Origin: Lachnospiraceae bacterium MC2017
GTDB lineage: Bacteria; Bacillota; Clostridia; Lachnospirales; Lachnospiraceae
Reading direction: 5' to 3'
Assembly (NCBI GenBank): GCA_000701625.1
Contig: JNJK01000001.1
Span: forward strand, 62,001 to 126,000
DNA length: 64,000 nucleotides
Positions 1 to 64,000 of the stretch are shown here, piece after piece; position 1 is the first letter of the stretch, and every line of letters starts with the position of its first letter. A model generated the notes under the pieces. It ran no database searches, was not told the origin of the DNA, and saw only the letters and a program-made list of their open reading frames with translations. The position numbers and the translations under genes are program-made.

Positions 1-444
1 TATCGTCGTTCTGAATCCATTATAGATATCCTCATAGGGAGCTGCACTGATCTGTGACTTCGGAAATGCAGCTCTCCACTGTCCGGTAACAGTATCCGCA
101 AAGATCCTGTCATCATCCGGGTGTCCGTTTGATAAAAGAGACGGGAGTACATAGAAAACCATCATACACTGCATATCCATAAGTTTTGTGGATTTCTTGA
201 ACATTCCTGCCTTTTCATATTCACTTTTTGCATAAGAGATCAACGCAAGCGCTGCACTCTGCATTTCTTCATCTTTATCAGCTGAATCATACATAGCTAC
301 GATCTCTTTATTAACTTCTTCTGTACGATTGCGGTACTCCTTAAAAAAGTCCTCATAGTACTTTTTCTTAAAGTTGCGCATACCCTCTTTAAAATCAATC
401 TTTGTTAAAAGCTGCGGTATGATCTTTTCAAGTCTCTCAGACAT
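1..444 (-). CDS. Hypothetical protein, C-terminus outside window
   Basis: The frame is open from an ATG at 444 to the left edge, so only the first 148 residues are visible. A strong GGAGGGG ribosome binding site sits a few bases upstream. The visible part is hydrophilic and mostly helical, beginning MSERLEKIIPQLLTKIDF. It has no signal peptide or membrane segment, and I do not recognise the family. It lies about 30 bp downstream of yebC on the same strand, so it may be the last gene of the rex-to-yebC run. Confidence 0.75.
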   Translation of the reverse strand, partial: MSERLEKIIPQLLTKIDFKEGMRNFKKKYYEDFFKEYRNRTEEVNKEIVAMYDSADKDEEMQSAALALISYAKSEYEKAGMFKKSTKLMDMQCMMVFYVLPSLLSNGHPDDDRIFADTVTGQWRAAFPKSQISAAPYEDIYNGFRTTI

Positions 445-477
445 CCCGGCCCCTCCATATCGCTTTTTATACGTTTT

Positions 478-1206
478 TTACTCGTTCCAGTTGTGGTATA
501 CAGCCTGAACGTCATCATCCTCATCAAGCAGATCCAGGATTCTCTGGATCTTTGTGATAGAATCCTCATCTGTTACATCAACATAGTTCTGAGGGATCTT
601 TGTTACTTCTGCAGAAACCATAGGAACGCCTGCTTCCTTAAGAGCCTTCTCTACTTCCTCAAATGCATCGGGAGAAGTAAGGATTTCAAAGCTGTCATCC
701 TCTTCATTGAAATCATCAGCACCTGCATCAAGAGCTGTCATCATGAGGTCATCTGCTGATCCTTCATATTCTTCCTTATCTACGATGATCTGTCCCTTAT
801 CATCAAACATGAAAGATACACAGCCCTGAGTTCCAAGGTTTCCGCTTCCCTTTGTGAATGCAGAACGAACATTAGCTGCTGTACGGTTCTTATTATCTGT
901 CAGGCAGTTTACGATGATAGCTGTGCCTGCAGGACCGTATCCCTCATATGTGCAGTATTCGTAGTTTACGCTTGCGCCTTCACCGGATGCCTTCTTAATA
1001 CCACGCTCGATAGTATCGTTCGGCATGTTGGAAGCCTTTGCCTTTGCAATAACCTGAGCAAGCTTAAAGTTGTTGCTCGGATCCGGACCGCCTTCCTTTA
1101 CGGCAACTGCGATCTCACGACCGATAATTGTAAAAATCTTTCCCTTTGCAGCATCGTTCTTTTCTTTCTTATGCTTGATGTTTGCAAATTTTGAATGTCC
1201 TGACAT
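478..1206 (-). CDS. yebC: YebC/PmpR family protein (TACO1-like)
   Basis: The 242-residue protein has the full family length and the diagnostic N-terminus MSGHSKFANIKHKKEKNDAAKGK in slightly variant form, followed by the NMPNDTIERGIKKASGEG block. An acidic C-terminal region is typical of the family. Family members were named transcriptional regulators, but more recent work assigns them to relieving ribosome stalling on difficult peptide stretches. The start is supported by an AAGGAGA ribosome binding site at normal spacing. It follows the CBS-domain gene with a gap of about 55 bp. Confidence 0.95.
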   Translation of the reverse strand: MSGHSKFANIKHKKEKNDAAKGKIFTIIGREIAVAVKEGGPDPSNNFKLAQVIAKAKASNMPNDTIERGIKKASGEGASVNYEYCTYEGYGPAGTAIIVNCLTDNKNRTAANVRSAFTKGSGNLGTQGCVSFMFDDKGQIIVDKEEYEGSADDLMMTALDAGADDFNEEDDSFEILTSPDAFEEVEKALKEAGVPMVSAEVTKIPQNYVDVTDEDSITKIQRILDLLDEDDDVQAVYHNWNE

Positions 1207-1260
1207 AGTAAATCTCCTTTTGCTTCATAGCTGTAACGGTCAGTCTTATGCCGATCCGGT

Positions 1261-2148
1261 CTACAGATTTTTTCTTTCTAAATTTTTGGAATGATTTCCG
1301 GACGCCCCGGGTCCAGGGTCAACCGGCTCCGCCTCCTCTTTCGGAAGCCGGGTGCATCTGACAGACTGAATTACACGTCCCTTTACGTAGGCAATCCTGA
1401 ATCTGTAGCCTGAAAATTCAGTTTCAAAATCTTCTCCCGTTTTGGGGACATGACCTAATCTATCTGTCATAAAGCCGTTAAGAGTCTCATATCCGTCATC
1501 CGGAAACTCTATACCTAGTTTTTCTCCTACTTCTTCAAGCGAAGCCAGACCTGCACAGATAAACGTATCATCTCTCTGAAGTCTTATCTGGGTTTCCTCA
1601 TTGTCATGCTCGTCCTGAATATTTCCGACGATCTCCTCCAGGATATCTTCCATGCAGACAATACCTGTAGCCTGTCCGTATTCATCGACCACGACTACCA
1701 TGTGTATCTTTTTCTGCTGCATCGTCCGGAAAAGAGAATCAATCTTACGTGTCTCCGGAATAAAATGAGCCTCCATCAGAAGACCATCTATCTCCCTTAA
1801 GGTCTTTTGACGGTTTTCCTGATGAACATTGGCTTTCATCGCATCCTTAAAATGCAGGATCCCGATTATATTGTCCACATTATCCTCATACACAGGATAG
1901 CGGGAAATATTTCCGTCCAACATAATATCGACAGTCTCACTAAGCGTAAGGCTGTCTTCTAGACCTATGATATTCTCACGGTGTGTCATGATATCCTGAG
2001 CTTCTTTATCTCCGAAGTCCAGGATCTTGGTTATCATCTCCGCTTCCGACGCTTCTATGACACCACTCTCATGACCTTCATTCACCATGGAAATGATCTG
2101 ATCTTCATTCAGTTTTTCTTTTTTGAATAGTTTTTTTAGTGATAACAT
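1261..2148 (-). CDS. CBS-pair protein with CorC/HlyC domain
   Basis: This soluble 295-residue protein has a short N-terminal helical region, two CBS motifs (about residues 60-180) and a C-terminal CorC_HlyC transporter-associated domain (about 200-275, around FMTDRLGHVPKTGEDF). It lacks the DUF21 membrane domain, so it resembles CorC rather than the membrane-bound HlyC/YhdP-type proteins. CBS pairs usually bind adenosyl ligands. Proteins of this class are linked to divalent-cation handling, but the ligand here cannot be read from sequence. It lies 15 bp downstream of alr. Confidence 0.85.
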   Translation of the reverse strand: MLSLKKLFKKEKLNEDQIISMVNEGHESGVIEASEAEMITKILDFGDKEAQDIMTHRENIIGLEDSLTLSETVDIMLDGNISRYPVYEDNVDNIIGILHFKDAMKANVHQENRQKTLREIDGLLMEAHFIPETRKIDSLFRTMQQKKIHMVVVVDEYGQATGIVCMEDILEEIVGNIQDEHDNEETQIRLQRDDTFICAGLASLEEVGEKLGIEFPDDGYETLNGFMTDRLGHVPKTGEDFETEFSGYRFRIAYVKGRVIQSVRCTRLPKEEAEPVDPGPGASGNHSKNLERKNL

Positions 2149-2163
2149 ATACCGCTGTTTTAA

Positions 2164-3348
2164 TTATGTATGCTGATCAAAAAAGTCGCTAACCGAAGCC
2201 ACTTCTCCGTTTTTCAAAAAAATACGTGGAATGCGTCTGCCAAGGTCACATACAAGTTCATAGTTGAACCGTCCCGAAAGATCTCCGAGAACTTCCGCAG
2301 TTATTTCTTCATCTCCGTCACGACCTATCAGTGTAACAAGATCACCTTCTTCCGCCTCAGGAATATCAGAAATATCCACCATAAACTGATCCATGCAGAC
2401 TCTTCCGAGTATTTTTGCCTTTTTACCTCTGATCAGTACCCAGCCTTTATTTGAGAGAGATCTAGGATAACCATCACCATAACCGACCGGAATCGTCGCT
2501 ACACGCATACGACTGTCAGCGGTAAAGGTTCCTCCGTAACTCACCGACTCTCCAGGCTCAATGTATTTAATATAAACGATATGACTTTTAAGTTCAAGTA
2601 CAGGGCGTAAAGGTACTCTTTCAAAGGATACATCCGTGCTCGGAAGCAGTCCGTAAAGCGTAATGCCCGCACGCACCATATCCATATTTGCTTTTTTATA
2701 CAGGATCAGACCTGCGGAATTTGAACAATGATGGATCTTGAAATCGACACCATTTTCTTTAAGAAGATCAATATAATCAGAAAATTTCTTTATCTGAGCA
2801 TCTGTCGGATCTTCTCCCTGCATATCCGCCTTTGCAAAATGAGTGAAAATACCCTCGCAATCAACGTTTGGAAGAGAACTGATCTTTTTTACAAGTTCAA
2901 CAGAACTCTCATCCGGTCTGACTCCGATACGGCTCATGGCTGTATCTACCGCAAGATGAATATGAATTTCTTTTCCCTGTTTTACAGCCTCTGCTGAAAG
3001 CGCATCTGCCTGATCCGCTCTGAACACTGCCGGACGGATATCCTCTCTCACAAGATCCGGATATGTCTCAGGAAATGTATAGCCGAGGATAAGAATGGGC
3101 TTTTTTATATCAAACTGCCTAAGCTCCATTGCTTCCTCGGCCGTAGCCACTGCGTATCCCCACAGATAATCAAGTTTTTCCGCTTCCTTCGCGATTTCAA
3201 CTGCACCGTGACCATACCCGTTTGTCTTGACCACAGCCAGCATCTTTGTACCGGTCTTCAACCCTCCATGCATGCTTTCAAGGTTAAAATGAATTGCATC
3301 CAGATCGATGTACGCTGCCACACGTTCGTATTTTTTCAAATGTCTCAC
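2164..3348 (-). CDS. alr: Alanine racemase
   Basis: PLP-dependent interconversion of L- and D-alanine for peptidoglycan. The 394-residue protein begins after a GTG start with a GGA-containing ribosome binding site. The PLP lysine (K41) sits in AVVKTNGYGHG. The second catalytic tyrosine is in the SYGGTF motif, and the C-terminal beta domain carries the GRVCMDQFMVDIS block. Length and domain order are normal. It lies 50 bp downstream of nnr, and the rex-nnr-alr neighbourhood fits a housekeeping operon. Confidence 0.96.
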   Translation of the reverse strand: MRHLKKYERVAAYIDLDAIHFNLESMHGGLKTGTKMLAVVKTNGYGHGAVEIAKEAEKLDYLWGYAVATAEEAMELRQFDIKKPILILGYTFPETYPDLVREDIRPAVFRADQADALSAEAVKQGKEIHIHLAVDTAMSRIGVRPDESSVELVKKISSLPNVDCEGIFTHFAKADMQGEDPTDAQIKKFSDYIDLLKENGVDFKIHHCSNSAGLILYKKANMDMVRAGITLYGLLPSTDVSFERVPLRPVLELKSHIVYIKYIEPGESVSYGGTFTADSRMRVATIPVGYGDGYPRSLSNKGWVLIRGKKAKILGRVCMDQFMVDISDIPEAEEGDLVTLIGRDGDEEITAEVLGDLSGRFNYELVCDLGRRIPRIFLKNGEVASVSDFFDQHT

Positions 3349-3399
3349 GCATTCCGGAGCACCAGCTCCATTAAATTCAAGTCAAAATACTACCAGATT

Positions 3400-4917
3400 T
3401 TAATACACGGCATTTATTATATCACTTGCAAGCAATCCGTGGCAGCCAAATTCTTTTGCTCCTTTATCTCCTGCCTTTCCATGAAGAGCCACACCCAGAG
3501 ACGCTGCCCTTTCCGGGCTAACTCCCTGTGCGATCAGAGAAACTATGATCCCCGTAAGAACATCACCGCTTCCGGCTGTTGCCAGACCGTTATTTCCGTT
3601 GCGATTTATTACAGCAGAGCCGTCTTTCAAAGCAGTTACAGTTCTTGAATCCTTTAAGACGCAGGTAAGACCGTTCTTCTCCGCAAATGACCGTGCTGTT
3701 CCTATGAGATCATCTTTAATTTCAGGAATTGAAAGCCCCGTAAGTCTGCTCATCTCACCTACATGAGGCGTTATAACTTTTTCCGAAACTCCTGATCTTA
3801 ACAGATCTTTGTTTTTTGAAATAATATTCAACGCATCAGCATCCAGCACTACCGGGCGCTCTACGCAATCACTTAGCGCATTTTCAAGTATTTCCGCTGC
3901 CTCCGCGCTCGTTCCGAGACCAGGGCCGATCGCCAGGGCTGTACTCCACTTTATGGCCTCTGACAGTGCTCTCTTCGTCTCGTCACCATCATCTTCTTTC
4001 CACACGGTCACTAACGCTTCCGGCACAGTGCTTTGAATAACTGTCCTGTTATTTTCATGAGTGAATACTCTCACCATGCCGCAGCCTGTTTTCAGCGCTG
4101 CTCTCGCCGCTAATACTGCTGCCCCGGCAATATCACGAGAACCGGCAATAAGAAGCACTTTTCCGTATGTCCCCTTGTTTGAGTCGCTTTTCCTGTCAGG
4201 CAGACATATCTCATCCTCCTCGTATGAAGAAAACTTTGGTTCTGCGCCAAGCGACTTCTCTGTGATACCTATTTCTGCTGTGACGAGCTTTCCTGCGTAG
4301 AGCATTCCCGGCAGCATGATCTCACCGATCTTAGAAAAAGCACAGGCCACAGTCAGATCCGCCCTGACTGCGGTTCCCATGACTTTTCCGGTATCCGCAT
4401 CTATACCACTAGGTATGTCTACAGCGATCACATATGCGCCCCGTTCCTTCAGTTCATTTATTTTATCAATAGCCTTCGCATAGATGCCGCCAACATCTCT
4501 CGAAAGAGACACGCCAAAAACTGCGTCGATCACCACCGCATAATCTCTGTCCGGGACTGTGTCCACGATCTCTATTTCCGGCTCAAATGCTCTCACTGAA
4601 AGGATCTGTTCTTTTTCCAACGGTGATGTCTTCGCTTCTCCACCAACAAGGACAAAATCAACAGCAAATCCCCGCTCCATCAGTATCCTTCCTACTGCAA
4701 AGCCATCTCCACCGTTATTTCCCGGGCCAGAAACCACAAGTGTCCTGCTATCCCGTCTATTTTTTTGTGCGCCTTTTCCCTGTGACAGTATCTTCTCTGC
4801 CTCATCCGCTATCTTCAGGCCGGCCCGTTCCATTAAAACGGCCGACGGAACATGCATCTCTTCAGATGTTTTTCTGTCGGCCATCATCATTTCATCTTTT
4901 GAAAGTATGTACTGCAT
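3400..4917 (-). CDS. nnr: Bifunctional NAD(P)H-hydrate epimerase/dehydratase
   Basis: This enzyme repairs hydrated NAD(P)H. The N-terminal epimerase domain (about 1-215) has SGPGNNGGDGFAVGR. The C-terminal ADP/ATP-dependent dehydratase domain (about 230-500) has GPGLGTS, VLDADALN and GSGDVLTGI. I placed the start at the ATG at 4917 (MQYILSKDEMM, 505 residues). The open frame runs further upstream, but that extension is a lysine/arginine-rich artefact overlapping the coiled-coil gene. The gap to the upstream stop is 10 bp, which suggests co-transcription. Confidence 0.94.
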   Translation of the reverse strand: MQYILSKDEMMMADRKTSEEMHVPSAVLMERAGLKIADEAEKILSQGKGAQKNRRDSRTLVVSGPGNNGGDGFAVGRILMERGFAVDFVLVGGEAKTSPLEKEQILSVRAFEPEIEIVDTVPDRDYAVVIDAVFGVSLSRDVGGIYAKAIDKINELKERGAYVIAVDIPSGIDADTGKVMGTAVRADLTVACAFSKIGEIMLPGMLYAGKLVTAEIGITEKSLGAEPKFSSYEEDEICLPDRKSDSNKGTYGKVLLIAGSRDIAGAAVLAARAALKTGCGMVRVFTHENNRTVIQSTVPEALVTVWKEDDGDETKRALSEAIKWSTALAIGPGLGTSAEAAEILENALSDCVERPVVLDADALNIISKNKDLLRSGVSEKVITPHVGEMSRLTGLSIPEIKDDLIGTARSFAEKNGLTCVLKDSRTVTALKDGSAVINRNGNNGLATAGSGDVLTGIIVSLIAQGVSPERAASLGVALHGKAGDKGAKEFGCHGLLASDIINAVY

Positions 4918-4927
4918 ATTTGCGTCC

Positions 4928-5707
4928 CTACGTTTCATCAGCTTTATTAGGTGCTTTTTGTTCTTCTTTTTTCTCAGAACTGTTTTTATTTTCTTTACCG
5001 TCTGATTTCTCCGGCTCGTTCTCTCCGGCCTCTTTGATCTCCTTTGCGATCTGGCGGGCTTTTTCTTCCCTCTTAGCTTCCATTCTCGCAATGATCTCCA
5101 GACGCTCTGCCTCGATATCATAGTGAATATCAAAGAGATCTACGACCGACGGTCCAAATATTCCCTGCATATAAGAGTATAGTTCCACATTTACAAGTTC
5201 CATGTGCTGCTTTTCAAGGATCTTGCGTTTAAGTTCTACCCTCATTTCCTTGATCCAGGCACCTATGACCTCGATATCTCGCGTATTATCCTTTATCAGA
5301 TCATAGCTCTGCTTCATGGTATGGAGCATCAGTTCTTTATTGACCTCGTCGATCATCTTTGGAAGATCCTTCATCTCATCATAGTATTCTTCCAGTCTCT
5401 CATTGATCTCATTTATCAGACGGCTGCTTTCTTCCAGTTTTTTCTCTGCCAGCTTGTCTGCACCATTCTCAGTTCCGTTTTTATTCTTCATAATTTCGGA
5501 CATGAGATTATTTTTGATCTTTTTTAGATCTTTTTCCTCGGTATTTATCTTTCCCTGACGCTTTATAAGATCATTCAGTTCATCCTGAAGGCGGCGCATC
5601 TCCTTCGTTTCTCCTATTTCCTGGAGAAGCCGGTGCCACTTATTGTCGAGTGTCAGTGTCGGGATTCTGTTTTTCGACACCGCCTCCTTAAACTGATCCT
5701 CTGCCAT
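4928..5707 (-). CDS. Coiled-coil protein of unknown function
   Basis: This 259-residue hydrophilic protein is dominated by predicted heptad-rich helices (about residues 25-175) and has a Lys/Glu-rich low-complexity tail from about 205. It has no signal peptide or membrane segment. I do not recognise a named domain. It starts 5 bp after the rex stop and ends 10 bp before nnr, so it is almost certainly in the same operon. The function is unknown. Confidence 0.8.
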   Translation of the reverse strand: MAEDQFKEAVSKNRIPTLTLDNKWHRLLQEIGETKEMRRLQDELNDLIKRQGKINTEEKDLKKIKNNLMSEIMKNKNGTENGADKLAEKKLEESSRLINEINERLEEYYDEMKDLPKMIDEVNKELMLHTMKQSYDLIKDNTRDIEVIGAWIKEMRVELKRKILEKQHMELVNVELYSYMQGIFGPSVVDLFDIHYDIEAERLEIIARMEAKREEKARQIAKEIKEAGENEPEKSDGKENKNSSEKKEEQKAPNKADET

Positions 5708-5712
5708 TACGC

Positions 5713-6369
5713 TCAGTCATCCTCCCAGATTCCGTGCTCGCTGTTGTAAACATTGATATTGTACGAAAGTCTCATAAGGCTCTCGGAAAGGTGTACGCTC
5801 TCTACTATAACATCGTCCGGTACGTCCAGATCAATGTGAGAAAAATTCCAGATCGCACGTACTTCGCAATCTACCAGGGTCTTTGCAACCGCCACCGCTG
5901 CCGTCTTTGGAATAGCGATCACACCAATATCTATATTGTGTTCCTTAATAAACGCAGGCATTTCTTCTATCGGCATGATCGGAATATCTCTTATGGTATC
6001 TCCGATCACATCAGAAGAAATATCAAAAATGCCCTTCATTATGAATCCACGTTTCTCAAAATTCACATAACCTGCCAGTGCCCGGCCAAGGTTACCTGCT
6101 CCGATAAGCACCAGGCTGTGAGTATGATTCAGTCCGAGGATCTTTCCTATTTCATCATAGAGAAAGCTGACATTATACCCATATCCCTGTTGTCCGAAAC
6201 CGCCGAAATTATTGAGATCCTGACGTATCTGTGATGCTGTTACGTGCATTATTTCGGAAAGTTCCTGCGAGGAGATCTTTTCGATCCCATCATCTTTTAA
6301 TTCTCCCAGGTATCTAAAGTATCTAGGTAGACGCCGAATTACCGCCCTTGATATCTGCTTGTCTGTCAC
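5713..6369 (-). CDS. rex: Redox-sensing transcriptional repressor Rex
   Basis: Rex senses the NADH/NAD+ ratio and represses fermentation and respiration genes. The 218-residue protein has the N-terminal winged helix (RLPRYFRYLGELK, with the QIRQDLNNFGGFG recognition region). The C-terminal Rossmann domain carries GAGNLGRA and the YNVSFLYDEIGKILG segment. Length is typical. It heads the minus-strand operon and diverges from the ABC-F gene. The rex/ABC-F pairing matches the Bacillus subtilis ydiH/ydiF neighbourhood as I recall it. Confidence 0.96.
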   Translation of the reverse strand: MTDKQISRAVIRRLPRYFRYLGELKDDGIEKISSQELSEIMHVTASQIRQDLNNFGGFGQQGYGYNVSFLYDEIGKILGLNHTHSLVLIGAGNLGRALAGYVNFEKRGFIMKGIFDISSDVIGDTIRDIPIMPIEEMPAFIKEHNIDIGVIAIPKTAAVAVAKTLVDCEVRAIWNFSHIDLDVPDDVIVESVHLSESLMRLSYNINVYNSEHGIWEDD

Positions 6370-6539
6370 TTTACTGTCCCGCTTTCAATTTAATTTTTCA
6401 ACACTTATACGGCTTTTATTAGCCGACGATATGTGCTATTATCTTTTCTGTCTGCCTTGGATTACAAACAATGACGTAATTGCCCTTAGTTGTAACGCAA
6501 TGACTACATATGATAATCTACCGTTCATTCTTTATCAAG

Positions 6540-6566
6540 TATAATGAATTGTTAATTAATAGTCAA
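6540..6566 (+). promoter_or_regulatory. ABC-F promoter -10 with overlapping Rex-like operator
   Basis: A perfect TATAAT lies at 6540-6545. Directly behind it, at 6549-6566, is TTGTTAATTAATAGTCAA. Its left half matches the Rex half-site TTGTTAA and its right half is close to TTAACAA. The site would cover the transcription start. The adjacent rex gene makes autoregulation or co-regulation plausible. No good -35 box was found. Confidence 0.4.
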
Positions 6567-6606
6567 TCAATGTATGGCTATTCAACTTAGAAAAAAGGAT
6601 ACTACT

Positions 6607-8592
6607 ATGCTTCTCCAGGTTTATAACATTTCAAAGGCTTTTGTCGGAAAAGACATTTTAAAGGGATGCTCTTTCCATATTGAAGAAAGAGAAAAATGTG
6701 CTCTTGTCGGTGTAAATGGTGCCGGAAAAAGCACATTGCTTAAGATCATCACCGGCAGCATGGAAACTGACGACGGAGAGATCACTTTCTCATCAGGTGC
6801 AACCTGGGGTTATCTCTCCCAGCAGGAAGCCGTTAATAGCGGTCACACTATCTATGAGGAACTCCTGTCGGTAAAGCAGGATCTCCTCGATGAAGAACAG
6901 GAACTCCGTGATCTCGAAAAGGGCATGAAGCACCTGTCGGGCGATGATCTGGAAAAAGCAATGAACCGCTACTCTGCTCTGCAGCACGATTTCGAAATGC
7001 GAAACGGTTATGCCGTTAAGAGCGAGATCACAGGCGTACTCAAAGGTCTTGGTTTTTCCGAAGACGAATTTGATAAGATCATCAATACCCTCTCCGGCGG
7101 TCAGAAGACACGTGTCGCTCTGGGTAAGCTCCTGCTGCAGAAACCCGACCTCATCATACTCGATGAGCCTACGAACCACCTGGATCTCGCATCTATAGAG
7201 TGGCTCGAAACCTTCCTTAGAAATTACAGCGGTGCTGTACTTATCGTTGCGCATGACCGTTATTTCCTCGACCGCATCGTCACAAAGGTTGTTGAAATCG
7301 AGCGCGGAGAAGCACGCACTTTCTCCGGCAATTATTCTGCATATGCAGAAAAGAAAAAGCAGCTCCGGGATGCGCAGCTTAAGGCATGGATGAAGTCCGA
7401 AGCCGAGATCAAGCATCAGGAAGCTGTTATCAGTAAACTCAAGCAGTTTAATCGCGAAAAGTCCATACGACGCGCAGAAAGCCGCGAAAAGATGCTGGAC
7501 AAAATGGAAAGAGTTGAAAAGCCCGAGGATCTGAACGATGCGATGAACCTCACTATCACACCTTCCATCGAAAGCGGCAAAGACGTTCTGACAGTTGAAG
7601 GACTTTCCAAGTCTTTCCCGGATAATGAGCTTTTCAGTAATATTTCTTTTGAGATCAAGAAAGGTGAGCGTGTAGCTCTCATTGGCAACAACGGCACCGG
7701 AAAGACTACGATGCTCAAAATTTTGAACCATATGGAGCTTGCTTCCGGCGGCACTTTCCGACTCGGAACTAATGTAAAGATCGGTTACTACGATCAGGAG
7801 CACCAGGTTCTTCACGCCGAAAAGACTCTTTTTCAGGAGATCAGCGACGCTTTTCCGTCTCTAGATAATACAAAGATCCGTAATACACTGGCTGCTTTCC
7901 TCTTTACCGGTGATGATGTTTATAAGCTTATCGGCGATCTGTCCGGTGGCGAGCGCGGTCGTATGTCCCTTGCAAAGCTGATGCTTAGCCAGGCTAATTT
8001 CCTGCTCCTTGACGAGCCTACGAACCATCTGGATATTACTTCCAAGGAAATCCTGGAGAATGCGCTGAATACTTATGAGGGAACAGTCTTTTACGTAAGC
8101 CATGACCGTTATTTCATTAACCGCACTGCTACAAGGATCCTTGACCTGACTAATCAGCAGATCGTGAATTACATCGGTAATTATGATTATTACCTCGCTA
8201 AGAAGGATGAACTGACGAAGGCTTACCTTGGTACAGAGTCCCAGACCGGTTCTCTGATCAAGGGAGCTTCCGAGCACAAGGCTGCAGTCTCAATTCCTTC
8301 AGATAATGATGCCCAGTCATCAGGTAATACCGGAAGTGCTCAGTCCTGGGCTGAGGCAAAGGCTGAACAGGCCCGCATCCGAAAGATTCAGAATCAGATC
8401 AAAAAATGTGAGGAAGAAATTGACAAGAACGAGACTCGTTCTGCTGAGATCGATGAGCTTTTGTCGCAGGAAGAGATCGCTACCGACCTCGGAAGATGTG
8501 CTGAGCTTGCCCGTGAGCAGGAAGAACTTGCCGCTGCAAACGAGAAGCTTATGGAACAGTGGGAGGCGCTTCAGGAAGAGTTGGGACAGTAA
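6607..8592 (+). CDS. ABC-F family ATPase (YdiF/Uup type)
   Basis: Two ABC cassettes on one chain without membrane segments. Cassette 1 has GVNGAGKST, LSGGQKTRVALGK and LDEPTNHLD. Cassette 2 has GNNGTGKTT, LSGGERGRMSLAK and LDEPTNHLD. A linker and a Uup-like C-terminal coiled coil (about 590-655) complete the 661 residues. ABC-F proteins act on ribosomes, mainly as translation factors, and some give antibiotic protection. I chose the ATG at 6607 because AAAGGA sits 7 bases upstream. The in-frame ATG at 6574 has no such site. Confidence 0.9.
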   Translation: MLLQVYNISKAFVGKDILKGCSFHIEEREKCALVGVNGAGKSTLLKIITGSMETDDGEITFSSGATWGYLSQQEAVNSGHTIYEELLSVKQDLLDEEQELRDLEKGMKHLSGDDLEKAMNRYSALQHDFEMRNGYAVKSEITGVLKGLGFSEDEFDKIINTLSGGQKTRVALGKLLLQKPDLIILDEPTNHLDLASIEWLETFLRNYSGAVLIVAHDRYFLDRIVTKVVEIERGEARTFSGNYSAYAEKKKQLRDAQLKAWMKSEAEIKHQEAVISKLKQFNREKSIRRAESREKMLDKMERVEKPEDLNDAMNLTITPSIESGKDVLTVEGLSKSFPDNELFSNISFEIKKGERVALIGNNGTGKTTMLKILNHMELASGGTFRLGTNVKIGYYDQEHQVLHAEKTLFQEISDAFPSLDNTKIRNTLAAFLFTGDDVYKLIGDLSGGERGRMSLAKLMLSQANFLLLDEPTNHLDITSKEILENALNTYEGTVFYVSHDRYFINRTATRILDLTNQQIVNYIGNYDYYLAKKDELTKAYLGTESQTGSLIKGASEHKAAVSIPSDNDAQSSGNTGSAQSWAEAKAEQARIRKIQNQIKKCEEEIDKNETRSAEIDELLSQEEIATDLGRCAELAREQEELAAANEKLMEQWEALQEELGQ

Positions 8593-8612
8593 TGATTTTT
8601 TGACATATTGAC

Positions 8613-8829
8613 GCGTGTCGGGATCAGCATCATGTATTCCGAACCGTCGCTCCGTTGTCAGCGCTCCGCCGCCTATCTTCAGGCGCTTCGTCAACTCGGT
8701 TACTTTGTTCACATGCACTTCGTGCGATGCACAAAGTAACCTCAAACAGTGACTCTCGCACCTGAGCTATGCTCGCGCTTCCTGCCTCCGCTTCCAATGT
8801 TCGTCATACGTGATGCTGACCCGCCACGC
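8613..8829. repeat. Element A copy 1: 217-bp imperfect palindrome
   Basis: The ends pair as a long stem (GCGTG with CACGC, and CAGCATCA with TGATGCTG). A central hairpin at 8698-8741 has a 10-bp stem, GGTTACTTTG with CAAAGTAACC. The second copy at 62376-62591 keeps both stems with changed bases on both strands (GCGTAC with GTACGC). Intermediate arms also pair imperfectly. Short ORFs across it are coincidental. It sits between convergent genes. Confidence 0.75.
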
Positions 8830-8857
8830 TGAAATTCGTAAACTTTACTACTACACA

Positions 8858-9050
8858 GGAAGCGGCGAGAAATATTTCCATAAGTATCTCTTTTCGAACC
8901 GCACAGGTAAAATATGCCGCTTATATAAAATTGGCACACAGGACAAGAGCTATACGTCAGCGAATGTCCTGTGTGCCTTATTTTATGTTAGCGGAGAGTT
9001 TACCGTAGTGTCGGTTCCTGAGATGCGCTGGAAATATTCTCACCGCTTCC
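8858..9050 (-). ncRNA. Element B copy 1: candidate structured RNA
   Basis: The ends form a stem of about 20 bp (8858-8879 with 9030-9050). Inside, GAACCG (8896-8901) pairs with CGGTTC (9012-9017), GGTAAA (8906-8911) with TTTACC (8999-9004), and a hairpin at 8933-8977 has a 12-bp stem. The same architecture occurs at 55938 and 62638 with compensatory base changes. The strand is tentative. On the minus strand it begins 15 nt after the icd stop, and several non-Watson-Crick positions become G-U pairs there. Confidence 0.65.
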
Positions 9051-9065
9051 GTCAATTCATTTCAA

Positions 9066-10268
9066 TTAAGCTTCAAGTCTCTTTCTGATAGCCTTGATGA
9101 AGTCGAGGGTGCTGAGTTTCTTTACATTTGTGAGAGTTGTAATAGCTGCCAGATCTCCTGTCATTTCGCCGGCTTCAATCGTGTCGAGAGTTGCTTTATC
9201 AAGCTTATCTGCAAAGTCAACGAGTTCCTGAATGCCGTCAAGCTCGCCTCTCTTACGAAGTGCACCGCTCCATGCAAAGATAGTTGCTACAGAGTTTGTA
9301 CTGGTCTCCTCACCCATAAGGTGCTTATAGTAATGGCGCTGTACTGTGCCGTGTGCTGCCTCATACTCGTACTTTCCATCAGGACTTACAAGGATAGAAG
9401 TCATCATTGCGAGGGATCCGCAGGCTGATGCCATCATATCGCTCATTACATCTCCGTCATAGTTCTTGCATGCCCATACAAATCCGCCCTTACTTCTCAT
9501 GACTCTTGCTACTGCATCATCAATGAGTGTATAGAAGTACTCGATTCCCGCTGCCTCAAACTTATCCTTAAATTCCTCATCATATACTCTCTGGAAGATA
9601 TCGCGGAAATCTCCGTCATAGATTTTTGAAATAGTATCCTTTGAAGCAAACCACAGATCCTGCTTTACAGAAAGCGCATAGTTCATACAGCTTCTTGCAA
9701 ATCCTTCGATAGATCCGTCAAGATTGTGCATACCCTGGATGACACCCGGTGCCTTGAAATCAAAAATAGTCTTTCTGATCTCCTGTCCATCTTCACCTGT
9801 GAAAACAAGCTCTGCCTTTCCTGCACCGGGAACCTTTATCTCGGTATTTCTATAAACATCACCGTAGCTGTGACGAGCGAGTGTGATAGGCTTTTCCCAG
9901 TTCCATACGTGAGGCTTTATGCCCTTTACAAGGATCGGAGCACGGAAAATTGTTCCATCCATGATACCACGGATAGTTCCATTCGGGCTTCTGTACATTT
10001 CGTGGAGACTATATTCTTTTACGCGGGCATCGTTAGGCGTGATAGTTGCACACTTAACCGCTACTCCGAGTCTGTTTGCAGCTTCTGCCGCCTCTATAGT
10101 TACCTGATCTCTTGTCTCATCTCGATGCTTAAGACCAAGATCATAGTACTCTGTCTTGAGATCAATGAATGGATTTAAAAGCTCATCCTTAATATACTGC
10201 CAGATGATCCTGGTCATCTCATCTCCGTCCATCTCAACAAGGGGTGTCGTCATCTGAATTTTTGCCAT
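9066..10268 (-). CDS. icd: Isocitrate dehydrogenase, NADP-type
   Basis: Oxidative decarboxylation of isocitrate to 2-oxoglutarate in the cytoplasm. The 400-residue protein matches the eukaryote-like homodimeric class: the N-terminus has [13 protein letters not shown], then the [11 protein letters not shown] region, the [16 protein letters not shown]-like block ([16 protein letters not shown]) and [15 protein letters not shown] with the metal-binding aspartates. An AGGAGG ribosome binding site precedes the ATG. A GntR-type regulator gene lies just upstream, and element B1 follows the stop. Confidence 0.95.
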
Positions 10269-10319
10269 TTTTTCCTCCTCTGTACCATAGGTTAATATCT
10301 GAACCCTGTCATCATAATA

Positions 10320-11030
10320 TCATGCTCCGTTTACGTGTAAACTGTAACCTATCTGTTCTCTAAGCCCATTATTTAACGCATTATCAAGTGCATTTATAAT
10401 ATGCTGATGTGCAAATTTTTCCGCATCATCAGGACGATTTCCAAAAATCGCCTCCGCTATAAGTTTGTGCTCATCATTGCTTATACGACTGCGATCATTT
10501 TTTGAAAGAGAAAGCATGCGCATAGAATGTACATACTGGTGATAATCCTTTAAGAGAATTTCCAGACGTTTTGAACCCGATGCCTCATACATCAGCTCAT
10601 GGAACGAAGAATCCAGTTCCGTCACTTTTTCCCAATGGCTCCTGCCGGCATGAAAATCTGACATATAGAGGATTTCCTCCATCTGTTCCCTTTGTTCCTT
10701 TGTGATGTGCTCGCAGGCCCATCTGGCAGCCAGACCCTCAAGTCTGGAACGTATCTCATAAATGTCTACCGCATCTTTGGCAGATATACCGTCCACAACT
10801 GCACCTTTATTAGGAACGATCCTTATGAGTCCCTCAAGCTCCAACTGATGAAATGCGTCTCTTACAGGTGTCCTGCTTACGCCGTACGCTTCTCCGATCG
10901 CAACTTCTTTAAGCTCATCGCCCTTAGCATATTTTCCATTCAGGATATCATCACGAAGCTGCTGGTAAACGCGACCACGAAGCGAATACTTATCACTTAC
11001 GTCCTTTTGAATATTGTCCTTTTCTTCCAT
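10320..11030 (-). CDS. GntR family regulator, FadR/FCD subfamily
   Basis: The 236-residue protein has an N-terminal winged helix (about 15-80, with YGVSRTPVRDAFHQLELEGLI) and a helical FCD ligand domain (about 95-220). The FCD domain has the metal/ligand-type pattern of spaced histidines and aspartates (DSSFHELMYEASG and the AHQHIINAL tail). An AGGAG site precedes the ATG. It lies about 50 bp upstream of icd on the same strand, so a role in controlling icd or central carbon flow is reasonable but unproven. Confidence 0.88.
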   Translation of the reverse strand: MEEKDNIQKDVSDKYSLRGRVYQQLRDDILNGKYAKGDELKEVAIGEAYGVSRTPVRDAFHQLELEGLIRIVPNKGAVVDGISAKDAVDIYEIRSRLEGLAARWACEHITKEQREQMEEILYMSDFHAGRSHWEKVTELDSSFHELMYEASGSKRLEILLKDYHQYVHSMRMLSLSKNDRSRISNDEHKLIAEAIFGNRPDDAEKFAHQHIINALDNALNNGLREQIGYSLHVNGA

Positions 11031-11190
11031 TCATAACTCCTCTGGTATGTTACGGCAAAGATCTCCCACTGTTATCTTGTGTCGTTTTAGCACGTCAAAG
11101 CATTAAACCATTTGTACCATTGTATGCAACTATACCCGCTATGTCAACCTTAATGAACAGAAAAAGGAACATTGCCGTTTAAAAACATAG

Positions 11191-11226
11191 AAAAAATCCC
11201 GCCGATTTTTAGTCGACGGGATTTTT
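11191..11226 (-). terminator. Intrinsic terminator of the 1275-aa surface protein gene
   Basis: The hairpin has stem AAAAATCCCG with CGGGATTTTTT and runs into a T tract on the minus strand. It starts about 13 bp after the stop codon at 11239. The A/T-symmetric ends may make it bidirectional. Confidence 0.85.
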
Positions 11227-11238
11227 GAAATGCCTTTA

Positions 11239-14200
11239 CTATTTTTTTGTTTTCCTGGTAGTTGTATCCTTCGTGGATTTCACGGGCTCCGTTACCGTGA
11301 CAACAATAGTGTTAGTCACGCCTCCGGCATTTGTCCTGATGGTTGCGGTTCCCTTACCCACCGCATATACCGTACCATTTGTCGGATCCACAAATGCAAC
11401 TCCGTTATTGGAAGACTGCCACTCAACCACTTGCAGTTTACAATGCTTCAGCTTAATTTTTTTCGTCGTATCAAGCTTCATCGCGAGCTTCGTCGTTGCA
11501 AGAGACGGCTGCTGTACAAATAGTTTACAGGAAATATTTTCACCCAATACGTTTGCCGATATGGTCGATTCTCCTGCATTAATACCTGTGATCATTCCAT
11601 TTGCATCAATCTCTGCTATCTGACGTCCATTGGCACTCGGAGAATTATAGCTCACTATTGTATAGTCCTTTACACCCTTTATACGAAGTTTCTTCGTCTG
11701 TCCGGGTACTATCCTTATATACTTTCTGGTAAACTGAGGTACACCGCATACGAGCTTTCCTGTTACTTTTATCTTACCATAGTAAGCAATTATCTTTGTA
11801 GTTCCACGCTTTCTTACAGTAATCTCACCGGTCTTCGGATCGATGCTCGCTACCTTTGCATTTGTGCTCTTCCAGGTAGTCGGCAAAAGTTCAGGATACG
11901 CGAGATGGTCAATGGCATTCATCGATGTATGGGTATTGACCGCAGACATCTGCGAGATCGTCTGGTTGTAAACAAATAGTCTTACAGACTTTGCCTCTGC
12001 ATCTGACGCAAAAGTTCCTGTGATAAGAGTACTCCCGGCTTTCTTTCCCTTTACTGTCCTCTTTTTGGAATTCACCTTTGCGATCTTTTTGTCCTCAGCT
12101 TTCAGCTTTGCTGCTCCCACAAAGTAGCTCGCGATAGAAACTTCCTGATTTTTTATAATCTTTACCCAGTAAATTCCATTGAGATTGTCCTGACGTTCCG
12201 CCTCCTGTTCATCGGTCCATGACATCCACTTGGCGTAGAGATACATGTCGTTCGTTACAACATCCTTGCTGAAATCCCACTGTTCTGCATAACTGGTATC
12301 TCGATACCAGCCAAGGAATTTATATTGTGAGCGCGTAGGTACTGAAGGTTCTGTTATGAGACCATTTTCACTGATTCTCTGTGACGGAACCTCTGAGCCG
12401 CCCATGGAATTGAAGGAAACTATATAATAAATATAATTCTCTTCATTCGGGTCATCATACCACTGTGCATAGCAGTAGATGTCACCTGTTACAACATAAT
12501 CATCCGTGATATCTTCACCACTTCCGTCCTTCTTTGTATTCCAGCCGATAAGTGTGTAACCACGCTTGGTAAATCCGATATCTTCAAGCATCTGCTGTGT
12601 AGGAACACCGACTCCTGTACTTTCCTTGATGGTATCACCCTTAAGAACAGCCTGAGTATCTATCTGGTCATCACCATCATAGTAGAAAATGTTGAAGTAA
12701 CCTTCCTTAAATTCTGCATAAACTTTCAGATTCTGAGTAACAACATACGCACCGGTAACCATTTCTCCGTCTTCTGTGTACCAGCCGGTGAATGCATGAC
12801 CATCTAAATGCGGCGCATCCGGCATCTGCAGATAGATCTTATTACCACTCGTGATATAGTCTGTTTCTGCATATGGATTATCAGGATCATCCGATGCAAA
12901 CTTATAAAACGTCACCTTGTATCTGGGCACCCAGTAGGCATATAACTCCAAATCTTTTCTGGCATTTGGAATCCTCGTTGCGTAAAGATTTCCCTTACCG
13001 TCCGGTTGATCATACCACCCCCGGAACTCATAGCCTTCTCTGTCATTTGCTACAGCTATATCAAGGTCAGTGTTATAGGTGTGCTTTATAGTTTTTACAG
13101 TATTAACTCCATCATATGCATACATATAATTGTATGTAACTATTATGAAGCGATTATATTTTGCATACAATTCAAGGTTCTGATAAACCGGCGTTTCCTT
13201 AGACCATTTCACAGAACCATTGCTTCTATACCACCCCTTGAAATCATAACGGTCTTCAGGATAGTTATTTAACAAGTATTCATTTTGTGAAACGGCATCA
13301 AAACCAGTTATCTTAGCTCCTGCTTTGCAATACTGTGTCTTTAGAAGTTCACCATCAGGCGCATAAAACTTTACAACATACCTATTCGTATAAACTGCTG
13401 TAAAGGTATCATCCTGACGAATCTCACCATAACGGGAATATGCATATATTTCCGATGTTGCATTTGGCCCATATAAGGCTTTCTTTTTTTCACTTCTCCA
13501 GGCCTTAAAATCACCTGTGTCTATTTCCGGAGGAACAATCTTATTTATTTTATCTTTATAGTCATCTAGCACTGTACCACTACTAACTGTAATGGTTTTC
13601 GTAACATTTTCGGTATCATTACCGTTCATAGAGACATATGTAAATGTCAGCGTATATTCGCAATAGTATTCTGCAACCAGCTCTGTATCAGCTGAAAAAT
13701 TAATCGTCTCTCCTTTATGTATCTTGGTGGAATGACCGCTTTTGTAATGCCAATAATTAAATATATATCCAGTATATTCCGGAGTTTCCAGTGTATATTC
13801 CTTATCAGCCGACACCGCTGACACCGTTTTTGTCATGGTTCCATTGCCCGGATCAAAGAAAACAACCCAATAACCGTACGGGCAATAACATATATTCTCT
13901 GTCGACATATTTATTCCGGCATTTGCAAATCGAATTTTTAATTGTCTTACTTGTTCATCTATATCCCCCTCATTTTCTGTTGCATAATACACAACATATT
14001 TCACGCCTGTACATCCAGAAAAAGAATCATCGTAAACCTGTCCCTCACTTCTTAAAGTATCCGGAAGAAAAATCTTTTTTATTCGTGTGCATCCATAAAA
14101 CGCCTGACTCCCTATCGAATTCAGACTAGGCGACTTATCTTCACCTGTTCCGGGTCTTGTTCCTGTTCTTAGTTCCGTAATTCCTGTACATCCATAAAAA

Positions 14201-15066
14201 GCTTTTTCTCCAATTGTCTTAACACTCTTTGGAATAGTAACTCTATTTGTTATTGAGGAACAATTTACGAAAGCATAATCTTTTATTTCTTCAGTTTCAT
14301 CATGAATCGTTAAAGTTCCTGAGTAATATCCCGGAACGCACACCAATTCCTTATGATCGTTTGTTCCACTTTGGTCTGCCTTTTTATATAATATGCGATT
14401 GTTGTACTCTGTTTTAAAATTTGAATTATTCTCATCTTCAACTCTTATCGATCCCAAACTCGAACAATTCACAAAGGGAGCAAAGCCTATATCTTCACAT
14501 GTCGTTGGAACTACAATTGTAATCAAATTCGTACATCCAGCGAATGCAAAATTGCCTATTCTCTTTATATTTCCTATGAACTGTACTTTCTCAATCGTAC
14601 CTGCATATTCATTTAACCAGTTTCCTTTTCCTACTGCATCACCGGGTTTCCATGAGCAGTCATCAATGTATCCCGCAGAACTTCCTGCATCTTTGTTTTC
14701 GCTAACAACCAGAGTTTTATTTGAAGCATCTGTAAAATACCAATACACTCCACCATCCATTCGCGGCTCGCCCTCTGATACCGTTCCTTCTACCTCGCTT
14801 ATCCTAGTCTCAAAGGAATCTGCTGCGGCGCCATACGATGCAACTGACGCATCATCTGAATCGGTCACTAATTCCGGTTCAGCTTCATCAATTTGTGTCA
14901 TTTCTTCATCAATCCCTGCTTTATCCGCTTCATCAATGGCAGCTACTGAATTTGATGAAGCGATAGCTTCAGGTATTTCCTCTGCATATACAGGAACAGC
15001 CCCGGACAGTATCATACTGGCCGCGATCAAAAATGCGATCATTTTTCGATAATACCGGTTTCTCAT
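11239..15066 (-). CDS. Secreted BspA-like LRR protein with InlB B-repeats and Ig-like domains
   Basis: 1275 residues. A signal peptide ends near VPVYAEE (about 28). After an acidic linker come LRR_5/BspA-type repeats (about 120-360, e.g. IGNFAFAGCTNL and IGEKAFYGCTGI). A series of Listeria-Bacteroides (InlB B) repeats follows (about 400-980, signature YxFxGWY and DLELYAYW). The C-terminal part (about 1000-1265) is Ig-like (Big_2). No LPxTG motif or membrane anchor is visible, and the C-terminus is a basic tail. A GGAGGGA site precedes the start. It is probably an adhesin or cell-surface binding protein. The ligand is unknown. Confidence 0.85.
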   Translation of the reverse strand: MRNRYYRKMIAFLIAASMILSGAVPVYAEEIPEAIASSNSVAAIDEADKAGIDEEMTQIDEAEPELVTDSDDASVASYGAAADSFETRISEVEGTVSEGEPRMDGGVYWYFTDASNKTLVVSENKDAGSSAGYIDDCSWKPGDAVGKGNWLNEYAGTIEKVQFIGNIKRIGNFAFAGCTNLITIVVPTTCEDIGFAPFVNCSSLGSIRVEDENNSNFKTEYNNRILYKKADQSGTNDHKELVCVPGYYSGTLTIHDETEEIKDYAFVNCSSITNRVTIPKSVKTIGEKAFYGCTGITELRTGTRPGTGEDKSPSLNSIGSQAFYGCTRIKKIFLPDTLRSEGQVYDDSFSGCTGVKYVVYYATENEGDIDEQVRQLKIRFANAGINMSTENICYCPYGYWVVFFDPGNGTMTKTVSAVSADKEYTLETPEYTGYIFNYWHYKSGHSTKIHKGETINFSADTELVAEYYCEYTLTFTYVSMNGNDTENVTKTITVSSGTVLDDYKDKINKIVPPEIDTGDFKAWRSEKKKALYGPNATSEIYAYSRYGEIRQDDTFTAVYTNRYVVKFYAPDGELLKTQYCKAGAKITGFDAVSQNEYLLNNYPEDRYDFKGWYRSNGSVKWSKETPVYQNLELYAKYNRFIIVTYNYMYAYDGVNTVKTIKHTYNTDLDIAVANDREGYEFRGWYDQPDGKGNLYATRIPNARKDLELYAYWVPRYKVTFYKFASDDPDNPYAETDYITSGNKIYLQMPDAPHLDGHAFTGWYTEDGEMVTGAYVVTQNLKVYAEFKEGYFNIFYYDGDDQIDTQAVLKGDTIKESTGVGVPTQQMLEDIGFTKRGYTLIGWNTKKDGSGEDITDDYVVTGDIYCYAQWYDDPNEENYIYYIVSFNSMGGSEVPSQRISENGLITEPSVPTRSQYKFLGWYRDTSYAEQWDFSKDVVTNDMYLYAKWMSWTDEQEAERQDNLNGIYWVKIIKNQEVSIASYFVGAAKLKAEDKKIAKVNSKKRTVKGKKAGSTLITGTFASDAEAKSVRLFVYNQTISQMSAVNTHTSMNAIDHLAYPELLPTTWKSTNAKVASIDPKTGEITVRKRGTTKIIAYYGKIKVTGKLVCGVPQFTRKYIRIVPGQTKKLRIKGVKDYTIVSYNSPSANGRQIAEIDANGMITGINAGESTISANVLGENISCKLFVQQPSLATTKLAMKLDTTKKIKLKHCKLQVVEWQSSNNGVAFVDPTNGTVYAVGKGTATIRTNAGGVTNTIVVTVTEPVKSTKDTTTRKTKK

Positions 15067-15147
15067 ATCATTCCCTCCATAAGCCCTGAAATGATGTATC
15101 TAAAACTGCCTGTATTGCAGCACTTCCATCATTAAAGTACAATTCTC

Positions 15148-16302
15148 TTAATTTCCGGATACAGAATTACCCGATACGTTTCCCGTAGGCATTATAAGTG
15201 TACTTCCACCTACGATCTTTCCATACCCATAGAGATTGCTGTCTGACGTATCTATCTCCTTATACGGAGCACTTATTCCCCATGGCGTACCGGTTATTCT
15301 ACTATTTTTATCGGCCAAAGTGCCGTTTTCATTTACCATATCATCCGAATCCGCCCCACCGGAGTTTTCGTCTCGCGATCCACCGTGACCTGACGATAAT
15401 TCAAGGTATCTCTTTTCTGCGTCAGCTTTACTTACGCCCACTTCTGCCGTAAGGTTCTCCGCACCTTCGAAAGAACTCTTATCTGCCGTTGTTAATGAGC
15501 TCTCTGCTCCTACGTACACCATCTTTTTACAATCCCGGAACGCATACTCCTTAACCGAAAGCACAGAATTTGGAAAAAATACAAATTCCAGTGCGGCCGA
15601 ATTTGTAAATGCAAAATAAGGTATTTCTGTCACCTGATTTGATACATAGACTTTTTTCAGGTTGTACGCGCCCCAGAATGCATAGGGTCTGATCGATGTC
15701 ACAGTAAACGGCATCTCATAAGTATCCCCTTTTCTTCCGGGAACAAATTGTATGATCTCCGTTGAGTCATTATTGTATATAACACCGTCATTTAGGAAAA
15801 ATGCACTGTTTCCCTCGGCAAGTGTCACCTGATAGAGTGAAGAATCTCCTGCAAATACACCATCTCCCATGATCTTAAGTGATGCAGGAAGCGATGCGGT
15901 GCTCATATTTATGCACATACCAAAAGCACTGTCCTGCACTTCTTCCGTCCCTTCCTGTATATGGACTTCCGAAAGATTTGAACAGCGGTAAAATGCTTTC
16001 TCCCCTATGACTTTCACACTCGGAGGAATGCTTACTTTTTCGAGCGTACTATCCCCCAGAAACGCACCTGTTCCTATAGCCGTGACATTATCCGGGATAA
16101 CAACCTGTGTCATTCCGTCATTCACGTCATAGCTTAAGAGCGTGCCATTTCCATCAATCTTAAAAGAACTTTCTGCTTGTGATCTTCCGGGCTTTACCAG
16201 AAATATTACAAGAACAGCTGCCGCACCAAGTACGGCAGCCGTCATGATTCCGGTCGCCCTGAGCATATTTAGTTTATGCTCATGCTCTTGCTGTTTTCGC
16301 AT
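15148..16302 (-). CDS. Membrane-anchored BspA-like leucine-rich repeat protein
   Basis: 384 residues. A cytoplasmic stretch rich in charged residues is followed by one membrane segment (about 19-37) and then LRR_5-type repeats (about 50-275, e.g. IGTGAFLGDSTLEKVSIPP and IGEKAFYRCSNL). A Ser/Gly/Asp-rich tail follows. It probably acts outside the cell, tethered by its N-terminus. Its start overlaps the 3' end of the upstream surface gene by 23 bp, which suggests coupled expression. Confidence 0.82.
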   Translation of the reverse strand: MRKQQEHEHKLNMLRATGIMTAAVLGAAAVLVIFLVKPGRSQAESSFKIDGNGTLLSYDVNDGMTQVVIPDNVTAIGTGAFLGDSTLEKVSIPPSVKVIGEKAFYRCSNLSEVHIQEGTEEVQDSAFGMCINMSTASLPASLKIMGDGVFAGDSSLYQVTLAEGNSAFFLNDGVIYNNDSTEIIQFVPGRKGDTYEMPFTVTSIRPYAFWGAYNLKKVYVSNQVTEIPYFAFTNSAALEFVFFPNSVLSVKEYAFRDCKKMVYVGAESSLTTADKSSFEGAENLTAEVGVSKADAEKRYLELSSGHGGSRDENSGGADSDDMVNENGTLADKNSRITGTPWGISAPYKEIDTSDSNLYGYGKIVGGSTLIMPTGNVSGNSVSGN

Positions 16303-19300
16303 CTGATACCGGATCCTTTTTTAAGAATAAGAAAATTGACAGTGCTGCAAGTCCGATAGAAAGAACCCACTTAGGACTGATGGGATCACCTGTCTTTGGT
16401 GTGGAGTCCAGACTTCCTGCGGACAGATTGTTTACGTCTACGTAGAAACCATAGGGCGAGAAATGTGTCGCCGTAAAGGTTGCACACGGACTTCCGTCGA
16501 TCATTGTAAATCTGGTGGACAGATTCTCCAGATCACCATCATGACTAACCGCTGCCACCCTGTTATTTCCGCCATACAGCGCCAATTCTTCGGGAATCGG
16601 AACTGTAAGTGTTACTGACACACCCTGCGGATTATCAAGTTTAGTCTCGCCTGACGAATCATATAGACTGACATCCATTGCAAAGTAACGATATCCGCTG
16701 AGATCTCCGTAACGCTCCTTTAGCGCATCCTCAAACTCTGCATCGGCTACATCTGACTTTGTAATCTTAACTACATAATTGTCTGTCGTTCCTTCAATTG
16801 TTCCGCTTGCATCTCCGAGTCCTGTACCACCTGTATCTACCGGCACTGAAGTTCCTGTCGTAACCGGTGTATTTGTTCTCGGTGTCGGTGTGACAGTATT
16901 CTGAGTAACTGTCGTTGCCGAACTAGAAGAACTGGATGTACTGCTGGACGAGCTACTTGAGCTCGAACTGCTGGAGCTTGAAGATGAAGAGCTGCTTGAA
17001 CTGGACGAACTTGACTTACTGCTGGACGAGCTGGATCCAGTCTTGTAAATCGAGAACTTTCCGGAGTTAGTTCCGGTATAGCTTCCTATACCTTCGATAT
17101 AAGCTACCGCCTTTTTAGTACATACTTTTACATTGTTCTCATATTTTACAACTACATAATCCGTGTCTTTAGTAAGTTCCTTCGTGGACGTCTCCATGTC
17201 AAATACATGTACCGTCGGCTGTACCAGTTCTCCTGTATATGCCGCATTTTCAACTTCAATCGTGCATTGACCTATGTCTCGCCTGATATAGAAGTTTATC
17301 TCCGCTGACTCTGCATTTGCATAATTATTTATACCTATTACCTTTGCTGTGGCAGTTCCGGGATAATAGTTATTCGTGTACTCAACTCTGTAATCTACGC
17401 CCTGATTCAGGATCTTTTCATAATTAGAGGTAAGTCGCACCGTAAGCATTGGTTCTATAGCGGCACCTGTGTATGTAAACATATCAGGATTCAGCGCATC
17501 TATTGAGAATGAGATGCTGTTTCCTGATGTAGAACCGCCACCTCCGCCTCCACTGCCGCCGGACGTATCGATTACTGTAAATGTACACTCGATCGTATCT
17601 GTGGAGTAATTTACGCCATCTCCAGCCAGATTGATCGTTACATTGTTTGCAGAGTCAACAGTTATCGTTGTGCTTGAAGGTGTATAGAACGATGGATCAA
17701 CAAAAGATTCCGTTCTCTTATCTACAACAACAAAATCCGCACTATCATCTGTTCCGCCGTTAACTGTATAGGTTGCCGATGTTCCATCATACTTAAATTG
17801 TGTCAGGGCAACAGCATAGCAGTTATTTGCAAATTCTGTAGGATCATCGTCAGGGTTCACTCCGGAACCTTTCCAGAATAATCCATCTGCACTACTATTA
17901 TTAGCAAGAACATAAGTAGCATCAGAACTACTAGCCTCTGTTCCGTAGAGGTAATACTGCTGACTATTGTAGTCATTTCCTGAAAATGCCTGATCTGAAT
18001 AATTAACCCCAGCATTTCCCACATATACATTTGCTGGTGTCCCTATACGTGTGAATGCATAATCACGAACGCTATTAACAGACGAACCAAGTGAAACAGT
18101 TGTAAGTGAAGTCGTATTTTCAAAGCAGTGCTCGGGGATTTCTGTTATTACTCCATTCTTTATGGTAACAGAAGTCAACGCATTAAGCTCTGCAAATGCA
18201 TATTCACCAATCTCTGTTATACCGTTCGGTGCGGAATAGGACTGTATCGATCCTATGCCTTCAATTATCTTCTGGTTTGCATTTCCATTGGAATCAGGTC
18301 CCGTCAATACTCCATCGGTGTATCCAAAGTCCGGAGCATTTATTGAGAAACTTGTTATCGCAGTATCCCCAAGGAAGGGCGCTGTTCCTATCGATGTAAT
18401 ACTATCCGGAAGAGAAACAGTTGTCAGATTATAATCTCCTGCAAACTGCTGGGCATCTATGGTTTTTAATCCATTGTCTTCAGCTATAAATGTTGTAAGA
18501 TTGCCGTTATTTGCAAGAGAAGTGGTTGTTGACAGCTTTATCTCCTCTACTCCTGACGGAATCGTAAGTGATGATAAATTTGACTGCGGCTCATATCCTG
18601 TAAGTGTCGTAGTTCCACCACTATCCCATGGATTTGTTGTTAAATTATTTACAGTCAAGTAATATCCATCATCTCCATACGTTACGTTATGGAACGGAAT
18701 ATACTTATACGTGCCTGTATCAGTGGCTATCTGATTATTCATTGCATATCGGAAAAGTCCGTTATCCGCACTTATCACACCGGTAATCGCAAAGTTCTCA
18801 TTTACACCGGTAAAGAGACTTGATCCGATATTTGAAGTATCGAAGCTTTGCGGTGCTACCAGGCTAACTAACGCCGACTGATTTGCAAAGGCACTATCTC
18901 CAAGTGTTGTTACTGATGAAGGAAGCGTGATTTTTGTAATAACTTCATTAGGTTCAAATGCACCTGTTGCAATGCCTGTAACCGTTGTTCCACCTATTTC
19001 GTCCGGAATCGTCATTTCACTATCATAGATTGAAGATGAAACATTTGTGATCATACCGGAAGCATCGATCGTATATCCATCTGTAGTTTCTTCGCTGCTT
19101 CCACCCAGATCATTAAAGGTTATACCGTTTGCGTAACAGTACTTATATATCTTTGAATAAAAACTCGAGTCAGAATTATGATTTGAGCGGTCAAAATACT
19201 TAAACGCACTAACCGTAAGTCCGGAAAGAGCTGTAATTATAGATCCATCCGTATTAACATCCACATCATAATCCCAGTCGCTATATGAGCTTGAACGACC

Positions 19301-20410
19301 ATCATTATTTAATAATGTAAAGTCTGTAATTCCGGAAGAGCTTGTAAATGCACCATCAGGAATTTTGTCCAGACTTCCGGGCAGCTTAACCCTGATCAAT
19401 CCTGTACAATTAGAGAACGAATCACTTTCAATACTTGTACAGGTTTCTGGTAATTCGATTGATGCCAATTTAACACAGCTTGTAAAACAACCTGTCGGAA
19501 CTGCTATTATCTGCGTATCCTGCAGATTTACAGACGATAAATTTGAACAGTCATAGAATGCATTCGCTCCAATTGACTGTAATGTCGTTGGCAGACTTAT
19601 TGATGTTAATGCAGAACAACCGTTAAAATCATTTGCCCCCAACGTTTGCAAATTTGATGGAAGCGTAACAGTAGTTAACTCCGTACAGTTTTCAAAAATA
19701 TGCTCATTAAAGGTCGTACAATTTCCTGAAAAGTCAAGCGTACGCAGAGACGAATTTGCAAATGCATAACTGGCTAAATAACCAAGATTTGAACTTTCTA
19801 TTCTTACATTTGTTATACCGCTGCTCTCAAAACAGCTTTCCCCTATGGTTTCCACACTTGATGGAATAGTTACCGATTCCAACGCAGTGCATCCCTCAAA
19901 TGCACTAGATTCTATCGTTACAAGCGAGGACGGAAAAGTAACTGATTGTAATCCAGTATTATTTGAAAAGGCTCCTGATCCGATCAATGTAAGATTGGAT
20001 GCCGAACTCATATCAACTTTTGTAAGCGCAGATGAATTACCATTTACAGCTGCAGAAATAGACGTAACCTGTGTCACCGGAATATTCGGAAAATCATCTT
20101 CTCCATCATCATTTGTGTCAAAACTTACTGTCGCAGGAATGGATATCTCTGAAATATCCTCTTTTGCAGAATACTCTCCATCCTCATCATAGGTATAGCC
20201 GGTTACACGTGCTTCTGACTGATTATAAAAATTAAATTCAAGCACGACATTTCCATCCGACCAATACTCTGTCGTACTACTTGCCGCAGAGACACCCGGT
20301 GCAGGAATTGCCGCTACAATAAGGGCAGTAGCCATGAGCAGTGACGCTATGGTTCTGCGCGCCGCCTTTTTCATTCTGAATTTTTTGATTCTCTTTCCCT
20401 TTAAACTCAT
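16280..20410 (-). CDS. Large BspA-like LRR surface protein with sortase-type C-terminus
   Basis: 1376 residues from the ATG at 20410. I preferred this start because of its AGGAAGAG site and the immediately following signal peptide (MKKAARRTIASLLMATALIV). The open frame extends 34 codons further. LRR_5 repeats fill about 120-870 (pattern IGxxAFxxCxxLxxVxLP). Ig-like regions follow, then a serine run of over 30 residues encoded at about 16920-17030. The C-terminus has TPKTGDP, a hydrophobic helix and basic residues. That resembles an LPxTG wall-sorting signal with Thr in place of Leu. It is likely displayed on the cell wall. Confidence 0.85.
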   Translation of the reverse strand: MSLKGKRIKKFRMKKAARRTIASLLMATALIVAAIPAPGVSAASSTTEYWSDGNVVLEFNFYNQSEARVTGYTYDEDGEYSAKEDISEISIPATVSFDTNDDGEDDFPNIPVTQVTSISAAVNGNSSALTKVDMSSASNLTLIGSGAFSNNTGLQSVTFPSSLVTIESSAFEGCTALESVTIPSSVETIGESCFESSGITNVRIESSNLGYLASYAFANSSLRTLDFSGNCTTFNEHIFENCTELTTVTLPSNLQTLGANDFNGCSALTSISLPTTLQSIGANAFYDCSNLSSVNLQDTQIIAVPTGCFTSCVKLASIELPETCTSIESDSFSNCTGLIRVKLPGSLDKIPDGAFTSSSGITDFTLLNNDGRSSSYSDWDYDVDVNTDGSIITALSGLTVSAFKYFDRSNHNSDSSFYSKIYKYCYANGITFNDLGGSSEETTDGYTIDASGMITNVSSSIYDSEMTIPDEIGGTTVTGIATGAFEPNEVITKITLPSSVTTLGDSAFANQSALVSLVAPQSFDTSNIGSSLFTGVNENFAITGVISADNGLFRYAMNNQIATDTGTYKYIPFHNVTYGDDGYYLTVNNLTTNPWDSGGTTTLTGYEPQSNLSSLTIPSGVEEIKLSTTTSLANNGNLTTFIAEDNGLKTIDAQQFAGDYNLTTVSLPDSITSIGTAPFLGDTAITSFSINAPDFGYTDGVLTGPDSNGNANQKIIEGIGSIQSYSAPNGITEIGEYAFAELNALTSVTIKNGVITEIPEHCFENTTSLTTVSLGSSVNSVRDYAFTRIGTPANVYVGNAGVNYSDQAFSGNDYNSQQYYLYGTEASSSDATYVLANNSSADGLFWKGSGVNPDDDPTEFANNCYAVALTQFKYDGTSATYTVNGGTDDSADFVVVDKRTESFVDPSFYTPSSTTITVDSANNVTINLAGDGVNYSTDTIECTFTVIDTSGGSGGGGGGSTSGNSISFSIDALNPDMFTYTGAAIEPMLTVRLTSNYEKILNQGVDYRVEYTNNYYPGTATAKVIGINNYANAESAEINFYIRRDIGQCTIEVENAAYTGELVQPTVHVFDMETSTKELTKDTDYVVVKYENNVKVCTKKAVAYIEGIGSYTGTNSGKFSIYKTGSSSSSSKSSSSSSSSSSSSSSSSSSSSSSSSSTSSSSSSATTVTQNTVTPTPRTNTPVTTGTSVPVDTGGTGLGDASGTIEGTTDNYVVKITKSDVADAEFEDALKERYGDLSGYRYFAMDVSLYDSSGETKLDNPQGVSVTLTVPIPEELALYGGNNRVAAVSHDGDLENLSTRFTMIDGSPCATFTATHFSPYGFYVDVNNLSAGSLDSTPKTGDPISPKWVLSIGLAALSIFLFLKKDPVSDAKTARA

Positions 20411-20526
20411 ACTCTTCCTAGCCTCATCTTTTATTTGTGGACTCTCCAATCCGTGCAGAGTATCTTTCGCTGTTACCGACAATAGAACCTCTCCCGTTCC
20501 CTTGCCAACCACCGTATCTTTTCCCT

Positions 20527-20563
20527 AAAAACAGAAAAGACAGAGTATATTACTCTGTCTTAA
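20527..20563 (-). terminator. Intrinsic terminator upstream of the LRR surface gene
   Basis: AAGACAGAGTA pairs with TACTCTGTCTT. On the minus strand it is followed by TTTTCTGTTTTT. It would stop transcription coming from the broken surface gene at 20652-21382 before it reaches the 1376-aa gene. Confidence 0.7.
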
Positions 20564-20610
20564 ATATCGGTTAATGTTATTGTAAAAATTAGAGACAGGA
20601 GCAGAAAACA
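20563..20610. repeat. 48-bp direct repeat, copy 1
   Basis: Matches 45 of 48 bases with the copy at 22441-22488, in the same orientation and 1.88 kb away. The second copy is the sequence that directly follows the PBECR4 stop codon. This copy may therefore be the tail of another, lost PBECR4 module. Confidence 0.8.
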
Positions 20611-20651
20611 TAGGTTTCATAAAATCGAAACCCATAAGAACAACGATGAGC

Positions 20652-21382
20652 TTATTCCGGCGAATTGTTATTCTTAAGTGAGTTTAGTACTGCTGTCGGA
20701 TCATTCAATTTATCACCTTTCTTAACTCTAACCGTAAATTTGTATTTTGCTGCATCCTTGCCGCTGCCAAAGTATGCGGTTATTTTTGAAGTCCCATATT
20801 CGTAACCAACCTTAAGCATATCTTTTTCTTCATCAAAAATGGCAACTGATTGCTTCAATGATACTATTTTTGACGGAACAAGAGTTTCGTTACTGATCAC
20901 GTCTCTTATGCTTACCCATCCTCGCGAAGACAATACATCAATCATCGTCTTATCGATTTTGGGTACAACTACATGAACAGTATATGTACCAACATCTATC
21001 CATGTCTTTCCGGATTTTACCTGCCCGGTAATCACAACTTCTCCATTTCCCAATCTCTAAAAACAGATACATTTCTAAAATCACTATTTTTCAAAGAACT
21101 ATAGGAGAAATTATCCTCTGATAGCCTTTCATCAAAATAGCCTATAGCCTTAAGTTCTCCATTCTCCAAAAAATACGTGTTCTTTATTGATTTAATTGGC
21201 TGTTTTATTAAAGTACCATCTTCATATCTTCCTTCTTCTATACCTACTATTGCCCCAACATACGGCCTATCATTATTTGTCGATTGATCTGTATAAATTG
21301 TCCCGACGTTATAGCAATTTATGATTTCAGTTTCATCTACCCCCATCGAAATAATTCCTCCGACTGACCTAGAAGTTAACAT
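20652..21382 (-). pseudogene. Frameshifted, 5'-truncated surface protein remnant (GLUG/Ig-like)
   Basis: Two overlapping frames look like one gene broken by a frameshift. The upstream part (21032-21382) encodes GLUG-like sequence (INCYNVGTIY, YVGAIVG) and reaches FRDWEMEKL then stop. The downstream part (20652-21053) begins within the same bases in another frame (GNGEVVITGQ) and carries Ig-like sequence ending KFTVRVKKG. The shift lies near 21035-21050, around GGGAAATGG. There is no signal peptide, and in-frame stops appear just upstream of 21400. The rest of the gene is missing. Confidence 0.7.
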
Positions 21383-21584
21383 TCCTTTTCCGAGACTTAA
21401 ATGTCTTTATAAACAACAAAAATAATTCCAATAGTTTAAGTAATCTGCAGTATTTACATGATATAGGCGTTCCATACAGCAATACTATGCGGAATGTCAT
21501 TTAAGTGCCCATAAACTCAAGCAAAAACAATGCTCTGAACTATTTCTCTTATTCCTAAAGCAACGAGAAAACACGAAAAATCTA

Positions 21585-21613
21585 TTGCTTTTCGACTCAT
21601 CCAAGCGTACAAT
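21585..21613 (+). promoter_or_regulatory. Promoter of the PBECR4 leader RNA
   Basis: TTGCTT (-35, 21585-21590), a 17-bp spacer and TACAAT (-10, 21608-21613). A TATAAT overlaps just downstream at 21613-21618. Transcription would begin near 21620, ahead of the tandem-repeat leader. Confidence 0.6.
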
Positions 21614-21643
21614 ATAATTGTAATTAAAGAGAATCTTTGTTTT

Positions 21644-21709
21644 GTCGGAGCGGAGACATAAAACCCGCTTCAAGCGGTCGGGACGGAGACCTAAAACCCG
21701 TTCCCATTG
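21644..21709 (+). ncRNA. Tandem-repeat leader RNA, candidate type III antitoxin or attenuator
   Basis: Two adjacent 33-nt repeats (21644-21676 and 21677-21709) agree at 25 of 33 positions. Each can form a small hairpin (AGCGG with CCGCT in repeat 1, and GACGG with CCGTT/C in repeat 2) around a conserved AGAC-TAAAACCC loop. The stem bases change together. A further GCAG/CTGC hairpin and an intrinsic terminator follow before the coding sequence. The first repeat and the start of the second are preserved in the remnant at 26125. The layout matches known type III toxin-antitoxin loci. A riboswitch or attenuator is the alternative. Confidence 0.5.
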
Positions 21710-21731
21710 CAGAGAATAACTGCTAAAAAGC

Positions 21732-21764
21732 AAAGGGGTGGTTAATCCACCCCCTTTTGTTTTG
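21732..21764 (+). terminator. Intrinsic terminator between leader and PBECR4 coding sequence
   Basis: AAAGGGGTGG pairs with CCACCCCCTTT, followed by a T-rich run (TTTGTTTTGTTT). The run leads into the GGAG ribosome binding site at 21768-21771 of the gene starting at 21780. Because it lies after the promoter and before the gene, only read-through transcripts would encode the protein. Confidence 0.85.
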
Positions 21765-21779
21765 TTTGGAGATTAATTA

Positions 21780-22442
21780 ATGTCAGAACAGATAAGTTTT
21801 AAAACCCGCGTAAAAAATGCAGCGATTAACATCGCGCCAGATTACTATTCATACTATGTATGTCGGGACTATCTTCTTATTTCTGACGCATTTAAAAGTT
21901 CTCCATATTATATTGTTCAGGCAGAAAGAGACAATTATCTTCATCTTGTCGGTGTTTCTACCAATTTATCCGCTGCAGCATTTTTTGATAAATGTCTGAA
22001 CGGTACTTTGGACGAATCCGATTTCGAATTATCCATACATGGTCAAGATGAAAAGCAGTCAAAGGGTTCTATAAGACGAAAAATCAAATCTCTTCCGCTC
22101 ATTACCAGTCTTTTCACAACGTCTAATCTTGTCGAAGAGAACTTCGCCAAGAACACTGTTCTGTGTACATTTGCATCATCTGACGGTTCTTGCACATTAG
22201 GCTTTATCGCCACACCTAGTGCCCGTCCTAAAACTCTATTGATTGGTGACGAATTAGATCATACTAAAGCCAAAAATTTAAAGATTGTACTCTCCAAAGC
22301 AAGAGATGATGATAAATTTTCTACTGTGCTTTCCGGAACGGATGATGATCTTGTAGCTGTTTATGAATCTATTAAAGAACTGATCAGCCAAGACCTTAAT
22401 GAAAAAATCGTTTCGCTCATTTCCACAAAATCTGAGCATTAA
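21780..22442 (+). CDS. PBECR4-domain protein (putative toxin nuclease)
   Basis: The 220-residue protein resembles the PBECR4 family (phage-Barnase-EndoU-ColicinE5/D-RelE-like nuclease 4) as I recall it. Matching segments are YYIVQAERDNYLHLVGV, AAAFFDKCLNGTLDESDFEL, KGSIRRKIKSLP, LCTFASSDGSCTLGFI and RPKTLLIGDELD. Family assignment is by memory of sequence pattern. RNase activity is predicted for the fold, not shown. GGAG lies 8 bases before the ATG, embedded in the end of a terminator. The leader carries tandem repeats, which suggests RNA-level control. The stop overlaps the second 48-bp direct repeat. Confidence 0.7.
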   Translation: MSEQISFKTRVKNAAINIAPDYYSYYVCRDYLLISDAFKSSPYYIVQAERDNYLHLVGVSTNLSAAAFFDKCLNGTLDESDFELSIHGQDEKQSKGSIRRKIKSLPLITSLFTTSNLVEENFAKNTVLCTFASSDGSCTLGFIATPSARPKTLLIGDELDHTKAKNLKIVLSKARDDDKFSTVLSGTDDDLVAVYESIKELISQDLNEKIVSLISTKSEH

Positions 22443-22488
22443 TATCGGTTAATGCAATTGTAAAAATTAGAGACAGGTGCAGAAAACA
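22441..22488. repeat. 48-bp direct repeat, copy 2
   Basis: It begins within the PBECR4 stop codon and ends 6 bp before the stop of the converging TOPRIM-like gene. It matches 20563-20610 at 45 of 48 positions. A looser version follows the PBECR4 remnant at about 26286. Confidence 0.8.
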
Positions 22489-22493
22489 AAAAT

Positions 22494-23285
22494 TTAAAAA
22501 CACTGTTGCTCCCGATGATTTTTCTTGTGTCTTACGCAGTTTCTCCAAAGCTTTTGGCCAAAATAATCCAAAAGAAACTCAGGAAATGCGCTCAGTACAA
22601 AAACTCCTTCCACTTGTATCTCATTCTCTTCAAGCACATATACTTCATACGGATTGATCTTTCGGGAATAATTCTCATACTCCAATGTATCACCCACCCC
22701 AAAAAGACAGGAAACTCTCATTACGAATATGTCTATGATATCTTTCCATATCTCATAATCATACTCTTTGAAATGCGGATAAACTGCACGAACGGCAGAA
22801 GCATTTTTGTATTCCTTTATGTCAGTGATCTTCACAAAACAGTTTGTTCTGTCTCCGCAAATACCGGGCTTATAATCCCTTAGAGCCTCAACCATTGGAT
22901 AACTGATATACAGCTTCCCGTTCTCTGTCTCATTATCGAAGCTTTCAAGCATCTGTTTTACTACATCCACATCATATTCCCTACCCAAATTAGTTTGATG
23001 CACATCATAGTCAAAGAAAAGGTAAACCTCTGAAAAATCCTCCCTCGACAACCCATCCAGCTGCTTACTGATATCATCGTTACTTTCTCTTAAGACCTCA
23101 ATGATATCCGTATCAAAATCATCCGTCTTCAACTTTTTCCAAAGCATATAGATGTTCTCACCTGCCGGAAGTGTAATGATCTTGAAGTTGCCATGAGAAA
23201 AGAACACCTTCGAGATATTATCAATAATCTGAGGTTCCCTGGCCTCACCTTCGACTATAAACGCCTTATAGTCTCTGTCAGCCAT
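22494..23285 (-). CDS. TOPRIM/RloB-like partner of an ATPase (putative defence nuclease)
   Basis: 263 residues from the ATG at 23285, which follows an AGGTG site. A GTG 9 bases upstream is also possible. The N-terminal KAFIVEGEAREPQII resembles the glutamate motif of TOPRIM-fold and RloB-like proteins, and VYLFFDYDVHQTN gives the acidic D-x-D motif. The start overlaps the upstream ATPase stop by 8 bp, so the two are translationally coupled. Such ATPase plus TOPRIM pairs occur in phage-defence systems such as PARIS (AriA/AriB), AbiL/RloAB and OLD-related systems. The exact type is unresolved. Confidence 0.6.
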   Translation of the reverse strand: MADRDYKAFIVEGEAREPQIIDNISKVFFSHGNFKIITLPAGENIYMLWKKLKTDDFDTDIIEVLRESNDDISKQLDGLSREDFSEVYLFFDYDVHQTNLGREYDVDVVKQMLESFDNETENGKLYISYPMVEALRDYKPGICGDRTNCFVKITDIKEYKNASAVRAVYPHFKEYDYEIWKDIIDIFVMRVSCLFGVGDTLEYENYSRKINPYEVYVLEENEIQVEGVFVLSAFPEFLLDYFGQKLWRNCVRHKKNHREQQCF

Positions 23286-24384
23286 TGAACGCACCTGCTT
23301 TATACATTTTCTGAAGATTATGAGCCTGCCTCAGTTCTTTCTCCGTCAGCTCTGAGATTGCTTTGATACTGTTGTCCTTCAGAAGGAAATAGCAATCCGG
23401 CCTGAGAAGATCGTTGCTCATGAGATCCGTGTTATGGGTAGTGGTAAATATCTGTACTCCCAAAATCCCATTAATCTTTTTCTGTACACCCTCTGATAAT
23501 TCAAAATGATAGAACGCATCAAACTCATCAATGAATACGAATGAAGCCTTCCTCATACGGATGTACCAATAATAGAATAATGCAAGTGATCTGGTTCCAG
23601 TGGATGCAATCTTAAAGAAGTCTGCATCCCTATTATCGAAGTGACAGTAAATCACCTTTCTACCATCAACTTCTCGTTCATACAGATCATACTCTATATC
23701 ATTTTCCCTCAAAAACTGCTGGAAGTCCTTTACCTTTCCCGCATTACATATTCCCTCAACAATTCCTTCCGTTCCATTCATGAATCCTTCATACCCTCTG
23801 TTATCCAGCGAATAAAACAGAAGCATACGATCCACAAAATCTATAAATTTTTTGAACACACTGTTCTGCTCATTATCTGCAAGAATCGAATTGCTGCTTA
23901 CATATTTCACACGGGATATCGGACTTTCGTTTTTGATCGATATGTTTAAGGTGTCAGAGCCTTCCAACAGGGTAAATCCGTCTTTAGCGAGAAAGTCATA
24001 ATATATAAGCTCTTTACCATCGATAGACAGACTCTCCTGTCTCAATGCATCAACATCAGTCTTGGAATACTTATAAACCAACTCATGCCCGTCAAAAACA
24101 AATGTGTACTCAAACTCGGCAAATGACTTCCGTCCACTCATATTGAGATAGAAGTCGTAGCTTTGTAAGAGCTTCTGTTTCTCAGTCAAATGTGTAATCA
24201 CATCAAAGATTGCAAGTCCGAGGTTTGACTTTCCACACCCGTTGATACCATATATGATTCCCTTGGTTATACAGTTCCCTTCGATAATCTCCGAGTGGAA
24301 AGCGTAATTGCTGGGCGACCCTATATCCAAGGTTATCTTATCCTTAAAGCCTTTGAAATTTTCCACGCTGAATTTCTTTAACAT
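23278..24384 (-). CDS. AAA/ABC-type ATPase of the OLD/RloA/AriA class
   Basis: 368 residues from the ATG at 24384 with GGGAG upstream. An in-frame GTG 9 bases earlier has worse spacing. The N-terminus LKKFSVENFKGFKDKITLDIG is typical of AAA_15/AAA_21 SMC-like ATPases. Walker A is GINGCGKS (46-53), Walker B is FVFIDEFDAF, and TTTHNTDLMSNDL gives the switch histidine region. It is coupled to the TOPRIM-like gene downstream and lies in an island with toxin-like genes. I infer a phage-defence role. Confidence 0.75.
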   Translation of the reverse strand: MLKKFSVENFKGFKDKITLDIGSPSNYAFHSEIIEGNCITKGIIYGINGCGKSNLGLAIFDVITHLTEKQKLLQSYDFYLNMSGRKSFAEFEYTFVFDGHELVYKYSKTDVDALRQESLSIDGKELIYYDFLAKDGFTLLEGSDTLNISIKNESPISRVKYVSSNSILADNEQNSVFKKFIDFVDRMLLFYSLDNRGYEGFMNGTEGIVEGICNAGKVKDFQQFLRENDIEYDLYEREVDGRKVIYCHFDNRDADFFKIASTGTRSLALFYYWYIRMRKASFVFIDEFDAFYHFELSEGVQKKINGILGVQIFTTTHNTDLMSNDLLRPDCYFLLKDNSIKAISELTEKELRQAHNLQKMYKAGAFNG

Positions 24385-24519
24385 ACCAACCACTCCCGCG
24401 TCGTTTTTTCTTCAGTATATATACATCCGCACAATAAATCAAATGCTTCCGTATTTTTTTTACAGTACCACTGTACAAGATCGTTCAAAACGATCATTTA
24501 CCTTTGTCATTTCACAAGG

Positions 24520-25947
24520 CTACGCTATATCTATCTTGTAAACAAACATTTTTCCCTTCTTACTTGCCTTATTTGAAACCCAATAAACGCAATTATTTAT
24601 ACATACCGGTGGTTCACACGGATTCAGACTTGCACTCTTCTTAAATTTTTTACTATCTTGGAGAACATTCCCGGATGAATCAAGAATCATATAATAAACA
24701 CCTTTTATTTTTTGTGTCTTTTTTACACACTTTTCGTACAAAAGGATAAGCTTATCACCCGAACTCACTAACTGCGGATGCCTATACAAAAATTTGTCAT
24801 CATCCGTAATCCACTTTATACCATGATCTGTGACAGGAACAGTTCCTGTTACTCCAGACATTCCGCTTCTTTCACCACTTGTCACATAACCGCTTTCCTT
24901 CTCGAGATCACTATCCGGCTTAAAGATCTGAAGAAATATCTGCTCATTCTCGTTTTCAGCCAATGAAGACATAGACTTCACCGATGTAGCAGTAAACGCG
25001 GCATTTCCATTAGACAACACAGCGATATCACCCATATGCGCATAGTTATTATTGACGATACTCATATCCGCGGACGATCCCTCTTTGATCCAAAAATGGA
25101 ACACATCTTCCTCTTTGATATAATTCTGGCTCAGATTCCACTGACTTATAGTAAAAGCCCTCTCGTATGCATCGCCCTCACTGGCAAAAAGAAATCCTGC
25201 CCCATACTTTACAGCTCTCTGCGCAAAAGAATGACTGCTGTATATGTCACTTGCTTTATTAGGAATATCCAACGTACCAGTACCGACATTTTCGTCCTCC
25301 GGCACTTTAACAGTTTTCATTGTATCGGTATCTATTATCCATACAGAATTACTCTGATGGCCATTGTACATAGTCCGGCCATAATTAACTGCGAGATACT
25401 TACCATTAATATCAATATCGCAATTTGACGCATCAAATGGTGCTTTTGTACCAAATCCCTCCATAAAATAACTGATACTTGAATCGCCCTTGTTTCCTAC
25501 GGTAGATATTACATTACCACCACTATCATATTTGGTAATGAACACCGTCTCAGTGTCCTCATTATTCCCTGTATTCTTTTCTCCTGTGACAACATAAAAA
25601 TGCCCTAAGTTATCTGCACACACCGCACCGAAAGTCTCATGCTGCTTAACAAGTCTTACCTTATTCTTTATAACTCCATCCAAAGTACTCACGACCGTTA
25701 CGTCTGTCTTCCCATCATATGCAAACCAAAACTCCCCATCAGCGCCAATAAACTGGGAAACATTAGAGACTCCCTCCCAATTCTTATACTCACCTACTGC
25801 CCTGACAGTATTCTTTATCTTCGTCTTTAATTGATACTCTTTAGCTGCATAAACAGGCAAGGAAAAAACTAAACAACTTAGAATAAACACAAGAATAACA
25901 GCATTCACTTTTTTAACATGCCAATTCCGTCTCACATTTCCCTTCAT
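24520..25947 (-). CDS. Secreted protein of unknown function
   Basis: 475 residues from the ATG at 25947, with a GGAGG site. The longer open frame to 25995 lacks one. A signal peptide (about 1-34) ends near LPVYAAKEY. The mature part has repeating beta-rich segments such as AFTATSVKSM and DKLILLYEKCVKK, which suggest a propeller-like fold. I do not recognise a family. It ends about 135 bp before the ATPase start and does not seem to belong to the defence pair. Confidence 0.72.
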   Translation of the reverse strand: MKGNVRRNWHVKKVNAVILVFILSCLVFSLPVYAAKEYQLKTKIKNTVRAVGEYKNWEGVSNVSQFIGADGEFWFAYDGKTDVTVVSTLDGVIKNKVRLVKQHETFGAVCADNLGHFYVVTGEKNTGNNEDTETVFITKYDSGGNVISTVGNKGDSSISYFMEGFGTKAPFDASNCDIDINGKYLAVNYGRTMYNGHQSNSVWIIDTDTMKTVKVPEDENVGTGTLDIPNKASDIYSSHSFAQRAVKYGAGFLFASEGDAYERAFTISQWNLSQNYIKEEDVFHFWIKEGSSADMSIVNNNYAHMGDIAVLSNGNAAFTATSVKSMSSLAENENEQIFLQIFKPDSDLEKESGYVTSGERSGMSGVTGTVPVTDHGIKWITDDDKFLYRHPQLVSSGDKLILLYEKCVKKTQKIKGVYYMILDSSGNVLQDSKKFKKSASLNPCEPPVCINNCVYWVSNKASKKGKMFVYKIDIA

Positions 25948-26060
25948 TTTATTCAGTCCTCCGAAAATATATTCAATTATTATGAGTATTCTCAACAGTC
26001 ATTTCTAATATCGGGTGTTGTATACATAAAAATTAGCATTCAAAAAAGTTCATTTGTATT

Positions 26061-26108
26061 AAAAAAGGCAAAGACCACACGCTTCTTCACGCGTCGTCTT
26101 TGCCTTTT
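26061..26108 (-). terminator. Intrinsic terminator, probably of hicAB read-through
   Basis: AAAAGGCAAAGAC pairs with GTCTTTGCCTTTT, with a further ACGC/GCGT stem inside. On the minus strand it ends in a run of six T. The nearest minus-strand genes upstream are hicAB, about 200 bp away across the PBECR4 remnant. Confidence 0.75.
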
Positions 26109-26124
26109 AAGTCTTTGAAAAAAT

Positions 26125-26294
26125 GTAATTAAATATAATCTTTATTTTGTCGGAATGGAGACATAAAACCCGCTTCAAGCGGTCGGGACGAATGATGATC
26201 TTATAGCTGTTTATGAATCTATAAAAAACTAATCATCAAAGACCTTGATGAAAAACCGTTTCGCACATTTCCACAAAACTGTGCATTAGTATCT
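26125..26294 (+). pseudogene. Deleted remnant of a second PBECR4 module
   Basis: 26125-26190 matches the leader of the PBECR4 locus (from about 21619 through the first repeat and the start of the second). From 26191 it matches the last ~100 bases of the PBECR4 coding sequence, from DDDLVAVYESI, and the sequence after its stop. The 650-bp middle is absent. The junction falls at GGGACG/GGAACG, a short microhomology shared by the two ends. It is frameshifted and not functional as a protein gene, though the leader promoter -10 (TATAAT) persists. Confidence 0.8.
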
Positions 26295-26306
26295 TAAATA
26301 ATGTCA

Positions 26307-26642
26307 TTAGCCATTCATTACTTTAAGTTCATCTCTGACTGATTTTTCAACAAAACTATTAAGCGATATTCCTAAAAGCTTTGCTCCAAGCGCAGCCTGC
26401 TGGTGAAGTTCCGGCGAAAATCTGACATTAAACTTTCCTGAATATGGTTTCTCCGGCTCAACCCCATCTTCTCTGCACCACTCCAAATAGTCCTCTACTG
26501 ATGCCCTAAACTCATTTTCAATCTCATCTACTGTACTTCCCTGAAATGTTATGACAGTCCTAGTATTTATAACATTTCCTGTAAAAACATGATTTTCATC
26601 ATCATATTCAACCCTACCGATGTAACCCTTATAATTCATCAT
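26307..26642 (-). CDS. hicB: HicB-family antitoxin
   Basis: 111 residues with the HicB partial RNase H-like N-terminal region (MNYKGYIGRVEYDDENHVFTG, then FQGSTVDEIENEF) and a C-terminal ribbon-helix-helix (KFNVRFSPELHQQAALGAKLLGISLNSFV). It neutralises HicA and probably represses the operon. The ATG overlaps the hicA stop by 4 bases (ATGA). Confidence 0.92.
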   Translation of the reverse strand: MMNYKGYIGRVEYDDENHVFTGNVINTRTVITFQGSTVDEIENEFRASVEDYLEWCREDGVEPEKPYSGKFNVRFSPELHQQAALGAKLLGISLNSFVEKSVRDELKVMNG

Positions 26643-26893
26643 ATCTCTACCTCTGCATTCTCCAAAAACTTTCGAACAGACTTTACAGCCCCCTTGTCCG
26701 TAGTATTTTCAGGGTGAGGTCTGTGAAAGACCGCCCTCTCACCGTTTAACTCAATCCGAACTCGTGACCCATTGCCCTCAGAGATGACAGCACCTAGCGC
26801 CTTAAACAATGCCTCTATATCAGACCACGGAATATTTGCCTTTACAGGATCGGTATATATTGCTTCATACGTTTTCTGATGCTTCTTATTCAT
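26639..26893 (-). CDS. hicA: HicA-family toxin
   Basis: 84 residues with a small dsRBD-like fold expected to cleave mRNA. The core GNGSRVRIELNGERAVFHRPHP and the GAVKSVRKFLENA tail match the HicA variant in which the usual GSH is replaced by GSR and a histidine sits in FHRPHP. It is upstream of hicB, the normal order for this subfamily. No clear ribosome binding site is visible, and the promoter -10 lies only 6 bases from the start codon. Confidence 0.9.
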   Translation of the reverse strand: MNKKHQKTYEAIYTDPVKANIPWSDIEALFKALGAVISEGNGSRVRIELNGERAVFHRPHPENTTDKGAVKSVRKFLENAEVEI

Positions 26894-26899
26894 GCTTAT

Positions 26900-26929
26900 A
26901 TAGTATCATTTTTTAGTACTACATGTCAA
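26900..26929 (-). promoter_or_regulatory. hicAB promoter
   Basis: On the minus strand a perfect TTGACA (26924-26929) is followed by 18 bp and TACTAT (26900-26905). Transcription would begin about at the hicA start codon, implying a very short or absent leader. Confidence 0.6.
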
Positions 26930-27440
26930 TCCACATGATCCCAACTTTGTTCGTTAACTTCCTGAAATATTTCCACTCAACTTACATTTTTTAACGTCTT
27001 TTCACCATTTCTAACCATTTTCAATCCTTCTCATCCCCATTCCCTCTATGCCTGATCGATATGTTCTTTTGTTGCATCTCAAGCCCAACACCTGTCTTTA
27101 ACTCCCATAAATATATCTATAGCACCTGAATTAGTTGAACCTCTTTTCTGATATTTTACATAGTCCATTTTGGGCATTCTTTCATTACAAACGGGACTGG
27201 GATTTTGTTGGATTAATCATTTTGCAAGGCTCCTTGAGGATTTCCGGATATTCTATTTTATTATCCATAAAGCTGCCACATAAAATATATCGGTTCCGGA
27301 AAATGCATTTATAATGATTAATTATCATCAGTATATGCTGAATTGCCATATTAACGATAATCGTATATTATTCTTAGTTAAAAGAATATATAGGTACAAT
27401 TTTTTGTTGTTGAGCTGAAAATTCAGGTTTAGCAAGGTTT
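26930..27440. other. Intergenic region with no recognised feature
   Basis: AT-rich sequence between hicA and the divergent flavodoxin-like gene. I see no credible open frame, hairpin terminator or repeat. An AAGG a few bases before the ATG at 27441 is the only translation signal. Confidence 0.6.
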
Positions 27441-28094
27441 ATGAAGATTCTTATATTAAATGGAAGCCCAAGGGAAAAGGGAGTGACCGCAGGTATCCTG
27501 CATTGTTTAGAAGGATATTTAATTGAGCACGGAGCGCAGGTATCATTTTTTGATCTTGGCAGCATGAATATAGCTCATTGCAGAGGGTGTTGTTCGTGTT
27601 ATAAGACCGGACGATGCTATATAAAAGATGATGCAGAATATATTGTATCTGAAATATTGAGTGCAGATGGTGTAATATTAGGTTCTCCTACATATGCGAG
27701 TAATGTTTCCGGAATTATGAAAGATATGATTGATCGTGGGCATTTTGTAATTGAACAGGCTCTTAAGGGAAAGTACTGCATAACTGTGGCGACCGGTGAG
27801 AATTATGGAAACACTACAACAAGCAAAGTGCTGAATGATCTTGTATTGTTTTCCGGTGGGATTCTCAGCTCAAAGCTCACTGTTACGGTACCGTTTAATA
27901 CCAAAGCATTACCAGCAGTATATGATAAAAAATGCCGAAAATCCGCCGAAAAACTTCTACAAAATATCTCTGATAATAAGAAACCATTATTACAAACTGC
28001 AATCCATAGAGTGATTTTTAATCTTGGAATAAAGCCATTTGTGAAAAAGAAGGGCAGTTCCTACGCAGGGGTTATTGAAAAATGGAGGCGATAA
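27441..28094 (+). CDS. Flavodoxin-like NAD(P)H-dependent FMN reductase
   Basis: 217 residues with a flavodoxin-like fold. ILNGSPREKGVTAGIL is the phosphate-binding loop, GCCSCYKTGRCYIKDD is the cysteine-rich loop common in iron-sulfur flavoproteins and NADPH-dependent FMN reductases, and SPTYASNVSGIMKDMIDRG is the flavin-contacting segment. It may reduce quinones or nitroaromatics. The substrate cannot be read. It is the only plus-strand gene between 22.4 and 49.5 kb apart from remnants. Confidence 0.85.
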   Translation: MKILILNGSPREKGVTAGILHCLEGYLIEHGAQVSFFDLGSMNIAHCRGCCSCYKTGRCYIKDDAEYIVSEILSADGVILGSPTYASNVSGIMKDMIDRGHFVIEQALKGKYCITVATGENYGNTTTSKVLNDLVLFSGGILSSKLTVTVPFNTKALPAVYDKKCRKSAEKLLQNISDNKKPLLQTAIHRVIFNLGIKPFVKKKGSSYAGVIEKWRR

Positions 28095-28149
28095 ATGTTT
28101 TATTTTTACATCTATTCTCCATGCAGTACGCAGGATGATTATTATACCT

Positions 28150-28635
28150 TTAAAAAATCAAACGCATCTGATTCCATTTGACCCCGCCATGATTGGATTT
28201 ATCACTCACTCCTTCGTTCTTAAAACCAAATTTTGAATAATAATCCACCAATCCATCTTTACAAGTCAGAACTACGCCTTTTCTGCCCTGTTCTTTTGCA
28301 TCTAGAATGAACCTTGTTATCAGATTGCCAGCCAGCCCTTTATTTCGGTAACTGGGTACGGTATTAACTCCAAAAATCATCTGCCACGCACCTTGCTCGT
28401 TGTGGAGTTCAGCGCAGCTATACATTTCATCCGTTAAATCTTTTTCGTCGGTCACGAATCCATCTACAAAAGAAACGAGCCTTTCTTTATCAAACATCAG
28501 TAAGAAATGATCTGAATAATAACGGAGTCGTTCCTTAAATTCTTCTTTTGTCGCTGCTTCAGCAGAAGGGAAGCATTCTGCTTCTACCATTGCTATAGCA
28601 TCCAGATCGTTCATACTTGCAGTTCTTATCTGCAT
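28150..28635 (-). CDS. GNAT family N-acetyltransferase
   Basis: 161 residues. The acetyl-CoA site is YRNKGLAGNLITRFI (a Q/RxxGxG/A motif), with KDGLVDYYSKFGFKNEG as the C-terminal motif. The N-terminus IRTASMNDLDAIAMVEAECFP is typical of the RimI/YhhY type. Substrate unknown. A standalone gene. Confidence 0.88.
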   Translation of the reverse strand: MQIRTASMNDLDAIAMVEAECFPSAEAATKEEFKERLRYYSDHFLLMFDKERLVSFVDGFVTDEKDLTDEMYSCAELHNEQGAWQMIFGVNTVPSYRNKGLAGNLITRFILDAKEQGRKGVVLTCKDGLVDYYSKFGFKNEGVSDKSNHGGVKWNQMRLIF

Positions 28636-28720
28636 TATTCGAAATACCTCCTAGTGTCCTAGATGTATTTTACCATTTTTACATTTTTTGCTTTGTAAAA
28701 AATAGCGTACTACACAAAGA

Positions 28721-28754
28721 AAAAGTGGAGTTCACTTCTTTTGTGACTCCACTT
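28721..28754 (-). terminator. Intrinsic terminator
   Basis: AAGTGGAGTTCAC pairs with GTGACTCCACTT, followed on the minus strand by TTTTTC. It would terminate the degenerate frame at 28867-29073 or its former gene. Confidence 0.7.
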
Positions 28755-28866
28755 AGTGCTCTTATATTTATTATCGAAATACCACAGCCGTTCCATTACT
28801 TCTGTCTACAATTTTTTGCTGTCATGCCTTCCAAGGAGGTTTTGTTCCTGTTAACTCAAAATTTAA

Positions 28867-29073
28867 TCAATTATTCTGTTTGAGAGCGAAATTATAATAG
28901 TTTTGCCAGATTTGGTTGTATCCGGGTGAACCATTTGTCATCAATGTATAATAATCGTTCCAGCTGGCTGTTCTAAGTGCATACAAAAATGATTCTGTAT
29001 CCTCGAATTGTTCAGATTCAACCAGTATATTTCCGAGATACCTCTTTATACTGCATGATATACTTCGTATGTT
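28867..29073 (-). pseudogene. 3' fragment of an unidentified gene
   Basis: An open frame without a start codon encodes about 68 residues ending ASWNDYYTLMTNGSPGYNQ... and a stop at 28867, directly upstream of a terminator. The composition looks protein-like, but stops precede it at about 29074. I cannot name a family. The rest of the gap (29074-29249) holds nothing I can identify. Confidence 0.4.
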
Positions 29074-29249
29074 CTAACATCTGATAGAATAATGGAAAAG
29101 ATAGATAACATAACAGTTCATTTTCACTTGTTATGTATGGCATGGTGGCGTACATCTACCAATAAAAGCGTTGTAGTACTCCTAAATATAAGTTCTTTTA
29201 AATACTTTTTACGAATTCAGATTTTCGTATCACATATTTAAGGTTGAAA

Positions 29250-29846
29250 TCATTTTTCAATCACTGCAATAGCGCATGGCATTCTTCCGTTAACAATATG
29301 GTATTTCACGTTATCGTATCCCACTTCTTCAAAGAAAGTTTTATAGGACTCAAGATCAAACTGCTTTTTGAAATCTGCCCCCAACAACTCTATAAACTTG
29401 ATACCTAAATCCGCAGAAGTTTTTGACTTGTTAATGTATGTAGGAATAATTATTTTTCCTCCGGGCTTTACTACCCGATCAAGTTCTGCCAGAGCCATCT
29501 CTGGATTAGGCAGTAAGTGGATCACATTTCCAGCCACCACTTTATCGAACCGGATATTCCTAAATTTCAGATTCGTAATATCAGCACGCTTAAAACTCAC
29601 ATTTCTGTACTTTCTGCATTTCTTTACAGCTTGCCTGAGCATTCCGGATGCGAAATCCGTTGCTATAAGTTTTCTGCATTTTTCGGCTATGCACACGGTT
29701 ATAGCCCCGGTGCCGCATGCACATTCAAGTACTTCATCTGTCGAATCGATAAACTCGGCTACTTTTTTGCCTGTCCCAGCAAAAACCTTATGGTTATATA
29801 CATTTTCAAATAGATCGTATAATGTTGATATTTTATCCCAGAACAT
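29250..29846 (-). CDS. Class I SAM-dependent methyltransferase
   Basis: 198 residues. Motif I is VLECACGTGAIT (with Cys in place of the usual Gly), then ATDFASGMLRQA, RADITNLKF and a PGGKIIIPTYIN post-motif. It resembles UbiE/Methyltransf_11-type enzymes. Substrate unknown, and no operon partner is evident. Confidence 0.85.
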   Translation of the reverse strand: MFWDKISTLYDLFENVYNHKVFAGTGKKVAEFIDSTDEVLECACGTGAITVCIAEKCRKLIATDFASGMLRQAVKKCRKYRNVSFKRADITNLKFRNIRFDKVVAGNVIHLLPNPEMALAELDRVVKPGGKIIIPTYINKSKTSADLGIKFIELLGADFKKQFDLESYKTFFEEVGYDNVKYHIVNGRMPCAIAVIEK

Positions 29847-29976
29847 ATTTACATGCCTCTTCTTCTAACGCCAGTCCGTTCACATCGGGAGCCGATATTA
29901 TCCGCTACCGCGTTCTTTTCTCCCCCAGCTTAAAATCATCTGCTCTCATTCACGATTTTAACGTACCTAATAGATC

Positions 29977-31068
29977 TTATATAGTTATATCTGCTCTTTT
30001 TATGAACATCAGCTTTTGGTCCCGCCACTCGGAATATCTGTCTTCCTGATCAATATCCGTACAAACATGTCCAATCGATCCACATTCGTTTAGTGTTTTT
30101 ATTCTCTCTTGCACTTTTTTCAAAAGAGATTTTGCTTTTTCATATGCTTCAAGGTAATCCTGCTCTGTATGATATGAATATTTCATCGCTTTCCTTGCAT
30201 ATTCAGAGGAAAAATTATTCACTATATACTCCAGCTCTCCTAAAGCATATTCCAATATGCTTTCTGCAACAAGTAGGTCAGGCTCGACTCCAATACCATT
30301 TAGTACACAATCTCCAAGCCGCAAATAGTCAATACCTCCTGATACCCATCCTTCTTTTAACAAAACAACTGCAGATTCAGGCTTATACTCTTTAATATAT
30401 CCATCTAGTATCAATTCGGCGATTCTTGAACGCGCATTATCACAAACGTTATATCTTCCGAACACAATATTTTTTATAAGGTTTATTATTAGGTCATCAC
30501 CCTTGTATTCTTTTAGGTCAGGATGTATTCGTGCATATTTATCACGGCAATAATCACTATTCGCAAACAGCATTCCTTCAAAGTACAACCGTTCCGCCTT
30601 TTTTCTATCTGTCTCGCATCCTATCCCGAAGTAATAACAGTCTGCCAGCCAGCGAAAACTGCCTATATATCCTAATGCAGACAGATTTTTCAAATATCTG
30701 AATGCTTCCGGCTTAATGCGTCCATTTTCTCTGATTGTGTATTTATCGGCTTCGTAAATCAGTGATTCAACTACCCCATTGACTGCACATTTCTCATAGC
30801 AGGCATCTACTTCAGACTTATAGAAAGCATATCCGACCTTCTTTAGTTTCTTGGCATAATGAAAAGCCTTGTGATAATCACATTCTGACAAAGCCAGACT
30901 CATTAATGCCCTATATTTCTCTCTCAGTTTATACAGTTCTAAATCAGCTTTTTCAATAAATGAAGTAAAATCATCAAGATCGATCTCGATTTCATTCTCT
31001 TCATCTATAATTTTCTGTATTTCATCTATACTAATTTCAAATGAATCTTGTTCATTATTCGAATTCAT
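29977..31068 (-). CDS. Sel1-like repeat protein
   Basis: 363 residues from the ATG at 31068, with GAGGAG 7 bases upstream. The TTG-initiated longer frame is less likely. An acidic N-terminus is followed by helical Sel1/TPR-like repeats such as FRWLADCYYFGIGCETDRKKAERLY and LRLGDCVLNGIGVEPDLLVAES. Such repeats mediate protein contacts. It lies 38 bp downstream of the WYL regulator gene and may be co-transcribed with it. Confidence 0.7.
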   Translation of the reverse strand: MNSNNEQDSFEISIDEIQKIIDEENEIEIDLDDFTSFIEKADLELYKLREKYRALMSLALSECDYHKAFHYAKKLKKVGYAFYKSEVDACYEKCAVNGVVESLIYEADKYTIRENGRIKPEAFRYLKNLSALGYIGSFRWLADCYYFGIGCETDRKKAERLYFEGMLFANSDYCRDKYARIHPDLKEYKGDDLIINLIKNIVFGRYNVCDNARSRIAELILDGYIKEYKPESAVVLLKEGWVSGGIDYLRLGDCVLNGIGVEPDLLVAESILEYALGELEYIVNNFSSEYARKAMKYSYHTEQDYLEAYEKAKSLLKKVQERIKTLNECGSIGHVCTDIDQEDRYSEWRDQKLMFIKRADITI

Positions 31069-31106
31069 AGGCTGTCTCCTCAAAATGCCAGAGGCAGAAG
31101 TCTGGA

Positions 31107-32096
31107 TTAATCGTAGTTTTTTAACGATTCCATAAGCTCTTTTTTATAAATATCTACAACACTATTCGGTCCCAGGATCTTAACTCTGTTTCCGAGTGCG
31201 AATATCCATCCCAGAAACTGGTCACTCATCGCTACATTAACGATTGTCTCAGACCAACCCTTGGTTTTTGCGGGATTTATGGAAATATCTTTTCCAAATC
31301 TGTCAATAAATACACCAACCATATCATTAGAAAAAGCAATCTTTACTTTCGTAGGCTCACCGCCGAACATTCCAAAGTTCATCTTGGAATAATCTGCCAG
31401 GTTAAACACCTTAAACTCCGCTTTACCAGTGCGTTTCTTATCAAGAACCTGCACACTTTTAATCTTATCTACCCGGAAATGCTTGATACATTCAGATTCG
31501 TCATCGTAAGCGATCAGATAATACTTCTCGTTATCCCAAGTCAGCGCCCACGGACTCACGACATAAGCTCCATCCCTGCGTGGGACCATTTTCTTCTCTA
31601 TATTCCACTTCATATATTCAAAGCTGATCTGCCTGTTTGCAGCAATAGCATTATGAACATCATCCACGAAGTAATAGATACTTTCATTCATTGTCTTTAC
31701 GCGACCCTGAACCGTAACCTGACGCCTGAGCTGTGCAGCCTCATAATCACTTGCCATGCTCGTGAGCTTTTTTATCAGTTCATTAGATTTCTTCTCTGTA
31801 ATGAACTTTGAGGACTGTATGGCATCTACTAGAAGTTTCAGTTCCGCAATCTCAAACTTCTTTCCGGAGACATGGTAATAAAATTGACGTCCAATCTTTT
31901 CACCTATAACATCTATACCAAGCACCCTAAGCGCTTCAAGGTCGTCATACAGACTCTTCCGATCAGCTGTAACTCCGAACTCTTCCAAAGCACTTTTGAT
32001 TTCTGCCATAGTGATCATATGCTCATCATCTGTCTTCTCAGTCATGATCTTAGCCAGATAATACAGCTTAAACTTCTGATTAGTTCCTTTTGGCAT
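31107..32096 (-). CDS. WYL-domain transcriptional regulator
   Basis: 329 residues from the ATG at 32096 (GGAGGGG site, MPKGTNQKFKLYYLAKIM). It has an N-terminal HTH (about 10-65) and a central WYL domain with SPWALTWDNEKYYLIAYDDE and the FRVDKIKSVQVL strand, plus a C-terminal WCX-like region. WYL proteins sense nucleic acids or nucleotides and often control defence or DNA-damage genes. It lies beside a HIRAN and a J-domain gene, which may be its targets. Confidence 0.88.
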   Translation of the reverse strand: MPKGTNQKFKLYYLAKIMTEKTDDEHMITMAEIKSALEEFGVTADRKSLYDDLEALRVLGIDVIGEKIGRQFYYHVSGKKFEIAELKLLVDAIQSSKFITEKKSNELIKKLTSMASDYEAAQLRRQVTVQGRVKTMNESIYYFVDDVHNAIAANRQISFEYMKWNIEKKMVPRRDGAYVVSPWALTWDNEKYYLIAYDDESECIKHFRVDKIKSVQVLDKKRTGKAEFKVFNLADYSKMNFGMFGGEPTKVKIAFSNDMVGVFIDRFGKDISINPAKTKGWSETIVNVAMSDQFLGWIFALGNRVKILGPNSVVDIYKKELMESLKNYD

Positions 32097-32182
32097 ATTT
32101 CCCCTCCACATCATACGAACATAAGATAATACTGATATAGCACATTATCGACGATTGAGGGAATATTATTACACTCACTACG

Positions 32183-32578
32183 TCAAAAATCAACAAGATA
32201 AATACTGATATTAATCTGCCTGAAAGCTCCCTTAGGCTCGTAAGTATTGATTTTTGCGATCAGATACTTTCCTGCATCCATAAGTCTCGCAAACACAATG
32301 TTATCTTTTTCCGGGATATAACCCAGTTTCCGCTTCTTTTCGTCAAGCACAAGAATGGCATTCTCATCAAAACGATTCTCCGGCTCGCGTTGAAGTATCA
32401 GCTTATTCCCCGGACTGACATCATCAAAGACTGTTTCATCTTCGATATGCGTCGTTCCGGCCACATACGAGTCAAAAAGCAGTATTTCATGGCTGAGAGG
32501 CTTGATAATATCACCAAGAGGATTGCTGCTCACAAGGGAGACCATATTCTGCTGTCCAACCTTTAATTCATTTTCCAT
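32183..32578 (-). CDS. HIRAN-domain protein
   Basis: 131 residues. The C-terminal half is a HIRAN domain: VAGTTHIEDE, LILQREPENRFDENAILVLDEKKRKLGYIPEK and the IYLVDF end. HIRAN domains bind DNA ends or stalled-fork structures. This one stands alone without a helicase. Its start overlaps the J-domain gene by 16 bp. Confidence 0.85.
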   Translation of the reverse strand: MENELKVGQQNMVSLVSSNPLGDIIKPLSHEILLFDSYVAGTTHIEDETVFDDVSPGNKLILQREPENRFDENAILVLDEKKRKLGYIPEKDNIVFARLMDAGKYLIAKINTYEPKGAFRQINISIYLVDF

Positions 32579-33366
32579 ACCACCTTAACGCCTCCCTCGC
32601 CAAGCATTTGATCGAGAGTTCTGGTAAGACTCTCAAGATACTGCTCATAATCATCATGCTCTGCCTGAAGCTGTTCCTTATATGCCTGTTTTTTCTTCTC
32701 GTCCTGAAGAAGTTCACCGTAAATATAAGGCTCTGTAGTCAGTATTTCGTTTATCTGCCTTTCTACACGCTCTATCCGTTCTTCGATATCATCAAGCTCG
32801 ATCTTAACTGCATCATCACCAAGATCTTCCATCGCTCTTCGAGCCAGAACCTCAAGATCCTCAAGCGTATCCACATCGCTTCTCTGATATGCTGCTGAGA
32901 TTCTTTCCCACAGTTCCTTAAGTGTCTCATTCTCGCCGGTTTTTCCATTTATATCAGGATGCAGTATCTTAGCAAGTCTGCGGTATATCTTTTTTGAACA
33001 GATGAGTCTGAACTCACTGATAGTTCCTGCTTTCTTCGCTCTCTCAGTATCTCTCAGCATCTCGTTAAGCTGTGTGTAGTACAGCGTCATCTCCTGCTCG
33101 ATTTCCTCCTGCATACGGGTACTGTTTATAGCAAGCCCTCTGTTCATTCTCCGCCGGCAATAACTGATGGTCTTTTTCTTTTTGATACACTCAACTTTTA
33201 GTTCGAAGTTTGCGGTGATCAGCTCTCCGAATTCCTGTGTAAAAGCAGTCATATAAGAGCCGCACTCTCTTATAAGCTGGTCCCGTCTGATAAGGAGTTC
33301 CTCATATTCTTCAAGTCTGCCTTTTCCATTTTTAATCACATCCAAAGAATACCCTGATCCGCTCAT
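32563..33366 (-). CDS. J-domain-like coiled-coil protein
   Basis: 267 residues from the ATG at 33366 (GGAGGTGG site, MSGSGYSLDVIKNGKG). The longer open frame lacks support. A coiled coil precedes IYRRLAKILHPDINGK, which contains the HPD tripeptide of J domains, and a second coiled coil (about 190-255) follows. The J domain is partial, so an Hsp70 partner role is possible but not certain. It overlaps the HIRAN gene. Confidence 0.7.
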   Translation of the reverse strand: MSGSGYSLDVIKNGKGRLEEYEELLIRRDQLIRECGSYMTAFTQEFGELITANFELKVECIKKKKTISYCRRRMNRGLAINSTRMQEEIEQEMTLYYTQLNEMLRDTERAKKAGTISEFRLICSKKIYRRLAKILHPDINGKTGENETLKELWERISAAYQRSDVDTLEDLEVLARRAMEDLGDDAVKIELDDIEERIERVERQINEILTTEPYIYGELLQDEKKKQAYKEQLQAEHDDYEQYLESLTRTLDQMLGEGGVKVVWKMN

Positions 33367-33434
33367 TTCACCACCTCCATCAACACTGGATCCAAATACA
33401 GGCGGGAAATATAATCCCCCGCCTGCACAACACC

Positions 33435-34118
33435 TCATTCAGAATCAGAACCCATATCATCCGAATCAGATGAACTTATTACTTCTCCGGTATCCGCATT
33501 AATGTACTCCACATGAATATTTCCAACGCTTTCACCATTAAATACAGCGTACATACCGCCAAACATATAAAATCCCAGTATTGCAAAGGATTCAGACATA
33601 TCCAGTTCTTCATTTTTTGTCGTAACCTTAAAGCTCGTAAAATTACTATTCGCAGTTACATCGGTAATGTTTGGATAATTCTCTGATCCAACCATTTCAT
33701 CAAGTGTTTCATTTAGATTTTCAGTCACTTCTTCCATCATTTTTTTATGCTGCGCCTTAGTCATCACATAAGTTATGCTGCCATCACTATTAAGAGTTGC
33801 CGACTTATAGCCCTTTTCCTTAACTGATTCATCAAGTTCTTCCTGCGTGGTATCCCCGGCAAAGTCCTTAGGAATCGTTATCGTGACATCAAAAAGACCT
33901 TTATCAACATCGACATCTCCAATTGCTCCTATCTTATCGCTGGGATCATCATTGTCCGCAGTATAGATCGGTGTTGATTCCGCATCATCACTTTCTTTCC
34001 TCTCTTCTGTCTTAGCCTCCGCGCTCTGGACATATTTTTCGGTTTTATTTCCGCAACCTGCAATTACAGATACACAGATGACTGCTGCCAGGATAATTGA
34101 AAATATCTTTCTCTTCAT
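33435..34118 (-). CDS. Lipoprotein of unknown function
   Basis: 227 residues. A lipoprotein signal peptide ends in the lipobox VIAGC (Cys at about 22). The mature part is acidic and beta-rich, with an Asp/Ser-rich tail. No family recognised. It follows another lipoprotein gene with a 2-bp gap and precedes the J-domain gene, so all may form one operon. Confidence 0.8.
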   Translation of the reverse strand: MKRKIFSIILAAVICVSVIAGCGNKTEKYVQSAEAKTEERKESDDAESTPIYTADNDDPSDKIGAIGDVDVDKGLFDVTITIPKDFAGDTTQEELDESVKEKGYKSATLNSDGSITYVMTKAQHKKMMEEVTENLNETLDEMVGSENYPNITDVTANSNFTSFKVTTKNEELDMSESFAILGFYMFGGMYAVFNGESVGNIHVEYINADTGEVISSSDSDDMGSDSE

Positions 34119-34120
34119 GA

Positions 34121-35452
34121 TCAGAATCCTCCTCTTCTTCCGGTCAGATAAACAACTACATTATCAAAAGACTCATAGGTATCAAGCTGCTTAGACAGCG
34201 TTGCACCAGGCTTTATCTCACTGTCACCATCAGTAATATAGGTTGAATCATATCTGACTACATTTCCACCTGAATCAAGAAATAGTGCATAGGCTTCAAC
34301 AAAGCTAGCTGCTTCTTCTCCATTATTCGTTACTGTAACGACTACATTCTTATCATTGATATTCTGGACCACTTCAAGATCCTTTAATCCCGACTCATAA
34401 TACGGTGATGTGTCATATCCCAATGTATATTTCACGTTGTCTATACCCTGAACAGAATCAAAATAAAAACTCATGATTGATTCATCTCCAGGTCCCAGAA
34501 CATCTATAGAAGCACTGCCTGCACCCATCACATTTCCATCTGTGTCGTATGCGGTCATATTTCCGTTAACACCTACGGTCGTCTCACTGTTATTAGTTAT
34601 TGCAAGGAAATACAGACTGTCACCTATAGTGTTCTCATACTTATATTCCTTTATGGCAAAGTCACTGTCAGATACCTCACTACCGGCTTCCGAAGCTTGT
34701 CCATCTGATCTGCCGGTCAGATAGCACTCAACATGATCAAATCCTTTGTACGTATCAAGCTGAACTGATATTTCTGCACCGGGCTTTAGCTCACTGTCTC
34801 CATCAACGACATAATTTGAATCATAAGAAACAACATTATTGTCAGAATCAAAGAAAAGAGCATAAGCCTCGACAAATTGGGCATTAATGGTTCCGTCATT
34901 TTTTGCAATCACTGTCAGGTTCTGATCGTTGATTGTCTGCTCCATGCTGATATTCCCGATCACAGGCTTGTAGTATGGATTTGTATCATAAGACAGTGAG
35001 CAATCGACATTATCAATTTCTGTAACGCCATCAAAATAGAAGACCATCAGACTTGTTTCATCCGGTCCAAGAACATCTATATCTCTCTGACTTGCACCGA
35101 TAGCATTTCCGTCCGAATCGTATGCTGTAGCGTTTCCGTTGATATCTACTGTCGCTTTAGAGTTATTCCTTACGATGTAAAAAAATAAAGAATCACCAAT
35201 CGTATTCTCAAACAGATAACCGGTCTTCTCAAAATCTTCATCGTTTGCCGTTACTTCCTGCGTTTCGTCTGTTGCAGAATCGCCCTTCTTCCTGTTATCT
35301 ACAACAGTTGTTCCATTCTTCTCTGATTCTGTTGACTTACGGTTATCATTGACCTTAACATTTTTATTTGCGGACTTATCCGATACAGAGCCAGATCCAC
35401 AACCCGCAAGCATAACCGTTGCCATGATTATTGCAATTAACCTTTTTTTCAT
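34121..35452 (-). CDS. Lipoprotein with internally duplicated domain
   Basis: 443 residues with the lipobox MLAGC. After a polar linker, two copies of a domain of about 165 residues follow (about 85-250 and 265-440). Each has YENTIGDSL or FENTIGDSL, INGNATAYDSDGNAIG or its variant, a DVLGPxxxS segment and a LDTYxxFDxVxxYLTGR end. The repeat resembles extracytoplasmic beta-sandwich modules of the FxLYD kind. That family link is tentative. Confidence 0.8.
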   Translation of the reverse strand: MKKRLIAIIMATVMLAGCGSGSVSDKSANKNVKVNDNRKSTESEKNGTTVVDNRKKGDSATDETQEVTANDEDFEKTGYLFENTIGDSLFFYIVRNNSKATVDINGNATAYDSDGNAIGASQRDIDVLGPDETSLMVFYFDGVTEIDNVDCSLSYDTNPYYKPVIGNISMEQTINDQNLTVIAKNDGTINAQFVEAYALFFDSDNNVVSYDSNYVVDGDSELKPGAEISVQLDTYKGFDHVECYLTGRSDGQASEAGSEVSDSDFAIKEYKYENTIGDSLYFLAITNNSETTVGVNGNMTAYDTDGNVMGAGSASIDVLGPGDESIMSFYFDSVQGIDNVKYTLGYDTSPYYESGLKDLEVVQNINDKNVVVTVTNNGEEAASFVEAYALFLDSGGNVVRYDSTYITDGDSEIKPGATLSKQLDTYESFDNVVVYLTGRRGGF

Positions 35453-35672
35453 CTCTCTACCTCCTCTTTACAGATAGAAAAACAACCTCCTTTAGTTTCT
35501 TCTGATTTCCTTTGACTTTCTTACTTTCCTTATCTCAAAAACGATTTGAGATACCATTTACTTTTTCATTTAAAAACTTTCTTGACTTAAGATTACTGCC
35601 CGAAATGTCCAATAAAAATGCCTCAATATGGTTCTGTATGTATTTTGTCCGGTACACACAGTTCATTAAAAA

Positions 35673-35700
35673 AAGCAGCTACGCTTACACGTAACTGCTT
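35673..35700 (-). terminator. Intrinsic terminator of the orphan ATPase gene
   Basis: AAGCAG and TACG pair with CGTA and CTGCTT, and the minus strand continues with seven T. It lies about 95 bp after the stop at 35796. The rest of the 35453-35795 gap shows no gene. Confidence 0.75.
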
Positions 35701-35795
35701 GATATCAAAGCTACTGAATCAACTTTTTCATAATCTTTGCAAGTATTTTGTCGGAACGTTTTCTGTAAGCCATTATTTATAAGGAAAACAATTAA

Positions 35796-36833
35796 TTAAC
35801 TTTCCTCCAACACTCCATATAATTCAATATAGTTTTCAAATCTCGGAAGGGCGATCTTCATTTCTCCCCGTTCGCTTCCATCTACTATTCCCTGATCAAT
35901 AAGTCTCTTTCTGTACTGATTGATCATCTGTGTACTAAAACCTAGTTTTTCTCGAAGATCCTTTACCTTTGTCATTCCACCTGCTATTTCAGATACGATA
36001 CTCTTATCTTTATTTGATAATTCACTCCACAACTTTTCATATACGTTAAATAGCATTTCGTCATACTCAGGCATCAGTTTATCGATTGGATCTTTCTTTT
36101 TCCACCTGATCTCACCTAACGATTGAAATGCATATGGATAACCCTTTGTTAGTTTTGCCATATATGCTGCTTCATCAACACTGATTCCAAAAACCGTCTG
36201 ATATTTCACCGCAATCGATGCCACGCTTAATCGTTCAAGCTTAATACGTGGTGCACGTAGCAAAAATGTCAATGTATCCTGATTCTGAAGATTACTAATA
36301 TTGTTATACAAACCTGCCATTAAAAGATATACAGGATAATGCTCCGTCATATATATCTGAAAATTACTTGCAAATTCTTTCATCTTTTCGCTATTTACAA
36401 CTTCATCAATTATAAACAGCACCTTTTTTCCCTCTTTTTTTAGAATTTGCAGCATTCTTCTTGCAATAGGATCAACCTCATTAAACGAATCATCACTTCT
36501 GAAACTTACCCCTAATCCAAGCACACTTAAATTAATTTCCGCCTTTACAAATAATGCTCGTAATTCAGGGTAAGACGCAAGCATATTCACTGCATTTAAA
36601 AGTATATTTTGATCCGAACTAAGTCGTAAAACTATCCAGTCTTTTTTATTTCTAAAATAATCCGCAATATCAGCAAGCATCACTGTCTTTCCTGAACCTC
36701 TGATCCCTATTATCATAAATACTCTTCTAAAAGAAGGTTCTGCACTGAAGCTGCTGATAATTTCCTCGTTTTCTTCTCTTCTCTCAATATATTGCTGTGG
36801 CTTTTCGCCGAAAACCGGTGTAAAAGGATTCAT
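35796..36833 (-). CDS. ATPase with C-terminal winged helix (AAA_16/Orc-like)
   Basis: 345 residues from the ATG at 36833 with GGAG 7 bases upstream. Walker A is IGIRGSGKT, Walker B is KVLFIIDEV, and a sensor region is LLMAGLYNN. The C-terminus (about 270-345) looks like a winged helix (TKVKDLREKLGFSTQMINQYRKRLIDQGIV). The build resembles archaeal Orc/Cdc6-like and STAND-type P-loop proteins found on mobile elements. Its promoter is covered by a decamer array, which the winged helix may bind. Function unknown. Confidence 0.72.
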   Translation of the reverse strand: MNPFTPVFGEKPQQYIERREENEEIISSFSAEPSFRRVFMIIGIRGSGKTVMLADIADYFRNKKDWIVLRLSSDQNILLNAVNMLASYPELRALFVKAEINLSVLGLGVSFRSDDSFNEVDPIARRMLQILKKEGKKVLFIIDEVVNSEKMKEFASNFQIYMTEHYPVYLLMAGLYNNISNLQNQDTLTFLLRAPRIKLERLSVASIAVKYQTVFGISVDEAAYMAKLTKGYPYAFQSLGEIRWKKKDPIDKLMPEYDEMLFNVYEKLWSELSNKDKSIVSEIAGGMTKVKDLREKLGFSTQMINQYRKRLIDQGIVDGSERGEMKIALPRFENYIELYGVLEES

Positions 36834-36849
36834 CACGCGCTCCTCTCTT

Positions 36850-36966
36850 ATTTGTTTCTATTTGTTTCTATATATTTTATTTGTTTCTATTTGTTTTTGC
36901 AACTCTTATTTGTTTCTATTTGTTTGTATTTGTTTCTATGTATTTTATTTGTTTCTATTTGTTTTA
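36850..36966. repeat. Phased decamer array (iteron-like)
   Basis: Nine near-identical decamers reading ATTTGTTTCT on the plus strand begin at 36850, 36860, 36879, 36889, 36908, 36918, 36928, 36947 and 36957. Spacing is 10 or 19 bp, so the sites lie on about the same face of the helix. The array sits between the alaS terminator and the ATPase start and includes its promoter. Confidence 0.85.
36874..36902 (-). promoter_or_regulatory. Promoter of the orphan ATPase gene, inside the decamer array
   Basis: On the minus strand TTGCAA (36897-36902), a 17-bp spacer and TAAAAT (36874-36879). The spacer consists of two decamers, so a protein bound to the array would cover the promoter. Confidence 0.5.
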
Positions 36967-36975
36967 AGACATAGC

Positions 36976-37021
36976 AAAAACCCGAAAGAGAAAGTTTCTT
37001 TGATCTTTCTCTTTCGGGTTT
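36976..37021 (-). terminator. Intrinsic terminator of the glyQS-alaS operon
   Basis: A perfect 17-bp stem (AAACCCGAAAGAGAAAG with its complement at 37005-37021) ends in a T run on the minus strand, 38 bp after the alaS stop. Confidence 0.92.
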
Positions 37022-37059
37022 ACGTTTTTTATGTGTTTTTCGGGATATTGCCAGTATGA

Positions 37060-39765
37060 TTACTTAATCTGACCCTCAAGTACCTCGGCAACCTTTGCGA
37101 GAGCATCCGGAATACCTGCAGGGTTCTTACCGCCGGCCTGAGCCATGTTCGGACGTCCACCGCCGCCACCGCCTACAAGTGCAGCGATTCCCTTGATAAG
37201 GTTTCCTGCATGAGCACCCATCTTCTGAGCGCCATCAGTTGCAGATGCAACGATGTTGACCTTACCATCGTTCTCACTGAAGATAACAGCAACACCTTCG
37301 CCCATCTCAGCCTTAAGCTTATCAGAGAGATCTCGAAGACCATTCATATCAACTCCGTCAACACGTGTAGCGATGTACTTAACGCCCTTAACTTCCTTGA
37401 TCTGGTCTGCAGTATTTCCAAGTGCTTCACTTGCAGCCTTGCTCTTAAGAGACTCGTTCTCGCTCTTCAGTGCACGGATCTCATCCTGCATCTTTTCGAT
37501 CCTGTCTGTAAGAGTTGCAGGAGTTGCCTTTGCAGCTGCAGCTGCCGCATTAAGTTCCTTCTCTACATTTGCATAGTACTTAAGTACATTTGCGCCTGTG
37601 ATAGCTTCGATACGACGAACACCTGCTGCTACTCCTGACTCACTGAGGATCTTAAAGAACTGGATATCTCCTGTATTCTTTACGTGTGTACCACCGCAGA
37701 ATTCCTTAGAGAACTCGCCCATCTCAACGACACGTACAGTATCACCGTACTTCTCGCCAAAGAGTGCCATAGCACCGGTCTTCTTTGCATCTTCCATGGA
37801 AAGAACTTCTGTAACAACCGGAATCTGCTCTGCGATCTTCTCATTAACTTCAGCTTCAACCTTTGCGATCTCCTCTGCTGTCATAGCCTGGAAGTGTGAG
37901 AAGTCAAATCTGGTACGATCTGCATCCTGATAAGAACCAGCCTGTTCTACATGTGTTCCGAGTGTATCACGCAGTGCCTTCTGAAGAAGGTGTGTTGCAG
38001 AATGGTTACGGCATGTAGACATACGGTTAGATGAATCAACCTTAAGTGTTACAGCATCGTTCAGCTTAAACATACCCTTAACAACATGACCAACATGCGC
38101 GATCTTATTTCCTGCAACATGCTCTGTGGACTCTACTTCAAATACAGCCTGGCCATTTCCAAGAGCTGTACCTTCTGCTCCGTCATCAGAACCGATAACG
38201 ATCACTCCGGTATCGCCGACCTGACCACCCATTGTTCCGTAGAAAGGTGTCTCGGATGTGATGATAGCGCCCTTCTGACCATCAGAAAGAGCCTCGACCA
38301 CAGCCTCATCATCACCAAGAGAAACCATTGCTACGATCTTGCTTTCGGATGTAACCTTATCATAGCCTACAAAAGAGCTGCTGATAGCAGGATCCAGCTC
38401 ATCATAAACAGTAGCTGCATGTCCGCTGTAATCAGCGTTCTTACCGGACTCCATACGATCCTTACGAGCCTGGGTCTTCTGCGCCTCCATAGCTGCACGG
38501 AAACCAGCCTCATCTACTGTAAATCCGCTTTCCTCAAGGATTTCCATTGTATTCTCAAGAGGGAATCCGTATGTATCATACAGACGGAATGCGTTCTCAC
38601 CGGAGAGCTGCTTCTCGCCGCTCTTCTTAAGTTCTTCTTCCATCTGGTTCAAGATATCCATTCCCTGCTCATAGGTCTTCTCAAACTTCTCTTCCTCAGC
38701 CTTAACTACACTAAGGATAAAGTCCTTCTTCTCCTCAAGCTCCGGATAACCGTCCTTAGATCCGTTGATAACGTTCTGCGCAAGTGTCGGCAGGAATGAA
38801 CCCTGAATACCGAGTTTTCTTCCATGACGAACAGCACGACGGATGATACGGCGAAGGACATATCCACGTCCGTTATTTGAAGGCATGATGCCGTCAGAAA
38901 TCATGAATGTCATCGCACGTGCATGGTCTGTCACGATACGAACGGATACATCAGTATCCTCTGTACCCGGCTTACCATACTCCTTGCCGCCGCCAAGAGC
39001 ACAGATCTCATCACGAAGAGCCTTTACTGTATCTACATCAAAAATAGATCCAACATCCTGAACTGCTACAGCGAGACGCTCTAGTCCCATACCTGTATCG
39101 ATATTCTTCTGCTCAAGCTCAGAATAGTTATTATTTCCATCATTGTCGAACTGAGTGAAAACGATATTCCATACTTCCATGAAACGATCGCCTTCGCCGC
39201 CCATTACATCCTCAGGACCGTTTCCGTACTTTTCACCACGGTCATAGTAGATCTCAGAACAAGGACCGCAAGGGCCTGCGCCATGCTCCCAGAAGTTATC
39301 CTCTTTGCCAAACTTGTAAATACGCTCAGCCGGGATATGCATATCGTTAAGCCAGATATTATATGCTTCTTCATCATCTACATAAACTGAAGGATAAAGA
39401 CGCTCAGGATCAAGTCCTACTCTCTCTGTAAGGAACTCCCAAGCCCACGGAATAGCTTCTTTCTTGAAGTAATCGCCAAAAGAGAAGTTTCCGAGCATCT
39501 CAAAGTACGTACCGTGACGAGCTGTCTTACCTACGTTCTCAAGATCGCCTGTACGGATACACTTCTGGCAGGTGGTCACTCTTCTTCTCGGCGGGATCTC
39601 AGCTCCGGTAAACCAAGGCTTCATAGGAGCCATACCGGAATTGATGATCAACAGAGAATTATCATTATGCGGAACAAGCGAAAAGCTGTTCAATCGGAGA
39701 CATCCCTTTTCCTCAAAGAAGGAAAGGAACATATCACGAAGTTCATTAACGCCATATTTCTTCAT
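37060..39765 (-). CDS. alaS: Alanyl-tRNA synthetase
   Basis: 901 residues, slightly longer than usual. The class II catalytic core is at the N-terminus (FLSFFEEKGC, MAPMKPWFTG, TARHGTYFEMLGNFSFGDYFK). The editing domain has HSATHLLQKAL and CGGTHVKNTGDI, which supply zinc-binding His and Cys residues. The C-terminal DHHA1 part has the glycine run GGGGGGRPNMAQAGG. It lies 35 bp downstream of glyQS and shares its terminator. Confidence 0.97.
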   Translation of the reverse strand: MKKYGVNELRDMFLSFFEEKGCLRLNSFSLVPHNDNSLLIINSGMAPMKPWFTGAEIPPRRRVTTCQKCIRTGDLENVGKTARHGTYFEMLGNFSFGDYFKKEAIPWAWEFLTERVGLDPERLYPSVYVDDEEAYNIWLNDMHIPAERIYKFGKEDNFWEHGAGPCGPCSEIYYDRGEKYGNGPEDVMGGEGDRFMEVWNIVFTQFDNDGNNNYSELEQKNIDTGMGLERLAVAVQDVGSIFDVDTVKALRDEICALGGGKEYGKPGTEDTDVSVRIVTDHARAMTFMISDGIMPSNNGRGYVLRRIIRRAVRHGRKLGIQGSFLPTLAQNVINGSKDGYPELEEKKDFILSVVKAEEEKFEKTYEQGMDILNQMEEELKKSGEKQLSGENAFRLYDTYGFPLENTMEILEESGFTVDEAGFRAAMEAQKTQARKDRMESGKNADYSGHAATVYDELDPAISSSFVGYDKVTSESKIVAMVSLGDDEAVVEALSDGQKGAIITSETPFYGTMGGQVGDTGVIVIGSDDGAEGTALGNGQAVFEVESTEHVAGNKIAHVGHVVKGMFKLNDAVTLKVDSSNRMSTCRNHSATHLLQKALRDTLGTHVEQAGSYQDADRTRFDFSHFQAMTAEEIAKVEAEVNEKIAEQIPVVTEVLSMEDAKKTGAMALFGEKYGDTVRVVEMGEFSKEFCGGTHVKNTGDIQFFKILSESGVAAGVRRIEAITGANVLKYYANVEKELNAAAAAAKATPATLTDRIEKMQDEIRALKSENESLKSKAASEALGNTADQIKEVKGVKYIATRVDGVDMNGLRDLSDKLKAEMGEGVAVIFSENDGKVNIVASATDGAQKMGAHAGNLIKGIAALVGGGGGGRPNMAQAGGKNPAGIPDALAKVAEVLEGQIK

Positions 39766-39800
39766 GAATCTAAAAAACCTTTCTATTTATCGTTTTATAC

Positions 39801-41195
39801 TCAAAAATCAAACTTACCTGCAAAATACTCGCCAAGCTTGTCGATAGCTACTCTTTCCTGCTTCATTGTATCTCTGTCACGGATAGTAACTGCGTGATCT
39901 TCTTCAGAGTCAAAGTCGTAGGTGATGCAGTACGGTGTACCGATCTCATCCTGTCTTCTGTATCTCTTTCCGATAGCACCACGATCATCAAACTCTACGT
40001 TGTAATGAAGCGCGAGCTCATCTGCGATCTTCTGTGCCTGCTCACCAAGCTTCTTGCTGAGCGGAAGAACACCGATCTTTACAGGTGCAAGTGCCGGATG
40101 GAAACGAAGAACTGTACGTGTATCGCCACCCTCAAGTTCTTCCTCATCATATGCATCGCAAAGGAAAGCAAGAACTACACGGTCCGCACCAAGTGAAGGC
40201 TCGATAACGTAAGGAACATACTTCTCGTTTGTTGTATCGTCGAAGTAGCTCATGTCCTCACCGGATGTATTCTGATGCTGTGTAAGGTCATAGTCTGTTC
40301 TGTCTGCTACGCCCCAAAGCTCGCCCCATCCAAACGGGAAGAGATACTCAAAGTCTGTAGTAGCCTTGGAATAGAAAGCAAGTTCTTCCTTCTCATGATC
40401 ACGTGTACGAACGTGCTCCGGATTAAGACCAAAGTCAAGAAGGAACTTATGGCAATAATCCTTCCAGTAATTGAACCACTCAAGATCTGTGCCGGGCTTG
40501 CAGAAGAACTCAAGCTCCATCTGCTCGAACTCTCTTGTACGGAATGTAAAGTTACCCGGTGTGATCTCGTTACGGAATGACTTACCGATCTGACCGATTC
40601 CGAAAGGAACCTTCTTACGGCTGGTACGCTGTACATTCTTGAAGTTTACAAAGATACCCTGTGCTGTCTCCGGGCGGAGATATACTGTATTCTTTGCATC
40701 CTCTGTAACGCCCTGGAATGTCTTAAACATCAGGTTGAACTGACGGATATCTGTGAAATTGTGCTTGCCACAGGTAGGACATCCGATGCTGTGCTCCTTC
40801 ACATAGTTCATCATCTCATCATTTGTCCATCCATCAACAGATGACTCAAGCTCTACGCCGTTCTCTGCAGCCCAGTCTTCAATGATTTTATCTGCACGGA
40901 ATCTCTCATGACACTCCTTGCAGTCGATCAACGGATCTGAAAAGCTCTTGATATGACCGCTGGCGATATATGTCTGAGTGTTCATAAGAATGGCGCAGTC
41001 AACACCAACATTATATCTGTTACCTGTTACGAATCTCTGCCACCATGCTTTCTTCACGTTGTTCTTGAGCTCAACGCCGAGGTTTCCGTAATCCCATGTG
41101 TTTGCGAGACCACCGTAGATCTCAGAACCGGGATAGATAAAGCCTCTGCCCTTTGCCAGTGTCACGATCTTGTCCATTGTCTTTTCAAATGCCAT
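39801..41195 (-). CDS. glyQS: Glycyl-tRNA synthetase, single-chain type
   Basis: 464 residues, the homodimeric class II enzyme of Gram-positive bacteria. It begins [35 protein letters not shown] cysteine cluster (CKECHERF with CPTCGKHNF) looks like a zinc knuckle, and motif 2 ([25 protein letters not shown]) is present. The C-terminal anticodon-binding domain follows. No T-box leader is visible in the 88 bp upstream. Confidence 0.96.
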
Positions 41196-41283
41196 TGTTT
41201 TTCTCCTCTTATACCTTTCTCCGCCGCGTGGTTTCGTGACGGGATCAGCAGATTTCTATCATCACGCAATATGCGCAACTAAC

Positions 41284-41970
41284 TTAATAAGTGATCACTA
41301 CAGGCTTGTCACCGCTTTTCACGTTAGCCTGCTTTGAACGTATAGGTGTTACGTTCTTACTGATGTATTTTATCTTTTTAGGTGTAACGACTGAGGTGTC
41401 GTCATTTATGATAACTGCATGTCCCTTTAATCCGGCGATCTCATCTGTATTAAGTGAAGTGCTTCCGTCAACAGTAGAGAGTTTCACGCCCAATGAGGAC
41501 AATTCAGATGTATCTTCCGAAAGATCCAGGATCTTTAATTCTTTTTCATTAAACTTTGAATAATCGTCAGCTGAAGCATAGTCAACTGTCATGGTAACAT
41601 ATCCATTCTTAAAATTAAGTCCGGATAATTTAACCGCGTTTTCTTCACCTTTTCCTTCGTTATAGGACGCGATCTCTTCCTTTGCCATATCCTGAAGACC
41701 ACTGGAATCGTATTTATCAGTGTCAAAAGAATCAACCGTGATCTCGGTAAGTGACCCGTCAGAATGGATCTCTATCTCATTCCCTTCTGTTTTTGTGCTC
41801 TTTCCAAGTCCGGACAGTGCACCGACGAGTTTTACTCCGCCAAAGCCTATTGCTCCGACCACTACAAGAAGGATCAGAGCAAACACGATTCTCGCCGCGT
41901 ATGCCTTGATCCTTCTAAGTTTCTGACGTTTACTTTTTCTTTTACGTTTCACTTTTCTCACCGCCACCAA
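41284..41970 (-). CDS. Single-pass membrane protein of unknown function
   Basis: 228 residues. A very basic N-terminus (KRKRKSKRQKLRRIKAY) precedes one membrane helix (about 25-50), so the N-terminus should be cytoplasmic and the polar remainder outside. The extracellular part has no domain I recognise. The start is uncertain because TTG and GTG codons lie close together. It is located between recO and glyQS. Confidence 0.72.
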   Translation of the reverse strand: MVAVRKVKRKRKSKRQKLRRIKAYAARIVFALILLVVVGAIGFGGVKLVGALSGLGKSTKTEGNEIEIHSDGSLTEITVDSFDTDKYDSSGLQDMAKEEIASYNEGKGEENAVKLSGLNFKNGYVTMTVDYASADDYSKFNEKELKILDLSEDTSELSSLGVKLSTVDGSTSLNTDEIAGLKGHAVIINDDTSVVTPKKIKYISKNVTPIRSKQANVKSGDKPVVITY

Positions 41971-42074
41971 TCTGCCTGCTATAGCATTATCGGCAGAATA
42001 CTCATAAGCCCAGTTTTTACACTCGCATCAATGTATTATAATCCGTACTTTTTTATATTTCAAGCGTTCGAACT

Positions 42075-42734
42075 TTAACACATCCCCATCTCCTGCATGA
42101 TCTCTAGACTCCGGAACCTTGCCCTTAGGAAATTCTGCGTGTAGTCGCGCGTCAAAAAAATAAATTCCTTTAGAACCTCATCATTCACCTGGAATGAAAA
42201 AACTTTAAGTGGCGGTGTCTGCATGATGAACGAAACGGTATGGACCGTCCCCGGAAGAAATGTCCTGTGATTTGGCATCCCCGGAAATTCACCATTTAAC
42301 TGTATTGCCTTTATTTCAAAAGTACATCGGATGAGCCGCGTATCCATATTTTTCTTAAGAAGCGCTGTGAGCGCAGCATAAACAAGTTTTAAGAGTCCCA
42401 TACCGTCATCATTTTCCCTTGAATAATAATCTGCGATCTCTAGAAAATATGATCCGAGATAAAATGCCTCCAGATCGGTCCTGAGCCCCTCAAAGTAATT
42501 ATTTATCTCTACGTCCCTTAGATTATACGCGCTTCTGCCCTCTTTCAGCCGAAACATTCCAAAAGTAAAGGGTTCTGTAGCCGCCATGAAACGGTTTCCC
42601 GTTCTCCTTACGCCATGCGCAAAAACCGTTATTTTCCCGCGCTCCGACGTAAGGAGTGTAAGACGCCTGTCATATTCAGAATAATCGGCACTTTTTAGGA
42701 CAATGCCGTGAACCTCTGTAAAATCCTGTTCCAT
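42075..42734 (-). CDS. recO: DNA repair protein RecO
   Basis: RecO loads RecA during gap repair. From the ATG at 42734 it has 219 residues, a little short for the family. The N-terminal OB fold (VHGIVLKSADYSEYDRRLTLLTSERGKITVFAHGVRR) is clear. No zinc-binding cysteine cluster is visible. The open frame upstream to 42791 overlaps era and is unlikely. It follows era by 22 bp, the usual Firmicutes arrangement. Confidence 0.9.
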   Translation of the reverse strand: MEQDFTEVHGIVLKSADYSEYDRRLTLLTSERGKITVFAHGVRRTGNRFMAATEPFTFGMFRLKEGRSAYNLRDVEINNYFEGLRTDLEAFYLGSYFLEIADYYSRENDDGMGLLKLVYAALTALLKKNMDTRLIRCTFEIKAIQLNGEFPGMPNHRTFLPGTVHTVSFIMQTPPLKVFSFQVNDEVLKEFIFLTRDYTQNFLRARFRSLEIMQEMGMC

Positions 42735-42756
42735 TAGCTGACCATTTTTCCAGAGT

Positions 42757-43665
42757 TCAGCGGTCCTGCAGATCCTTTGCGCTGTATCCAAAGGCTCTCA
42801 TCTGCTTCTCGTCATCTCTCCAGTCCTTACGAACTTTTACCCAAAGTCTGAGTGTTACTCTCTTGTCAAGTAACTTCTCCGCTTCCAGACGGGCTCCTGT
42901 GCCTATCTTTTTAAGCATCTGTCCTGCTTTTCCGATGATTATTCCCTTATGAGAATCTTTCTCACAGTAGATCGTTGCATCTATCATCCAGATCTTCTGC
43001 TTTTCTTTCATGCTATCGATCTCAACAGCAATACCGTGAGGCACTTCTTCCGAAAGATTTCTGAGTGCCTGCTCACGGATGAGCTCTGCAACGATATTTC
43101 TCTCTGTTTCATCCGTTACAGTTTCTTCATCATAAAACGGTTCTCCATAAGGAAGCCTCTGGAATACCGCGTGGAGAAGCTCATCCTTATTTATGCTGTG
43201 CTTTGCAGATACCGGAATGATTTCCTCAAACTGCATAAGATCCTTATATGCCTCTATTACCGGCGGGATAAGCTCATTTTTTACTGTATCGATCTTATTG
43301 ATGACGAGGATCACCGGCACATTTGCTTTCTGTAAAACCTCTGCAATGTGTTTTTCTCCGGCACCTATAAATGTTTCCGGCTCTACGAGCCACAGTACGC
43401 AGTCAACCTCTGAGATCGTTCTCTCCGCTGCCTTATCCATGTATTCACCGAGACGGTTCTTCGCCTTGTGGATACCCGGAGTATCCAAAAATACGATCTG
43501 ACCTTCTTCATTGGTAAATACTGTCTGCATGCGTCGTCTTGTTGTCTGCGGTTTTCTTGAGGTGATCGCAAGTTTCATTCCGAGAATGTGATTCATGAGT
43601 GTGGATTTTCCCACATTCGGTCTGCCAATAATCGTTACAAATCCTGCCCTTTTCTGATTTTCCAT
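42757..43665 (-). CDS. era: GTPase Era
   Basis: 302 residues. The GTPase domain has GRPNVGKSTLMN (G1), DTPGI (G3) and NKID (G4). The C-terminal KH domain includes GIIIGKAGQMLKKIGTGAR. It binds 16S rRNA and assists 30S maturation. Placed after the M16C protease gene and before recO. Confidence 0.97.
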   Translation of the reverse strand: MENQKRAGFVTIIGRPNVGKSTLMNHILGMKLAITSRKPQTTRRRMQTVFTNEEGQIVFLDTPGIHKAKNRLGEYMDKAAERTISEVDCVLWLVEPETFIGAGEKHIAEVLQKANVPVILVINKIDTVKNELIPPVIEAYKDLMQFEEIIPVSAKHSINKDELLHAVFQRLPYGEPFYDEETVTDETERNIVAELIREQALRNLSEEVPHGIAVEIDSMKEKQKIWMIDATIYCEKDSHKGIIIGKAGQMLKKIGTGARLEAEKLLDKRVTLRLWVKVRKDWRDDEKQMRAFGYSAKDLQDR

Positions 43666-43716
43666 GTAATTCCTTTACCGGAGCGTGTACTCTATGACAC
43701 GCTCCTTCTTAATGCT

Positions 43717-46638
43717 TTATGATAATGTTTTTGTTTCTTTGAAAAGATCTGCGTTTTCGGATACTTTTTCTTCTCCTCCGATGCAGCAGATATTTCCTGC
43801 TTCTCTAATAGCCTTTGCAAACGGTGCCAATGCGCGGATCTCTTTTACGCCTGTGCTTAAGACTTCATCTCTTTCCTTCTGAACTTCATCAAAAGTGATA
43901 TGTCCGAGGTATGCAGCCATGCTGCGAATGCCCTGTGCGCGCGGGTTAAGCGGTGTATCCATGTCAGAGATAGCACCGATAACAAACTTTGTCATATCTC
44001 TGTCTGTTGCATCAAAGCTCTCGATGTAATCCGAAGCCTTATCAAAAACATCCACTGTTTCCTTGATGTGCGGATCACGGTAGGAAACCATGTAGCACTC
44101 GCCAGTCCTGCCAAATGCGCTCATGCAGCCGTATGCACCGCCCTTTACACGGATATTCTGCCACAGGTACTCATAACCCATCATCACCTTAAGTACCTTA
44201 AGGGATCCTGTATAGGAAAGTCCATAATCTCTGTAATCCGCTGCTTTTGCTACATACTGAACCTGTGAAGATGTGCGGAATCCCTCGTTTTTCTGATCCG
44301 GCTCAAACTTCCAGACTCCTCTGCTGCTCTTTTCGTCGGAAAGTGCTGCCGCAAATCCGTCAGCCGCTGCAAGAACCTGACCATAACTCTCTTTTGAGCC
44401 AGTGTAATCGATCAGCAGGTTATCCTTTCTGAGGATAAGATCACGAACCGTCTTCAGCTTTTCGATAAGATCATCTGCTTTCTCATCAAAATTTTTGTCC
44501 AGATCCTGTACAAGCTCATACAGAGTGATTCCATTTACTTCATCTATGAACGCGCTTGACGGTGAGAAGTAGGATGTAGCTCTCATAACTGCCGTTGAAT
44601 GTCCGGACGATACCATACGAACTGCCATGCGGCTCTTAAGCATGGACAAAACCTCATGAAGACGCTTCTTATCGTCAAGTTTTGTTGTGAGCAGTACCTC
44701 AGGCACGATATCAAATGCAAAGCCAAGCTTCGACTCCAGATATCTGCCCTTGACTTCAAGCATTGAACGGAAGACATTTCTTTCCAGGTGATCTGAATAT
44801 GTGCCTATTGAAAAATCAATACCGCCGCTCTGCAGGTTCATCTCATTATTAAGATCCGCATAGCTGTAATGCTCTGTATCCATCTGACCCAGAAGATTCT
44901 TCCAGATACCTGCATACGGTGCAAGCTCTGACGGAACAGAATCCAGATCAAAGAGGAATGTGAGGTAAGACAGTCCGTTTGTAAAAATATCGTGGTGAAG
45001 GAAATTCACTCCGTTTTTCTCTTCCGCAGCATTTACAAAAGGTTCTGCCTTTGTATCTATGTCAGAAATCGAGAGAAGCGGGATCGTCTCAAGTTCTTCC
45101 TGTGTGCTGGGCTCATCCTGATAAGCCTTAAGTGCTTTTGTGTCCTCTACGAGCTTATTTATCTCTGCATCGGAAAGACTGTTTTTGTACTCTGCAAGCT
45201 TCGCTGCAACAGCTTCATCTCTTTCTGCTGTGAGACCTCTTACAGGCTTCAGTACTACCACTGACGAATGAGGATTATCTAAGAGATATTTACGGATAAG
45301 CTCCTCAAAGTAACCTTCCGAAGCTGCCTTTCTAAGAAACTCAAAGGTTGCATTTTCTTCAATATGCATAAAAGGCTTGTCTTCGTCATAAAGCCATGAA
45401 TCAAAGGACTGCAGGCCGTACATAAGTCCCTTCGGGAACTGACCGAAGTCTGCCTCTCTGTAACGGAACTCAAAGTAATTTATACCTGCAAGAAGAGCCT
45501 TCTTATCTATACCCTCATCCGCATTTTTCTGAAGAACTTCACGGATAGTATCAAGAAATCTGTCCTTATCTGAAAGATCCGCATTTTTTGCTGTTACGGT
45601 AAAATACGGCTGATATACACCGTTATCGTAGGAGCCGTCGATGTCCTTACCTATATGACGATCCAATAGTGTCTGCGAAAGCGGTGCTCCCGGCACATCG
45701 AGAAGCGCGTACTCAAGAATCTGGAACGCAAGGTAAAGCTTCGGATCAAGATTATCACCGATCACCGCATTGTAGGACAGATACGCATTTCCTTCAACCG
45801 GCTGATCTTCTGTTACGGAATACTCTTTCTCGACATAAACCTGACTCTTAAAAGGTTCCTGCTTTACAAGCTTGCTGTCGATTTCCTGACGGTCATACTC
45901 ACTGAGGTACTCACTGTCGAGCCAGAGAAGTTTCTCAGCCATGTCGCAGTTTCCGTAGAGATAAATATAAGAATTTGACGGATGATAGTACTTTGCATGC
46001 ATCGCCTTGAAGTTCTCATATGTCAGCTCGGGAATGACTGCCGGATCGCCACCGGACTCATTCGCATACTGTGTATCAGGATACAGAGACACAAGGATCG
46101 CGCGGCTAAGTACATCATCTGGTGATGAAAACGCTCCCTTCATCTCATTATAAACAACACCGTTATATGTTAGAGGAGCCTCTGCGCTTTCAAGTTCATA
46201 GTGCCAGCCTTCCTGCTTAAAGATCTCCTCTCTGGAATAAATATTCGGATGAAGGACTGCATCCATATATACATCCATAAGGTTCTGGAAATCCTTATCA
46301 TTTGTGCTTGCTACCGGGTATACAGTCTTATCCGGATAGGTCATCGCATTAAGGAATGTATTGAGACTTCCTTTTGCGAGTTCGATAAACGGATCCTTCG
46401 CTGGAAACTTCTTAGATCCGCAGAGCACAGAATGCTCAAGAATATGCGGTGTTCCCGTAGAATCCGAAGGTGGTGTACGAAAACCTATTGTAAATACCTT
46501 ATTTTTGTCATCATTTTCAAGGATCATGATACGAGCACCGGTCTTTTTATGAGAAAACCTGTATCCCACGGAATGGAGATCGGGGATTTCTCTTTTTTCC
46601 AGTAACTCGTACTTTTCCTTCACTGCATCTATATTCAT
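43717..46638 (-). CDS. M16C family zinc metalloprotease (PreP-like)
   Basis: 973 residues. The inverted zinc motif HxxEH is HILEH (H65, E68, H69), in GTPHILEHSVLCGS, and the protein has the four-domain length of presequence-protease/Cym1-type enzymes. Family members degrade short peptides in a closed chamber. No signal peptide, so it is cytoplasmic. It starts 52 bp after the patatin gene. Confidence 0.92.
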   Translation of the reverse strand: MNIDAVKEKYELLEKREIPDLHSVGYRFSHKKTGARIMILENDDKNKVFTIGFRTPPSDSTGTPHILEHSVLCGSKKFPAKDPFIELAKGSLNTFLNAMTYPDKTVYPVASTNDKDFQNLMDVYMDAVLHPNIYSREEIFKQEGWHYELESAEAPLTYNGVVYNEMKGAFSSPDDVLSRAILVSLYPDTQYANESGGDPAVIPELTYENFKAMHAKYYHPSNSYIYLYGNCDMAEKLLWLDSEYLSEYDRQEIDSKLVKQEPFKSQVYVEKEYSVTEDQPVEGNAYLSYNAVIGDNLDPKLYLAFQILEYALLDVPGAPLSQTLLDRHIGKDIDGSYDNGVYQPYFTVTAKNADLSDKDRFLDTIREVLQKNADEGIDKKALLAGINYFEFRYREADFGQFPKGLMYGLQSFDSWLYDEDKPFMHIEENATFEFLRKAASEGYFEELIRKYLLDNPHSSVVVLKPVRGLTAERDEAVAAKLAEYKNSLSDAEINKLVEDTKALKAYQDEPSTQEELETIPLLSISDIDTKAEPFVNAAEEKNGVNFLHHDIFTNGLSYLTFLFDLDSVPSELAPYAGIWKNLLGQMDTEHYSYADLNNEMNLQSGGIDFSIGTYSDHLERNVFRSMLEVKGRYLESKLGFAFDIVPEVLLTTKLDDKKRLHEVLSMLKSRMAVRMVSSGHSTAVMRATSYFSPSSAFIDEVNGITLYELVQDLDKNFDEKADDLIEKLKTVRDLILRKDNLLIDYTGSKESYGQVLAAADGFAAALSDEKSSRGVWKFEPDQKNEGFRTSSQVQYVAKAADYRDYGLSYTGSLKVLKVMMGYEYLWQNIRVKGGAYGCMSAFGRTGECYMVSYRDPHIKETVDVFDKASDYIESFDATDRDMTKFVIGAISDMDTPLNPRAQGIRSMAAYLGHITFDEVQKERDEVLSTGVKEIRALAPFAKAIREAGNICCIGGEEKVSENADLFKETKTLS

Positions 46639-46690
46639 TGAATGCTGTTCCTCCTAAAAATAGTAATTTAATGACACGAATTCCGCGTAG

Positions 46691-47572
46691 TTACGCCCTT
46701 AAATATTCCAAAACATCTTCATAAACAGCGACTCCCGTATTGTAGCCATGCTCGTAGAAAGCTTCCAGCTTATGCGGGTCTGCTTCTGCCCTGCCTACCG
46801 TTTTCTCGGTCGGACGGATGACAAAAACCTTCCCCTCTCTTTCCAGGCGTTCCAGGATGTCCAGCTGACGGTTATATACCTTTGGTCTATTGATAAGTGC
46901 TCGTACAAGTGCCGGATGATCTTTATACATTCTGCGGAAAATGCCTTCCATTCCGGACTTCATTTTCTTTCTGTAGCCCATCTCGCGGGTCAGTATTACT
47001 ACATTCTTTGTATTACCGAGCATAAGACTGTGTCCGTAGGGGATCGAATCAGCCAGCCCACCGTCCATATACAGGTCTGCACCCATTTTTACAGGTGGTG
47101 CTACCATCGGGAGCGAGCATGAAGCACGGCATATTTTATAAAGTCTCTTACTACTCTTATAATCCGAAAGATATTCCGGACGACCTGTCGTGAGATTTGT
47201 CACGACCATCTCGACCCTCATGCCTCTCTTTTTATAGCTCTCATAGTCAAAAGGGATGAGTCTGTTTGGATATTCGTCAAAAAGCATATCCATGTCATAC
47301 AGATAATGGGTCTTAAAAAAATGTTCCATCGACCAGCCACGTCTCTTTTTATCAGTTACGATAAAGACATCTTTGGTCCGTCCCGTCTGTCCCGATGCAT
47401 AGTCAAGCGCATTGCAGGCGCCTGCCGAAACACCAACTGTATAGGGAAGGTACAGATTTTTTTCCATGAAGAAATCAAGCACTCCTGCTGTAAAAACTCC
47501 GCGGGAGCCTCCACCTTCAAGAACCATTCCCGAATGTGAAAAACTTTCCCAATTTCTGTATTCTTCTGTCAT
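46691..47572 (-). CDS. Patatin-like phospholipase (YjjU type)
   Basis: 293 residues. The oxyanion loop is GGGSRGVF, the nucleophile motif is GVSAGA (S49), and the partner aspartate is in DGGLADSIPY. These make a Ser-Asp dyad lipid acyl hydrolase. No signal peptide. Its ATG overlaps the upstream sigma-like gene stop by 4 bp, indicating translational coupling. Confidence 0.92.
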   Translation of the reverse strand: MTEEYRNWESFSHSGMVLEGGGSRGVFTAGVLDFFMEKNLYLPYTVGVSAGACNALDYASGQTGRTKDVFIVTDKKRRGWSMEHFFKTHYLYDMDMLFDEYPNRLIPFDYESYKKRGMRVEMVVTNLTTGRPEYLSDYKSSKRLYKICRASCSLPMVAPPVKMGADLYMDGGLADSIPYGHSLMLGNTKNVVILTREMGYRKKMKSGMEGIFRRMYKDHPALVRALINRPKVYNRQLDILERLEREGKVFVIRPTEKTVGRAEADPHKLEAFYEHGYNTGVAVYEDVLEYLRA

Positions 47573-48327
47573 TCTATGATATGCCTCCCTGCGAGTCCCT
47601 CTATATGATTTCCTGTAAGACGTATCGCTTCAATAACATCTTCAAGTGTAAACTGGCTGTTTTCCTCAACAAGTTCCTCCGGCGTAACATCTCTCCTGAG
47701 TTCCTCTGACAGCTCCTTTGCAGCTTTTCCGATGTCCGTGATCTTCTCGATCACCTTATCCATACGGTCACGTTCTTCATTATCACGGTTAATGGCTGCA
47801 TCCATGGCATCCATGACTGTCTTTCCGATAAGACCGTCAACCTCATCCTCCGAATCAAGTGTTCCGAGGAGATCAATAGCCATCATCAGACCGATATTTC
47901 CTTCACCTATCAGATCCTCAAGTCTCATGCCGTGATAAACATAAAGCTTTGCTATATCTACAACATCTGTAAGATACATCTTTAAAAGAGCAGCCTTTGC
48001 GTCTTCATCATCCTTAAACGCTTTATGGATGATCTCTTTTTTCTGTTCTTCCGTATACTTAGGAAGTTCTCTGAGCTCCTCTAAGTAAAATTTAAGATAA
48101 TTTCCGTTCTCTGTATCCAGAGGCAGGTCTATCTCTTCTTCTCCATCCCACTCACCAAACTTGATATTCAGACTCTCAAAGTACTGACGGGTCAGCTTGT
48201 CCTGCTCCTCCGTAAGCCCGAGTGGTCCGAAAAGATTCTGATACTCTTCTTCCGCAAGGTAATTGTGTCCTTCGTGAGCAAGTCTCACTGCACGGTCGAG
48301 AGTTGACTTATATTCTGTAACATTCAT
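47569..48327 (-). CDS. Sigma-70-like protein lacking region 4
   Basis: 252 residues. About residues 80-165 resemble sigma region 2 (LKMYLTDVVDIAKLYVYHGMRLEDLIGEGNIGLMMAIDLL), and about 205-245 resemble region 3 (LSEELRRDVTPEELVEEN). The -10-binding aromatic cluster of 2.4 and all of region 4 are absent. It may be a divergent sigma or anti-sigma-binding protein. DNA-binding competence is doubtful. Confidence 0.65.
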   Translation of the reverse strand: MNVTEYKSTLDRAVRLAHEGHNYLAEEEYQNLFGPLGLTEEQDKLTRQYFESLNIKFGEWDGEEEIDLPLDTENGNYLKFYLEELRELPKYTEEQKKEIIHKAFKDDEDAKAALLKMYLTDVVDIAKLYVYHGMRLEDLIGEGNIGLMMAIDLLGTLDSEDEVDGLIGKTVMDAMDAAINRDNEERDRMDKVIEKITDIGKAAKELSEELRRDVTPEELVEENSQFTLEDVIEAIRLTGNHIEGLAGRHIIE

Positions 48328-48358
48328 AAAACATTAATCTCCTTAAACAATATAAAGG

Positions 48359-49255
48359 TTACTGCACGTGCTGATGCGTATAGAGATGTTCTTCGCAGTA
48401 TTCGTAATTTCCATTACACTTGCTGCAGAAGCGGAACTCCATATCAGGATCTGTAAGCTCTGTTCTGCCACAGACTGCACATTTGTGCTTTGCGATGCCC
48501 GCCTGTGAGAAATTAGTTTCGCCTACTCCGCCGTTAACCGGATTCCAGCCTTCTCTCTTTGCCCTGTTCACAGCCTTTCTGAACTCTTTTCGTCTCTTGG
48601 ACTGCTTTGAATCAAGGTGCATCATATTTCTTGTACTGAAATAAAACAGCACGAAATTTAAGAGTGATGCTAAAATAACAGATCTTCCGATCCAACTATA
48701 ATTTACAAAATCGATAAGAATGACCGCAAGGTCAAATAATGCAAGCCACTTTATCTTTACCGGGAAAAGGAAGTAGATCCTTATCTGTATATCCGGATAA
48801 CTTGCTGCAAACGCCAGTAGTAATGACATATTTATGTAATAGGTAGATACCAGTCCGGAGATATAATATCCAAGCTGAACAGGTGAAATATTATTATATA
48901 TTCCCAGTCCGTAAGTAATAAAAGCTCCGATCAGCGTAAACAGAAAACCTCCCAGCATATAGACATTGTATCTGAAAGGTCCCCAGGTTGACTCTAACGA
49001 CGTACCTATCCAATAATAGAACATCAGCATGATGATAGTAAAAATACCAAGTGCTGTAGGCGGCACAAGCACCCAGGAGAATATTCTCCAGACCTGTCCC
49101 TGCATAATGAGATACGGATCAAGGCTCACATAGTCTATAAAGCCCATGTACTGCAGTGCATATCCGATCACATAGCTTATGATCACATATTTCGTGAGAT
49201 CTAAAATAGCATAATCGCCAAATTTTCGTTCTAATTTATATAACCAGTTATTCAA
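48359..49255 (-). CDS. Rhomboid-like membrane protein with C-terminal zinc finger
   Basis: 298 residues with about six membrane helices (20-215) in a rhomboid-like pattern (QVWRIFSWVLVPP and STWGPFRYNVYMLG). The catalytic GxSG serine is not seen, so this is probably a pseudoprotease. The cytoplasmic tail contains CAVCGRTELTDP and CSKCNGNYEYCEEHLYTHQH, a likely zinc finger. It starts a minus-strand run with the sigma-like and patatin genes. Confidence 0.75.
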   Translation of the reverse strand: MNNWLYKLERKFGDYAILDLTKYVIISYVIGYALQYMGFIDYVSLDPYLIMQGQVWRIFSWVLVPPTALGIFTIIMLMFYYWIGTSLESTWGPFRYNVYMLGGFLFTLIGAFITYGLGIYNNISPVQLGYYISGLVSTYYINMSLLLAFAASYPDIQIRIYFLFPVKIKWLALFDLAVILIDFVNYSWIGRSVILASLLNFVLFYFSTRNMMHLDSKQSKRRKEFRKAVNRAKREGWNPVNGGVGETNFSQAGIAKHKCAVCGRTELTDPDMEFRFCSKCNGNYEYCEEHLYTHQHVQ

Positions 49256-49467
49256 ATTTTATCTCCTACTCTTTCAATATTATTAGAGAATTTTGAAATT
49301 CCCTAACGCACAGCATAGCACACTACATGACTATTTGCCAAACAAAAGACATGGTGTGTATTTTAATCCCTACATATTTATTTGCTTATTTTTACGACTC
49401 GCAGTATACTATATCACGTTGCGTACAATTAAAATCTTAAGACTTTCGAAAGGATTTACCTATTTTT

Positions 49468-52400
49468 ATGAGTTATTCATTGGGAATTGACATCGGGTCT
49501 ACTACCGTTAAGGTGGCTCTTCTCGACGAAAATAAAAAGCTTGTTTACTCCGATTACCGCCGTCATTTTGCGGATATAAAGGAGACTCTCCGTGATCTTT
49601 TGGAGGATGCTTTTAAAGAAACAGGCGACGTAGAGATCGCCCCGGTAATCACCGGTTCCGGCGGACTTGCTCTTGCCAATACCATAAGTGTTCCTTTTGT
49701 ACAGGAAGTAATTGCCGTTGCTACTGCATTAAAAGAGCAGGCGCCAAAGACAGATGTAGCGATCGAGCTTGGCGGTGAGGACGCAAAGATCATCTATTTT
49801 GAAGGCGGAAACGTTGAAGAAAGAATGAATGGTGCATGTGCCGGCGGTACAGGTGCTTTCATCGATCAGATGGCTTCCCTCCTCCAGACAGATGCTCCGG
49901 GACTTAATGAATATGCGAAAGAGTATCAGTCTCTTTATACTATAGCAGCACGATGTGGTGTATTCGCAAAAACTGACATCCAGCCGCTGATCAACGACGG
50001 TGCACGTAAGGAAGATCTTGCAGCATCGATCTTTCAGGCTGTTGTTAATCAGACGATCTCAGGACTTGCCTGTGGTAAGCCTATCCGAGGACATGTTGCG
50101 TTCCTCGGTGGTCCGCTTCACTTCCTGACTGAGCTCAAGGCTGCATTTATCCGTACTCTGAAGCTTGATGACGAGCACGCCATCACTCCGGAAAACTCTC
50201 ACCTTTTTGCAGCCATGGGTTCAGCTCTTAATCACGAAGATGAGACAAGACTTCTTTCTGCCCTTATAGAGCAGCTTCGAGGCGATATAAAGATCCAGTT
50301 TGAAGTTCCGCGTATGGAGCCTCTTTTCAAAAACAAAAACGAGTTCATGGAATTTGAGCAGCGTCATGCTCAGGCAAAGGTCGCTACCAAGGAGCTTTCA
50401 TCTTACCGCGGAAATGCTTATCTCGGTATCGATGCCGGATCCACGACTACAAAGACAGCCCTCATCAGCGAGGACGGCAGACTTCTGTATTCGTTCTATT
50501 CCAGCAATAACGGTTCTCCTCTTAAAACAGCTATTCGTTCCATTAAGGAGATCTATGACCTGAAACCAAAGGATGTCCGTATCGTCGGCGCTTGTTCAAC
50601 AGGTTACGGTGAAGCGCTGATGAAATCCGCTTTCCAGTTGGACGAAGGAGAAGTAGAAACAGTTGCGCACTACTATGCTGCGGCTTTCTTTAATCCTGAA
50701 GTTGACTGTATCCTGGATATCGGCGGACAGGATATGAAATGCATAAAGATCAAGAATAACTCCGTTGATTCCGTACAGTTAAATGAAGCTTGTTCCTCAG
50801 GATGCGGTTCCTTCATTGAGACTTTTGCAAAATCACTTAATTTTGAAGTTGAAGATTTTGCAAAGGAAGCTCTTTTTGCCGAGCACCCCATAGATCTCGG
50901 TACACGATGCACCGTATTCATGAATTCCCGCGTAAAGCAGGCACAGAAAGAAGGCGCACCGGTTTCCGACATTTCTGCCGGACTTGCATATTCTGTAATA
51001 AAAAATGCGCTCTTCAAGGTAATCAAGGTAAGTGACGCCAGTGAACTCGGAAAGCACATCGTAGTTCAAGGTGGAACTTTCTATAATAATGCTGTACTCC
51101 GTGCCCTTGAAAAGATTGCAGGATGCGAAGCTGTCAGACCTGACATCGCAGGTATCATGGGAGCTTTCGGTGCTGCACTCATCGCCCGTGAGAGACATGA
51201 AGCCGGTACTGATTCCACCATGCTCTCCATAGACGAGATCAACTCTCTTGAGTACACTACTTCCATGGCTAAATGCCAGGGTTGTAATAACCACTGCCGC
51301 CTTACCGTAAATCATTTCACCGGAGGACGTACTTTTATCTCCGGAAACAGATGTGAAAGAGGTGCCGGCAAGGCAAGGACTCATAAGGACGTACCGAACC
51401 TTTTTGATTATAAATATCACAGACTTTTTGACTACGAACCGCTCCCTGTTGACATGGCGCCACGCGGAGAGATCGGTATTCCGAGAGTCCTCAATATGTA
51501 CGAGAACTATCCTTTCTGGTTCACGCTCTTTACCGAGCTGGGATTCAGAGTAGTCCTCTCTCCCCGTTCAAGCCACGACATTTACTCACTTGGTATCGAA
51601 TCCATCCCGAGTGAATCAGAGTGCTACCCGGCAAAACTTGCCCACGGTCACATCACCTGGCTTATTAAGAACGGCATAAAAAAGATTTTCTATCCTTGTG
51701 TATTCTACGAGCGTAATGAGTTTAAGGATGCAGGAAACCACTATAACTGCCCTATCGTTACTTCATATCCGGAAAACATAAAGAACAACGTTGAGGAGAT
51801 CACTGACGGAGATATCGACTTCAGAAATCCGTTTATGTCTTTTGAGTCTCCGGAGACTATATATCCACGTATTATCGAGGCTTTCCCTGAGGTTAGTCCC
51901 ACAGAGATCGTGGAAGCTACCAAAAAGGCATGGAGAGAGCTTGCTGAAGAACGTCGTGACATCCAGCGCCGTGGTGAAGAAACTCTTCGTTACATGAAAG
52001 AGCACAATATGCACGGCATAGTTCTCGCCGGTCGTCCTTATCACTGCGATCCCGAGATCAACCACGGTATTCCGGAACTCATAACACAGTACAATGTAGC
52101 AGTACTTACAGAAGATTCTGTATCTCACCTGCAGGACGTTGACCGTGAACTCCGTGTAATGGATCAGTGGATGTACCACTCAAGACTTTACGCTGCAGCG
52201 CAGTTTGTAAAGACACGTGAGGATCTGGATCTCATCCAGCTTAATTCCTTCGGATGCGGTCTGGACGCCGTTACTACAGATCAGGTAAATGAGATCCTCG
52301 CCGATTCCGGAAAGATCTACACCTGCCTGAAGATCGATGAGGTAAATAACCTCGGTGCAGCACGTATCAGAGTCCGTTCTCTGCTGGCCGCTCTCCGTGT

Positions 52401-53685
52401 ACGTAAGGCACACGATACAAAGAGAGAGATCGTTTCATCTGCATTTAAGCGCGTAGTTTACACAGAAGAAATGCAGCAGCAGGGCTACACGATCCTTTGC
52501 CCTCAGATGTCTCCTATTCACTTTGAGATCATCGAGACTGCTTTCCGTAATGCCGGCTACAATCTGGTTGTCATGGATAATGATGGACGCGAAGCCGTCG
52601 ATATGGGACTGAAATATGTAAATAACGATGCCTGCTATCCGTCCCTCATGGTAATCGGTCAGGTAATGGATACTCTCCTGTCCGGTAAATACGATCTGCA
52701 TAAAACTGCCGTGATCATGTCTCAGACAGGCGGCGGATGCCGTGCGACAAACTACATCGGCTTTATCAGACGTGCCCTTAAAAAGGCTAATATGGAATAT
52801 ATTCCCGTTATTTCCCTAAACCTTGTAGGTCTCGAGGGAAATCCGGGCTTTAAGCTCACACGTGATCTGATCACCAGAGCAATGTATGGTCTGACTTTCG
52901 GCGATATCTTCCTCAGATGCGTATTAAGAATGCGTCCTTACGAGTTAAAGAAGGGTTCTGTCGACGAGATGCATAGAAAGTGGGTCAATGTTTGTCAGGA
53001 CTTTGTTTCCGAAAAGAAGCCTTCTTTCTTTAAGTTCAGATCTATCTGCAAGAATATTGTCCGTGACTTTGACAATATCCCGATTGATGAAGACCTGAAG
53101 AAGCCAAGAGTCGGTGTCGTAGGAGAAATCCTCGTTAAGTTCCATCCGGCAGCTAACAACCACCTTACTGACCTCCTTGAAAAGGAAGGTGCAGAACCGG
53201 TTGTTCCGGATCTCATGGACTTCCTGCTTTACAGTTTCTACAACCAGATCTATAAGGCTGAGAAACTTGGTCAGTCCAAGAAGACTGCCCGTAATGCATG
53301 GCTTGGAATCAAGGCTATGGAATTCCTTAGAAGTGCCGCTGTTTCTGAATTTAAGAAATCAAAGCATTTCGAGGCTCCGAACCATATCGAGACTCTTGCA
53401 AAGTACGCCGAGAGTATCGTTTCTATCGGTAACCAGACCGGTGAGGGATGGTTCCTTACAGGAGAAATGCTGGAGCTTATCCATGACGGCGTGAACAACA
53501 TCGTCTGCACACAGCCTTTTGGATGTCTCCCGAACCACGTTGTAGGAAAGGGTGTTATAAAGGCTATCAGAAAGGCTCACCCGACCTCAAATATCGTGGC
53601 TATCGACTACGATCCGGGTGCTTCTGAGGTTAATCAGCTGAATCGTATCAAGCTCATGCTCTCAACAGCACGGACAAATTTATAA
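49468..53685 (+). CDS. 2-hydroxyacyl-CoA dehydratase activator fusion (BadF/BcrA type)
   Basis: 1405 residues. Two ASKHA ATPase domains (about 1-260 with [12 protein letters not shown] and [11 protein letters not shown]; about 315-580 with [12 protein letters not shown] and [11 protein letters not shown]) are followed by a DUF2229-like cysteine-rich segment (about 600-900) and a C-terminal HgdB-like region. Family members use ATP to inject an electron into dehydratases. Such giant fusions are common in Clostridia. Usual dehydratase partners are not nearby. AAAGGA lies about 14 bases before the ATG. Confidence 0.88.
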
Positions 53686-53766
53686 TAATCACTGATTGTT
53701 CAAAATAATGGACACAGGTTATATTTTGTATCTATTTTTTGTTTCTGTGCTATCATAGTATTAACC

Positions 53767-53801
53767 GCTGCCGGATCCGGTTTAGGGTTCGGCAGCTTTT
53801 T
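53767..53801 (+). terminator. Intrinsic terminator or leader attenuator
   Basis: GCTGCCG pairs with CGGCAGC and five T follow. It lies about 80 bp after the activator stop and 27 bp before the next start, so it could end the activator transcript or attenuate the small gene. Confidence 0.75.
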
Positions 53802-53827
53802 CACTTTGGAGAGAGGGGTAAAATACT

Positions 53828-54127
53828 ATGGGAGTTAATCGTGAAGATACCATTAAAGATTTATTTAAGTCTTTTACCGGACAGGACTATCAGCACGGCA
53901 TGAATCTTGATGAATCTGTATATGATAGAAATGCCGGTGTCCTTAAGAGCGGAATTGACGGAGCCATCTATAAAGATGATGAGATCAATGAGGCTGCCGC
54001 ATATTTTGAAGAAAAGGCTAAAGAGTTACTTCCCGATCCTGAGACCAAGAGAGTCGGTGAGTTTTATCGCATCGGCTACGAGGCTATCGCCATCATGAAG
54101 GGACGCATAGGCTCAAGTGGTGTATAA
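53828..54127 (+). CDS. Small conserved-looking protein of unknown function
   Basis: 99 residues with a good GAGAGGGG ribosome binding site 9 bases upstream, and its own terminator at 54135. It is hydrophilic and helical (GVNREDTIKDLFKSF at the N-terminus), with no motif I recognise. Confidence 0.75.
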   Translation: MGVNREDTIKDLFKSFTGQDYQHGMNLDESVYDRNAGVLKSGIDGAIYKDDEINEAAAYFEEKAKELLPDPETKRVGEFYRIGYEAIAIMKGRIGSSGV

Positions 54128-54134
54128 AAAAGTT

Positions 54135-54176
54135 AAAACGCTGCAGAAAGATTTTTTCTTTACTGCAGCGTTTTTT
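54135..54176 (+). terminator. Intrinsic terminator, probably bidirectional
   Basis: A perfect 11-bp stem (AAACGCTGCAG with CTGCAGCGTTT) ends in six T, 7 bp after the stop at 54127. The opposite strand faces the Dabb gene, which it could also serve. Confidence 0.9.
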
Positions 54177-54205
54177 AACTTATAGGAAAGTCTGATTCTT
54201 TGTTC

Positions 54206-54511
54206 TTAAATCTCGTAATCTATGCAGGTGCGGCTCTTTGTATTTGGACGAACTACTCCATCCGCTACCTTTACATGCTCAGGATGAGTTGCATAGCCCT
54301 TTAATGCTTCAGGGCTTTCAAGTGTACTATCAAGCATCAGGTCTGCATTTGCCGAGGGAAGCAGTCCATCGATTATGACATGTACTTCCGTAAGGCCGGG
54401 AACTTTTCCGACAAGTCCTTCAAGACCTGCTTTTATCTTCTTTTTGATCTCTGTTTTTTCTTCTGTGCCAAGCTCATCCTTAAGCTGCCAGAGAATGATA
54501 TGTTTTACCAT
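54206..54511 (-). CDS. Dabb-type stress-response barrel protein
   Basis: 101 residues from the ATG at 54511 (AAAGGAGAG site). A longer frame upstream is unlikely. MVKHIILWQLKDELG and the ANADLMLDSTLESPEALKGYATHPEHVKV segment match the Dabb ferredoxin-like family. Function in this organism unknown. Confidence 0.88.
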   Translation of the reverse strand: MVKHIILWQLKDELGTEEKTEIKKKIKAGLEGLVGKVPGLTEVHVIIDGLLPSANADLMLDSTLESPEALKGYATHPEHVKVADGVVRPNTKSRTCIDYEI

Positions 54512-54630
54512 TTTCTCTCCTTTCGATATTCGATATTTTTTTACTTTTGAGCCTGACATAAGAATACCACGATTTCAGTGTTTATTTGTTAACAAAAAAG
54601 GATTTTTTGCCGATATATATTTATATCTTT

Positions 54631-54668
54631 ATTACATGTGAGCTTGCTGATAGCGAGTGAACGGTAAC
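54631..54668 (+). repeat. Element C copy 1: short inverted repeat
   Basis: ATTAC...GTAAC ends around an AGCTTGCTGATAGCGAGT core. The reverse complement of 59183-59218 matches it at most positions. It overlaps the leader of the next gene. Confidence 0.65.
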
Positions 54669-54684
54669 TTTGTAAGGGGGTATC

Positions 54685-55293
54685 ATTATTTTTAATATTA
54701 CTTATCCTACAAATACAAGTGTAACTATATCTGCTTTAAAGCACCGGGTTTCTGAGGAAATTTCAAAACGCAGAGCTGAAAGCAGGATACAGACTGCATA
54801 TATTCTTTTTGAAATGGCAGCACGACTTGTGATCTCAGTTGGCATTTCTTTTATTTTTTATGACTTTTTGATCCTGGTTAATGGTAGTCCCAGAGAATGG
54901 TATGTATTGGCAGCTGTCATATGCTTCCTGTTCCTTACCGTGCTATTTCTATGGATAATTCCATTTCTGTCCGATGCTGCGCCTATTTACAGGCTTGAGA
55001 CGCTGGTTAAGGTTTGGAAGAAATTGTCATATATTGAATTGTCTCTTCGTGGGCTTGATTCGGCTGATTTTGCCAATGATGAGTCTGTGCTCATAAAGCC
55101 TTATGATGATATGGGGCTTATCCTTAAGCAGAAAAACGGAAAGGAATATCCTGTTTTCCTGCCTTATAAGGCTGAGATTTTGTCTGAATCAAATGGCGAG
55201 GTGATGCTGGACCTCAGGATTTATGATGAGTATGTTTCTAAAGTTATGAGTTTTTTGGATAACAGTGCAGCTAAGGTAGTTGATATGTTGTGA
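54685..55293 (+). CDS. Two-helix membrane protein with apparent ATT start
   Basis: 202 residues if started at 54685. A strong AAGGGGG lies 4 bases before an ATT (7 before the next ATT at 54688), and an in-frame TAA precedes it. No ATG, GTG or TTG occurs in frame before the ATG at 54814, which has no ribosome binding site and sits within the first membrane segment region. Two membrane helices (about 45-65 and 75-100) and a cytoplasmic C-terminal domain are visible. A base-call error in a normal ATG is the alternative. Family not recognised. Confidence 0.65.
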   Translation: MIFNITYPTNTSVTISALKHRVSEEISKRRAESRIQTAYILFEMAARLVISVGISFIFYDFLILVNGSPREWYVLAAVICFLFLTVLFLWIIPFLSDAAPIYRLETLVKVWKKLSYIELSLRGLDSADFANDESVLIKPYDDMGLILKQKNGKEYPVFLPYKAEILSESNGEVMLDLRIYDEYVSKVMSFLDNSAAKVVDML

Positions 55294-55315
55294 AGTTTAA
55301 AGTCATAAGTGACGC

Positions 55316-55389
55316 CTTCAGGAGAAGGCATCTCATTCGTCAGCCCGGCAGGATTTGAATGCTTCCGAATTAGATGCCTTCTCCTGAAG
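55316..55389. repeat. 24-bp inverted repeat with 26-bp loop
   Basis: 55316-55339 is complementary to 55366-55389 at 23 of 24 positions. It lies 23 bp after a stop codon and has no T run on either strand, so it is not a standard terminator. Confidence 0.85.
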
Positions 55390-55470
55390 TCTGTTCTTCT
55401 TTATTTGGAGCGTCGCATGTATGCTTGCTCAGGAAATAAGGAATCCCGAAACGGTATTACGGTTACTACA

Positions 55471-55522
55471 GTAAAAGGACTGGTGACTTAGAAATTTCAT
55501 CTAAGCCATCAGTCCTTTTTAC
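55471..55522. terminator. Bidirectional terminator next to tRNA-Gly
   Basis: GTAAAAGGACTG pairs with CAGTCCTTTTTAC, with an inner CTTAGA/TCTAAG stem. T runs occur on both strands. It probably ends the tRNA transcript (minus). Confidence 0.8.
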
Positions 55523-55531
55523 TTATCATTA

Positions 55532-55603
55532 AGCAGATAGCGGGATTCGAACCCGTGTCGCTGGCTTGGGAAGCCGGAATACTAACCACTGTACTATATC
55601 TGC
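55532..55603 (-). tRNA. tRNA-Gly(CCC)
   Basis: 72 nt. The acceptor GCAGATA pairs with TATCTGC and the discriminator is T. The D stem GTAC/GTAT, anticodon loop TTCCCAA and T loop TTCGAAT are all in place. Two stem positions are A-C mismatches (28:42 and 49:65), so its quality is slightly reduced. CCA is not encoded. A good promoter lies upstream. Confidence 0.85.
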
Positions 55604-55637
55604 ATATGTAAAATCGATATAACTTATCGACATGTTT

Positions 55638-55666
55638 ATAGTACTAAAAATTTAACATTACGTCAA
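55638..55666 (-). promoter_or_regulatory. tRNA-Gly promoter
   Basis: Minus strand: TTGACG (55661-55666), 17 bp, TACTAT (55638-55643). It lies 35 bp from the tRNA 5' end. Confidence 0.75.
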
Positions 55667-55697
55667 GTTTTTGTAATGTCTGTATACATTTTTTTGT

Positions 55698-55937
55698 TAC
55701 AGCGTTGTTACTGTTCAGACGCAACCGGAGCACTCCGCTGCGGATACTACGAACACTTAGTGAACGCATGTGAGCTTAGTGAGAGTGTATGCTTTAGCTG
55801 GTTACAACCATAGAATAAGGCAAGCCATTATGATTTTGCCCATCGCCGGAGGCGATTTAATTTGCAAAACATGTTACTGGAGCGAGCCGCAGGCAAGCAA
55901 CCAGTAACCCACTACAACCTTGAGCAAACAAAAGTCA
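55698..55937. repeat. Intergenic repeat-like region with C-type hairpin
   Basis: No gene. Includes a GTTACTGTTCA motif shared with element C, a GCATG/GTATGC hairpin, and GTTACTGG (55873-55880) paired with CCAGTAAC (55901-55908) around a GAGC/GCAAG interior. It occupies the place that element A holds beside the other two B copies. Confidence 0.45.
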
Positions 55938-56134
55938 GGAAACGGAAAGTATTGATTTCCATAAGCATCCCGTAAAGAACCGCACAGGTGAGATCCACTG
56001 CCTACGCAGACTTAGCGCGCAGGACAAGAGCGATACCGAAAGCAAATGTCCTGCGTGCTATAGTCGAAGTAAGCAGTTAGCTCACCGTAGTGTCGGTTCC
56101 CAGGGATGCGTTGGAAACAATGCTTTCCGCTTCC
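55938..56134 (-). ncRNA. Element B copy 2: candidate structured RNA
   Basis: Same architecture as 8858-9050. The outer stem is 55938-55960 with 56113-56134, and the hairpin is at 56014-56059 with GCGCAGGAC and GTCCTGCG. GGTGAG pairs with CTCACC where copy 1 has GGTAAA/TTTACC. It begins 30 nt after the stop of the PLP decarboxylase gene on the minus strand. Confidence 0.65.
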
Positions 56135-56163
56135 GTCACCCCAAAACACACTGATCCAACAAC

Positions 56164-57315
56164 TCAACTCTCCAAAGGAACATTAATAACATCCGCAGCA
56201 TCCGCGCCACGAATAAGCTTCAGCTCCGAGCCTGTATCAAGCCACAGTTCCGGAAGTCTGCGTGATAAAAATAGCGCCGGTGCTTCCATTGCCGAGTATG
56301 CGCCTGTTCTTTCAAATACAAGCTCATCACCGATTTCAAGAGGTGAGAGGCTTATATCCCGGGCGAGTACGTCTGCTGTTGTGCAGAGGCTTCCGCAGAG
56401 AGTATAAATCTCTTCTCCTTCACGTTTATTCTCCTGTCTTACAGGCGGCATCTTCATGGCCATCATCTGACCGAAATAGTTTACCTGATGCATACCACCA
56501 TCAAGGATAACGTAATTCACGCCTCTGTTTGATTTAATGTCGCAAACAGCAGTGTGATATTCTCCGCAAGTCGCTGCGAAATATCTTCCCATTTCGACAC
56601 TCAGAGGATATTCCTCTGCAAAAGCCCTGAGAAGCGGAGCTGCTTCGTTTAAGATCTGATCATCTTTATCCTGAAGCGGTGGATTAAAGTATTCAACAGC
56701 AAAGCCTGCACCGTATTCTACGATCTCAGGCTGAAATCCTGTCTTTTCTTTAAGGACAGCTAATATCTCACGTACTTCCTTCAGATCTTTCTCTATCTTC
56801 TTTCCGCGAGTCTTTCCTGTTCCTGAGAAATAGTGAAGTCCCATGAAGTTCAGATGCTTATAGCTTTCTTTGTTAGAAAGAACATCTAAAAGATCCTCTT
56901 CGCTCATGCCAAACTGGCTTCCGGCAGAAAAACGAAGGATAACGTTCAGCTTTCCGGAAACGCTCTCACACTCAGCGCCCTCTTCTAAAAGCTCCACGTG
57001 ACGAATGCTTTCAGCTGTGAGTATATCAGAGCCATATCGTATCGCTTCACGAATATCAGATAGTTCCTTCATCACACCGGAATACAGTACTTTTTCCGGA
57101 GGTATATGAAGCCTCTCCACGATAGAGAGTTCTCCCGGACTGCAGACCTCAAACCTGGTTATCTCATCAGGGAGCGGGCCTGTAAGTATGAAAGGATTTG
57201 CCTTTATCGAGTAAACGAGCGGAATACCCGGAAGCGCATTTTGAACTGTACGTACAGACTCTGCGAATACCTCTGAGTCGAAAATATAGTAAGGTGTCTG
57301 AGGTACCGTCTGCAT
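56164..57315 (-). CDS. Fold-III PLP decarboxylase of a carrier-protein pathway
   Basis: 383 residues related to diaminopimelate/ornithine decarboxylases. The PLP lysine is K38 (YSIKANPF). HYFSGTG (161-167) replaces the family HIGS motif, EMGRY (241-245) and CGSLCTTADVLARD (307-320) give the decarboxylase-type Cys and Asp, and TGAY (338-341) follows. The Cys-x-x-x-Asp motif argues for decarboxylation rather than racemisation. It is 5 bp after an acyl carrier protein gene. BtrK of butirosin synthesis and the exosortase-A decarboxylases are precedents for such enzymes near a carrier protein. Confidence 0.8.
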   Translation of the reverse strand: MQTVPQTPYYIFDSEVFAESVRTVQNALPGIPLVYSIKANPFILTGPLPDEITRFEVCSPGELSIVERLHIPPEKVLYSGVMKELSDIREAIRYGSDILTAESIRHVELLEEGAECESVSGKLNVILRFSAGSQFGMSEEDLLDVLSNKESYKHLNFMGLHYFSGTGKTRGKKIEKDLKEVREILAVLKEKTGFQPEIVEYGAGFAVEYFNPPLQDKDDQILNEAAPLLRAFAEEYPLSVEMGRYFAATCGEYHTAVCDIKSNRGVNYVILDGGMHQVNYFGQMMAMKMPPVRQENKREGEEIYTLCGSLCTTADVLARDISLSPLEIGDELVFERTGAYSAMEAPALFLSRRLPELWLDTGSELKLIRGADAADVINVPLES

Positions 57316-57320
57316 CTTCT

Positions 57321-57551
57321 TTACTCCTCTGAAAGGTTCTCTACAAGCTTTGTGATCGCATCGAGTGAGTCAAAGTTCTCAGCCTTTAATTCCTTCGGTG
57401 TGATCTCGATATCAAACTCATCATCAAGCTCTGAAACGATAGAAACTATATCAAAAGACTCCAGCAGGCCACCGGAAACAAGTTCTGTCTCATTTTCAAA
57501 ATCAATGTCAGGTCTCTGATCCTGAAGGATCTCAAGTATTCTGTCTCTCAT
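57321..57551 (-). CDS. Acyl/peptidyl carrier protein (DltC-like)
   Basis: 76 residues. The phosphopantetheine serine is S32 in GGLLESFDIV, followed by the helical EIT..FDSL end (ELDDEFDIEITPKEL, ENFDSLDAITKLV). The motif is ESF rather than the usual DSL/DSM. It sits between the adenylating enzyme and the decarboxylase, so it likely carries the activated amino acid. Confidence 0.88.
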   Translation of the reverse strand: MRDRILEILQDQRPDIDFENETELVSGGLLESFDIVSIVSELDDEFDIEITPKELKAENFDSLDAITKLVENLSEE

Positions 57552-57640
57552 GTAAAAATTCCTCCTAAAATAAAGTCAATAGCAACTATTCAGAACAACC
57601 AAAAGAGTTCAGAACAGTTAACTGACCAAATACTGCATCA

Positions 57641-59158
57641 CTATTTTATCCCTGCTTCGCTCTTAAGGGAAGCTAAATCTGTTTTTCCGTTCGGAAGTTT
57701 TGGAAGATCGTCCTTTTTTACTACTTTTCTGGGAATCATAAATCCCGGGAGCTCTGTCCTGAGGAAAAGAACAAGATCTCGTTTTTCCATTTCTCCGGAA
57801 TAAAACAGCCAGATGATCTCTTTATCATGGTCGTAGAGAACTGAACACTCTGCTACGCCGGCTGTCTGAGCTGCAGCAGCCTCTATCTCATCGAGCTCAA
57901 CTCTGTGCCCCATATGCTTTACCTGACGGTCACGACGCCCGTGAAACTCCAGTATACCATCTTCTCTGTACTTTCCGATATCACCGGTTCTGTACATCCT
58001 GTCAGGATACTCCGTAACAAGCGGATTTCTCACAAATGCAGCCTCTGTGCGTTCCGGATCTCTGTAGTAGCCAAGTGCCAGGATCGGACCGCTTACACAG
58101 ATCTCGCCCTCTTCTCCAACTGCCGCCTCTTCACCATTGTCCTTAAGCAGGAATACCTTGTAATTATCATAAGGAACTCCTATCGGCAGCATCTCATCAT
58201 CAGTGACCTGATGATCTACACGATAATAGGTGCATGAGGCTGTTGCCTCTGTGGGACCGTACTGATTTACAAATACAGCTTCCGGCAGGTTCTCCTGCCA
58301 GATCCTCAGAACCTTGCCTGGCATTACAGAACCTGAAAAACAGATCTTTTTAAGAGTCTTAAGCCCTGTATCCTTAAATGCTCCAAGTTTGGTAAGGACA
58401 GTCAGCCCGGACGTACTCCAGCCGATAGTAGTGATCTCTTTTTCATTCATAAGGTTAAAGAGCTCATCCGGCTGCATGAAGTACTCTTTCGGAAGGAGAT
58501 AGTCTGATGCCCCCGTAAGAAGAGGCACATAAATATCACGAACTGCCGCAATATAATCAAGCGGTGACTGACATCCTATCTTATCTTCTCTGCGGATCCC
58601 CATCATATGCGAATACGCACTGATATAGCACATAAGTGAATGATGACTTGTAAGAACTCCCTTAGGACGTCCGCTGGATCCGGAAGTAAAAATGATATAA
58701 AGAGGTTCATTTTCCGTCATATTTGTTCTGATCTTATTAAGAACAGGCCATGCCGTGATCCCGGTATTAAGTTCCTCTCTGACGAACACAGGACACTCTG
58801 CTATTCCCGCATATTTCGATGCGGTCTCCAGATTTTCATTTTCCGTAAGGACTGCGGACGGCTGTAATGTATCTAAAATCTTGCACACACGATCCTCGGG
58901 AAGTGTCACATCAATGGGCGCATAAACATGTCCGCTGTATACTACAGCCAGATATGAAACTATCGTATGAACCGTTCTGCCCATCATAACCGCTATCGGA
59001 GCGGGATCAGTTATTTTTTCCGCCAAACGGCTTCCGATCCGTCTGGCTTCTTCGAGAGTCTGACGAAAGGTAATGGCTGTATTTTCATCTTCATAAGCTA
59101 TATTATCAGGTGTCAGGCGGCCTGCTTTCTCAAGCCACTCCAAAACATTCTTTTCCAT
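57641..59158 (-). CDS. Amino-acid adenylating enzyme (DltA-like)
   Basis: 505 residues of the AMP-binding family. A3 is FTSGSSGRPKGV (158-169), A5 is NQYGPTEATAS (298-308), A7 is YRTGDIGKYREDG (389-401), A8 is RQVKHMGHRVELDEIE (411-426) and the A10 lysine is in LPNGKTDL. D201 in SPLDYIAAVRDIY aligns with the Asp that contacts the alpha-amino group, so the substrate is probably an alpha-amino acid. D-alanine is the default for DltA, but specificity cannot be read with confidence. Confidence 0.85.
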   Translation of the reverse strand: MEKNVLEWLEKAGRLTPDNIAYEDENTAITFRQTLEEARRIGSRLAEKITDPAPIAVMMGRTVHTIVSYLAVVYSGHVYAPIDVTLPEDRVCKILDTLQPSAVLTENENLETASKYAGIAECPVFVREELNTGITAWPVLNKIRTNMTENEPLYIIFTSGSSGRPKGVLTSHHSLMCYISAYSHMMGIRREDKIGCQSPLDYIAAVRDIYVPLLTGASDYLLPKEYFMQPDELFNLMNEKEITTIGWSTSGLTVLTKLGAFKDTGLKTLKKICFSGSVMPGKVLRIWQENLPEAVFVNQYGPTEATASCTYYRVDHQVTDDEMLPIGVPYDNYKVFLLKDNGEEAAVGEEGEICVSGPILALGYYRDPERTEAAFVRNPLVTEYPDRMYRTGDIGKYREDGILEFHGRRDRQVKHMGHRVELDEIEAAAAQTAGVAECSVLYDHDKEIIWLFYSGEMEKRDLVLFLRTELPGFMIPRKVVKKDDLPKLPNGKTDLASLKSEAGIK

Positions 59159-59182
59159 TTCCTGCTCCCTTATTTAGAATTT

Positions 59183-59218
59183 GTTACTGTTCACTCGCTT
59201 TCAGCTCGCTCACGTAAC
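59183..59218 (-). repeat. Element C copy 2: short inverted repeat
   Basis: GTTAC...GTAAC ends. On the minus strand the core is GTGAGCGAGCTGAAAGCGAG. It lies between the MBOAT stop and the adenylating enzyme start. It is similar to 54631-54668 in the opposite orientation. Confidence 0.65.
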
Positions 59219-59230
59219 AGATTTTGCAAA

Positions 59231-60820
59231 TTAAAACTTTGCATATATCATGCCTGCTGCATCGTAACCATTTCCATATGCTCCAAACAGCACGATAACA
59301 AACACGCACGCATACCAGAAAAGCATGCGTACTACAAGCGGTTTTGACATCAATGCCGCTCTGATCGGATAGTTTCGCTCTTTCAGCACGCTTATAATGA
59401 TAACGACTACAAGACCGACTATCACTGTCCAGTAATCCCAGAAATCCATACCGAGAAGTCCCAGATTGTCCGTAAGAACATTCCAATGGAAATTTGTAAA
59501 TATCTGTTTGAACATCTCAAATCCCACAGAAAAAGTATCTGCACGGAAGAACATCTCTCCGATGATCACAAGGAAAAACAACTTTACGAACCGGAATACA
59601 CGGACAGGAATCGATGTTTCTTTAAGCTTCATTTTCTCAAGAAGGAAAAGAAACGGTCCCTCAACTATGTTTTCAAGTTCGATCAGAACAAAGTAATACA
59701 TTCCGTAAAAAATATATGTCCATCTCGGTCCATGCCAGAGACCGTTAGACAGCCACACAAGAAACAATGCCAATGCCGGAGCTGCCAGATTTCCTACATA
59801 TTTTCCGAAACGATCACGGATTTTTTTCGTAAACTTCATTACAGGCTTTGAAAGCGTTACCGGATAAAAAATATAATCCTTAAAGAACGTTCCAAGTGTT
59901 ATATGCCAGCGTCTCCAGAAATCAGAGGCATTTTTTGCAAAGAAGGGCTGTCTGAAATTCTCATGCATATGGATCCCGAGTGTCATACCGCTTCCGATAA
60001 CAATGTCTATCGTACCGGAGAAATCCATATATTCCTGAAGTGTAAAGAGCACTGCGGCCGCCAGTGACAGCGAGCCGTCCATGATATTGTTTTGGAATAA
60101 AATATCCACTGCCGGTGCCAGATGATCAGCTATAACGAGCTTCTTGAATAAGCCCCAAAGTATCCTCTGATAGCCCTCAGCAAGGCTATTTGCCCTTACC
60201 GGTTCTCCCTCTGACAATCTGTCTGAAATTTCATTATAACGTGAGATCGGTCCTTCCAGGAGTTTTGGGAAAAACGTCATAAATAGCAGTAATTTTATAA
60301 AATCATGCTCTGCCGCGATATCTTCCCTGTACACATCTGTAAGATACGCTATCGATTCCAGTGTAAAGTAAGAAATACCCACAGGAACCGCCAGTTCCAG
60401 AAGATTCCAATGGAAGCCTCCGTTGAATGCCTGACTTATCCTCACAATAGTGAGTCCTACAAAATCAGCATACTTCATTATGACAAGGATCAGGAGCAGC
60501 AGAACTATCGATGCCGCAAGTACCTGCTTCTTTTTCTTTGTCCGTTCTTTACGCTTGATCTCCTTATTTCCTGATATCGACTCCATCAAAAGTCCCGCGC
60601 CAAAAGAAATCCCTGACGCCAAAAACGGAAAGATCACCAGGAGGCCGCTGAAGCTCACATAAAAAAGCAGATTTGCAGCGAGAAGCACATATCTACGAAA
60701 TGCCCTCGGGATCAGCTGATAAAAAAGCAAAGTAAGCGGCAGAAACAATACCGGATAATACCAGACAGCATAGGATACGCCTGTCCCGGATCTCATAAAG
60801 TCAAAGAAATGATTTATCAC
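59231..60820 (-). CDS. MBOAT O-acyltransferase (DltB/AlgI type)
   Basis: 529 residues with about 11 membrane helices. FWRRWHITLGTFFKDYIFYP (301-320) and the catalytic His in NGLWHG (H363) are conserved. MBOATs move an acyl group from a carrier across the membrane to a polymer. Its ATG overlaps the DltD-like stop by 4 bp. It likely uses the charged carrier protein of this operon. Confidence 0.9.
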   Translation of the reverse strand: MINHFFDFMRSGTGVSYAVWYYPVLFLPLTLLFYQLIPRAFRRYVLLAANLLFYVSFSGLLVIFPFLASGISFGAGLLMESISGNKEIKRKERTKKKKQVLAASIVLLLLILVIMKYADFVGLTIVRISQAFNGGFHWNLLELAVPVGISYFTLESIAYLTDVYREDIAAEHDFIKLLLFMTFFPKLLEGPISRYNEISDRLSEGEPVRANSLAEGYQRILWGLFKKLVIADHLAPAVDILFQNNIMDGSLSLAAAVLFTLQEYMDFSGTIDIVIGSGMTLGIHMHENFRQPFFAKNASDFWRRWHITLGTFFKDYIFYPVTLSKPVMKFTKKIRDRFGKYVGNLAAPALALFLVWLSNGLWHGPRWTYIFYGMYYFVLIELENIVEGPFLFLLEKMKLKETSIPVRVFRFVKLFFLVIIGEMFFRADTFSVGFEMFKQIFTNFHWNVLTDNLGLLGMDFWDYWTVIVGLVVVIIISVLKERNYPIRAALMSKPLVVRMLFWYACVFVIVLFGAYGNGYDAAGMIYAKF

Positions 60821-61791
60821 GAGTACAGCACCGCCTTTTCCAGATTTTGTTTCCAGTCCATAAAGCCTATATCATCTCTATGATCCGGAAGATCGTATTC
60901 TTTTGAAAGGTATTCACCAAGGTAATCCATAACCTTTACTGAACCCGCAAAATTAACGTGATTTCCATTATCCATGGTGTCTTTGGACCAGTCTATTCCG
61001 ATCTCATCAAGTTTTTTATTGAGATCCAGATACTTTACATTCTTTTTATCTGCCCATTTCTCAACGGCGCGATGTTTACCCATGTTCCAGTTTGTGGCAC
61101 TTGGCGCAGATATAAGCAAAAGCTCCGCTCCATTCTCCTCACAAAGCTTCTTGATATCATTCAGGATGTGCTCATTTTCTTCCGGCATCTTTGCCTTTGG
61201 CGCATCATCGCTCATGTAATCGCCGCCTTCATATGGACGCTCCATAGTCTCCACGAGAAATCCCTTAAATACTGCCGCGTCAGTGTAATATATATCTTTC
61301 GCTTTTACAGAAGACGGAAGCCATGATTTATAAAATATATGGTAATGAAATAAAGGAAAGATCTTTTCAACATCATTTGTAGCCTTTGCCTTTTCATCAC
61401 GAAACGCGCCTGCATCCTCAAAAAGAGCATCTGTTTCAAGTATCACGAGCTTCGGGCTCTGCATCTTGAAAGTCTCCGAGAGGATCTCTCTGGAATCACA
61501 GAGACGAAGGGCACTGGCTCCCAGATTATATGAAGTTACACCGTGATCACGATACAGCTGAAGTGGTGAAAAAGAACGGTATGACTCACTGTTTCCGACA
61601 AACAATATATCCATGCTCTCCGGTCTTTCATGTGCCGTCACTTCGTTTTTCATCTTAACGGCCGTAATATCGTAAACGTCTCCGCTATCCGGCTTTATAA
61701 CGGCCGAAATGACCGCCAGCATAATAAAAAGACCGCCCATAAATATCACGCCGTGGGCGGCCTCTTTGTGTTTTCTAAAAAATTCTCCCAT
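60817..61791 (-). CDS. DltD/AlgX-like SGNH-fold protein
   Basis: 324 residues with one N-terminal membrane helix (about 14-33) and an extracellular domain. FVGNSESYRSF matches SGNH block I with Ser in a NSE context, and DNGNHVNFAG supplies the block V His. It is the usual partner of DltB-type MBOATs and may help transfer the group to its acceptor outside the membrane. Confidence 0.8.
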   Translation of the reverse strand: MGEFFRKHKEAAHGVIFMGGLFIMLAVISAVIKPDSGDVYDITAVKMKNEVTAHERPESMDILFVGNSESYRSFSPLQLYRDHGVTSYNLGASALRLCDSREILSETFKMQSPKLVILETDALFEDAGAFRDEKAKATNDVEKIFPLFHYHIFYKSWLPSSVKAKDIYYTDAAVFKGFLVETMERPYEGGDYMSDDAPKAKMPEENEHILNDIKKLCEENGAELLLISAPSATNWNMGKHRAVEKWADKKNVKYLDLNKKLDEIGIDWSKDTMDNGNHVNFAGSVKVMDYLGEYLSKEYDLPDHRDDIGFMDWKQNLEKAVLYS

Positions 61792-61917
61792 AATACCCTA
61801 TTCTGAACAAAATATCAGAGTTCCTTGCTTAAAATCTCAAAAAAACATCCCTCTGATTATAAAGCAAAACGCTCTATACGTCTAGAAACTATTACGGTAT
61901 CTATTTATCTTTTTATT

Positions 61918-62325
61918 TTAACTTTTCTCTTTTAAGAGCTTTATTGTCTGGGACAGGATCATGTCTTCTGTCGGGATCTTATCGGAATCATCATCGATTT
62001 TTTCTTCCCGGATCTCGTCCTCTTCAAAAGTAACTTCATGATCAGGCATCACTTCCGCAGATTCCTCAGGAACTCCCCCTTCTTCCTCAAAAGTGACTTC
62101 CCGTTCCGGCATCACCTCTGTGTTTTCTACACGGATCGATTCTTCCGTTTTTTTATTTATTTCTTCCGAACGGCGCCTGACGCGTTCTTCGATATCCCTT
62201 ATATCCGTATTGTTCTTCCCAGTATTAACCGCATTTGCAGCCCTTGTATATTTTATTTCTGCTCCGCAATATCTGCAAAACCGATCGTCATCATCAAGCG
62301 GCTTCCCACAATTTATACAAAACAT
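61918..62325 (-). CDS. Zinc-ribbon protein with acidic tail
   Basis: 135 residues. An N-terminal zinc ribbon (CINCGKPLDDDDRFCRYCG) is followed by a charged helix and two near-identical segments, EVMPEREVTFEEE and EVMPDHEVTFEED. Soluble. It precedes the dlt-like operon on the same strand by 127 bp and may or may not belong to it. Function unknown. Confidence 0.75.
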   Translation of the reverse strand: MFCINCGKPLDDDDRFCRYCGAEIKYTRAANAVNTGKNNTDIRDIEERVRRRSEEINKKTEESIRVENTEVMPEREVTFEEEGGVPEESAEVMPDHEVTFEEDEIREEKIDDDSDKIPTEDMILSQTIKLLKEKS

Positions 62326-62375
62326 ATCCAGCTCCCCTAAAACACATTTTTACCATTGTAACATAAATGGGGACG

Positions 62376-62591
62376 CAGCGGGAGGCGGCATCATGTTCGC
62401 TCACCGTCGCTTCGTTGTCAGCGCTCCGCCGCCTATCTTCAGGTGCTCCGGCAACTCGCGTACTTTGTTCCCATGCACTCCGTGCAATGCACAAAGTACG
62501 CTCAAACAGTGCCTCCCGCACCTGAGCTATGCTCGCGCTTCCTGCCTCCGCTTCCAATGGTTCTCGAACGTGATGCCGACTCCCACTGCTG
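62376..62591. repeat. Element A copy 2: 216-bp imperfect palindrome
   Basis: The ends pair CAGC with GCTG, then CGGCATCA with TGATGCCG. The central hairpin is GCGTACTTTGT with ACAAAGTACGC. Compared with 8613-8829, paired positions change together. It lies just upstream of the zinc-ribbon gene. Confidence 0.75.
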
Positions 62592-62637
62592 ACATTTGAA
62601 AATACTCAAAATTCATTGCATCGTCATCGAAATATCA

Positions 62638-62833
62638 GGAAGCGAAGAGCGTTGATTTCCATAAGCGTCCCGTAAAGAACCGCACAGGTGAGATCCACTG
62701 CATACGAAGACTTAGCACGCAGAACAAGAGCGATACCGAAAGCGAATGTTCTGCGTGCTGTAGTCGTAGTTGCAGTTAGCTCACCGTCGTGTCGGTTCCC
62801 CGGGGTGCGTTGGAAACAACGCTCTCCGCTTCC
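62638..62833 (-). ncRNA. Element B copy 3: candidate structured RNA
   Basis: Outer stem is 62638-62660 with 62812-62833, and the hairpin at 62714-62759 has CAGAAC with GTTCTG where the other copies have CAGGAC/GTCCTG. The inner GGTGAG/CTCACC and GAACCG/CGGTTC helices are kept. It lies about 58 bp beyond the terminator of the GH3 gene, so it would need its own promoter or read-through. Confidence 0.65.
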
Positions 62834-62890
62834 GTCACCCCGAGCCAGCAAGTTATGCCAGCCTCAACCAACCCTCACTAAACGTTCTGC

Positions 62891-62918
62891 AAAAAGAGCC
62901 GCCACAAAGTGACGACTC
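62891..62918 (-). terminator. Intrinsic terminator of the GH3 gene
   Basis: On the minus strand GAGTCGTCAC pairs with GTGGCGGCTC, using G-U pairs, and five T follow. It lies 20 bp after the stop at 62938. Confidence 0.8.
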
Positions 62919-62937
62919 TCGTAAAAACTATGATATT

Positions 62938-64000
62938 TTATTTCACTCGCGAAGTGCTGATATTTGAATATCCCTCCGGAAGATCAAACTCAACTTCTGC
63001 ACTTTCACCTGAGAAAACCATGACTTTTTCAAATCCGATGAGCTCACGAACACAGGTCTTCTCGTTATCACCGAAGATCATAACTGTTTCAAATCCGTTT
63101 CTGTCACCGGTGTTTTTTACCGTGATGTGCATTTTTTTACCGTCAGCAGAAACTACCTCGTCACTTAATTCAAAGTTAGTGTAGGACAGACCGTGTCCAA
63201 AAGGAAACTGAACTTTAACACCGTGCTTATCAGTATATTTATAACCGATCTCATACCCTTCAGTGTAGTGAACCTCATCTTTTCTTCCAAATTCACCCAC
63301 GCTGAACGCAGAGCAGTCTTCCGGCTTAAGATAGAAGGTTTCAGGAAGACGTCCTGAAGGATTAACTTCGCCAAAAATGATATGCGCCAGCGCACGTCCG
63401 CCCTCACAGCCGTTGTAGTAAGACCAGAGAACGGTATCAGCTTTGTCTATCCAGGAGCTCATTTCTACTGAACTTCCGCTGATCAGTACGATCACCGCAT
63501 CCTTTCTGCAGTCAAGAATAGTATTGATAAGCTCATCCTGTCCGTAAGGAAGCTTCATATCCTTTTTGTCAAAGCCCTCTCTGTCGATCACGTGATTAAG
63601 ACCGCCCACAAAGATCACACTGTCATAATCCACGCTCTTTAAGGCCTTTTCAACTTCTTCTCTCTTTTCCTTAGAAACCTTCTGGATCTGCTCATTTTCC
63701 TCTTCGGTCACTTCCAGGCTGTTTTCCTGCCAGTTGATCTCAGTCGCATCCGGCGCGATCTCCGCGTCATAACCTGCGATAAAGTCAACTCTGGTATTAC
63801 CGCCGAGATATTCCTTAATTCCAAGGATAGGATTGATCTCATAAAGAGCCTTGATCTCAGCACTTCCGCCTCCGAGCGAATGCTGTCTTATTGCATTATC
63901 ACCGATAACCAGCACCCTCTTCTGCTTTTCTGCCTTTAACGGAAGTACATCCTTATCGTTCTTAAGAAGCACTATAGATTCAGAAGCAACTCTGTATGCT
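62938..64000 (-). CDS. Glycoside hydrolase family 3 beta-glucosidase, N-terminus outside window
   Basis: The visible 353 residues are the C-terminal domains. AYRVASESIVLLKNDKDVLPL runs to the right edge, so the N-terminal barrel with the nucleophile lies beyond it. GH3_C features are LVIGDNA, GGGSAEI, IFVGG, SYYNGCEGGRALAHIIFGEVNPSGRLPETF and FPFGHGLSYTNF, followed by a fibronectin-III-like domain. It would hydrolyse beta-glucosides or xylosides, probably in the cytoplasm. Confidence 0.92.
   Translation of the reverse strand, partial: AYRVASESIVLLKNDKDVLPLKAEKQKRVLVIGDNAIRQHSLGGGSAEIKALYEINPILGIKEYLGGNTRVDFIAGYDAEIAPDATEINWQENSLEVTEEENEQIQKVSKEKREEVEKALKSVDYDSVIFVGGLNHVIDREGFDKKDMKLPYGQDELINTILDCRKDAVIVLISGSSVEMSSWIDKADTVLWSYYNGCEGGRALAHIIFGEVNPSGRLPETFYLKPEDCSAFSVGEFGRKDEVHYTEGYEIGYKYTDKHGVKVQFPFGHGLSYTNFELSDEVVSADGKKMHITVKNTGDRNGFETVMIFGDNEKTCVRELIGFEKVMVFSGESAEVEFDLPEGYSNISTSRVK

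Follow-up and report, generated by a model that had tools for sequence, protein, structure and literature searches.

Element B, a family of small interspersed repeats with a conserved fold, probably of RNA, in Lachnospiraceae

The published sequences nearest in kind to the repeats described here, which we call element B, are the mobile/repeat sequence candidates (PMC11109978) and the small repeats of the pneumococcus (PMC3049150), as presented in the portions of both sources on which we draw. Multiple copies and an inconsistent orientation to genes define the category of mobile/repeat sequence candidates, which includes MRSC-65-2, a motif of diverse phyla with a conserved UYCCGG repeat, for which the authors leave open whether RNA or DNA is concerned (PMC11109978, in the portion dealing with this motif). 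Like element B, MRSC-65-2 forms a single long stem with strong covariation, often in dozens of copies per genome; judged by that description, it is unlike element B in that the latter was found in Lachnospiraceae alone, differs in its conserved loops and is constrained where orthologous copies could be compared (PMC11109978).

BOX, RUP and SPRITE of the pneumococcus resemble element B as small folded interspersed repeats of few related species, over-represented between convergent genes, and the portion of the source that treats them presents them as mostly dormant, with some BOX copies transcribed, and as parasitic in the authors' judgement (PMC3049150). Compared by description, element B differs from BOX in that no modular boxB build was seen and in that it looks constrained at four sites (PMC3049150, as far as its account of BOX goes). 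Pneumococcal small repeats are also described as bunching and inserting into one another, and repeats A, B and C lie side by side in the DNA studied here in a similar manner (PMC10969869, in its passages on small repeats). The same passages present ERIC and Correia as MITEs that can alter RNase cutting of host transcripts; by this description they are mostly intergenic, like element B, and belong to other hosts (PMC10969869).

Here we present an analysis of element B in a 64,000-nucleotide stretch of the genome of Lachnospiraceae bacterium MC2017 (assembly GCA_000701625.1, contig JNJK01000001.1, positions 62,001 to 126,000 of the forward strand), hereafter the window, and in related genomes. 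Element B is best read from our results as a new family of small interspersed repeats whose fold, probably that of an RNA, is conserved.

Copies, neighbouring repeats and distribution

Three related copies of element B are present in the window, as a first-pass annotation of the sequence had proposed; all lie on the + strand, and their refined ends fall within 2-4 bases of the limits it gave. The copies and the repeats beside them are given below, with scores from R1, the first covariance model of element B (R2 being the second).

8627..8842, + strand: element A, a separate dispersed inverted-repeat family, directly upstream of copy 1
8856..9054, + strand: element B copy 1, 199 bases; 191 bits with R1 (E 8.3e-43; the model contains copy 1)
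55705..55909, + strand: repeat C, a third dispersed repeat, directly upstream of copy 2 (at about 906-1110 of the query)
55936..56138, + strand: element B copy 2, 203 bases; 233.4 bits with R1 (the model contains copy 2)
56027..56046, + strand: tip of copy 2, a 3x3 purine internal loop closing a short variable hairpin, with AGA (56027-56029) opposite AAA (56044-56046)
62388..62602, + strand: element A, directly upstream of copy 3
62636..62837, + strand: element B copy 3, 202 bases; 229.4 bits with R1 (the model contains copy 3)

Aligned with further copies, the termini of element B read CAGG...GTCA, and the element bears imperfect terminal inverted repeats, CAGGAAGCGG.../...CCGCTTCCGTCA. ERIC, with 127 bases, is shorter. 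No reading frame was open in more than 12 of 79 copies and none was consistent among them; element B is short, multi-copy, intergenic and non-coding, as is expected of a MITE, when judged with a simple ORF caller by which some short ORFs overlap copies. Each window copy lies on the stop side of a minus-strand ORF, at a distance of 11 bases for copy 1 (ORF 9066-10268), 25 bases for copy 2 (56164-57315) and 100 bases for copy 3 (62938-63972). The window genome (G000, 4.26 Mb) holds eight distinct copies, the others being 73-90% identical to copy 2, and five copies were found in G014. The search of G000 gave nine rows, one of which was a palindromic self-match and was not counted; opposite-strand self-matches of the palindrome were excluded from copy counts.

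Element A occupies 17 places in G000, 14 in G014 and 14 in G066. In the window it adjoins element B twice, and in G066 six to eight times. That A and B form one mobile unit in G000 was rejected, given that only two of the 17 places of A adjoin B. Repeat C also occurs at G000:C1:9956-10126 and G000:C4:268208-268410, and whole or partial relatives of it were found in G000, G014, G066, G009, G065, G032 and others.

Matches to R1 were found in at least 16 of the 48 genomes of the window genus. Matches to R2 occurred in at least 29 of 397 genomes and at least 26 of 334 genera of a Lachnospiraceae sample (own genus included), in at least 6 of 392 genomes of an order sample and in at least 2 of 398 genomes of a phylum sample. 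All genomes matched in the family, order and phylum samples, each of which includes the window genome, belong to Lachnospiraceae. These screens give lower bounds because few candidates were scored per genome; counts over 40 genomes used stricter filters, with at most 6 (R2) or 51 (R1) candidates scored per genome. One genome of the window genus, G061, has no R1 match and a single R2 match. The annotation had not recognised the element as a known family, and this agrees with Rfam 15, in which no family reached the gathering score for the window or nine loci, and none matched element B at E up to 10 in three loci. Copy 2 had no match in the plasmid or phage collections, and none of the papers listed in searches of the open-licence literature described the repeat.

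Fold, covariation and change at orthologous sites

Each window copy folds, on either strand, into a single long rod of about -99 to -113 kcal/mol, and a rod of 71 pairs is common to 44 diverse copies from 13 genomes of the window genus. The alignment of these copies, A3, was built from 39 chosen loci, which gave 44 matches at E<=1e-16; weaker or partial rows (e.g. L042, L055 and L048:451-663) and most of the near-identical copies of G000, G014 and G066 lie outside it. Of 3019 cells in A3, 92.8% are paired, compared with 34-39% in slid controls, and double-sided changes affect 68 of the 71 pairs, in 939 cells against 152-202 for partners offset by 1-3 columns. The covariation score is 0.747, versus 0.224 after shuffling and 0.09-0.12 with slid partners, and none of 500 shuffles reached the observed covariation values. 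These figures are somewhat inflated, because the model aligned the copies to its own structure, yet slides of one base make them collapse. In a smaller set (13 copies, two genomes), double-sided changes occur at 26 of the 71 pairs, and since the further copies, 13 and then 44, show such changes, chance is ruled out as the source of the matched pairs. The covariation of element B, in this model-fitted alignment, is above the background of shuffles and slides.

The helices named in that annotation were recovered in the rod, with an inner helix of GGTAAA/TTTACC or GGTGAG/CTCACC and a central hairpin, at the tip, of CAGGAC/GTCCTG or CAGAAC/GTTCTG. Its view that the partner strand of the outer stem changes to match does not hold throughout, since every one of the three copies shows at least one A-C or C-A opposition in that stem (pairs 8/198, 11/195 and 12/194), and its supposedly unpaired block CACAGG proved to be mostly paired (CAC with GTG, GG with CC), with one A bulged. 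Conserved unpaired or edge positions accompany the variable helices, namely GA(G/A)AU opposite AGYU and UAC opposite GUU. The 3x3 loop near the tip has an invariant A (column 101) opposite GAA (columns 123-125), these bases being present in 98-100% of the 44 A3 copies; copy 2 and G000_5, both outside A3, have AAA instead of GAA. Among mostly Watson-Crick pairs, G-U cells outnumber A-C cells by 123 to 55, at 38 versus 15 pairs (p=0.002), and by 20 to 11 in the smaller alignment, at 11 versus 7 pairs. This excess of wobble pairs points to folding of the + strand, either as RNA or as single-stranded DNA.

For four copies of element B, the left and right flanks are both orthologous between G000 and G014, with an insert breaking the flanking sequence at two of the four. 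The four pairs differ at 1/202, 0/204, 3/202 and 1/199 positions (the last for copy 1 and its G014 orthologue), for a total of 5/807 and one single-base indel, and none of the five substitutions converts a standard pair to a non-pair. By comparison, the adjoining 50-base flanks differ at 16/349 positions (Fisher p=1.5e-5; the right flank of G000_8, non-orthologous at the boundary, was left aside), and longer aligned flanks, which lie largely in ORFs, at 578/5777 (p=1.7e-27; 8/302 beyond the G000_8 insert and a 27-base piece were left aside). Copies within a genome are far more different from one another, so conversion between copies does not explain the slow change, and selection seems to hold the copies after insertion. 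Element A is also slow to change at four orthologous sites, less markedly than B (24/681 versus 198/2433 in its flanks, one of which includes copy 1 of element B; a fifth aligned piece, 16/202, was left out). As A too is slower than its flanks, repeats of this kind may share some of the slowness.

Several further pairs fall outside the pooled count. G000_3 and G014_1, a fifth pair in which only the 3' flank is orthologous, differ at 7/202 positions, and G026_1 and G028_5 at 2/193, with nearest flanks that are also little changed. G008_2 and G016_2, at the same site, have nearly the same outer stems and an inner hairpin that has been replaced yet still folds, a sign of recombination between copies. 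G009_1, a draft copy joined to element A, was likewise kept out of the pool.

Neighbouring genes and traces of mobility

Copies of element B are scattered between genes in mixed orientation. At 51 copies, a simple ORF caller found convergent genes at 17, genes co-directional with element B at 16, co-directional against it at 9 and divergent at 9; G030_4, with no ORF on the left, and G014_1, with none wholly on the right, were both counted as '<'. The upstream gene is co-oriented with element B at 33 of the 51 copies (p=0.049), an optimistic value because some copies are mutual orthologues, five of the 51 being G014 orthologues or near-orthologues of G000 copies. Six of the eight G000 copies lie between convergent genes; seven of nine in G028 lie upstream of a gene, which starts downstream of the copy. 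Promoter scans at the three window copies gave nothing convincing: a single promoter-like match was seen on the + strand, 294 bases upstream of copy 2, and minus-strand matches were seen at 9065-9036 and 55666-55638, in numbers close to those of shuffles. No intrinsic terminator (short GC stem and T run) was found within the three copies; a terminator-like + strand match lies 80 bases upstream of copy 2.

In G032, six copies identical over 203/203 bases lie within an insertion sequence of ~2.36 kb. Direct repeats flank it wherever it occurs, 9 bases long at five of the six sites and 10 at the other (read by eye), and it encodes a 516-residue protein matching UPF0236 (PF06782), the ISLre2 transposase. 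Element B is thus a passenger of UPF0236 insertion sequences in G032; these were rejected as its general mobiliser because PF06782 has no match in G000, G014, G066, G028 and G062, all of them rich in element B. In G028, most copies lie within outer inverted repeats, outside which direct repeats of 9-13 bases occur at 5 of 9 copies, versus 7 of 72 mismatched flank pairings. Direct repeats of at least 9 bases were found at none of 46 copies from other genomes (0/9 in G000 and G014, 0/14 in G066, 0/9 in G062, 0/5 in G030 and 0/9 in G088 and G345). Whole and truncated pieces of the G028 form of element B also occur elsewhere in that genome (L220-L230), several of which, in contrast to the situation in the window genome, closely precede promoter-like sequence (by eye).

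These observations bear on the argument of the first-pass annotation for selection on RNA structure. Selection on a folded strand is supported; the link to a transposable element, which the annotation had named as evidence against its claim, was found in part, element B being a dispersed palindromic repeat. "Structured RNA" is therefore half of the story, because copies lie inside the G032 insertion sequence, beside the direct repeats of G028 and scattered between genes.

No autonomous element sharing the ends of element B was found in G000 or G028, with one end pattern for each, and the seven exact matches of one end outside element B in G000 all lie in sequence unlike it. Two end matches in G009 had suggested an autonomous 6.5 kb transposon; this candidate was rejected, because the genes lying between the matches are those that separate copies 2 and 3 in the window, and the matches themselves are the copy 2 and copy 3 sites with the interior of element B missing. 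The genes in question (window 56164-61791) form a dlt-like operon (AMP-binding, MBOAT, carrier protein and decarboxylase, named by eye from the G009 translations), whose ORF size and order match in G009. Y1 transposase genes are present in 10 of 16 genomes with element B and in 14 of 32 without (R1 list; several assemblies incomplete), a small excess found mostly in larger, more complete genomes that amounts to no clear association.

At copy 2, the one site examined, no clean empty site was found, the G066 site containing a truncated hairpin and the G014 site being rearranged. Sequences of G000 and G014 part exactly at the 3' end of element B in two of five pairs. At L007 (G000:C3), 898 bases that the G014 site lacks lie to the right of the copy at 1502-1703. 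This stretch begins at the 3' end of element B and encodes a membrane-like protein of 138 residues along with a small HTH protein (by eye); it terminates in an element B without its interior, which repeats the full copy's 5' flank. At another G000 locus (L161, G000:C7:72500-81500, at 1030-7416), two copies in opposite orientation bracket ~6 kb encoding a large helicase-like protein, methylase-like proteins and an HTH protein, of restriction-type appearance (functions by eye). Element B as a landing site for cargo was rejected: G014 keeps one copy and the 3' end of the restriction-type gene beside the G000 copy, so that a deletion in G014 fits as well as an insertion in G000. An extra hairpin is inserted in one arm of element B in L228 (G028:C4:293050-293620) and L212:2687-2958 (G345).

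Competing explanations and meaning of the family

We hold it somewhat probable that element B represents non-autonomous palindromic repeats of Lachnospiraceae, MITE- or BOX-like, which are mobilised in trans, transcribed by read-through and kept in their fold by selection. Such a repeat is preferred to a single non-coding RNA gene because the copies are intergenic and multiple, have no consistent frame, are carried by an insertion sequence and are accompanied by direct repeats. Its + strand would form one rod of ~70 pairs broken by conserved purine-rich internal loops. The copies would owe their spread to transposition by an enzyme acting in trans, which our searches did not recover, and sometimes they ride inside an insertion sequence, as seen in one genome. 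Read-through between convergent genes would put the rod in 3' untranslated RNA, where an RNA-binding protein would likely bind it or an RNase III-type enzyme process it. The slow change at four orthologous sites indicates that selection may keep the fold there, with a putative role at the 3' end.

The main rival is a DNA-level role of the folded strand, in which element B would be a recombination or transposition site at which a recombinase or single-strand transposase reads the fold of the extruded strand, so that the structure is conserved while the sequence is free. G-T pairs are tolerated in folded DNA too, flanking direct repeats are missing from the copies of most genomes tested, sequences part exactly at the 3' end in the two G000/G014 pairs, the 898-base insert adjoins one copy and ends in a truncated one, and genomes with element B show the small Y1 excess. 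However, six of the 16 genomes with element B show no Y1 gene (several assemblies being incomplete), and a DNA site alone leaves the near-unchanged orthologous copies unexplained; we regard this explanation as unlikely, though the strongest of those opposed to a mobile, transcribed repeat.

Strong covariation, conserved internal loops and copy-specific sequences kept between two genomes would also suit a family of trans-acting non-coding RNA genes, multiplied and with their own promoters. This is harder to reconcile with the promoter and terminator scans of the three window copies, which gave nothing convincing, with copies carried by an insertion sequence or bordered by direct repeats, with the truncated pieces of G028 and with the 32 of 48 genus genomes lacking an R1 match (one of which, G061, matches R2), and we consider it quite improbable. 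Template-switch correction in quasi-palindromes is a known mutational process, and the matched arms might be its by-product in imperfect palindromes, with no selection on the fold; the interior-deleted forms demonstrate instability of the palindromes, whether this arises in the cell or during assembly. Template switching would, however, also erase mismatched loops, whose key bases persist in nearly all A3 copies, and leaves the slow change at orthologous sites unexplained, so that this explanation is already disfavoured and appears very unlikely.

Returning to the reading as trans-mobilised repeats with a selected fold, a further step, which we advance only tentatively, is that element B is a domesticated selfish repeat. 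It would then be a host-functional RNA at several sites in a lineage of Lachnospiraceae, for example a module that a dedicated RNA-binding protein reads to process or stabilise 3' ends, under stricter conservation than its largely coding flanks. Folded interspersed repeats are usually taken for genomic parasites; the pairing of element B survives extreme sequence change, and its orthologous copies seem to be protected. The model and coordinates of this folded family, which has no match in Rfam 15, allow testing whether bacteria use such repeats.
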